Positions 1 to 31,543 of a DNA stretch of 31,543 nucleotides are shown here, piece after piece. Under the pieces are notes generated by a model, which saw nothing but the letters and a program-made list of their open reading frames with translations, was not told where the DNA came from and made no database searches. A program made the position numbers and the translations under genes. This DNA comes from a virus: positions 1 to 31,543 of IMG/VR virus record IMGVR_UViG_3300042889_001876; one strand, written 5' to 3'. Numbering within the stretch: position 1 is the stretch's first letter; every line of letters begins with the position of its first letter.

Positions 1-591
1 GTAACAATTCTAACCAGTTCAAATGAAGGATTTGGATTGAGTATTGCCGAATCAATTATGTGTGGTACTCCAGTAATTGTTAATGTTACCGGAGGTCTGC
101 AAGATCAAATTGGACAAGTAGATGATAATGGTAAACCATTAGAATTTGATTTGAACTTTGGCACTAACAGTGTGGGTAAATATAGAAATCATGGTGTATG
201 GGCAAAGCCAATTTGGCCATGTGTTAAAACAATTCAAGGAAGTGTACCTACACCATATATCTTTGATGATGTATGTACATGGGAAGAATCCGCCGAAGCA
301 ATCATGTATTGGTATTTAATGTCTTCAGAACAACGAGAAAAATGTGGATTAGAAGGACGTAGATGGGCAATGAATGAAGGTGGCATTAATTCAAAGAATA
401 TGTGTGATCAATTTATTAAAGCAATGGATTATACTATTAATAACTTTATTCCTGAGGCAGGTTTCAATTTGTTTACAGTTAAAGATCATGTAGGAAATTA
501 TCAACCACATAATAGTATTGGTGTAGAAATTCCAAAGATTGATATTGACAAATTGAAAAATGAAATCAATACTACAATAGCTAAACTATGA
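1..591 (+). CDS. GT4-family glycosyltransferase, C-terminal part (5' end outside window)
   Basis: The reading frame is open from base 1, so this is the C-terminal portion of a longer protein; the TTG at 37 is internal, not a start. The first residues read SSNEGFGLSIAESIMCGTPV, which carries the E-x7-E signature of GT-B retaining glycosyltransferases (GT4, glycogen-synthase-like); it binds the nucleotide-sugar phosphate in that family. It is followed by GGLQDQIG, typical of the same C-terminal Rossmann domain. About 195 residues are visible, with a tail beyond the catalytic domain. Donor and acceptor cannot be told. The stop overlaps the dUTPase start (ATGA), which suggests translational coupling. 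The fold assignment is strong; substrate is unknown. Confidence 0.88.
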   Translation, partial: VTILTSSNEGFGLSIAESIMCGTPVIVNVTGGLQDQIGQVDDNGKPLEFDLNFGTNSVGKYRNHGVWAKPIWPCVKTIQGSVPTPYIFDDVCTWEESAEAIMYWYLMSSEQREKCGLEGRRWAMNEGGINSKNMCDQFIKAMDYTINNFIPEAGFNLFTVKDHVGNYQPHNSIGVEIPKIDIDKLKNEINTTIAKL

Positions 592-1268
592 AGATTCAAG
601 TATTAAAGAATGATACATATCAGTCTACTGATAATCTACCAAAGAAAGGTACTGATAGAGCTACTGGTTTTGATGTAGTTGTTACAAGTGATCCAGAAAT
701 CGTTGGTGATCAGTATGAGAATGGTACATATAAACGAATCGATTATATTCAATATAAAACCAATCTTAAGTTGGCAGTTCTAAAAGATCGGCAATTTAGT
801 AACTTTGGTTATACTGATTTGGATTATGATATTCTAGCATTTCCTCGTAGTAGTGTTAGTAAGTATAATCTAGTATTAGCCAACTGTATTGGATTGATTG
901 ACGCAGATTATCGTGGTGAAGTATTGCTTCGTTTCAAGTATATCTGGCAACCAGAAGATTATCTGGTTAGAATTGATAAACTATTGGAGGGGTATGTTAA
1001 CTTTACTAAACTCTATAATAAAGGCGATAAAGTTTGTCAACTTAAGGTAACAAAAGTTGAAAATGTAGAATTTGTTTTAGTAGATGAATTAGATTCTACT
1101 AATAGAGGTGACGGTGGATTTGGTAGTACAGACACAAAAGTGACTGAACAAACCAAACAACAAATGAGAAACATTGCAGATTTATATGGAAAAATTAGTG
1201 GAAATATTACCACTCCATCAAAAAAATATGTAGATTCAATTAAAGAAAGAGAAAGACAATTAGGATAA
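588..1268 (+). CDS. dut: dUTPase, trimeric type, with insertions and C-terminal tail
   Basis: It hydrolyses dUTP to dUMP and pyrophosphate, keeping uracil out of phage DNA and feeding dTMP synthesis. All five family motifs are visible: ATGFDV (about residues 25-30), PRSSVSK (86-92), the GLIDADYRGE block (102-111), GDKVCQL (146-152) and RGDGGFGSTD (173-182). At 226 aa it is longer than the usual roughly 150 aa. There are extra residues between motifs I and II and between III and IV. About 44 lysine- and glutamate-rich residues follow motif V, which normally ends the protein and closes over the active site. It sits between two glycosyltransferase genes, overlapping the first by 4 bp, an odd location for a nucleotide-metabolism gene. 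Confidence 0.95.
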   Translation: MKIQVLKNDTYQSTDNLPKKGTDRATGFDVVVTSDPEIVGDQYENGTYKRIDYIQYKTNLKLAVLKDRQFSNFGYTDLDYDILAFPRSSVSKYNLVLANCIGLIDADYRGEVLLRFKYIWQPEDYLVRIDKLLEGYVNFTKLYNKGDKVCQLKVTKVENVEFVLVDELDSTNRGDGGFGSTDTKVTEQTKQQMRNIADLYGKISGNITTPSKKYVDSIKERERQLG

Positions 1269-1272
1269 ATTT

Positions 1273-2583
1273 ATGAGTAAACCATTATGTGTAATTCAAG
1301 GTCCAGTATTCAATAGAAGTGGATATGGCGATTTGGCAACCGATCTAGCAAAAAGTATTGTTAGATATGGTAAGTACGATGTAAAAATCAATCCTACTCG
1401 TTGGGGTGGATGTCCATCTAAAGCAACAATTGATGATTTGTCTACAGAAGAAGACAAACAATTGGCAACAATGTTTCTTACTCAACCTTTGAATAAACAA
1501 CCAGAATTATTCATTCAAATCAGTATTCCAAATGAATTTCAACCAGTAGGAAAATATAATATTGGTATTACCGCTGGAATTGAAACTACCATGGCATCTG
1601 GTCAATTTGTCGATGGATTAAATAGAATGAACATGAACATTGTAACTAGTAATCATGTTAAAAAAGTATTTGAATCTGCACAATATCAAAAACAATTTGA
1701 AGATGGTAGAAAAGAACTTCTTAAGAGTGATAAACCAATGGAAGTATGTTTTTGGGGTGCAGATACAAACATCTACAAGAAAACAAATGAAAAAGTTGAA
1801 TCCATTGAAAATGTTTTGTCATCTATTCCTGAAAAGTTTGCATTCTTGTTTGTAGGACAATGGACACATAGAAGTTTATATAGTGATAGAAAAGATATCG
1901 GAAATCTTATAAAGACATTTAGTAATGCATTCAAAAATAAAGCACCAGAGAATAGACCTTGTTTATTACTAAAAACAAGTGGTGTTACTTTTTCTGCTGT
2001 TGATTGTGATGAAATTTTAGGTAGAATTAAACAAATTCAATCTGAAGTTGGTGAGAATTGTCCAAATGTATATTTACTTCATGGTGAATTAACACCCACG
2101 GAAATGAACGGATTATTAAATCATGAAAAAGTAAGAGTTCATGTTAGTTTTACTCATGGCGAAGGATTTGGTCATCCATTATTACTTGCTACATTAAGTG
2201 GTAAACCAGTATTATCATCAAATTGGAGTGGACATTTAGATTTCTTGAATCCTAAGTATGCATCATTCTTTGAAGGTTCTATCAAACAAATTGATCCTGC
2301 ATCTGCAAATGATTGGTTAATTAAAGAATCTAGTTGGTTTTATGTTGCTTATGGATTGGCAGAAGATAAGTTTAAACAATATTATCACAGTTATAATCAA
2401 TCATATACAGATAAGGCGGAACAACTTAGACTTGAAAATACAGAAAACTTCAGTCTAAATGCAATGGATAAAAAACTATGGGGAATTTTGGATAAATATG
2501 TTCCAGAATTTGCGGTAGAAAAGAAGATTGTATTGCCTAAATTGAAAAAAATTGAACTTCCTAAATTAAACAAAGTACAATAA
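1273..2583 (+). CDS. GT-B (GT4-like) glycosyltransferase
   Basis: This is a 436-aa protein with the two-domain GT-B layout. The N-terminal region has GPVFNRSGYGDLA, a glycine-rich loop common in GT4-like enzymes. The C-terminal domain has VGQWTHRS near residue 195 and HGEGFGHPLLLATLSGKPV near 295, the nucleotide-sugar-binding region. The second glutamate of the usual E-x7-E pair is replaced by leucine, so donor handling may differ or activity may be altered. The last 20 residues are a lysine/leucine/proline-rich tail with a repeated KLKKIELPK-like unit. A plausible ribosome site (AGGA, 7 bases before ATG) supports the start. The stop lies one base before the next ATG. Donor and acceptor are unknown. 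Confidence 0.82.
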   Translation: MSKPLCVIQGPVFNRSGYGDLATDLAKSIVRYGKYDVKINPTRWGGCPSKATIDDLSTEEDKQLATMFLTQPLNKQPELFIQISIPNEFQPVGKYNIGITAGIETTMASGQFVDGLNRMNMNIVTSNHVKKVFESAQYQKQFEDGRKELLKSDKPMEVCFWGADTNIYKKTNEKVESIENVLSSIPEKFAFLFVGQWTHRSLYSDRKDIGNLIKTFSNAFKNKAPENRPCLLLKTSGVTFSAVDCDEILGRIKQIQSEVGENCPNVYLLHGELTPTEMNGLLNHEKVRVHVSFTHGEGFGHPLLLATLSGKPVLSSNWSGHLDFLNPKYASFFEGSIKQIDPASANDWLIKESSWFYVAYGLAEDKFKQYYHSYNQSYTDKAEQLRLENTENFSLNAMDKKLWGILDKYVPEFAVEKKIVLPKLKKIELPKLNKVQ

Positions 2584-2584
2584 T

Positions 2585-3253
2585 ATGTCAATACCATTTA
2601 TATCATACTTAATAACTTGCAAAAATACAGGATTTGAACTTCAAGTACTGTTAGAAAGACTATTTAAGTATGGTAAAAACAATGAGTGTATCATATTAGA
2701 TGATTATAGTGATAATCCAGATACATTACAAATATTAAATGGTGTTTCAGAAAATAGTTTTTTTAAAATTTATAAACATAAATTAGATAGAAACTATAGT
2801 GAACACAAAAATTATGGTAAGAATCAATGTAAAGGCGAATATATTTTTCAAATTGACGATGACGAATTACCGTCTGAAACATTATTAGAATCATTAAATG
2901 AATTAATTGAATTAAATAATGATGTTGACTTATTTTGGATTCCTCGTATAAATGACTTCAAAGGTGTAAATCCAGAAAATTCCAGACAATGGGGTTGGAG
3001 ATTGACACCTTATGAAGATAGATTAATTGTTAATTGGCCAGATCCACAAGGTAGATTGTTTAAAAACACATCTTATATTGAATGGAAACGAAGATTACAT
3101 GAAAAAGTAGAGGGTGCAAAGACATATGTTCATTTACCAGCAATATACGAATTATCTTTACATCATAACAAAACAATAGAAAAACAAATAGAAACAAATA
3201 TTAAGTATAATAAACTATTTACGGAAGAAGAAAATAAAGGATTTAAAGTATGA
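2585..3253 (+). CDS. GT2-type (GT-A) glycosyltransferase
   Basis: This 222-aa protein begins with FISYLITCKNTGFELQVLLE, followed by CIILDDYSDN and FQIDDDELPSE. These are the usual GT2 landmarks: the nucleotide-binding beta strand, the first Asp pair, and the metal-binding DxD (IDDDE, about residues 95-99). The second half is rich in Trp and Arg (RQWGWRLTPYEDR, WPDPQGRLF), as in LPS-type GT2 enzymes of the waaE/kdtX kind. It has no membrane segment, so it is probably soluble. It starts one base after the upstream stop with no ribosome site, and overlaps the epimerase start by ATGA. Donor sugar is unknown. Confidence 0.83.
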   Translation: MSIPFISYLITCKNTGFELQVLLERLFKYGKNNECIILDDYSDNPDTLQILNGVSENSFFKIYKHKLDRNYSEHKNYGKNQCKGEYIFQIDDDELPSETLLESLNELIELNNDVDLFWIPRINDFKGVNPENSRQWGWRLTPYEDRLIVNWPDPQGRLFKNTSYIEWKRRLHEKVEGAKTYVHLPAIYELSLHHNKTIEKQIETNIKYNKLFTEEENKGFKV

Positions 3254-4248
3254 ATAATCAACAAAAAATTGCAATCGTATTAGGCGCAGGCGGATTTATT
3301 GGTGGACATTTGGTTAAAAGACTAAAAGAAGAAGGTTATTGGGTTCGTGGTGTTGATATCAAAAATAATGAATATCAAAATTACGCAGATGACTTTGTTC
3401 TTGGTGATCTTACCGATCCAAATGTAGTAAAATCAGTAATTCCAGAAAATGCAGATGAAGTATATCAATTAGCCGCTGATATGGGTGGTGCGTTATACAT
3501 TTTTACTGGACAAAATGATGCAAATGTAATGCATAATTCGGCATTAATTAATCTAAATGTAGTTCATGAATGTACAAAGAAGAAAGTAAAGAAAGTATTT
3601 TATTCTTCAAGTGCATGTGCATATCCAGAATATAATCAAATGGACCCAAATAATCCAAAATGTGCAGAAAAAGATGCATATCCTGCCGAACCAGATAGTG
3701 AGTATGGGTGGGAAAAGTTATTTAGTGAAAGATTGTATTTAGCATATAATAGAAATCATAAATTAGATGTAAGAATTGCAAGGTTTCATAACATCTTTGG
3801 TCCATGTGGTACATATAAAGGTGGAAAAGAAAAAGCACCTGCAGCAATGTGTAGAAAAGCTCTTGAATCTTCTGATAATAGTGAAATTGAAGTTTGGGGA
3901 GATGGATTACAAACTCGTTCATTCTTATATATCGATGATTGTGTAGAAGCAGTACTAAGATTTATGAGACAAGATAACTTCTTAGGACCAGTAAATATTG
4001 GTTCAGAAGAAATGGTAACAATCAATCAATTAGCACAAATTGCAATTAATTTAACTGGAAAAAATATAAAGATCAAAAATCTTGCCGGCGAAGAATTTCG
4101 ACAAAAATATGGATTTAAATGTCCAACAGGTGTAAGAGGAAGAAATTCTGATAATACCTTATATCGTGAAAAGATGGGATGGGAACCTTCACAACCACTA
4201 AAAGTTGGAATTGAAAAAACATTCAATTGGATCAAAAATCAGATTTAA
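3250..4248 (+). CDS. GDP-mannose 3,5-epimerase-like enzyme (extended SDR)
   Basis: The family converts GDP-D-mannose to GDP-L-galactose (and GDP-L-gulose). The Rossmann motif GAGGFIGG is at residues 12-19. The hallmark stretch of the family is unusually well kept: AADMGGALYIF (75-85), SSACAYPEY (120-128), YGWEK with Tyr152 and Lys156, RFHNIFGPCGTYKGGKEKAP (178-197), WGDGLQTRSF (216-225) and GVRGRNSDN near the end. Cys123 and Lys195 line up with the acid/base pair known in the plant enzyme. The length of 332 aa is normal. A good ribosome site (AAGGA, 8 bases) precedes the ATG. With GT11 and GT10 genes just downstream, it probably feeds them an L-sugar donor. Acting on GDP-heptose instead is an alternative. 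Confidence 0.9.
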   Translation: MNNQQKIAIVLGAGGFIGGHLVKRLKEEGYWVRGVDIKNNEYQNYADDFVLGDLTDPNVVKSVIPENADEVYQLAADMGGALYIFTGQNDANVMHNSALINLNVVHECTKKKVKKVFYSSSACAYPEYNQMDPNNPKCAEKDAYPAEPDSEYGWEKLFSERLYLAYNRNHKLDVRIARFHNIFGPCGTYKGGKEKAPAAMCRKALESSDNSEIEVWGDGLQTRSFLYIDDCVEAVLRFMRQDNFLGPVNIGSEEMVTINQLAQIAINLTGKNIKIKNLAGEEFRQKYGFKCPTGVRGRNSDNTLYREKMGWEPSQPLKVGIEKTFNWIKNQI

Positions 4249-4258
4249 TACTAAAATC

Positions 4259-4396
4259 ATGAATGAATTAAAATATTTACACATAGGATGTGGAAATGTT
4301 ATTTTACCCCCACCATTTGAAAATCTAGATTCTAGAAAAATTGAAGGAGTAGATCACATTTCACAAGCCGACAAATTACCTTTTAAAGATATATGA
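4259..4396 (+). pseudogene. N-terminal stub of a class I SAM methyltransferase
   Basis: A 45-codon frame starts at ATG 4259 and reads LKYLHIGCGN, then a Pro-rich loop, FENLDSR, GVDHI, and ends DKLPFKDI followed by TGA. This matches the start of a common sugar-cluster methyltransferase family (motif I LHIGCG, then NLD, VD and LPF-D), which normally continues for 100-150 more residues with SFDxIxxxHVLEH. Everything after the LPF-D motif is missing, so it cannot be a working methyltransferase. The stop is the ATGA that begins the fucosyltransferase gene. I read it as a remnant left when the downstream gene was swapped in. A functional micro-peptide is possible but unsupported. Confidence 0.72.
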
Positions 4397-5226
4397 TATC
4401 AATCAATAATATAGGATATGATGGTAGATTAGGAAACCAATTATTTCAAATATCTGCTTTATTTGGAATTGCGTATAAAAATAATTTTGTACCATCTATT
4501 CCTATTGAAAAAAATAAACAAGTTAAACCAAATGGATGTTTAGATATATTCACGGGTAAATGGATAAGTTACAAACTTGATTTGTTTGATTGTTTTGATA
4601 TTGAAATTAATGATAATAATGGAAAAATATTTGAAAATACTTATAAAGAATCACATTTCCATTTTGATGAAAATGCATTTAATATCAAAGAGAATACTAA
4701 TCTACAAGGATTTTTTCAAAGTGAAAAATATTTTGAACATATTAAAGATATTGTAAGACAAAAATTGCAATTTAAAAATGACATCAAAAATAAAGCATTA
4801 GATATAATCAATAAAAATAAAAAAACAGACATTGTTTCAATTCATGTAAGAAGGGGTGATTATCTTGGAATTCAAAATCAATTTCCTATAATGGAAGTAG
4901 ATTTTTATCAAAATGCTATAAACGAAATTTCTAACAATAAAGAATATCAATATTTTATATTTTCAGATGATATTGATTGGTGCAAAAAAGTTTTTGGTGA
5001 AGATGAATCAATTTATTATGTAGAAGGAAATTCTCATTATGTTGATTTATGTATAATGTCGTTATGTACACATAATATAACAGGAAATAGTACATTTGGA
5101 TGGTGGGGATCTTGGCTGAATTCAAATCCTAATAAAAAAGTAGTTGCGCCTAAAAAATGGTTTGGTCCGGCATTAAATCATTTAAATACAAAAGATTTAA
5201 TTCCTAAAGAATGGATAAAAATATGA
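4393..5226 (+). CDS. GT11 alpha-1,2-fucosyltransferase-family enzyme
   Basis: The family moves L-fucose from GDP-fucose onto a galactose or similar acceptor by inversion. All three family motifs are visible in 277 aa: GYDGRLGNQLFQ at the N-terminus, SIHVRRGDYLG near residue 150 (the HxRRxD GDP-binding motif) and GNSTFGWWGSWLN near 235. No signal peptide is seen; the protein should be cytosolic. The gene overlaps the methyltransferase stub by ATGA at its start and the epimerase by ATGA at its end. The GDP-mannose 3,5-epimerase-like gene upstream, and the absence of GDP-fucose synthesis genes here, suggest the donor could be GDP-L-galactose rather than GDP-L-fucose. Confidence 0.9.
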   Translation: MISINNIGYDGRLGNQLFQISALFGIAYKNNFVPSIPIEKNKQVKPNGCLDIFTGKWISYKLDLFDCFDIEINDNNGKIFENTYKESHFHFDENAFNIKENTNLQGFFQSEKYFEHIKDIVRQKLQFKNDIKNKALDIINKNKKTDIVSIHVRRGDYLGIQNQFPIMEVDFYQNAINEISNNKEYQYFIFSDDIDWCKKVFGEDESIYYVEGNSHYVDLCIMSLCTHNITGNSTFGWWGSWLNSNPNKKVVAPKKWFGPALNHLNTKDLIPKEWIKI

Positions 5227-6110
5227 AAATACTAATTACAGGAGCAGGCGGATTAATTGGAAGCGAAGCAGTAGAATACTTCTGTCAAACAGACCATGAA
5301 GTATACGGCATTGAAAATAATACTCGTAAAAAACTTTTTGGTACAAAAGGCAGTGTAGATCATCGATTGAAAGAAATAATTAAAAAATATAAAAAATTTA
5401 AATGTTATGAATATGACATTCGTGATAGAAAGAATATATTTTCTTTTGTTAAAAAAAATAAATTTGATGTTATAATTCATACTGCAGGACAGCCATCACA
5501 TGATTTGGCTGCTAAAATTCCATTTGAAGATTTTGATATTAATGCAAATGGAACACATAATTTATTGGAATCGGTAAGACAATATAACAAAGATTGTATC
5601 TTTATTTTTCTATCTACAAATAAAGTTTATGGTGATAGTCCAAATAAATTACCTTTAATTGAAAAAAATACTAGATATGAATTTAAAAATTTATATAAAT
5701 TAGGAATTAATGAAAATCAAACAATTGATCAGTCTACTCATTCTCTTTTTGGTGTATCAAAAACTGCAGCAGATTTATTAACTCAAGAGTATGGTAGATA
5801 TTTTGGAATAAATTCCTGTATATTAAGATGTGGATGTTTAACAGGTCAAAATCATAGTGGAGTAAAGTTACATGGATTTTTAAATTATCTAATAAAATGT
5901 TGTAAACAAGATATTGATTATACTATTTTTGGATATAATGGAAAACAAGTTAGAGATAATATACACTCAAAAGATGTAATTTCATTTATTGATATGTTCA
6001 TAAATAAACCAAAAATATCAGAAGTTTATAATTTAGGTGGTGGATTTGAAAATTCAATTTCAATGTTAGAAGCAATTAATAAAATTGAAACTATTTCTGG
6101 TAAAAAATGA
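5223..6110 (+). CDS. CDP-paratose 2-epimerase-like extended SDR, main (N-terminal) part of a frame-split gene
   Basis: An NAD-dependent sugar-nucleotide epimerase of the RfbE (CDP-tyvelose/paratose) kind. The Rossmann motif GAGGLIG is at the N-terminus. Signature stretches are HTAGQPSHDLAA, STNKVYGD, IDQSTHSLFGVSK, LTGQNHSGVKLHGF, IFGYNGKQVRDNIH and YNLGGG. I chose ATG 5223, which overlaps the GT11 stop (ATGA) and places MKILITGAGG at the start; an in-frame ATG at 5211 adds four residues. The frame stops at TGA 6108 just after SGKK, about 48 residues short of family length. The missing C-terminus continues in the -1 frame (6107-6253). The usual catalytic YxxxK appears as FGVSK, a variant I recall in this subfamily. 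Confidence 0.85.
   Translation: MKILITGAGGLIGSEAVEYFCQTDHEVYGIENNTRKKLFGTKGSVDHRLKEIIKKYKKFKCYEYDIRDRKNIFSFVKKNKFDVIIHTAGQPSHDLAAKIPFEDFDINANGTHNLLESVRQYNKDCIFIFLSTNKVYGDSPNKLPLIEKNTRYEFKNLYKLGINENQTIDQSTHSLFGVSKTAADLLTQEYGRYFGINSCILRCGCLTGQNHSGVKLHGFLNYLIKCCKQDIDYTIFGYNGKQVRDNIHSKDVISFIDMFINKPKISEVYNLGGGFENSISMLEAINKIETISGKK
6102..6110 (+). other. A6 run at the frame break, with overlapping stop and start (AAAAAATGA)
   Basis: The zero frame reads GGT AAA AAA TGA. A -1 slip on the six-A run gives GGT AAA AAA ATG AAA and continues straight into the missing C-terminus of the epimerase. The same nucleotides hold an ATGA stop/start overlap, so re-initiation at ATG 6107 is a second way to make the C-terminal piece. 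Slippery A runs are known to favour slippage by tRNA-Lys. They are also common sites of sequencing error and of real indels. The sequence does not tell these apart. Confidence 0.55.
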
Positions 6111-6253
6111 AAACATCTTATTCTGAAGAAAATAGAATAGGAGATCATATATGTTATTATAGTGATTTAACAAAAATTAAAAGTCATTATCCATCTTGGA
6201 ATGTTACGGTTTCAATTGACAAGTTAATAGAAATGATATATAAATCTAATTAA
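6107..6253 (+). CDS. C-terminal 48 residues of the frame-split CDP-paratose 2-epimerase-like gene
   Basis: From ATG 6107 the frame reads MKTSYSEENRIGDHICYYSD, then LTKIKSHYPSW, and ends at TAA 6251-6253. The NRIGDH-x-x-YSD-x-x-K-x-SHYP-x-W pattern is the normal end of CDP-paratose 2-epimerase-like proteins, directly following the GK-K position where the upstream frame stops. Joined by a -1 shift, the two parts give about 343 residues, the usual family length. The C-terminal motif is intact rather than decayed, which argues against an old pseudogene. It would be missed by an ordinary gene caller because it is under 60 residues. Confidence 0.8.
   Translation: MKTSYSEENRIGDHICYYSDLTKIKSHYPSWNVTVSIDKLIEMIYKSN
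6216..6244 (+). promoter_or_regulatory. candidate sigma70-type promoter for the GT10 gene
   Basis: TTGACA (6216-6221), a 17-bp spacer and TATAAA (6239-6244) match the sigma70 consensus at 11 of 12 positions with ideal spacing. Initiation would fall around 6251, only a few bases before ATG 6255, giving an almost leaderless mRNA like that predicted for uvsE. The site lies inside the coding end of the split epimerase, and in DNA this AT-rich a chance match is quite possible. Confidence 0.4.
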
Positions 6254-6254
6254 T

Positions 6255-7091
6255 ATGAACATTTTCTCTAATTTTATTCCCGAAAAATTTTATATTGATT
6301 GTGTTGTAGATAACAAAAAGTTTATTCTTCCACCTCAAAAAACTATTGATTTTAGTAAAAAACCAATTTCAATATTTAATGATTATACTCCCAACTATGA
6401 ACAATTAAATAAAAATCCATATAACATATTAGTTATACAAGAACCAAATCAATTATTTGGATTACATGACTATGCAATTTCTACAAAGGATAATTTTAGT
6501 TGCATTTTAACTTGGGGTGAAACAATTTTAGAAAAATGTGATAATTCAATTTTATTTCCTTTTGGAACTTCATTTTTATGTGAATGTGCTGAATTTTACG
6601 AAAATCTAAAAATAGAAAATAAAAAATTTAATGTTTCTTTTTTATGTGGTCCTAAAAAAATAACGGAAGGTCATTTTTTAAGACATGAAATATTTTCTAG
6701 AATTAACGATGTAAAAATTGATAAAAATTGGATATATCAATGTCCATCTGAAGAAAAGAAAAAATGTTGGGAAAGTTATTTTCATATAGCAATAGAAAAT
6801 TCTAAAAATAAGAATTATTTTACTGAAAAAATTATAGATTGTTTCTTGACTAAGACAATCCCAATTTATTGGGGATGTTCAAATTTAAATGAATATTTTG
6901 ATTCAAATGGATACATAACATTTAATTCGTCTGAAGAATTGATTGATATTTTGAATAATTTAACTCCAAAATATTATTTTGATAGATTAGATATAATAGA
7001 AAAAAATTATAAATCCGCCTTGTATTACGGTGACTTTTTCTATAGAATAAATGAAGTTTTAGAACAAATTATTATACAAAATAATATTTAA
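6255..7091 (+). CDS. GT10-like (alpha-1,3-fucosyltransferase family) glycosyltransferase
   Basis: This is a 278-aa protein. The C-terminal half has the GT10 donor-binding signature: FHIAIENSKNKNYFTEKIID from residue 176, followed by TIPIYWGCSNLNEYF. It corresponds to the family pattern F-x-x-x-F/I-EN-S-x-x-x-Y-x-TEK and VP-x-x-x-G, which binds GDP-L-fucose. The N-terminal half (acceptor side) is unlike anything I recognise but contains QEPNQLFGLHDYA. It has no membrane anchor, as in bacterial GT10 enzymes such as those of Helicobacter. With the GT11 gene and the GDP-mannose 3,5-epimerase-like gene nearby, it probably uses a GDP-L-sugar. It lacks a ribosome site and begins one base after the preceding TAA. 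Confidence 0.8.
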   Translation: MNIFSNFIPEKFYIDCVVDNKKFILPPQKTIDFSKKPISIFNDYTPNYEQLNKNPYNILVIQEPNQLFGLHDYAISTKDNFSCILTWGETILEKCDNSILFPFGTSFLCECAEFYENLKIENKKFNVSFLCGPKKITEGHFLRHEIFSRINDVKIDKNWIYQCPSEEKKKCWESYFHIAIENSKNKNYFTEKIIDCFLTKTIPIYWGCSNLNEYFDSNGYITFNSSEELIDILNNLTPKYYFDRLDIIEKNYKSALYYGDFFYRINEVLEQIIIQNNI

Positions 7092-7138
7092 TTAAAAAAA
7101 ACCTATACATAAATGTATATATATGTATATATTGAAAA
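7092..7138. promoter_or_regulatory. AT-only intergenic segment with palindrome and short direct repeats
   Basis: This 47-bp gap is one of the few real intergenic gaps in the + block. It contains an 8-A run, then the palindrome TATACAT-AA-ATGTATA (7104-7119), then a second copy of ATGTATAT directly after. It ends 5' to ATG 7139 with TTGAAAA and no Shine-Dalgarno sequence. It could be a promoter or a weak protein-binding site. There is no GC-rich stem, so a factor-independent terminator is unlikely. Function is not established. Confidence 0.3.
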
Positions 7139-7774
7139 ATGAGTTACACTGATACATATTTCGTCATATCAAGATATAAAGAAAACATCGATTGGATAAA
7201 ATCATATACAACTAATTATATTATTTATAATAAAGCTGAAGAATTGGTTGGATATAATCAAAAATTACAACCAAATTTCGGTGCGAATCAATATGACATT
7301 TGTCATTTTATACATGAAAATTATGAAAATTTACCTGATGTAATTGCGTTCCTTCAAGGAGATCCATTTGACCATTGTTTAATTGATAGATTTAATATAT
7401 TAATTCAAAATAAAAAATTTACACCTTTATTTGGAGATAAAAATTATCCTAATGGAGAGTATTATGAAAATAATACAAGTTGGTATATAAATGGTGAATT
7501 TAATTCACATAAACCAAAATGTAAAGTTTCTAGTTTTGATGAGTTTGCAAATTCAATATTCGCTGATTATAAACATCAAGAAAGATTGATTTTTCCACCA
7601 GGATCTCAATTCATTGTAGAAAAAGAAAGATGTACTTTTTATTCAAAAAATTTTTGGAAAAATATAATGAGTTTTATAAACACAGATATAGGTATTAATG
7701 GAGGAAGAGAAGCGCATATAGTTGAAAGATGTATGCAATTAATTTTCGAAACTACTTTTAAAGAAAAATATTAA
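7139..7774 (+). CDS. DUF3431-family protein (putative glycan-related)
   Basis: This is a 211-aa protein. It matches the layout I know for DUF3431: a start with a short beta strand and Arg (FVISRYKENIDWI), the YNKAE box, NFGANQYDICHFIHENYENL followed by PDVIAFLQGDPFDH, and FPPGSQFIVEKERC, ending with NGGREAHIVERCMQLIF. The family occurs in fungi, bacteria and viruses, often near glycosyltransferases, and is suspected to act on glycans, but no reaction is established to my knowledge. The conserved GDPFDH and GREAHIVER pieces look like binding or catalytic sites. It is followed three bases later by the radical SAM gene, so the two are probably co-translated. Confidence 0.75.
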   Translation: MSYTDTYFVISRYKENIDWIKSYTTNYIIYNKAEELVGYNQKLQPNFGANQYDICHFIHENYENLPDVIAFLQGDPFDHCLIDRFNILIQNKKFTPLFGDKNYPNGEYYENNTSWYINGEFNSHKPKCKVSSFDEFANSIFADYKHQERLIFPPGSQFIVEKERCTFYSKNFWKNIMSFINTDIGINGGREAHIVERCMQLIFETTFKEKY

Positions 7775-7777
7775 TTT

Positions 7778-8851
7778 ATGTTAGAACAAGATCATTTAGA
7801 ACCAGTTCAAGGTAGAACATTTACTAGTAATGTAAGTAAATTATTAAAACATTTAGATAAAATAAAACTTTTACAGGATAAAAAACGACCTTCTCCTGTT
7901 ATGTTTCATATGTCTCCATGTAATCCATGCAATCTTACATGTACTTTTTGTTGTTTTGCAAACAGAACATTAAAAGAAATGCTTACATTTGAACAAATGA
8001 AAAAAGCAATTGATTCTTTTGTTGAATTAGGCACAACAGGAATGGAACTTACAGGTGGAGGTGAACCAACTCTACATCCAGATTTCGGAAGAGTAGTAAA
8101 TTATGCGTATGAAAAAGGACTAAAAATAGGAGTTGTAACAAATGGTACCCAAATTACAAAATGGCATGAAAAAGGAAATGTTTGGGATAAATTACAATGG
8201 ATAAGATTAGGAATGTATGGATTTTATGAAGGATATGAATATGATATTAAAGCTTTAAGAACATACCCTAATTTAGAAATAGGAGCAGCTTATATTTGGG
8301 ACGAAAATTATAAAAATTCTAATAATCCAAATTTACATGGGAATTGGTCAGACAGTAAAGGCAAGAAAATTTCTAAAAATAGACAAACACCAGAACATTT
8401 TGAAAGAATGTTGCAATGGGTTGAAAAAGAAAAAATTCCAACTAGAATAGCATTTAATTCTATTAAAACTGCCGATTTGATTGCAGATGATTTAAATACA
8501 ATTCGTGAAAGAATTAAAGATTTAAATTTAAAATACGCATTTTTGTCCGACTTTAATTATAAAGGTACACGCAGAAACAATCATTGTTATATGCACAATT
8601 TCAAACCATTTGTATTTACAGATGGAAACGTATATGTATGTCCCTGTGCAGAAATGGCAGTAGAAAATACATATAAAGTAAACCCAGAATTTAAAATTTC
8701 TGATATAGACGGTATTCTTGATTTTTACAATTCAGTGTCAGATAATAATGGATATAAAAGATATCATAGTTGTAGCTATTGTAAATATGCATCTCAAAAT
8801 GAATTAATAGATGATGCTTTAATTGAAACAAACCATAACGATTTTGCTTAA
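7778..8851 (+). CDS. radical SAM enzyme with SPASM-like C-terminal cysteines
   Basis: The CX3CX2C motif (Cys51, Cys55, Cys58 in CNLTCTFC) would hold the [4Fe-4S] cluster that cleaves S-adenosylmethionine. It is followed by LTGGGEPTLHPDF, the SAM-binding GGEP motif, and VVTNGTQI. The C-terminal third has further cysteines (HCYMH, VCPCAEM, SCSYC) spaced like an auxiliary-cluster (SPASM or twitch) domain, with TDGNVYVCPCA typical of such domains. At 357 aa it is normal for the class. SPASM enzymes modify peptides or oxidise sugars and alcohols, so in this setting a sugar or aglycone modification is plausible, but the substrate is unknown. It starts three bases after the upstream TAA with no ribosome site. 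Confidence 0.87.
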   Translation: MLEQDHLEPVQGRTFTSNVSKLLKHLDKIKLLQDKKRPSPVMFHMSPCNPCNLTCTFCCFANRTLKEMLTFEQMKKAIDSFVELGTTGMELTGGGEPTLHPDFGRVVNYAYEKGLKIGVVTNGTQITKWHEKGNVWDKLQWIRLGMYGFYEGYEYDIKALRTYPNLEIGAAYIWDENYKNSNNPNLHGNWSDSKGKKISKNRQTPEHFERMLQWVEKEKIPTRIAFNSIKTADLIADDLNTIRERIKDLNLKYAFLSDFNYKGTRRNNHCYMHNFKPFVFTDGNVYVCPCAEMAVENTYKVNPEFKISDIDGILDFYNSVSDNNGYKRYHSCSYCKYASQNELIDDALIETNHNDFA

Positions 8852-8859
8852 TAATATAT

Positions 8860-9543
8860 ATGAAAATAAAAAATGTTAGAGAAAGTGAGTATTTAAATAA
8901 ACCATTCAATGGAAATTTTTACGACGCTGATTATTTTGAAAGAGGTCAAGAAACCGGAAAAGGATGGCTTCAAAATTATAGATGGTTACCAAGAAGAACT
9001 TTCAAAGAAGCATTATCAATTGCGGATTATTTAGATTTAAACGAAAAAAGTTATGTTCTGGATGTAGGATGTGCAAAAGGATTCATAGTAAAAGCACTCA
9101 GACAATTAGAAATTAAAGCAGATGGATGTGACATTAGTGAATATGCATTATCATATGCACCAACTGGATGTTGGAATTGTTCAGAGAAATCATCGTGGGA
9201 TGCACATAGTAGTTTCGGATATACACATATTGTCATCAAAGATATGCTTGAACATTTAACAATGATTCAATTAAAAGAATTACTATCAAATTGTAGTAAA
9301 GTTGCGAATACTCTTTTATGTGTTATTCCAATGGGAGACTCTGGAATATATCGAATACCAGAATATCACATGGAAGTTTCACACTTAATAGCTGAAGACG
9401 AAAATTGGTGGATCAAAAAATTTGAAGAATTCGGATGGGAAATCGAAAAACATTGTCCTCATATAAATGGATTGAAGGATAATTGGCAAAGTCACGCAAA
9501 TGGTGTTGGAAATCATGTATTTGTAATTAAAACCAAAATATGA
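8860..9543 (+). CDS. class I SAM-dependent methyltransferase
   Basis: This is a 227-aa protein with motif I YVLDVGCAKGFIVKAL near residue 65, the acidic post-motif DGCDISEYA, and a later THIVIKDMLEHL corresponding to the family's D-x-x-EH-x position. The region before the Rossmann fold (YDADYFERGQETGKGWLQNY) is typical of methyltransferases found in glycan and nucleotide-sugar clusters. There is an unusual CWNCSEKSSWDAH segment where the cap usually sits. It follows the radical SAM gene by 8 bp and overlaps the next GT2 gene by ATGA. The likely role is O- or N-methylation of a sugar or a capping step; the acceptor is unknown. Confidence 0.82.
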   Translation: MKIKNVRESEYLNKPFNGNFYDADYFERGQETGKGWLQNYRWLPRRTFKEALSIADYLDLNEKSYVLDVGCAKGFIVKALRQLEIKADGCDISEYALSYAPTGCWNCSEKSSWDAHSSFGYTHIVIKDMLEHLTMIQLKELLSNCSKVANTLLCVIPMGDSGIYRIPEYHMEVSHLIAEDENWWIKKFEEFGWEIEKHCPHINGLKDNWQSHANGVGNHVFVIKTKI

Positions 9544-10238
9544 ATTCTTCGATTAGTATATGCATTCCTACTTATGAGATGAAAGGGAAAGGTGTCGAAT
9601 GTCTTTCTTATTCATTTAATATATTAAATAATCAATCATATAAAAATTTTGATGTTATCATATCCGATAATAGTAAAAATGATGAAATAGAAAATTTATG
9701 TAAAAAATGGAATGATAAATTGGACATAAAATATTTTAGAAATCAAGAAAAATATGGAATGTCACAAAATACTAATTTTGCAATTAAAAAAGCAAAAGGA
9801 GACTTTATAAAAATATTGTTTCAAGATGATTTTTTATTTGGAACACAAAGTTTAGAAATACAATTATTTCATATATTAAGCAATTCAAATCATTGGTTAG
9901 TTACAGCCTGTTGTCATACTAAAGATTTAGTTCACTTTTTTAATGAACACTATCCAAAATATCATGATAATATTCAATATGGAGAAAATACAATAAGTTC
10001 ACCGAGTGTATTGATGTTTAAAAATAAAAATATCATTGAATTTGATGAAAACTTATGTTGGTTTATGGATGTTGATTATTATAAAAGACTATATGATATA
10101 TTTGGTTTGCCAAGCATATGCAATTATATTACAGTAGTAAATAGAATTCATGAAAATCAAACGAGTTCAATTATTACAAAAGAAATAGAAGAAAAAGAAA
10201 GAAAATATACGACGGAAAAATATTCTAAAATTATTTAA
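9540..10238 (+). CDS. GT2-family glycosyltransferase
   Basis: The start ISICIPTYEMKGKGVECL is the canonical GT2 opening, followed by FDVIISDNSKNDE (first Asp cluster), YGMSQNTNFAIKKAKGDFIK and ILFQDDFLFG, where QDD is the metal-binding DxD equivalent near residue 98. The 232-aa length covers one GT-A domain, with a WFMDVDYYKRLYDIFG segment in the acceptor region like that of many O-antigen GT2 enzymes. No membrane segment. ATGA overlap at its start couples it to the methyltransferase. Donor sugar is unknown. Confidence 0.87.
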   Translation: MNSSISICIPTYEMKGKGVECLSYSFNILNNQSYKNFDVIISDNSKNDEIENLCKKWNDKLDIKYFRNQEKYGMSQNTNFAIKKAKGDFIKILFQDDFLFGTQSLEIQLFHILSNSNHWLVTACCHTKDLVHFFNEHYPKYHDNIQYGENTISSPSVLMFKNKNIIEFDENLCWFMDVDYYKRLYDIFGLPSICNYITVVNRIHENQTSSIITKEIEEKERKYTTEKYSKII

Positions 10239-10239
10239 T

Positions 10240-11133
10240 ATGGAAAATATTGTTACTTATTGTTTTGACTTAGATGGTACTTTGTGTTATAGTCCACAAA
10301 AATTGTATAAAGATTCAATTCCTTATATAGAAGTAATTGAAAAAGTTAATAAATTATATGACGAGGGTTGTAAAATAGTAATTTTTACTGCTAGAGGAGG
10401 CACTTCAAAAATTGATTATAATGAATTAACGGTTTCACAATTGAAAAAGTGGAATGTAAAATACCACGAATTGATTGATAAAAATAAACCTCACTTTGAT
10501 ATTTTAATTGACGATAAAGCAATTAATGCAAAAACATGGAGAGAACAAAATAATATATTTGTAGATGAACCAAATTATATTGAAAGATACTTATCAGAAG
10601 TCAAATCAATTGCAGACATGTTAGACAGAAAAGAATTGATTAACTTTATAGATTGTATTAAACAATGTAAAGAAAACAAAGGTAGATTATTTGTTCTTGG
10701 TGTTGGTGGTAGTGCAGCCAATGCATCACACGCAGTAAATGATTTTAGAAAGATCTGTGGTATAGAAACATATTCTGTTTCTGAAAATGTAGCAGAACTT
10801 ACTGCGAGAATTAATGATGAAAGTTGGAAAACTTGTTATACCAACTGGTTGAAAGTATCCAATCTTTCAAAAAATGATGTGTTAATGATTTTTTCTGTAG
10901 GAGGAGGGTCTGATACTACTTCTCAAAATCTAGTGGATGCAATGTTATATGGAAAATCAATTGGAAGTAAGATTGTATCTATTGTAAGTAGAGATGGTGG
11001 TATTGCCAAAAAAGAATCAGATGCATGTGTATTAATTCCGGTTATTAATAATTCTAGAATCACTCCTCATGCAGAGGAATGGCAAGGAGTAGTTTTACAT
11101 TTAGTAGTAAATTATTTATCTTATGAACATTAA
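10240..11133 (+). CDS. HAD phosphatase - phosphoheptose isomerase (SIS) fusion
   Basis: Two domains are joined in one 297-aa chain. Residues 1 to about 120 are a small HAD phosphatase of the EcbF/BcbF capsule type: DLDGT with nucleophile Asp10 and acid Asp12, FTARGG (49-54) and KPHFDILIDD (83-92). Residues about 125-297 are a GmhA-like SIS domain: LGVGGSAANASHA (153-165), ENVAELTARINDES (182-195), SVGGGSDTTSQN (219-230) and TPHAEEWQGVVLH (275-287), the form usual in GDP-heptose clusters. The expected steps are sedoheptulose-7-P to D-glycero-D-manno-heptose-7-P (SIS) and removal of the 7-phosphate from the 1,7-bisphosphate (HAD). The transaldolase overlaps its end; kinase and guanylyltransferase genes follow on the other strand. 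Domain calls are strong; step assignment is inferred from neighbours. Confidence 0.87.
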   Translation: MENIVTYCFDLDGTLCYSPQKLYKDSIPYIEVIEKVNKLYDEGCKIVIFTARGGTSKIDYNELTVSQLKKWNVKYHELIDKNKPHFDILIDDKAINAKTWREQNNIFVDEPNYIERYLSEVKSIADMLDRKELINFIDCIKQCKENKGRLFVLGVGGSAANASHAVNDFRKICGIETYSVSENVAELTARINDESWKTCYTNWLKVSNLSKNDVLMIFSVGGGSDTTSQNLVDAMLYGKSIGSKIVSIVSRDGGIAKKESDACVLIPVINNSRITPHAEEWQGVVLHLVVNYLSYEH

Positions 11134-11818
11134 AATATTTGCGGATGGATCAAATATTAAAGAAATATTTGATCTTTATGAAAATAACAAATTAGTAAAG
11201 GGATTTACAACCAATCCTAGCCTCATGAAAAAAGCAGGAGTTACTGATTACACAACATTTATCAAAGATGTTACATCAAAAATTAAAGATCTATCAATTT
11301 CATTCGAAGTATTTGCAGATGATGAAAAAGAAATGACTTATCAAGCAAAGAAAATCGCTAGTTTTGGTGAAAATATTCATGTTAAAATTCCAATTACAAA
11401 TACAAAGGGACAATATACATTAAAAGTAATTGAATCTCTTGTAAATGATAATGTAAAAGTAAATGTTACTGCTGTTTTTACACAAACTCAAATAAATATG
11501 TTAAAAACAGTATTACCAAATAATAAAGACAATATCGTATCAATATTTGCGGGGAGAATTTCTGATACTGGAAGAAATCCTATTCCATATATAACATATT
11601 CACAACTCGCATTAAAAAATCAATGCGAAATATTATGGGCAAGTACAAGACATGTTTATAACATTTATGAAGCTAATCAAGCTAATTGTGATATCATTAC
11701 AGTAACACCAGATCAAATCAAAAAATTGTCTTTGAAAGATAAAGACTTAACGGAATATTCCTTGGAAACTGTAAAAATGTTTTACGATGATGCGACTAGT
11801 TCAGGTTTGGTTCTTTAA
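11123..11818 (+). CDS. transaldolase (small TalC/MipB-type)
   Basis: This is a 231-aa aldolase-type TIM barrel. Signature pieces are FADGSN near the start, GFTTNPSLMKKAGVTDY (27-43), FEVFADD (61-67), HVKIPIT (86-92) with the Schiff-base lysine at 88, VTAVFT, IFAGRISDTG and LWASTRHVYN. Transaldolase moves a dihydroxyacetone unit between sugar phosphates and yields sedoheptulose-7-phosphate, the substrate of the SIS domain encoded just upstream (11-bp overlap). That makes it a likely precursor supplier for heptose rather than a pentose-phosphate housekeeping gene, although cyanophage transaldolases used to redirect host carbon are a known alternative. The 3' end overlaps the convergent nucleotidyltransferase by 18 bp. 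Confidence 0.92.
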   Translation: MNIKIFADGSNIKEIFDLYENNKLVKGFTTNPSLMKKAGVTDYTTFIKDVTSKIKDLSISFEVFADDEKEMTYQAKKIASFGENIHVKIPITNTKGQYTLKVIESLVNDNVKVNVTAVFTQTQINMLKTVLPNNKDNIVSIFAGRISDTGRNPIPYITYSQLALKNQCEILWASTRHVYNIYEANQANCDIITVTPDQIKKLSLKDKDLTEYSLETVKMFYDDATSSGLVL

Positions 11819-12505
11819 ATATTGTTCCAATTCATTCAATCCATTAATAGATCCCATTTCATAAAATCTATTAAATACTTCATATCCCGCTAATTGTTTA
11901 TTAGTCACAAGATCAAACATAACTTGTGATAAATCAAATGAACAATCAGCGGGATATTTATTAAATATAGATATATTAAATATACTTAGACCATAATCTA
12001 TATAATTCATATCTGATGTTTTATTCTTTTTATCATAACAAACTATTTGATTGTCTTTAAATACTACATTACTTGTATCATATAGATTGTCATTTTTAAA
12101 TAAAGTCATCAATCCTTCTTTATTTGTTTTATGAAAATATTCTAATATAGGTTTATATTCTACTGGCAAATAAGAATCACCATATAATACAAAGAAAGTA
12201 TTACTTAACTTTGAATATGCTTTTTTAATCGCACCACCAGTTCCCAATTGTTTTGATCCATCAAAGGAATATTCAAGTATTATATCTTTGTATTTATCAC
12301 CAAAAGCATCTTTTATCATTTCACCCAAATAACCAATACACAAAACAACATGTCTAATACCTTGTTCTTGTAACATATCAAGTTGATATTGTAACATTGG
12401 TTTATTATTAACCATTACCAGTGATTTTGGTATTGTCTTAGTAATAGGTTGTAATCTAGTAGCCAATCCACCACACAATATTAATACTGTTGTTTGATTT
12501 ATCAT
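11801..12505 (-). CDS. hddC: sugar-1-phosphate nucleotidyltransferase, HddC-like (probable heptose-1-P guanylyltransferase)
   Basis: The N-terminus TVLILCGGLATRLQPITKTI is the GGxxTRLxPxT nucleotide-binding motif, followed by PKSLVMVNNKPML, and LGTGGAIKKA and LYGDSYLP (the Mg-binding GD). At 234 aa it has the short single-domain form of HddC/ManC-N-type enzymes, without the C-terminal helices of RmlA. It begins with an ATGA overlap after the GHMP kinase, and in known clusters HddA and HddC are a pair that makes heptose-1-P and then GDP-D-glycero-D-manno-heptose. The nucleotide (GTP against CTP or dTTP) is inferred from context only. Confidence 0.8.
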   Translation of the reverse strand: MINQTTVLILCGGLATRLQPITKTIPKSLVMVNNKPMLQYQLDMLQEQGIRHVVLCIGYLGEMIKDAFGDKYKDIILEYSFDGSKQLGTGGAIKKAYSKLSNTFFVLYGDSYLPVEYKPILEYFHKTNKEGLMTLFKNDNLYDTSNVVFKDNQIVCYDKKNKTSDMNYIDYGLSIFNISIFNKYPADCSFDLSQVMFDLVTNKQLAGYEVFNRFYEMGSINGLNELEQYLKNQT

Positions 12506-13482
12506 GACATTATTTGTTTTGTACCTTCAAAATCAAAACTAAATCTCACTTCTTTAAGTCCTAAAGAACGCATTGTTTTTCTTAAATTAGCTTTATCTTC
12601 AGAATAAAACATCAAAAATCCTCCACCGCCAGCACCAATCAATTTACCTCCAATTGCTCCATTTTGCATTGCCATGTCATACCATTCATTTATCTTTGAA
12701 TTGCTCATATTACTGCTTCTTTTCTTTTTATTCTGCCAATGTACATCCATAAGTTTAGCAAATTCAACTAAATCACCATCTTCAAGTAATTTTTTACTTT
12801 TATAACCAAGTTCTTTAACAAAATGAAGATTATCATTCATTTCTTTGTCATCTTGTTTGGATTTTTGATCTTGTTCCTTTAATATAGAAGAAGCCGATCT
12901 TGAATATCCAGTAAAAAATAATAATAAATTATCAGTTAATTTATCAAAGGTTTCCTCACTTATTCTTAAAGGTGATGTAACAACTGATCCGTCTTTGTTA
13001 AAAGTAAATTGAGTAATTCCACCATATGATGAAATGAATTGGTCTTGTTTACCAATTGGCTCTTTAAGCATATTTAATTCAATATGACATGCCTGTTCTG
13101 CTAATTCCTTTGCATTAACTATATTTTTCTTGTAAACATGAAGAGCTTTAAGCAAAGCAGTAGTAAAACTACTAGATGATCCAAGCCCTGTTCCAGAAGG
13201 AATATCTGCCATTGAAGACAATTCTAAACCTTTACCATCCATTCCAACATATTGAAATGCATTCCTAATAATTGGATGATCAATTTGACTAGCATCATCT
13301 ACACTTTCCATTTTGGAATATTTTACAATAAGACCAGGAGCAAAGTTTTCGTGTAATGTGATATAAACATATTTGTTTATTGCTGCAGAAATTAAAAATC
13401 CGTCAAACTTTTCATAGTATGAAGGAACATCCGTTCCTCCACCACCCAATGTAATTCTTAATGGAGATCTTGTAATTATCAT
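12502..13482 (-). CDS. hddA: GHMP kinase, HddA-like (probable D-glycero-D-manno-heptose-7-phosphate kinase)
   Basis: This 326-aa protein opens with TRSPLRITLGGGGTDVPSYY (4-23), the substrate-side motif of HddA and FucK-type GHMP kinases. It is followed by IPSGTGLGSSSSF (94-106), the ATP-binding P-GLGSSS loop, and near the end IGAGGGGFLMF, GHMP motif 3. HddA phosphorylates D-glycero-D-manno-heptose-7-phosphate at C1. Assignment over L-fucokinase or galactokinase rests on the adjoining nucleotidyltransferase and the SIS-HAD and transaldolase genes on the opposite strand. It overlaps the downstream HddC-like gene by 4 bp and follows the Gfo/Idh gene by 1 bp, so this is one operon. Confidence 0.86.
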   Translation of the reverse strand: MIITRSPLRITLGGGGTDVPSYYEKFDGFLISAAINKYVYITLHENFAPGLIVKYSKMESVDDASQIDHPIIRNAFQYVGMDGKGLELSSMADIPSGTGLGSSSSFTTALLKALHVYKKNIVNAKELAEQACHIELNMLKEPIGKQDQFISSYGGITQFTFNKDGSVVTSPLRISEETFDKLTDNLLLFFTGYSRSASSILKEQDQKSKQDDKEMNDNLHFVKELGYKSKKLLEDGDLVEFAKLMDVHWQNKKKRSSNMSNSKINEWYDMAMQNGAIGGKLIGAGGGGFLMFYSEDKANLRKTMRSLGLKEVRFSFDFEGTKQIMS

Positions 13483-13483
13483 A

Positions 13484-14452
13484 TTATTTATTATAAATTG
13501 TTTCTACGACTGTTAATACATTAATTGCTTCTTGTATACCTGGAACAGAAGTTCTGTTTAATACTATATCATTTATAAACTCATTCATTTCAATTTTCCA
13601 AGAATTATCTTGTTTGGGAAATTCATAAATAGTTGTATCAGGTGGTCCCATTTCATCTGTCATCTTATAAAAATACAATCTTTCAGTTCCGTAACTCCCA
13701 CCCAATCCTTCCCAATGACATTTTGCGTATTTAAAATAAACTTCTAAACTAAAAGTGTTTTTCCATTCTGTACAACTAACATGTAACCAAGCAGTATTAT
13801 TTTTGTTATTTTTAAGACTTAAGAACGCATTGTCTTCTACATCCATTTTCCAATAATAAGTATTTATGTGTCCATCAATCTGGGTATATTCACCCATAAA
13901 AATACTTGCCAAATCAATTAAATGTACTCCTTGATCAATTAATTCACCGCCACCAGATATAGTTTTATCTGACCGCCATTCCGATTCATATCCAATTCGT
14001 CCACCATGACCATATCTGGCTCTTAAAAACATAAAATCACCAAGTTCACCATCTGAAATCAATTCATTCATCTTAATACATGATGGATGATATCGATGAT
14101 TATATCCTATTCTTATAAGGGAACCCGATTCTTTAGATGCTTGTTTTAGTTGATTTAATTCATTTACACTGATACTTCCTGGTTTTTCTATCAATACATG
14201 TTTACCATGTTTAATTAACTTTAAAGCAATTGAATATAATTGATTGTTGATTACAGATACAATTACTGCATTTACTCTAACATCAGTACAAATTACATTT
14301 ATATCATTCGTTGCAATACATCCATTATATTGATTTGCCAATGATTCAGCTCGTTTAAAGTCAATATCACATGTATATAAAAGTAAATTTTGAGATAAAC
14401 TTTTTGCTCTTTTTTGACCAATCAACCCACATCCAATTATAGCAAAATTCAT
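13484..14452 (-). CDS. Gfo/Idh/MocA-family oxidoreductase
   Basis: This is a 322-aa protein. An N-terminal Rossmann fold starts MNFAIIGCGLIGQKRAKSL (GxGxxG). The hallmark EKPGSISVNEL follows near residue 90, the lysine being the family's catalytic Lys, with GYNHRYHPS close behind. The C-terminal alpha/beta domain has GGGELIDQGVHLIDLA near 165-180, containing the conserved D-x-G-x-H-x-x-D substrate-site pattern. These enzymes oxidise or reduce ring hydroxyls with NAD(P). In sugar clusters they make keto- or amino-sugar precursors, and next to an SDR and HddA they commonly tailor the heptose or hexose. The exact substrate is unknown. It lies one base from both operon neighbours. Confidence 0.88.
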   Translation of the reverse strand: MNFAIIGCGLIGQKRAKSLSQNLLLYTCDIDFKRAESLANQYNGCIATNDINVICTDVRVNAVIVSVINNQLYSIALKLIKHGKHVLIEKPGSISVNELNQLKQASKESGSLIRIGYNHRYHPSCIKMNELISDGELGDFMFLRARYGHGGRIGYESEWRSDKTISGGGELIDQGVHLIDLASIFMGEYTQIDGHINTYYWKMDVEDNAFLSLKNNKNNTAWLHVSCTEWKNTFSLEVYFKYAKCHWEGLGGSYGTERLYFYKMTDEMGPPDTTIYEFPKQDNSWKIEMNEFINDIVLNRTSVPGIQEAINVLTVVETIYNK

Positions 14453-14453
14453 A

Positions 14454-15230
14454 TCAACTCCATTTTTTATTTCTATCTTCAGGAACTATTCGTCTAAGTG
14501 TATAAACATCGGTATTTTGTATATCTTGTATATTGTTTTTAATTGCGTTTAAATCGTCCCATTGAGCACTTATAATCTTTCCACTAATACCATTTGTAGA
14601 TATCAAAAATTCTATAAGTTCTATTACTTTTTCAATCTTTCCATCATTATCTTTCGATAATTTATTAGCAGATTCCCATTCTTTTTTACCCGCAAGTTCA
14701 CTATTAGATAATACTTGTTTAGTCATATTAGTATAAATTGCGCCGGGAGCAATTGCATTGATCTCTATATTGGAATTAAATTCATCAGACAGTATCTCTA
14801 CTAATCTTAAAATTCCTGTTTTGGCAACACCATATGATGAAAAGTTTGGTCTAGATGATGTAGAACCACCACCGGAAAAACAAATGATTTTTGATTTATT
14901 TAATAGTTTATAAAAAGAATATATGGTATAATATGTACCAATCAAATTTACATTGATATTATTTGTCCATTTTAATGGATCAGATAACATTGCCGGACCA
15001 ATTGGATCTTGTATACCAGCACAACAAATTAGACAGTCTACATGACTCCATTCTTTTGATATAGAATCAACACATTTTTGCATTGAATTAAGATCAGATA
15101 CATCACATTGAAAACTGAAACCATCTTGTTTTGATCGTGAAATTTTACAAACATTATGGTTTTTTTCAATAAAATATTTAGATAATAATTTACCTATCCC
15201 ACTACTAGATCCTGTAATAACTATATTCAT
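14454..15230 (-). CDS. short-chain dehydrogenase/reductase (classical SDR)
   Basis: This 258-aa protein has TGSSSGIG (6-13), the cofactor motif, CDVSDL (42-47), ICCAG (68-72, where classical SDRs have NNAG), Asn95, the catalytic Ser in CFSGGGS (117-123) and Tyr133 with Lys137 in YGVAK. After the active site it has AIAPGAIYT, also usual. The last 40 residues include ISGKIISAQWDD, the common C-terminal SDR pattern. It probably reduces or oxidises a sugar intermediate handled by the neighbouring Gfo/Idh enzyme; the pair recurs in heptose and O-antigen clusters. Its stop lies 1 bp before the next gene. Confidence 0.88.
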   Translation of the reverse strand: MNIVITGSSSGIGKLLSKYFIEKNHNVCKISRSKQDGFSFQCDVSDLNSMQKCVDSISKEWSHVDCLICCAGIQDPIGPAMLSDPLKWTNNINVNLIGTYYTIYSFYKLLNKSKIICFSGGGSTSSRPNFSSYGVAKTGILRLVEILSDEFNSNIEINAIAPGAIYTNMTKQVLSNSELAGKKEWESANKLSKDNDGKIEKVIELIEFLISTNGISGKIISAQWDDLNAIKNNIQDIQNTDVYTLRRIVPEDRNKKWS

Positions 15231-15231
15231 T

Positions 15232-16182
15232 TTAATATACCCATTGATTTTTCTGTAACCATGTTAATGTAGAAATAACACCTTGTTTAATCGTTAATTT
15301 AGCATTCCATCCAGTATTTCTAATTTTAGTAGTATCTAAGAATATAAAAGGATTATCTCCTATCCATCCTTTATTACCACCAGAATATTTAATTTCAGGA
15401 TTTAAGTTTAAATAGTCAATGATAAATCTTACAGAATCATTGACTTGTACATATTCATTAGTTCCTAAATTATAGATATTTACCTTAGTTTCAGTATTCA
15501 ATGTTAATACATGCAACATTGCATCCACACAGTCTTGTACATACAAGTAACTTTTTCTTTGTGTACCGTCACCAAGTACATTTAAATATTCAGGATGTTC
15601 CATGAGTTGTTTATAAAAATCAAATATATGTCCATGTGTATATCGTTCACCTAAAATAGAAACAAATCTAAAAATATAAGATTCAAATCCATATCCTTCT
15701 GAATATGCTTGAATCAATGATTCACATGCAACTTTAGATGCACCATATAATGATGTTTGAATAGGAAATGATGCATTTTCTGGTGTCGGGATCGTGATTG
15801 ATTCTCCATAAACGCTTCCAGTAGAACTAAATATTATCTTTTTAATTCCCTGTTCTTTCATTGCCTGTAATACATTGAATGTGGCAATAGTATTTTGATT
15901 TAAATCTTTGGAAGGATGATTTAATCCAAATCGAACATCGGCATTAGCTGCAAGATGAAAAACAACATCACATCCAATCATTGCTTCTGACAATGCGGAT
16001 ACATTAAGATTATCGCCTTCGATTAGTGTAAAATTTGGATTATTTAATGCATCATTTAAAAATTCAATTCTACCAGTTGAATAATTATCCCACCCAACAA
16101 CTTTATAACCTTCTTTTAATAATCTATCAACCAAATTACTTCCAATAAAACCACATGCACCTGTAACAAATATTTTATTCAT
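15232..16182 (-). CDS. NAD-dependent sugar-nucleotide epimerase/dehydratase (GalE-like extended SDR)
   Basis: MNKIFVTGACGFIGSNLVDR gives the TGxxGFIG cofactor motif. Then come WDNYSTG, FHLAANADVR (the LAA-x-x-x-V position of UDP-hexose 4-epimerases), FSSTGSVYGE, and YGASK (Tyr and Lys catalytic). The C-terminal half has GDGTQRKSYLYVQDCVDAM. I chose ATG 16182; an upstream in-frame ATG at 16206 would add eight residues before the Rossmann strand, and neither has a ribosome site. With roughly 316 aa it matches GalE and GDP-sugar epimerase/dehydratase families. It could epimerise or dehydrate GDP-heptose given the operon, but substrate is not shown. Confidence 0.86.
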   Translation of the reverse strand: MNKIFVTGACGFIGSNLVDRLLKEGYKVVGWDNYSTGRIEFLNDALNNPNFTLIEGDNLNVSALSEAMIGCDVVFHLAANADVRFGLNHPSKDLNQNTIATFNVLQAMKEQGIKKIIFSSTGSVYGESITIPTPENASFPIQTSLYGASKVACESLIQAYSEGYGFESYIFRFVSILGERYTHGHIFDFYKQLMEHPEYLNVLGDGTQRKSYLYVQDCVDAMLHVLTLNTETKVNIYNLGTNEYVQVNDSVRFIIDYLNLNPEIKYSGGNKGWIGDNPFIFLDTTKIRNTGWNAKLTIKQGVISTLTWLQKNQWVY

Positions 16183-16282
16183 AATACTATTATATACCAC
16201 ATACATATGAACAAATCAAATATAATAAATTGATTGTAAAATATAAAAAATTAACTTATCCTAGAAATTATATGTAATATAA
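16183..16282. promoter_or_regulatory. divergent intergenic region between the heptose-side - operon and the GT17 + operon
   Basis: This is the only place where two long operons diverge, so promoters for both are expected here. It is almost pure A+T. TATAAATG overlaps the GT17 start codon, but a late promoter there would begin inside the gene. I see no good TTGACA/TATAAT pair in either direction, only loose -10-like words such as TATAAT. The assignment rests on gene orientation. Confidence 0.35.
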
Positions 16283-17206
16283 ATGAAAATTTACGATTGT
16301 TTTACATTTTTTAATGAATTGGATATTTTAGAGATTAGACTTAATATTTTAAATCCTGTTGTTGATCATTTTATATTAATTGAGGGTACAAAAACAATGT
16401 CAGGAGAAAGGAAAGAATCTTTATTTATTAAAAATAAGGATAGATTCTCTAAATTTTTACCTAAAATAATTCATAAAGTTATAGATGATCTTCCAAATGA
16501 ATTCATTAATTTACCGCAATATGAAGAAACTTCTTTTGATAATATTTGTTTGAATCAAATATTTTCATTTATAAAAACAACAAAACACTTTAATAGATTC
16601 ACTGAACCAAGATTTGGTAGAAGTTTTTTCATCAAAGAATCTATAAGAAGATGTATGGAAAATTGTAAAGACGACGATGTGATAATATCATCTGACTGTG
16701 ATGAAATACCCAATCCTGAAATATTAACAAGACTTTCAGAATTTTATGATGAAAATGAATTTTATTCATTCAATCAAACTTGTTACTATTATTATTTAAA
16801 TGTATTAAGAGAATCACACATTAATAATGTTGTTCACAATTACCCTGGAGCTGATCCTTATACCGGTATTAAATCCTCTAATTGGAAAGGTTCTAAAATG
16901 GGAAGTTATAAAAAATTAAAAAATTATTCTTATAATGAATTAAGAGCACAACCAAATAATGACATAATGAATGGTGGATGGCATTTTAGTTATATGGGTG
17001 GAATAGACTCAATAAAAACAAAATTATCATCAGGAGATTGTCAATCTTTTGATAATGAAAAATTGTTATCACAAATAGAATATAATTTTAATAATTTACA
17101 AGATGTAATTTTTAATGGAGATAGATTGACAAAAGTAAAAATAGATGATACTTATCCTTCTTATTTACTTAATAATTTAGATAAGTACAAACATATGATT
17201 AAATAA
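16283..17206 (+). CDS. GT17-family glycosyltransferase (MGAT3-like)
   Basis: This 307-aa protein opens with KIYDCFTFFNELDILEIRLN, then VVDHFILIEGTKTMSGERK. That is the GT17 signature known from eukaryotic beta-1,4-mannosyl-glycoprotein N-acetylglucosaminyltransferase (MGAT3) and its bacterial and viral relatives. The metal-binding SSDCDEIPNP is near residue 137, and GGWHFSYMGG, another strict GT17 motif, is near 232. Unlike MGAT3 it has no membrane anchor. Bacterial and phage members are common in O-antigen-type clusters and their linkages are mostly undetermined. It heads a six-gene + operon. Confidence 0.88.
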   Translation: MKIYDCFTFFNELDILEIRLNILNPVVDHFILIEGTKTMSGERKESLFIKNKDRFSKFLPKIIHKVIDDLPNEFINLPQYEETSFDNICLNQIFSFIKTTKHFNRFTEPRFGRSFFIKESIRRCMENCKDDDVIISSDCDEIPNPEILTRLSEFYDENEFYSFNQTCYYYYLNVLRESHINNVVHNYPGADPYTGIKSSNWKGSKMGSYKKLKNYSYNELRAQPNNDIMNGGWHFSYMGGIDSIKTKLSSGDCQSFDNEKLLSQIEYNFNNLQDVIFNGDRLTKVKIDDTYPSYLLNNLDKYKHMIK

Positions 17207-17211
17207 TAGTT

Positions 17212-17919
17212 ATGCCTAATACATTAGAAGAACACGTAATCGGAACTAGAAATGATTTGGAACTCCCATATTTTAAACATATAATTGAAATATTAAAATC
17301 GGAAAATATTTCTACATATTTAGATATTGGTTCAAATTGCGGAGAATTTTGTAATATTTTCTTTGAAAGAATCCCATCTTTAAAATATGCATATTTAATA
17401 GAAGCATGTGAAGAAAATTTCCAATTTTCATTAATGAATGTTAAATTTAAAGAAAAAGTAATATTTATTAATAAGGCAATAAAATACAATAATAACGAAT
17501 CATATTTAATAAAATTATATAATAATGTTGGTAGATATGCATTAGTTGAAAAAAATAAGATGGATAAGTATGCTCATACATTTAGAGAAATTCAAACAGA
17601 AAATCAAGGATATATTGTAAAAACATATCCGTATACTATAGATACTTTAGAAAATTTAAAAATTCCTGTTGTCGATCATGTAAAAATTGATATCGAAGGC
17701 GGCGAATTTGACATAATTCCAAATTCTAAATATTTACAAAACATTAAATTTATTGATATTGAATTTCATTGGGATCCTGATAAACACGACATTCCAAACG
17801 AACAAAGAGAAACATATATAAAATCAAATTTTCCGAATCATTCAATTTGTTATTCTGAAAGTTATGGTATTGATGATAATAATTGGCCATTTGGACGAGT
17901 ATTTTTAAGAAAGAATTAA
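17212..17919 (+). CDS. FkbM-family SAM-dependent methyltransferase (first of two)
   Basis: This 235-aa protein has motif I YLDIGSNCGEFCNIFFE near residue 38, then LIEACEEN (the acidic residue binding SAM ribose), and VDHVKIDIEGGEFDIIP near 157. The last is the FkbM hallmark KIDxEGxE. The family O-methylates sugars and polyketides. It sits 5 bp after the GT17 gene and 4 bp before the GT11-like gene, so it is part of one translation unit. A second FkbM enzyme lies 1.9 kb downstream with little similarity outside motifs, suggesting two different methylated positions. The acceptor is unknown. Confidence 0.87.
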   Translation: MPNTLEEHVIGTRNDLELPYFKHIIEILKSENISTYLDIGSNCGEFCNIFFERIPSLKYAYLIEACEENFQFSLMNVKFKEKVIFINKAIKYNNNESYLIKLYNNVGRYALVEKNKMDKYAHTFREIQTENQGYIVKTYPYTIDTLENLKIPVVDHVKIDIEGGEFDIIPNSKYLQNIKFIDIEFHWDPDKHDIPNEQRETYIKSNFPNHSICYSESYGIDDNNWPFGRVFLRKN

Positions 17920-17923
17920 TTTT

Positions 17924-18883
17924 ATGATATCAACTGAAATGTTATATGGTCAAGGGTTAGGTAATCAACTTTTTTGTTATATCTCAACCAGAGCAATTGC
18001 TTTAGATAGAGGATGTGAATTTGGTATTCACGATCCAAATAATTGTATAGGAGATAAAAGATATAATAGTAAAGGAATGTATTTTATTGATTTAGACATG
18101 GGAGGAAAAGTAGATGAAAGTAAAATACAAAATTACTATATGGAAAAAGAATATAGATACTTTACTCAAAATAATTATCAAGATTATAATGAAGGATGTG
18201 GTGTTTGGATAACAGATCCTATTTTAAAAAATATACCCGATAATAGTCATATATTAGGATATATGCAGGGACCAGATTACTTTTATCATCATATTGATAA
18301 AATTAAACAATGGTTAAAATTAAAACCGGAGTATGATAATAAAGATTTTAGTAAAGATGATATTTGTGTAATAAATGTAAGAGCTAATCTAGATCCTTGG
18401 ATTTATTTGCCAAGAACATATTGGTTAAATGCCATAAATCATATGTTAAAAATTAATTCTGACATGAATTTTTTAGTTATTACTGAAGATGTAGATTCCA
18501 CACGAAAATTATTACCAGAACTAAGCCATAATACATATCATTTTAGTATAGGTGAAGATTATGCAATTATCAAAAACGCAAAGTATTTGATTGCGTCAAA
18601 TTCTAGTTTTTCTTTAATTCCGTCATTGACAAGTGACACTTTAAAAGTTATTATTGCTCCAAAATACATGCTCAGACACAATGTAAGTGATGGTTATTGG
18701 AATATGGGATATAATATATATCCAACATATACTTACATGGATAGAGAAGGAAATCTATTTTCTTATGAGGAATGTATTAAAGAATTTGAAGAATATGATA
18801 GAAAAAACAATTTCTATAAAAATAAGGTCGTTCAACAATACGGAAAATGGCCTGATGTCGCAACTATAAAACCAAAAAAATAA
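17924..18883 (+). CDS. divergent GT11-like glycosyltransferase
   Basis: This is a 319-aa protein. The N-terminal YGQGLGNQLFCYISTRAIAL is the GT11 (alpha-1,2-fucosyltransferase-like) opening motif GxGLGNQLF. The later DYAIIKNAKYLIASNSSFSL matches the C-terminal GT11 N-S-S/T-F-S region. The central HxRRGD motif that binds GDP in GT11 is replaced by INVRANLDP near residue 150, so the donor pocket has changed or the donor is not GDP-fucose. The C-terminus is extended by about 60 residues with MDREGNLFSYEECIKEF. I am confident of the superfamily but not of the reaction. Confidence 0.7.
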   Translation: MISTEMLYGQGLGNQLFCYISTRAIALDRGCEFGIHDPNNCIGDKRYNSKGMYFIDLDMGGKVDESKIQNYYMEKEYRYFTQNNYQDYNEGCGVWITDPILKNIPDNSHILGYMQGPDYFYHHIDKIKQWLKLKPEYDNKDFSKDDICVINVRANLDPWIYLPRTYWLNAINHMLKINSDMNFLVITEDVDSTRKLLPELSHNTYHFSIGEDYAIIKNAKYLIASNSSFSLIPSLTSDTLKVIIAPKYMLRHNVSDGYWNMGYNIYPTYTYMDREGNLFSYEECIKEFEEYDRKNNFYKNKVVQQYGKWPDVATIKPKK

Positions 18884-18896
18884 ATATTTTATTAAA

Positions 18897-19772
18897 ATGA
18901 TAACTCAAATTGTAGTCCATTTATTACCACATGAATTAGATTGGTTTGAATGGCAATCTAAACAATTTAAAATAGGAAGCGTTTATATAAACAAAGAAGA
19001 TACTATTATTATTGATGTTACTTTAAATCTAAATTTAGTAGATTGGGAACAATCACAACTTCCAAAAACATTCTTCATAGAAAAATTTAATCAGATCAAA
19101 TCATTCTGGGATTGGGCACAAACTAATTTTATAATAGATGAATCAAATAAATGTCTTGGATGTGATGACAAACGAAGAGAAGCAATAAGAAATACTATTG
19201 CAGACAATATTTTATATTTAGATTCAGATTTGATTTTTTCACATGAATTATTATATTATTCAATTGAAATGTCAAAACAAATTGAAGAAGAATATTATAT
19301 ATTATCTCCGCAAATAGTTAAAATATGGGATAATACTTGGGATTCTATTACAAACGGTTTATATGTAAAAAACAAACCAGACCTACAACATTACTACAAT
19401 AGTAACCCATTTGAAATTTTAACCAAATCATTTGAGGAATTTAATCTTAAAAAAGTACCAAATTTTAAATTTGGTGGTGGATGGTTTAATTTATTATCTA
19501 CCAAATTATTACAATTGACCGATATGCCTGATTCTTTTGGACCTTATGGAGTTGACGATCTTTATGTTATGTTATGTTGTAATATATTATTAAACAAGGG
19601 ATATAAAATACAACAATATGTAATTGAAAATAAATTAGTTACAGAAAATTATAAATATAGATTTAATCCTTATATAAAATATTTAAAAGTTATAGATATG
19701 AAAGAAAAATATCGAAATAATGCAGAAGAAAATCTACAAGTAGAATTAATTAAATTTCAAAATAGAGTATGA
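18897..19772 (+). CDS. putative GT-A-fold glycosyltransferase
   Basis: This 291-aa protein is not placed in a named family by eye. It has the GT-A features of a nucleotide-sugar transferase: ILYLDSDLIFSHELL near residue 105, with DSD as the metal-binding DxD, then FKFGGGWFNLLSTKLLQL near 197 and PYGVDDLYVMLC near 221, the galactosyltransferase-like G-G-W then D-D layout that places the acceptor base. An unusual Asp/Cys segment (CLGCDDKRREAIRN) precedes the DxD. No membrane segment. It is embedded in a glycosyltransferase/FkbM operon, overlapping the next start by ATGA. Confidence 0.65.
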   Translation: MITQIVVHLLPHELDWFEWQSKQFKIGSVYINKEDTIIIDVTLNLNLVDWEQSQLPKTFFIEKFNQIKSFWDWAQTNFIIDESNKCLGCDDKRREAIRNTIADNILYLDSDLIFSHELLYYSIEMSKQIEEEYYILSPQIVKIWDNTWDSITNGLYVKNKPDLQHYYNSNPFEILTKSFEEFNLKKVPNFKFGGGWFNLLSTKLLQLTDMPDSFGPYGVDDLYVMLCCNILLNKGYKIQQYVIENKLVTENYKYRFNPYIKYLKVIDMKEKYRNNAEENLQVELIKFQNRV

Positions 19773-20623
19773 ATGATATTTTAAAAACAATAGAAGAATA
19801 TAGAAACGAATTTATCAATGTATTAAACGAAAGTAAAAATCGTTATGAACCAAAATTAGTCACATATTCTACACCGTCAAATAAATACACCATTGATTAT
19901 TATAAATGGACACACCCATATCAAGGAAATTGGGAATATACTGAAATGTTCACCAATAACATTTTAGATTATCTAAATCAAACATTATCAAAAAATAGTG
20001 TAGTATTAGATATAGGTGCGCAAGCAGGAATATTATCAGTCGCATTTGCAAAATTTGCAGGAAAAGTTATATCATTTGAACCAAATCCAGCAGCATTTGA
20101 AATCCTAAATAAAAATGGTGAAATTTACAAAAATATTGTACCATATAACTTAGCATGTTCACATAATAATGAAGTCTTAGAATTTCATTATTCTGATGAT
20201 GGTCTTTGTAATGGTGGGTTTGCATTAGGATGTGAAAAAGGAGTGGGTGTAACCGGACATGTTAAACCAATAGATGTATATGCTGTTAATTTAAATAATT
20301 TCTTGAATGAAAATCATAAAGATGATATTTCAAATATTAAACTAATTAAAGTTGATGCGGAAGGACATGATAAAGAAATAATTAAAACTATATATCCAAT
20401 CATTAACTCAATTAAACCAATTTTAATGGCGGAACTTTATTCAGGATCTACACCATCAGAAGTAAATGATCTTTTACACACAATTTATTCAATCAATTAC
20501 GATATATATGACATCGGACGAGATAATTCTGGTTTGGGAAATCCAAATAAAATGAAAAAAATAAATAGTATAAATGATACTGTTCTTGGAGAACTTGTAA
20601 ATCTATTGTGTTTACCAAAATAA
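19769..20623 (+). CDS. FkbM-family SAM-dependent methyltransferase (second)
   Basis: This 284-aa protein has motif I VVLDIGAQAGILSVAFAKFA near residue 75, then VISFEPNPAAFEIL and NIKLIKVDAEGHDKEII near 190. The FEPNP and KVDAEGHD elements are the FkbM landmarks. Before the fold is an N-terminal stretch of about 60 residues containing YKWTHPYQGNWEYTEMF, often seen in FkbM enzymes of glycan clusters. An intervening cysteine- and glycine-rich insert (NGGFALGCEKGVGVTGH) may form the acceptor lid. It is the fifth gene in the operon, coupled by ATGA overlap to the gene before it. Confidence 0.88.
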   Translation: MNDILKTIEEYRNEFINVLNESKNRYEPKLVTYSTPSNKYTIDYYKWTHPYQGNWEYTEMFTNNILDYLNQTLSKNSVVLDIGAQAGILSVAFAKFAGKVISFEPNPAAFEILNKNGEIYKNIVPYNLACSHNNEVLEFHYSDDGLCNGGFALGCEKGVGVTGHVKPIDVYAVNLNNFLNENHKDDISNIKLIKVDAEGHDKEIIKTIYPIINSIKPILMAELYSGSTPSEVNDLLHTIYSINYDIYDIGRDNSGLGNPNKMKKINSINDTVLGELVNLLCLPK

Positions 20624-20627
20624 AATT

Positions 20628-21779
20628 ATGAATATCAGTTTTATAATACCCTCTAAAAATAATATAAAATATTTAAAAAATGCTTATTATAGTATAAGAA
20701 AATACTATAAAAATCATGAAATTGTAATTTTAGATGACTGTTCAACTGACGGTACTGTAGATTGGATGAACAATCTATCAGATGATAATCTAACTAAATA
20801 TTTCAACAAAAAAAGTCCTGTGGGACATACGGTATTATATAATATCGGCATTGAAATGTGTAAAAATGATATCTTTTCAATATTTCATGCAGATATGATA
20901 TGCGGTCCACATTATGTAGAAAATTTATTGAAACATCTAAAAGACAGAACAGTAGTTTCTGCTACTCGTATAGAACCTCCTTTACATCCAGCTGGAAAAG
21001 AAAAAATTGTTAAAAATTTCGGATTGGAACACGACGATTTAAAAATTCAAGAATTTGAAGACTTTTGTATATCAGAACAAAAATCGTCATGTGATATTAC
21101 AACCAAAGGAATTTTTGCACCTTGGTGTATGTATAAAAAAGACTTTATTGAAATTGGCGGTCATGATGTAATGTTTGCACCATTTCCATATGAAGACAGT
21201 GATATATTTCAAAGATTCATTTTAAATGACTATAACATAATTCAAAGTCGAGATTCATTTGTATATCACTTAACATGTAGAGGACATCGATGGACAGAAA
21301 AAATACAAAAAGATGACGATTTTTATAAAAAATGTTGTGATAAAAATTATAAAAATTACATTAGAAAATGGGGATCTTGGATAGAAAACGATGAATATAG
21401 TTATCCTATCATAAACTCAAAATATGATGTCGGATTAATTGTTAATAACTGTAACCCTCAACTATTGAGTATATTAGAATATTGGTGTTCTACTATCTAT
21501 GTCGATTGTGATAATAAATCTTATATTAATAATAATCAACATCTCACACCATTTAATTTAAAAAACAGAGTAAAAACTTTAAATGATGAAAAAGTAAATG
21601 ATATATTAATCGAATTCGACGGAAATATGTTAAACAACAACAATATACAAATTATCTCCAACCTTTCTAAAATCTTAAAAGATTCTGGAGAAATTGGAGA
21701 TATGGAGTTTGATATATTTAAATTTACAATTAAATCTTTAAAAACATACGAAAAAAATCTAATTACAGTTAAAAATTAA
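20628..21779 (+). CDS. GT2 glycosyltransferase with unrecognised C-terminal domain
   Basis: This is a 383-aa protein. The first roughly 250 residues are a GT2 domain: ISFIIPSKNNIKYLKNAYYS, EIVILDDCSTDGT (first Asp cluster), SIFHADMICG (the DxD equivalent) and FAPFPYEDSDIFQRF, the acceptor-side E-D-x-D. Residues about 265-383 form a separate segment with YDVGLIVNNCN, ILIEFDGNML and a Glu-rich end. I do not recognise it; it looks like a small alpha/beta fold and might be a degraded or fused partner domain. The gene ends with a 4-bp convergent overlap with rmlB on the other strand. Confidence 0.8.
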   Translation: MNISFIIPSKNNIKYLKNAYYSIRKYYKNHEIVILDDCSTDGTVDWMNNLSDDNLTKYFNKKSPVGHTVLYNIGIEMCKNDIFSIFHADMICGPHYVENLLKHLKDRTVVSATRIEPPLHPAGKEKIVKNFGLEHDDLKIQEFEDFCISEQKSSCDITTKGIFAPWCMYKKDFIEIGGHDVMFAPFPYEDSDIFQRFILNDYNIIQSRDSFVYHLTCRGHRWTEKIQKDDDFYKKCCDKNYKNYIRKWGSWIENDEYSYPIINSKYDVGLIVNNCNPQLLSILEYWCSTIYVDCDNKSYINNNQHLTPFNLKNRVKTLNDEKVNDILIEFDGNMLNNNNIQIISNLSKILKDSGEIGDMEFDIFKFTIKSLKTYEKNLITVKN

Positions 21780-22732
21780 AGATAATTTTTTATAGTATTT
21801 TCCAAATTTTTATTAAAATCACTTAATTTAAAGTTTGGAAATTCTATTTTAAAATCACTCATATCAATTGCATATTTATAGTCATGTCCTTTACGATCAG
21901 TAACATATTCAAACCATTCCCAATCAACTTTTTGATTTGTTACAATTTCATATACAGAAACAATTGAATGAATTAATTGTATATTAGATATTTCATTATT
22001 ACCCCCAATCAAGTATTGTTTTCCTACAATACCATCTAATAGAACATTAATTAGAGCATTAACATGATCTTTAACATAGATCCAATCTCTAATATTTGTT
22101 CCATTTCCATATAAAGGTATCTTCTCTTTTTTCTTTAACTTATTTATACAAACTGGTATAAGTTTTTCTGGATATTGTCTTGGCCCAAAATTATTACTAC
22201 AATTGGTAATAATACCTGGAAATTTATAAGTTTTTACATAACTTCTCACCAACAAATCACTCGCAGCTTTAGTTGATGCATATGGACTATTTGGTCTATA
22301 TGGACTATCTATATTAAATGGTCCTTCTTTATGACTAAGTGTACCAAATACTTCATCTGTTGATACATGAATAAATTTTTTAATATTTGTATCTTTAAAA
22401 ATTTCAAGAAGATTAAAAGTACCTATAATATTAGTATCAATAAACTTTTTAGGACTTTTAATTGAATTATCAACATGAGATTCCGCAGCAAAATGAATTA
22501 CATAATCAAAATTTAATGATTCAAAATATTTTTTATGGTCAGGAAAATACGGAGAAGAAATATCCATATTTAACCTTTGATATCTTGGATCATCTTGAAA
22601 TGGCAAGGATTTATTAGCAGCATATGTTCCACAATCAATATTGTAAACTTTATTTACATTTTCATTTTTAAGAATCTCTTCTATAAAATGACTTCCTATA
22701 AATCCATTTCCACCTGTAACTAATATATTCAT
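21776..22732 (-). CDS. rmlB: dTDP-glucose 4,6-dehydratase
   Basis: It converts dTDP-glucose to dTDP-4-keto-6-deoxyglucose. It carries the Rossmann motif TGGNGFIGSHF, HFAAESHVDNS (80-90), STDEVFG (124-130) with catalytic Asp126 and Glu127, YASTK (151-155) with Tyr151 and Lys155, and NNFGPRQYPEKLIP. All are diagnostic for RmlB and separate it from plain 4-epimerases. At 318 aa it is slightly shorter than the usual 350, with a truncated C-terminus. It is the last gene of a five-gene - operon starting with rmlA, and its start overlaps the reductase stop by 4 bp. Confidence 0.93.
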   Translation of the reverse strand: MNILVTGGNGFIGSHFIEEILKNENVNKVYNIDCGTYAANKSLPFQDDPRYQRLNMDISSPYFPDHKKYFESLNFDYVIHFAAESHVDNSIKSPKKFIDTNIIGTFNLLEIFKDTNIKKFIHVSTDEVFGTLSHKEGPFNIDSPYRPNSPYASTKAASDLLVRSYVKTYKFPGIITNCSNNFGPRQYPEKLIPVCINKLKKKEKIPLYGNGTNIRDWIYVKDHVNALINVLLDGIVGKQYLIGGNNEISNIQLIHSIVSVYEIVTNQKVDWEWFEYVTDRKGHDYKYAIDMSDFKIEFPNFKLSDFNKNLENTIKNYL

Positions 22733-23544
22733 AATAATGTTTTTATCCCTTCATAAATAGGAATTCGTTGTTTAAATCCTATTTTATTTAATTTATCAAC
22801 ATTTAAGTACATATCTTTAATTTGTACAATCTTGTGAAAATCAACAGCATCTATAGAAATAATTTTACTAGTAGAATTTGTTTCTTTAATAACAAAATCA
22901 ATAATTTCTCTGAATTTCTGTGGAATCCCACTTCCAATATTAATAATTTGATTATATTCGGGATGATGTAATATAGAATAAATTGCATTACATACATCAT
23001 CAACATGCATATAATCTCTTATAAAATCGCCGTTATAATATAACTTAATTTCATTGTTAGATTTAATCTCACCAATCAAATATTGTAAAGCATTCTTTTG
23101 TTTTGAAACTCCTTTATCGGTTTGACCATATACATTACACAATCTTAATATTCTATATTTAATTTTGAATGTCTCACAATAACTAATAATTAAATCTTCT
23201 GCACATTTTTTTGTGATACTATAAAATCCTTTTGGACTACAACAATAATCTTCCCTAGCAGGTAATTCTACATCACCATATACAAACCAACTACTAACAA
23301 AATTAAAAACTACATTTTTATTTTTACAATTTTGTAATACATTCAATAACTTCGTAAGGTTCGTATCTACATCCTTATGAATATTTTCAAATACATGATA
23401 ATTATGAGATGTACTGATCATGTATAATACATTCTCATATATAGGCATATTATCTTCTCTATCATGTACATGAGTAGATTCATTATATAATTTTTTAAAA
23501 TTATTGCCTATAAATCCAGTCCCACCAAATAAATCAATTTTCAT
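22729..23544 (-). CDS. short NAD-dependent sugar-nucleotide reductase/epimerase (extended SDR)
   Basis: This 271-aa protein has FGGTGFIGNNF as the cofactor motif at the N-terminus, VSSWFVYGDVELP (the Ser-x-x-x-VYG position), YSITKKCAEDL (Tyr and Lys of YxxxK), LRLCNVYGQTDKG and RDYMHVDDVCNAI. The usual LAA region is replaced by YMISTSHNYH. By its short length and its place next to an RfbH-like 3-dehydrase, a C4-reductase such as abequose or paratose synthase is likely, but it could also be a different 4-keto reductase or epimerase. Its start overlaps the end of the upstream 3-dehydrase gene by 11 bp. Confidence 0.8.
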   Translation of the reverse strand: MKIDLFGGTGFIGNNFKKLYNESTHVHDREDNMPIYENVLYMISTSHNYHVFENIHKDVDTNLTKLLNVLQNCKNKNVVFNFVSSWFVYGDVELPAREDYCCSPKGFYSITKKCAEDLIISYCETFKIKYRILRLCNVYGQTDKGVSKQKNALQYLIGEIKSNNEIKLYYNGDFIRDYMHVDDVCNAIYSILHHPEYNQIINIGSGIPQKFREIIDFVIKETNSTSKIISIDAVDFHKIVQIKDMYLNVDKLNKIGFKQRIPIYEGIKTLL

Positions 23545-24826
23545 ATTTAGAAATTACTTCTTTGATATATTCAATGTTATCGTTTGTAATAGTTGGCGAA
23601 CATCCAATGAAAAATACTTTTTCAAGTACACCATTTGCATTTGGATAATTGCTCCAATGTTCCAAATGTGAATAAGCTGGATGTAGTAATATATTGCCAG
23701 CAAAATAATTTCTTGTTTGAATGCCATTGGACTCTAAATAATTAACCAATTTATTTTTAGATAAATAAGAATCGCAAATAATTGGAACACCAAACCAAGA
23801 TACATCTGCTCTTTCATCTTGTGACGGAAATTTTAACGATTTAATCGATTCAAAAATAGATTGAATTGTTTTTTTATTAGACTTTCTAATTTCGTGAAAT
23901 CCATCAGATTTCTTTAATTGAGCTAATCCAATACCTCCTTGTAAATCAAGGGGTTTTAAATTATATCCAACTTGAGTAAAGAAATATTTATGATCGATTT
24001 GATATGGGAGTTCCTTGATCCAGTTGCTAAATCTACAATTACAACTACCATTTTTTAATAAATTTGCTGGACCTATACAAAAACAATCTCTTCCCCACCA
24101 ACTAAAAGATCTAGCTAATTTTACAATTTCTTCTATATTTGAACTAACCATACCTCCTTCACCAGTAGTAATATGATGTGCTGGATAAAAACTACAACTA
24201 GTAGCAATAGCATATTCACACAAATCTTTACCTTTCCATTTACTTCCAAAACTATCACATCCGTCCATAATTAATTGAATTCCGTATTTATTGGAAATTT
24301 CCACTAATTTATCCATATCAGGAGGATTCCCCAATACAGGAGAAATGAAGATTGCTTTAGTATTAGGTGTAATCTTTTTCTCTAATTCAATCAAATCAAA
24401 GTTAAGTGTATTGTATTCAATATCTACAAATACAGGCTTTAAATTGTTTTGAATAATTGGATTTAATGTTGTAGGAAAACCAACAACAGATAGTAAAATT
24501 TCATCACTGTCTAACCATTTGAAATGTTTTTTAAGAGCTGCAATCATTACAAGATTAGCAGAACTGCCAGAATTAACCATTACAGAATATTTCTGATTTA
24601 TCTTTTTACTAAATTCTTGTTCAAACTTATACACCTTTTCACCACTACTAAACCATTTACCAAACAACAATGAGTCAATAGCTTCAACCAATTCATCATC
24701 GTCCATCAATGGTCCAGAATAAAATACTTTATTTTTTGCTCCCTTAAGATTATGACAATATTCAGGTATAAATTGTTCTTTTTTTATTTGATTTATAAAA
24801 TCTATTATAACTTGTTTTTTATTCAT
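23534..24826 (-). CDS. RfbH/DdhC-type (E1) 4-keto-6-deoxyhexose 3-dehydrase with [2Fe-2S] ligands
   Basis: This 430-aa member of the DegT/DnrJ/EryC1 aminotransferase fold removes the C3 hydroxyl of CDP-4-keto-6-deoxyglucose in known systems, using PMP. The Schiff-base lysine of aminotransferases is replaced by histidine (His218 in SFYPAHHITTGEGG), as in E1 and ColD. Cysteines at 190, 248, 250 and 262 or 264 give C-X57-C-X1-C then X11-C. This nearly matches the C-X57-C-X-C-X7-C iron-sulfur motif of Yersinia E1 as I recall it. ColD lacks the cluster, so this is an E1-type enzyme needing an E3 reductase for electrons; none is encoded here. No CDP-glucose genes are present, whereas RmlA and RmlB are, so the true substrate is uncertain. 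Confidence 0.88.
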   Translation of the reverse strand: MNKKQVIIDFINQIKKEQFIPEYCHNLKGAKNKVFYSGPLMDDDELVEAIDSLLFGKWFSSGEKVYKFEQEFSKKINQKYSVMVNSGSSANLVMIAALKKHFKWLDSDEILLSVVGFPTTLNPIIQNNLKPVFVDIEYNTLNFDLIELEKKITPNTKAIFISPVLGNPPDMDKLVEISNKYGIQLIMDGCDSFGSKWKGKDLCEYAIATSCSFYPAHHITTGEGGMVSSNIEEIVKLARSFSWWGRDCFCIGPANLLKNGSCNCRFSNWIKELPYQIDHKYFFTQVGYNLKPLDLQGGIGLAQLKKSDGFHEIRKSNKKTIQSIFESIKSLKFPSQDERADVSWFGVPIICDSYLSKNKLVNYLESNGIQTRNYFAGNILLHPAYSHLEHWSNYPNANGVLEKVFFIGCSPTITNDNIEYIKEVISKYEN

Positions 24827-24827
24827 A

Positions 24828-25691
24828 TTATTTCCAATTATTTAAGCAGTAATCAATTGATTCATCCACGGTTTTCATTTTAATTCCAGTTTTTAATAAT
24901 TTACTATTACTCATCACACAATTAGAACGAGGTGTTTTAGCATAATTTTTATACAAAGTTTCTTCATCAATTAATGTAAAATTTTTATCTTTTGCAATAG
25001 TTTTCTTTAACTTTTCAATTAAAGTATCGGTTGTAATATACCCCGTATTTGTTACATTGTAAATACCAAATGGTACTTCATTAGTAATTGTTTGTATACA
25101 TGCACTCACAAATTCGTGTTTATTACTAATAGAATTCTCTGCTTGCAATAACTTATCATACCTCAACATTTTACTAATATAATTGCGTGAATTATTATTC
25201 TCTTCAAAAGGTATTCTTAATCTCCAAATATAATTTTTATTCCATCTTGATACTATCTTTTCCGCAATTGCTTTTGTACCACTATAAAAACTACAATTGT
25301 TCTGTTTAAATGAAAAATTTGGTTCATCGTTTTCTGTAAATGGATTACCATCCAATCGTCTCCCAGAGTAAATACATCCACTTGATACATGACCTAATTT
25401 AATATCATTTAATATACACCAATCAGTTAATATCTGAGGCCAGATAATATTACCATGAATAGTATTTTCTTTGGACAGTTCACATGCATCTACATTTGGC
25501 TTTCCAGTATATCCAGCAGCATTAATTACGGCATCAATACTTGGATATCCTGATTCTCTATACCAGCTCTCTAAATCATTAAATGTTGTATTTTCAGCAT
25601 TAGGCCAACATTTAAATTCAATTTGTTTTTGTTCCAATTGACATTTAAATTCACTGCCAATATATCCAGTTGACCCAAATAGTATAATCAT
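24828..25691 (-). CDS. RmlD-superfamily reductase resembling NRS/ER (UER1) of rhamnose synthesis
   Basis: This 287-aa protein has FGSTGYIGSEF as the cofactor loop, AVINAAGYTGKPNVDACELS, GHVSSGCIYSG, NPFTENDEPNFSF, FYSGTKAIAEK (YxxxK variant) and RLRIPFEENNNSRNYISKML, ending with KTPRSNCVMSNSKL. The sequence follows the plant-type bifunctional epimerase/reductase (NRS/ER, UER1) order N-x-AG-x-TG-x-PN-V-D-x-C-E, not classical bacterial RmlD. In those enzymes the product is dTDP- or UDP-L-rhamnose from the 4-keto-6-deoxy intermediate made by RmlB. No separate RmlC is in the window, which fits a bifunctional enzyme. The start overlaps the rmlA stop by 4 bp. Confidence 0.83.
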   Translation of the reverse strand: MIILFGSTGYIGSEFKCQLEQKQIEFKCWPNAENTTFNDLESWYRESGYPSIDAVINAAGYTGKPNVDACELSKENTIHGNIIWPQILTDWCILNDIKLGHVSSGCIYSGRRLDGNPFTENDEPNFSFKQNNCSFYSGTKAIAEKIVSRWNKNYIWRLRIPFEENNNSRNYISKMLRYDKLLQAENSISNKHEFVSACIQTITNEVPFGIYNVTNTGYITTDTLIEKLKKTIAKDKNFTLIDEETLYKNYAKTPRSNCVMSNSKLLKTGIKMKTVDESIDYCLNNWK

Positions 25692-26530
25692 AGTATTTTC
25701 TCCAAGTATTGTTTATATTCGCTCTTAGGCATTTTGTCAACTATATTTGATAGTTGTTGTTTATTTATAAATTTTTTTCTATAACAATCTTCTTCAATAC
25801 AACCAATTTTAATTCCTTGTCTTTCTTGAATTGTTTGAATATAAGCACCACTTTGATACAAAGATTCAGGTGTTCCAGCATCTAACCAAACAGTACCTCT
25901 AGGAAATTGTATTACAGTTAATTTTTGTTGTTCTAAATAAATTCTATTTAAATCCGTTATTTCTAATTCGCCTCTAGATGAAGGTTTTAACGATTTTGCC
26001 AATTTTATTACTTCATTATCATAAAAATATAAACCAGGAACAGCATATGTACTCTTCGGATTAGATGGTTTTTCTTCAATTGAAATTGCTTGTCCATTAT
26101 CATTAAATTCTATTACACCATACGCACTAGGATTATTTACCTGATATGCAAATACAATTGCACCATCCAATGATGGTTTCATTCTAGCCATTCCATGAAA
26201 AATATTATCTCCCAATATCAAACCAACAGAATCATTCTGAATAAAGTCTTCTGCAATAATAAATGATTCAGCAATACCTTTTGGTTTATATTGAACTTTA
26301 TAACAAATATCCAATCCTAAATGTTTGCCGTCACCAAATAATTTCTCATACAAAGGCAAATATTCAGGTGTACTAATAATACAAAATTCTCTTATGCCAC
26401 AAGTTATCATTGTGCTAAGAGGATAATATATCATGGGTTTATCATAAACTGGTAATAATTGTTTATTTATAGTAGATGTCAGCGGATATAACCTACTACC
26501 AGTTCCTCCAGATAAAATAATTCCTTTCAT
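25688..26530 (-). CDS. rmlA: glucose-1-phosphate thymidylyltransferase
   Basis: It makes dTDP-glucose from dTTP and glucose-1-phosphate. GIILSGGTGSRLYPLTSTIN is the nucleotide-binding motif, followed by KQLLPVYDKPMIYYPLS, YKPKGIAESFIIAEDF, LGDNIFHG (the metal-binding D), ISIEEKPSNPKSTYAVPGLY and RGTVWLDAGTPESL. At 280 aa it is within the usual 285-295 range and has the RmlA C-terminal region that the short HddC-like enzyme lacks. It is the first gene of the - operon and has a T4-type late promoter word TATAAATA (26542-26549) a few bases upstream. No ribosome site is seen. Confidence 0.95.
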   Translation of the reverse strand: MKGIILSGGTGSRLYPLTSTINKQLLPVYDKPMIYYPLSTMITCGIREFCIISTPEYLPLYEKLFGDGKHLGLDICYKVQYKPKGIAESFIIAEDFIQNDSVGLILGDNIFHGMARMKPSLDGAIVFAYQVNNPSAYGVIEFNDNGQAISIEEKPSNPKSTYAVPGLYFYDNEVIKLAKSLKPSSRGELEITDLNRIYLEQQKLTVIQFPRGTVWLDAGTPESLYQSGAYIQTIQERQGIKIGCIEEDCYRKKFINKQQLSNIVDKMPKSEYKQYLEKIL

Positions 26531-26541
26531 AACAATATTAA

Positions 26542-26549
26542 TATTTATA
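26542..26549 (-). promoter_or_regulatory. T4-type late promoter word (TATAAATA) upstream of rmlA
   Basis: On the - strand the eight bases read TATAAATA, the exact late-promoter -10 sequence recognised by T4-type gp55 sigma. Transcription would start near 26536, about six bases before the rmlA ATG at 26530, giving a short leader. No matching -35 is needed for such promoters. The 31-bp gap also separates rmlA from the divergent membrane-protein gene. In AT-rich DNA this 8-mer can arise by chance, but its position right at an operon head supports it. Confidence 0.5.
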
Positions 26550-26561
26550 CATAGAAATGCT

Positions 26562-26894
26562 ATGATTTATATAATTTTTTTATTTGTTTTTGTTCTTATT
26601 ATATGGTTCAATACTGAAGCATTTGTTGAATACAATCATGTATTAAAATTTAAATGGTTTAAAGTAAATGATTATTTAATAGCAAAAGAAACCGATTTTA
26701 CCCTTACATATCACTCATATCTATTACAAAAACATAATAGTTTTTTTATTAGATTGATTACCTGTCCATTTTGTTTGAATTTTTGGTTGATTTTAATAGG
26801 AAAATTTATATTTGGTTACTCGTTTCTAGAAATACCTACTATTTATGTAACATCACTAATTACATACTTTATATTCAATAAGTTATCGCCATGA
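26562..26894 (+). CDS. small membrane protein with CPFCLNFW motif (DUF1360-like)
   Basis: This 110-aa protein has a long hydrophobic N-terminus (IYIIFLFVFVLIIWF), a central charged region with KFKWFKVNDY and DFTLTYHSYLLQK, the motif ITCPFCLNFWLILIGKF, and a last hydrophobic stretch (YVTSLITYFIF). The CPFC-x-x-FW block followed by a membrane helix is the hallmark I know from DUF1360-type proteins, short membrane proteins common in phages of unknown role. It overlaps the next gene by ATGA. It lies at the boundary between the glycan island and the core genes. Confidence 0.65.
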   Translation: MIYIIFLFVFVLIIWFNTEAFVEYNHVLKFKWFKVNDYLIAKETDFTLTYHSYLLQKHNSFFIRLITCPFCLNFWLILIGKFIFGYSFLEIPTIYVTSLITYFIFNKLSP

Positions 26895-27184
26895 GAATTG
26901 CCAATTTAAATGAACTATACAACTATATCAAAACTAAAGAACCATTAACATCCAATGGAAGTTTAATGCAATTGTGTGCCTGTGTAGATCAATTTAAAAA
27001 TATATGCAGTTGTAAAGCAAAAGAAAAAGGTCAAAAATTATTTGACTGTAATAATAAATATGTTTCTACAATAAATAATATTGACCAACAAACTATAGAT
27101 TTACTATTGTCAGTATCAGAAGATAAAACAATAGAATTTTATGATAATTCTACTTACATTAGAACTATTTCAGTATCGTCTTAA
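26891..27184 (+). CDS. hypothetical protein with Cys-rich segment
   Basis: A 97-aa soluble-looking protein of unknown function. Residues about 29-53 hold five cysteines (LCACVDQFKNICSCKAKEK, then DC), which could bind metal or form a redox site. The N-terminus has LNELYNYIKTKEPL and the C-terminus alternates charged and hydrophobic residues. It is translationally coupled (ATGA) to the CPFC membrane protein, so the two may work together. The end overlaps the convergent dNMP kinase-like gene by 20 bp. Confidence 0.6.
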   Translation: MRIANLNELYNYIKTKEPLTSNGSLMQLCACVDQFKNICSCKAKEKGQKLFDCNNKYVSTINNIDQQTIDLLLSVSEDKTIEFYDNSTYIRTISVSS

Positions 27185-27815
27185 GACAATCTTCTACAAT
27201 AAGATTTAAATTTGGATTATTAATCAAATCACTTTGATTTTTATCAGTAACTACTTGTTCCCACTCAACCTTATAATCAGCAAGAATTCTAATCTTAGGA
27301 TCATTCAATGCTTCATGTTGATTAGGAGCTTCTCCATAAATCTTCTTACTCTTATCATTAATTCTATAATGTCTTCCATCCGTAGGAAATCCATAAGTAT
27401 ACTTGCTCACATGAATTAATTTCCCACCCAATTGTTTTTTCAACCAAAATACTTCATCATCAGCATATTCTACATAACGAATATCACTGATAAAATTTAC
27501 ATCATTCGTATCTTTCTTTAATTCTTCATACAATAATCCTGTCCAATATTTACCTTCAGTCTGCTTTCGTTTTACACCACCATACCATACCAACATTTCT
27601 CTAAAAGCATTCTTGTCTTCAGTCTTTTCACTAAAAGCACTTAATCCCAACTTTTCTTGGATAAACGGTTCACAATCTTTTTTTAAGAAATATGCAAGTG
27701 CATATGTTTTAGATGTCAAGTTGTACTTTTCTTTTAAGACTTTTTGCGCAATATCACAAAATAAATTCTTGCCACTTCTAGCAAATCCAGATACTCCTAT
27801 ATAAATTTTATTCAT
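27165..27815 (-). CDS. deoxynucleoside-monophosphate kinase-like P-loop protein (T4 gp1 type)
   Basis: This 216-aa protein starts with YIGVSGFARSGKNLFCDIAQ. The P-loop GFARSGKN (10-17) has Asn where Ser or Thr normally ends the Walker A motif. NFISDIRYVEYADDE later in the chain resembles the S/P-D-x-R-x-x-x-E nucleotide-binding pattern of T4 gp1-type dNMP kinases, followed by LIHVSKYTYG. In phages these enzymes phosphorylate dNMPs for DNA synthesis. Similar P-loop proteins include adenylate and shikimate kinases; its place beside the clamp-loader gene favours a DNA-metabolism role. It overlaps the gp62 stop by 8 bp. Confidence 0.72.
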   Translation of the reverse strand: MNKIYIGVSGFARSGKNLFCDIAQKVLKEKYNLTSKTYALAYFLKKDCEPFIQEKLGLSAFSEKTEDKNAFREMLVWYGGVKRKQTEGKYWTGLLYEELKKDTNDVNFISDIRYVEYADDEVFWLKKQLGGKLIHVSKYTYGFPTDGRHYRINDKSKKIYGEAPNQHEALNDPKIRILADYKVEWEQVVTDKNQSDLINNPNLNLIVEDCLKTILK

Positions 27816-28335
27816 TCTCCATTAACCCTTCTATTTCTTTTTCTGATTTACCATATTGTTTACATATATCAATCAGACTATTAATACCACTTTCAGTTCT
27901 GAAAAATAGTACACAATAACTATAGGCATCATCTTTGCTAACCTCAAATTTATTTGCGACCAACTGAATTAAATCTTTGTTGAATTTTACTTTGTTAGGT
28001 TTAATCCACTTACAAAACCGTCTACCATGCGGTACAAAGTCACACAATACCTTATAAAGACGTTTCTCAGGTAAGATATCAAAATACTTGGATACAAACG
28101 CAATCTCTTCAATAATGATTTGATCCATTCCTAAACCCATCAATAATGTATACTTATTGAATGATTTAATATCCGAAGCAGTAAGTGTATCAAAATACTT
28201 AGGATTCTTGACTTCTCTAATTTGATTGATGTGATCAAATAAAGATTTAGTCTTCGTTAAGTTCTGCGTCTCTTCGTTCGATTGATTTGAATCGTTCTTT
28301 GAGAGAGGGGTTTTTTGTTTTTTGGGTCTTCCCAT
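27808..28335 (-). CDS. 62: clamp-loader small subunit, T4 gp62 homologue
   Basis: This is a 175-aa protein. VPHGRRFCKWIK (101-112) and LVANKFEVSKDDAYSY (125-140) match the most conserved parts of T4 gp62 as I recall them (VPRGKRYGKWAK and LLAKRYQVNTNDAINY). FNKYTLLMGLGM (59-70) matches the gp62 N-terminal helix. With gp44 it forms the ATP-driven loader of the sliding clamp gp45. The first 30 residues are basic and Ser/Asn-rich (MGRPKKQK) and poorly conserved. Its 5' end overlaps the preceding membrane-protein gene by 89 bp. No gene 44 is next to it, unlike the 44-62 pair of T4. Confidence 0.77.
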   Translation of the reverse strand: MGRPKKQKTPLSKNDSNQSNEETQNLTKTKSLFDHINQIREVKNPKYFDTLTASDIKSFNKYTLLMGLGMDQIIIEEIAFVSKYFDILPEKRLYKVLCDFVPHGRRFCKWIKPNKVKFNKDLIQLVANKFEVSKDDAYSYCVLFFRTESGINSLIDICKQYGKSEKEIEGLMENE

Positions 28336-28606
28336 AATGATTATTGATTCTTGCTCTTAAAGCGTTAATAACCGATAATACAGTCTTTTGATTCAAATAC
28401 AAGGTATTTAATTCCTTTTCCAATTTTTTCTTATCGTCATCAATACTAACAAGAATTGCGTTTTTATATTCTTCCAATTTATAACTTAAATAAAAAGAAT
28501 GTAACGCCAACCACATTACTGCGAATGGCGTTACACTCTGAAACTTAAGTGATAATGAAAATAATACTACATTAATTATTATGACAACTATTGATTTAAT
28601 ATTCAT
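28247..28606 (-). CDS. hypothetical membrane protein with coiled-coil tail
   Basis: A 119-aa protein of unknown function. Residues 4-20 and about 27-44 are hydrophobic enough for two membrane helices (IVVIIINVVLFSLSL, VMWLALHSFYLSY). The remainder is highly charged and predicted helical (DDDKKKLEKELNTLYLNQKT), probably a coiled coil, ending in a basic region (SLKERFKSIERRDAEL). The last 89 bases also encode the gp62 N-terminus in another frame. Its ATG overlaps the end of the upstream 49-aa gene by 11 bp. It could be a phage inner-membrane or lysis-related factor, but nothing shows this directly. Confidence 0.55.
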   Translation of the reverse strand: MNIKSIVVIIINVVLFSLSLKFQSVTPFAVMWLALHSFYLSYKLEEYKNAILVSIDDDKKKLEKELNTLYLNQKTVLSVINALRARINNHYGKTQKTKNPSLKERFKSIERRDAELNED

Positions 28607-28745
28607 TATCTACTTCATCTTGGTAATTTCTTACCTTCCCTCCTTTATTTAAATATGGTTTATTTACCTTTGACAATTTTTTATTTTTTTTAAACTTAGA
28701 ACTCTTGGTTCTAAATTCATTGTCTCTTCTAAATGTCTTTCCCAT
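28596..28745 (-). CDS. small basic protein, 49 aa
   Basis: From ATG 28745 the frame reads MGKTFRRDNEFRTKSS, then a lysine-rich stretch KKNKKLSKVNK, and ends QDEVDNEY before TAA. About a third of the residues are Lys or Arg, so it probably binds nucleic acid or an acidic partner. It fills an otherwise empty gap, starts 15 bases after the upstream stop, and overlaps the next ATG by 11 bp, all consistent with a real operon gene. MGKTFRR starts are common among small phage proteins. An AGGAGGG sequence lies inside it, too far from the next start to be its ribosome site. Confidence 0.6.
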   Translation of the reverse strand: MGKTFRRDNEFRTKSSKFKKNKKLSKVNKPYLNKGGKVRNYQDEVDNEY

Positions 28746-28759
28746 ACTCAAACCAAAGA

Positions 28760-28969
28760 TTACTTAACTCGGGAAGCAGTAGCAAGAACCTTGCGTAGTG
28801 CCTTAACTTGACGGCCATTCAAATCAATACGAGTCTTACCATTACGAATAGTCAAACGAGTACCAGCTCGCTTGGTTCCAGCAAATGGATACGAGATGAA
28901 TGTTTCTACCTTAGCAGCACTATTATACACGAAGTTAGTCTGCATCTTGTTGTTTTTACGAATAATCAT
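28760..28969 (-). CDS. small basic hypothetical protein, 69 aa
   Basis: MIIRKNNKMQTNFVYNSAA, then a Lys/Arg/Thr-rich region GTKRAGTRLTIRNGKTRID, and KALRKVLATASRVK at the end. No membrane segment and no known motif. Its codons are notably more GC-rich than the neighbouring glycan genes, which suggests strong selection or high expression. It is the first gene behind a strong sigma70-type promoter (29031-29059) and a 55-base leader with a hairpin. In phages, such highly expressed small basic proteins at early-operon heads often act on host transcription or nucleic acid, but that is only a guess here. An internal ATG at 28945 is the alternative start. Confidence 0.65.
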   Translation of the reverse strand: MIIRKNNKMQTNFVYNSAAKVETFISYPFAGTKRAGTRLTIRNGKTRIDLNGRQVKALRKVLATASRVK

Positions 28970-29004
28970 AACTTTATTTATTTTATTTATTTGTTTTATG
29001 TTTC

Positions 29005-29022
29005 GTTAGTTTCATTACTAAC
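29005..29022 (-). promoter_or_regulatory. 5'-leader hairpin (6-bp perfect stem, 6-nt loop)
   Basis: GTTAGT-TTCATT-ACTAAC is a perfect 6-bp inverted repeat. It sits right after the predicted transcription start (about 29024) of the promoter at 29031-29059, so the mRNA for the 69-aa protein would begin with this stem-loop. A 5' hairpin can protect phage mRNA from 5'-end-dependent decay, and T4-type early leaders show comparable structures. It could alternatively be a repressor operator. Confidence 0.45.
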
Positions 29023-29030
29023 TTGAAATT

Positions 29031-29059
29031 ACTTTACCACACATTTTTCAAACAGTCAA
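29031..29059 (-). promoter_or_regulatory. sigma70-type early promoter for the 69-aa protein operon
   Basis: On the - strand: TTGACT (-35, 29059-29054), a 17-bp spacer ending TGTGG, and TAAAGT (-10, 29036-29031) with a TGn extended -10. It lies in the 101-bp gap between uvsE and the 69-aa gene. A nearly identical element stands before uvsE, and the repeat supports a real phage early-promoter motif. It would drive the 69-aa, 49-aa, membrane, gp62 and kinase genes as one unit. Confidence 0.78.
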
Positions 29060-29070
29060 CAACTTTTTAA

Positions 29071-29982
29071 TTATTTTTCAAATTCAGTTTGAAATTTTTC
29101 AATTGCATAATCTTTGGCTTTAAATTCAAAGTCTACATCAACGTCATTTTCAAACAATTCTTTGTGTAAAGTATAAACATAATCTGGATGAGCTCTATCT
29201 GTTGGTCCCGTTTTACCGTTGCTATAGTGAAATAATGGTTTATATTTACCCCAAGTTTCCATACACATTAAGATGGCTTTTTCAGGAGAAATATTTTCTG
29301 GATTATTCAATCTAAAATGATGTGAGTCATAAGTAATAGGGATTCCTGTTTTTTGATAGATCAGATCATAAAGCTTAATCAATCCCCAACTATTGGGTTT
29401 ATCTTCTAATTCAAGAACGAGACGAGACTTAACATTTGCAGGAAAATCATTGTATACATCAATAAATCGTTTAGCAATATCCTTGGTATTGCCTTTGTAA
29501 CAATTCATATGAATATTGATTGGAGATTGGTATGACTGTGGCAAACCAAACAAATCCATAATTGAAGCGTGGTTTTTTAATTCCACAATAGATTTTTCTA
29601 CCACAGACTTGGTAGCACTCGCTGGTACAACAAACTGATCTGGATGTGTACTGCACCGAACATTGTATTTTTTAATTATATCAGCAGCAATTTTAAATTC
29701 TTGCACAATTAGATTGTAATCTGGCAGAATATCAAATGACAAATTTGCTTCGGGTAAAGTCGCTAAAGGAAACAAGTCACTACTAATTCGATAGTTCCAA
29801 TTTCTAATACCGCAAAATTCAATAGTTTTGCGTGTAACAACCACATTGTTAAGTGTACGTTTTGAAACGGTAGATAAAGCTTCTTTTCGTTCCAAAGCAA
29901 GAAATTTAGTTTTGGTCATCGTGTTAGCTCTAACACTTTGTTCTTGCAGTTTGAGAGAAATACAACATAGAGATTTTTTCAT
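29071..29982 (-). CDS. uvsE: UV-damage endonuclease (UvdE/UvsE family)
   Basis: This enzyme nicks DNA 5' to UV photoproducts and starts alternative excision repair. Within 303 aa it has LCCISLKLQ at the start, the family's usual (G)Y-x-C-I-S opening, NWNYRISSDLFP, STHPDQFVVPAS (111-122) with the metal-binding His-Pro-Asp-Gln, INIHMNCYKG, LELEDKPNSW with the LE-x-DDK-like ligand position, and TYDSHHFR with the His pair. These provide the metal ligands of the TIM barrel. ATG 29982 is chosen because the conserved opening begins right after it; a start at ATG 29919 would remove it. It has its own promoter at 29991-30019 and no ribosome site. Confidence 0.92.
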   Translation of the reverse strand: MKKSLCCISLKLQEQSVRANTMTKTKFLALERKEALSTVSKRTLNNVVVTRKTIEFCGIRNWNYRISSDLFPLATLPEANLSFDILPDYNLIVQEFKIAADIIKKYNVRCSTHPDQFVVPASATKSVVEKSIVELKNHASIMDLFGLPQSYQSPINIHMNCYKGNTKDIAKRFIDVYNDFPANVKSRLVLELEDKPNSWGLIKLYDLIYQKTGIPITYDSHHFRLNNPENISPEKAILMCMETWGKYKPLFHYSNGKTGPTDRAHPDYVYTLHKELFENDVDVDFEFKAKDYAIEKFQTEFEK

Positions 29983-29990
29983 TCTATGTT

Positions 29991-30019
29991 ATCTTACCAT
30001 CACATTTATAATAAGTCAA
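29991..30019 (-). promoter_or_regulatory. sigma70-type early promoter for uvsE, leaving little or no leader
   Basis: On the - strand: TTGACT (-35, 30019-30014), a 17-bp spacer ending TGATGG, and TAAGAT (-10, 29996-29991). It matches the promoter at 29031-29059 in the -35, the spacer length, the TGG before the -10, and the TAAnnT -10 itself. The expected start is near 29984, just two bases from the uvsE ATG, so the mRNA would be leaderless or nearly so. It lies between the fibre-gene stop and uvsE. Confidence 0.75.
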
Positions 30020-30022
30020 GTC

Positions 30023-30970
30023 TTAAGTCCACGGATACAAAGGCAACTTATACTTGGTACCGCCTATCATTATTCCCACATATCCAGCAATTGGACTTCC
30101 AGCACCACTAATAAACATAGAATTTGAACCAGTAATAGCATTAAACAATTGTAATGTGCCATTTACCAATAATTTATCATCGATTCGCCCACTACTTCCT
30201 GTTATTTGATCAAAACCAGCATAACCACCTGTTACTTGAGTAAAACCAGCATAACCACCACTAATACTACCAGTAAATTGGTTGGCCGTAAATTTGCCTG
30301 TTATTTTGCCATTGCTACCACTTAATTTATTAAAATTAGCTCTACTGCCACTAATACTAGATGTTATTGAAGTTGCAATAACTCTACCAGAAATTCTAGC
30401 AGAAGAACCGCTTAATTTGTTAAAGTTAGCTCTGCTTCCACTAAAACTGCCTGTGAAAGATCCTGTGAAATTACCTCTTACTTGTTTGGAATAAAAATGT
30501 GTATAACTTCCAGGTGCGCCGGTACCAATTTTTATTGTAGTAGCAGCACTAGCAAAATCTATTGTTGTAGGTGTACCCAACAACAAAGGCGAAACATTGG
30601 TACTATCAATATCGCCACCTGCGTTTATACTGCCGTTAGTAGATAATGTATTTGAAGAAGCATCATATGACAACGATGTATCTAATCCAAGAATTTTCTG
30701 ACCACTGCCATTTGAAAAAACCAGATATTTAGTACCACTTGCAGCAGACTGATCTTTAATAAAATTGCTACCACTGAAACTACCTGTGAAATTCGTAGCA
30801 ATTACTTGTCCCAATTTGGTTACTTTGAATTTTGTAACACTCCCAAGTTGCAAATCTATTAGTTTACTTGTACTATCTGATGGTCCAGCGTCCGCTACAT
30901 TCATCTTTATCGCAGTCTGATCTCCAGACCCGAATGTAGCGGTCATTGCATTGATTGGGGTATTCGCCAT
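30023..30970 (-). CDS. repeat-containing fibre-like virion protein
   Basis: A 315-aa Gly/Ser/Thr/Asn-rich protein with almost no cysteine, built of short repeats: GSRANFNKLSGS twice at 30-residue spacing, ITGSFSGS-type units several times, and GYAGFTQVTG with GYAGFDQITG in tandem. The N-terminal 60 residues (ANTPINAMTATFG, then IKMNVADAG) look like an attachment domain, and the C-terminus GYVGIMIGGTKYKLPLYPWT is a tip or chaperone-like end common in phage fibre proteins. Such beta-helical repeats form trimeric fibres. The gene probably encodes a tail or whisker-like fibre; specific homologue not identified. A 58-bp gap with a hairpin precedes it. Confidence 0.68.
   Translation of the reverse strand: MANTPINAMTATFGSGDQTAIKMNVADAGPSDSTSKLIDLQLGSVTKFKVTKLGQVIATNFTGSFSGSNFIKDQSAASGTKYLVFSNGSGQKILGLDTSLSYDASSNTLSTNGSINAGGDIDSTNVSPLLLGTPTTIDFASAATTIKIGTGAPGSYTHFYSKQVRGNFTGSFTGSFSGSRANFNKLSGSSARISGRVIATSITSSISGSRANFNKLSGSNGKITGKFTANQFTGSISGGYAGFTQVTGGYAGFDQITGSSGRIDDKLLVNGTLQLFNAITGSNSMFISGAGSPIAGYVGIMIGGTKYKLPLYPWT
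30212..30259 (-). repeat. 30-bp tandem repeat in fibre gene (10-aa unit)
   Basis: An 18-base segment (AAAACCAGCATAACCACC on the + strand) occurs at 30212-30229 and again, identical, at 30242-30259, a period of 30 bp. It encodes the GGYAGF core of a 10-residue unit GYAGF-x-Q-x-TG. Exact DNA identity suggests recent duplication or recombination. Confidence 0.8.
30321..30442 (-). repeat. 90-bp spaced repeat in fibre gene (30-aa period)
   Basis: A 32-base segment at 30321-30352 recurs at 30411-30442 with 28 of 32 identical bases, a spacing of 90 bp or 30 residues. It encodes the GSRANFNKLSG core. The intervening sequence differs, so the unit is a fibre repeat of 30 residues rather than a simple tandem duplication. 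Confidence 0.75.
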
Positions 30971-31014
30971 AAATTACTTTTATAAATATAAATAGTATAT
31001 GTATAAAGTAATTT
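30971..31014. promoter_or_regulatory. inverted repeat around a tandem TATAAATATAAATA element
   Basis: AAATTACTTT (30971-30980) and AAAGTAATTT (31005-31014) form a perfect 10-bp inverted repeat that can be extended by TATA with a one-base bulge. The loop region contains two overlapping TATAAATA words on the + strand (30981-30994). The element abuts the fibre-gene start, so on the - mRNA it would be a 5'-leader hairpin. The late-promoter words, however, point away from the fibre gene. No + gene lies ahead within the window. It could be a leader hairpin, a late control site, or an antisense promoter. Confidence 0.5.
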
Positions 31015-31028
31015 ATAATATAATAATT

Positions 31029-31541
31029 CTATCTACCAACTTCTTTGAAATAGGTATCTTTAGCCTCTTGATAAGACATTCCCAACATTTGGTTATAAAA
31101 ATGTATCGTACTCTTTAAATTTGATTCACTATTTAGCTTTTTATATCGTTCTATAGCCTTTGGTCGCCACCAATCAATTACACCTTGCATATCACGTTTA
31201 AACAGATCTTTCATCACCAATTGATCGTCGTTGATCTTGTTTTGTAGAAAGTCCTTGGTATTTTCATAAAAACAACTATAGTATACCCCACGTTCATATC
31301 CGTGTTGATAATTGCTTTGTTTGATACAGCATTTGCTAAATATCATGCTCAAAATACGAGACTTAGCACCAGTAACAGGTCCACTTACTCCTTCTTTCTG
31401 AGTAAGTGCCTTGTCATAAGCCGTAACATCAATGTCTTTTAACCAATCGTGCCAAATTTCATAAATATTATCATCTGGTTTAATTGAAATTTTCCCAGCA
31501 CTACTACCACATTTATGCCACCATTTTAAACTGTTATACAT
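31029..31541 (-). CDS. hypothetical protein, possibly 5' truncated by window edge
   Basis: 170 aa are visible from ATG 31541, two bases from the window end, so the true start may lie outside. Notable pieces are NSLKWWHKCGSSAGKISIKP, IYEIWHDWLKDIDVT, SGPVTGAKSRIL, MIFSKCCIKQSNYQHGYERG and MQGVIDWWRPKAIERYKKL. It is rich in Trp, Lys and Tyr with several cysteines (CCIKQ) and no membrane helix. I do not recognise a family. Its place upstream of the fibre-like gene on the same strand suggests a structural or assembly role, but nothing shows this. Confidence 0.5.
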   Translation of the reverse strand: MYNSLKWWHKCGSSAGKISIKPDDNIYEIWHDWLKDIDVTAYDKALTQKEGVSGPVTGAKSRILSMIFSKCCIKQSNYQHGYERGVYYSCFYENTKDFLQNKINDDQLVMKDLFKRDMQGVIDWWRPKAIERYKKLNSESNLKSTIHFYNQMLGMSYQEAKDTYFKEVGR

Positions 31542-31543
31542 AC

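Follow-up and report, generated by a model that had tools for sequence, protein, structure and literature searches.

A phage gene cluster predicted to encode the synthesis of a GDP-activated higher-carbon sugar, with likeness to the lincosamide octose pathway

The window analyzed here is the whole of IMG/VR virus contig IMGVR_UViG_3300042889_001876 (31,543 bp), which derives from an uncultured phage. The genes for a HAD-SIS fusion, a transaldolase, an HddC-like nucleotidyltransferase and an HddA-like kinase, placed by the initial annotation at 10240-13482, are intact ORFs with family matches far above chance (Table 1). The arrangement in two convergent transcription units was also confirmed: the transaldolase and nucleotidyltransferase genes face each other and share 18 bp (11801-11818), and a further 11 bp are common to the HAD-SIS and transaldolase genes. 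Consensus scans detected neither an excess of promoters nor a terminator separating the convergent units. The pathway had been drawn from position 9540, but the ORF that begins there encodes a glycosyltransferase and lies outside it. Upstream of the kinase gene, three minus-strand genes encoding a Gfo/Idh oxidoreductase, a short-chain dehydrogenase (SDR) and an epimerase extend the unit to 16206 and belong to the same functional unit.

Table 1. Coordinates of the genes and domains of the cluster within the window.
Feature	Position	Strand	Family or motif	ORF
Family-2 glycosyltransferase	9540-10238			
HAD-SIS fusion, whole ORF	10240-11133	+		intact
HAD phosphatase domain of the fusion	10240-10575	+	EcbF/BcbF-like; DLDGT...TARG...IDDKA	
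SIS aldose-ketose isomerase domain of the fusion	10576-11133	+	LmbN-like subfamily	
Transaldolase	11123-11818	+	TAL_FSA, TIGR02134	intact
Sugar-1-phosphate nucleotidyltransferase	11801-12505	-	HddC/LmbO-like	intact
GHMP anomeric sugar kinase	12502-13482	-	HddA/LmbP-like	intact
Gfo/Idh/MocA oxidoreductase	13484-14452	-	LmbZ-like; GFO_IDH_MocA 5e-18	
Short-chain dehydrogenase (SDR)	14454-15230	-	adh_short 4e-28	
Extended SDR sugar-nucleotide epimerase	15232-16206	-	LmbM-like; Epimerase 1e-50	

The same gene set, hereafter the cassette, also occurs in many viral contigs and in bacteria of at least eight phyla, with Chthoniobacter flavus, Bryocella elongata and Mycolicibacter sinensis among the cultured carriers. 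The five activities from transaldolase to nucleotidyltransferase are encoded together in the phage, with their motifs intact. The kinase contains GHMP kinase domains and matches the HddA model NF049969 (3e-51, 174.7 bits, cut-off 600) and PDB entries 3k85 and 4usk (E<1e-42). The nucleotidyltransferase matches NTP_transferase (4e-20) and the HddC model NF049965 (2e-30, 106.5 of 300 bits), and the SIS domain matches SIS_2 (3e-9) and the gmhA model TIGR00441 (4e-11, 43 bits against a cut-off of 209). The profile searches suggested as a check on a GDP-heptose pathway thus return matches, but every heptose-equivalog cut-off is missed. The best curated matches are HddA for the kinase and HddC for the nucleotidyltransferase, whose score is higher against HddC than against LmbO; LmbO/CcbO are the second-best genome-wide matches of the nucleotidyltransferase profile. 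In the kinase tree, LmbP falls outside a group formed by the cassette and HddA-like kinases (100/98), and the phage kinase does not group with LmbP. No viral relatives were found with the kinase as the probe.

The HAD domain retains the catalytic motifs in its translation and matches phrog_1238 (6e-26), PNK3P (8e-5) and TIGR01689 (1e-4). It is EcbF/BcbF-like, with phrog_1238 as a similar HAD family of phages, and is not the GmhB-type phosphatase that it had been taken for. In bacterial cassettes, a free-standing HAD with the motif FLDRDGV (GmhB/LmbK-type) takes the place of the EcbF/BcbF-like one. We propose that the phage HAD domain is the 8-phosphatase, replacing the LmbK/GmhB-type HAD.

The nearest solved folds to the AlphaFold model of the SIS domain (pLDDT 91.8) are GmhA (1tk9, Z 24.3) and DiaA; because DiaA ranks beside GmhA, fold alone is not proof of isomerase activity. 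The extended phosphate loop of the domain, FSVGGG(x)nS, is common to LmbN. Such a lengthened loop (SVxGG with an insertion) is present in all 45 cassette rows and all five Lmb SIS rows, compared with none of the 18 GmhA-type rows. The SIS tree separates the cassette and LmbN from the same number of GmhA-type rows (95/83), the branches between cassette SIS and LmbN being long (3.2 changes per column). Neither grouping with GmhA nor sharing its phosphate loop, the SIS domain represents a distinct subfamily; judged by sequence, the isomerase is probably of the LmbN type. Residues D65 and E172 were considered as marks of octose enzymes and dropped, as they are also present in phage GmhA relatives.

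The transaldolase matches TAL_FSA (2e-36) and TIGR02134 (4e-84, 281.9 bits, cut-off 281.95), and the K, E, T, S, F and R of the TalB active site are conserved in it. TalB residues Glu96, Phe178, Ser176 and Lys132 are kept in the phage protein and in 41/41 cassette rows. At the first three of these positions FsaA has Q, Y and A, and fructose-6-P aldolase activity was ruled out from the active-site residues. LmbR has Q and L at E96 and F178, where the cassette transaldolase is canonical. In the transaldolase tree, the cassette proteins, LmbR and a staphylococcal transaldolase are set apart from ten housekeeping/TalB/TalC rows (99/95), with the staphylococcal protein nested inside the cassette clade. 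Given this nesting and the canonical E96 and F178, the cassette family may well make sedoheptulose-7-P (S7P).

A transaldolase gene lies within 6 kb of the cassette SIS subfamily at 30 of 36 bacterial loci and at all 15 viral loci with enough flank, versus none of 11 GmhA+HddA loci (P=7e-7 and 1e-7, respectively). Two or more transaldolase genes were present in 8/10 cassette genomes checked. Since most of the bacteria checked own another transaldolase, and since the linkage to SIS loci has no equivalent at GmhA+HddA loci, the transaldolase is dedicated to the cassette pathway. GDP-heptose synthesis in C. jejuni starts from pool S7P, and the text of the paper describing it does not mention transaldolase (PMC10680097).

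The tailoring genes were compared with lincosamide clusters by genome-wide profile searches of three Streptomyces-type genomes. LmbZ/CcbZ is the best genome-wide match of the Gfo/Idh profile (242 bits versus about 103 for the next), and LmbM/CcbM that of the epimerase profile (265-296 versus 124-129 bits). With the cassette profiles for the corresponding proteins, LmbP and LmbR were the only matches in the lincosamide-type genomes. One of the lincosamide-type clusters, G1004, was identified by its gamma-glutamyltransferase, LmbK-type HAD, LmbL and carrier-protein-LmbN fusion, and another, G860, by CcbZ with a PP-binding domain (PMC4351081, PMC12945683). The cassette lacks LmbL and LmbS. The SDR, encoded at 23/36 bacterial cassette loci, has no counterpart seen in the lincosamide clusters. 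These matches suggest that the phage unit includes LmbM and LmbZ homologs as putative tailoring enzymes.

Our preferred interpretation, with a probability of about 0.6, is that the cluster encodes every step towards an aldose of higher carbon number that is activated with GDP and is most likely an octose. The route would be homologous to the lincosamide octose pathway and would supply GDP-octose to a surface glycan. In the predicted order of steps, the transaldolase would transfer a dihydroxyacetone unit from fructose-6-P or S7P onto ribose-5-P, yielding octulose-8-P, which the SIS domain would convert to octose-8-P. The GHMP kinase would then phosphorylate C1, the HAD half of the HAD-SIS protein would remove the 8-phosphate, and the nucleotidyltransferase would form GDP-octose, GDP being the probable nucleotide. 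The epimerase, Gfo/Idh oxidoreductase and SDR would subsequently alter the stereochemistry or oxidation state of the sugar, and glycosyltransferases of the same island may attach it to a surface or virion glycan.

The initial annotation had described a single route with its own precursor supply, leading to GDP-heptose. What stands is one route that starts from central sugar phosphates, is headed by a dedicated transaldolase and ends in a higher sugar activated by a nucleotide, but GDP-heptose is a doubtful product and, in our judgment, a less likely one than GDP-octose. It would accord with HddA and HddC as the best curated matches, with the position of the cassette kinases nearer HddA-like kinases, with GmhA as the closest SIS fold, and with the canonical transaldolase active site and the nested staphylococcal protein. 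Against it, the heptose equivalog cut-offs are all missed by a wide margin, the SIS domain lies outside GmhA and has another phosphate loop, and relatives of LmbZ and LmbM, enzymes with GDP-octose as their substrate, adjoin. Moreover, bacteria that keep another transaldolase do not need a dedicated one to obtain S7P, and none is present at the 11 GmhA+HddA loci. Less probable still is a pathway of the same logic whose GDP-activated, tailored product differs in length or stereochemistry because the acceptor aldose is a different one, such as arabinose-5-P. Transaldolases take several acceptors (PMC5854111), and the cassette SIS and transaldolase have long diverged from both characterized types, but the lincosamide homology points to ribose-5-P. 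Although talC is common in cyanophages, the possibility that the transaldolase gene likewise serves carbon metabolism independently, and lies beside the sugar-nucleotide cluster by chance, is very remote and was rejected on its placement off the talC type in trees, its identity of at most 35% to the phage talC records listed, its linkage to cassette SIS genes and its overlap with the HAD-SIS gene.

The linear GDP-octose pathway was previously known only from lincosamide antibiotics. In a broader scenario, to which we assign even chances, it is a widespread surface-sugar cassette of many bacterial phyla that was captured by phages, the lincosamide sugar genes being an offshoot; the phage cassette would have two sources, joined tail to tail: a HAD-SIS/transaldolase pair of viral origin and an epimerase-SDR-Gfo-kinase-nucleotidyltransferase operon of Verrucomicrobia-like type. 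On the GDP-octose reading, bacteria and phages should have a class of surface sugars with eight carbons, made by a pathway so far documented only in two antibiotics. This reading would also point to candidate relatives of the lincosamide sugar genes and account for the presence of a transaldolase in such clusters. The labels 'phosphoheptose isomerase', 'HddA' and 'HddC' in viral metagenomes may mask enzymes of octoses or other higher sugars. Searches of the open-access literature for GDP-heptose in combination with phage and transaldolase, for phage octose pathways and for a transaldolase in capsule clusters turned up no precedent. The earlier remark that such a route is rarely described therefore agrees with the literature found, but the gene sets themselves are recurrent.

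Several known systems resemble the phage cluster in part. Cyanophage talC is likewise a short transaldolase encoded by a phage, but it represents another branch of the family, serves carbon metabolism and has no link to a SIS-kinase set. Caulobacter phage Cr30 and Synechococcus phage SynMITS9220M01, already annotated with GmhA and HddA, similarly encode a kinase of the HddA kind adjoining a SIS isomerase. However, their SIS proteins are GmhA-type with a short loop, they have no LmbZ homolog, and no cassette-type transaldolase occurs in the stretches read. The GDP-heptose pathway (GmhA/HddA/GmhB/HddC) shares the reaction logic of isomerase, anomeric kinase, terminal phosphatase and guanylyltransferase; the phage cluster differs in its SIS type, dedicated transaldolase, lack of a GmhB-type phosphatase and equivalog scores. 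The closest likeness is to the GDP-octose pathway of lincomycin and celesticetin (LmbR, N, P, K, O, then M, L, Z, S), with a gene-for-gene match to LmbR, N, K, P, O, M and Z: transaldolase, SIS isomerase, HAD phosphatase, GHMP kinase and nucleotidyltransferase, with homologs of the epimerase (M) and the Gfo/Idh oxidoreductase (Z) for the later steps. The SIS phosphate loop and the tree placement of SIS agree with this match, as does, less decisively, the tree placement of the transaldolase. Unlike the lincosamide pathway, the phage cluster has no adjacent LmbL or LmbS, includes an extra SDR, has an EcbF/BcbF-like HAD fused to SIS as its predicted phosphatase, and has canonical transaldolase residues and a kinase nearer HddA; and the cassette resides not in an antibiotic cluster but in chromosomes of bacteria and, here, in a glycan island of the phage.

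The 31,543-bp IMG/VR virus record, with a GC content of 22-35% along its entire length, carries a 25-kb sugar island between replication-type genes on the left and right. The island encodes glycosyltransferases, fucosyltransferases of families GT10 and GT11, methyltransferases and sugar-nucleotide enzymes. Within it, a radical SAM protein with no closely matching family adjoins a methyltransferase and a glycosyltransferase. A second sugar-nucleotide operon, encoding proteins similar to GDP-mannose-4,6-dehydratase, an epimerase and RmlD, a DegT aminotransferase and a nucleotidyltransferase, is probably responsible for another deoxy-amino sugar; an NAD-dependent epimerase-like protein at 22729-23544 matches the Pfam domain over approximately the last two thirds only and seems to lack the N-terminal dinucleotide-binding part.

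Features of the window and their family matches
Feature	Position	Strand	Remark
dUTPase	588-1268		left part; phage replication-type; phrog_135, 4e-31
Radical SAM protein	7778-8851	+	glycan island
HAD-SIS fusion	10240-11133	+	
phrog_1238 match	10240-10575		HAD half
Transaldolase	11123-11818	+	
Nucleotidyltransferase	11801-12505	-	
Kinase	12502-13482	-	
Gfo/Idh, SDR, epimerase	to 16206	-	
Second sugar-nucleotide operon	21776-26530	-	
Epimerase-like protein	22729-23544	-	
dNMP-kinase-like	27165-27815		right end
Clamp-loader subunit	27808-28335		right end; phrog_225, 1e-12
UvdE endonuclease	29071-29982		right end

The HAD-SIS, transaldolase, nucleotidyltransferase and kinase genes, read in the initial annotation as a complete GDP-heptose route with a transaldolase feeder, are intact ORFs at correctly assigned positions, and the pathway unit extends beyond them. 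Around SIS relatives of bacteria and viruses, a neighbourhood recurs that comprises epimerase, SDR, Gfo/Idh, GHMP kinase, nucleotidyltransferase, SIS, FLDRDGV-type HAD and transaldolase, each with a counterpart in the window. Carriers of this cassette, which varies in completeness, include Acidobacteriota, Verrucomicrobiota, Actinomycetota (Mycolicibacterium), Elusimicrobiota, Ignavibacteriota, Myxococcota, Vulcanimicrobiota, Thermodesulfobacteriota and others. For the 36 bacterial and 15 viral SIS loci flanked on each side by 6 kb or more, transaldolase is present in 30/36 and 15/15, and kinase in 31/36 and 14/15, respectively; the bacterial loci further encode nucleotidyltransferase (31/36), HAD (28/36), Gfo/Idh (24/36), SDR (23/36) and epimerase (22/36). 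Three loci (L054, L088, L019) keep the cassette SIS and kinase with a transaldolase from a clearly different branch, a pattern resembling replacement of the enzyme with its activity retained.

The window phosphatase is an EcbF/BcbF-type HAD joined to the SIS domain, a fusion found in only one other of the loci fetched, viral contig L002. No annotated phage record aligned over 80% of the fusion length, and the matches listed were confined to the HAD half. The phrog_1238 label, 'phosphoheptose isomerase', which also appears in many T4-like phage annotations, looks wrong because this family matches the HAD phosphatase half rather than the SIS isomerase half. In the SIS tree, cassette and LmbN-type sequences are split from 18 GmhA-type sequences (support 95/83). 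The phosphate-binding segment around GmhA STSGNS spans 14 residues in 18/18 GmhA-type sequences versus 18-23, with SVxGG, in all cassette and Lmb sequences. E. coli GmhA His61, Asp94, Ser119, Ser124 and His180 are conserved in the cassette SIS, whereas E65 is changed to D and Q172 to E; both changes also occur in the two phage GmhA relatives compared and were rejected as marks of octose enzymes. In the structural model of the SIS domain (mean pLDDT 91.8), the fold is that of GmhA, with 1tk9 at Z 24.3 over 177 residues and DiaA tied.

We asked whether the transaldolase belongs to the pathway itself or feeds in a common metabolite. Of 10 cassette-bearing genomes, 8 contain two or more TAL_FSA genes, and a single one was found in each of the remaining two, both drafts. 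Transaldolase was absent from 11/11 actinomycete GmhA+HddA loci (18 kb read), which differ from the bacterial (P=7e-7) and viral (P=1e-7) cassette loci, these values being guides only because the loci are related by descent; the heptose controls are all of one class. Campylobacter GDP-heptose draws on pool sedoheptulose-7-phosphate (PMC10680097). In the transaldolase tree, cassette and LmbR-type sequences, with one staphylococcal sequence, are separated from ten housekeeping, TalB and TalC sequences (99/95, with a long-branch warning). Glu96, Phe178, Ser176 and Lys132 are all retained in the cassette enzyme; in LmbR, the first two positions are occupied by Gln and Leu. The staphylococcal gene (L136:1798-2490; OR844993.1, an UNVERIFIED Staphylococcus phage record), nested inside the cassette clade, probably lies on host-derived DNA and, judging by its position, is possibly a cassette enzyme recruited into central metabolism.

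Pairwise identities and the SIS, kinase and transaldolase trees suggest different origins of the two cassette halves. The plus-strand half is closer to viral loci L005 and L026 (SIS 63-74%, transaldolase 56-57%) than to Verrucomicrobia L104/L068 (47-49% and 44%). The genes of the minus-strand half are instead similar to their Verrucomicrobia counterparts (kinase 71-72%, epimerase 69%, nucleotidyltransferase 59-61%, Gfo/Idh 59%) versus 38-44% for kinase and 30-31% for epimerase in the same viral sets, where its other genes were not found. Thus, the convergent layout with its 18-bp overlap, shared with one relative, L002, looks like a seam joining two acquired pieces.

In lincosamide biosynthesis, LmbR is described, in a passage of PMC5854111 citing Sasaki et al. 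2012, as a dedicated transaldolase with ribose-5-phosphate as acceptor; LmbN, kinase LmbP, LmbK and LmbO then yield GDP-octose, followed by LmbM, LmbL, LmbZ and LmbS (PMC4351081, PMC12945683). Cassette-protein profiles were searched against three whole genomes with such clusters. The G1004 cluster has the order L-M-N-Z-P-O-S-R, an LmbN with a fused N-terminal carrier-like domain, and an LmbK-type HAD and gamma-glutamyltransferase in front; in G860, CcbN lacks the carrier domain and CcbZ has a PP-binding domain, and both clusters agree with published descriptions (PMC4351081, PMC12945683). The third, related cluster is in G173. The Gfo/Idh profile ranked LmbZ, CcbZ and the G173 homologue first (242, 242 and 220 bits; next paralogues 102, 103 and 101, among 22, 18 and 8 matches), and the epimerase profile ranked LmbM and its kin first (265, 296 and 290 bits; next 127, 124 and 129). 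LmbP and LmbR were the sole matches of the kinase and transaldolase profiles in the three genomes, and with the nucleotidyltransferase profile LmbO and CcbO ranked second (122 vs 126 and 111 vs 126 bits). In the kinase tree, LmbP sequences lie outside, the cassette kinases being closer to HddA-like kinases.

An octose is the predicted product of the window cassette (probability about 0.6), favoured by gene content, kinship with LmbZ and LmbM, the SIS subfamily and the presence of a dedicated transaldolase. The heptose proposed initially is fitted as well or better by the kinase, nucleotidyltransferase and transaldolase active site but is rated less likely; another higher sugar is less likely still. 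For the octose route, we infer the step order, GDP as the nucleotide and a glycan as the destination.

A lincosamide-like octose cluster (L167 and L168 in G173, in the order L-M-N-Z-P-O-S-R; L189 in G848 and L190 in G820, each covering only the immediate surroundings of the SIS gene), with an LmbN lacking the carrier domain and, downstream, a class-II aminoacyl-tRNA-synthetase-like protein, a glycosyltransferase and an ABC transporter, may specify a novel octose-containing natural product. In the open-access literature searched, we found no paper that connects octose genes of the lincosamide type with either phages or a general bacterial cassette. The enzyme families and pathway logic are already known; the setting, the spread and the likely product are, as far as this literature shows, new.
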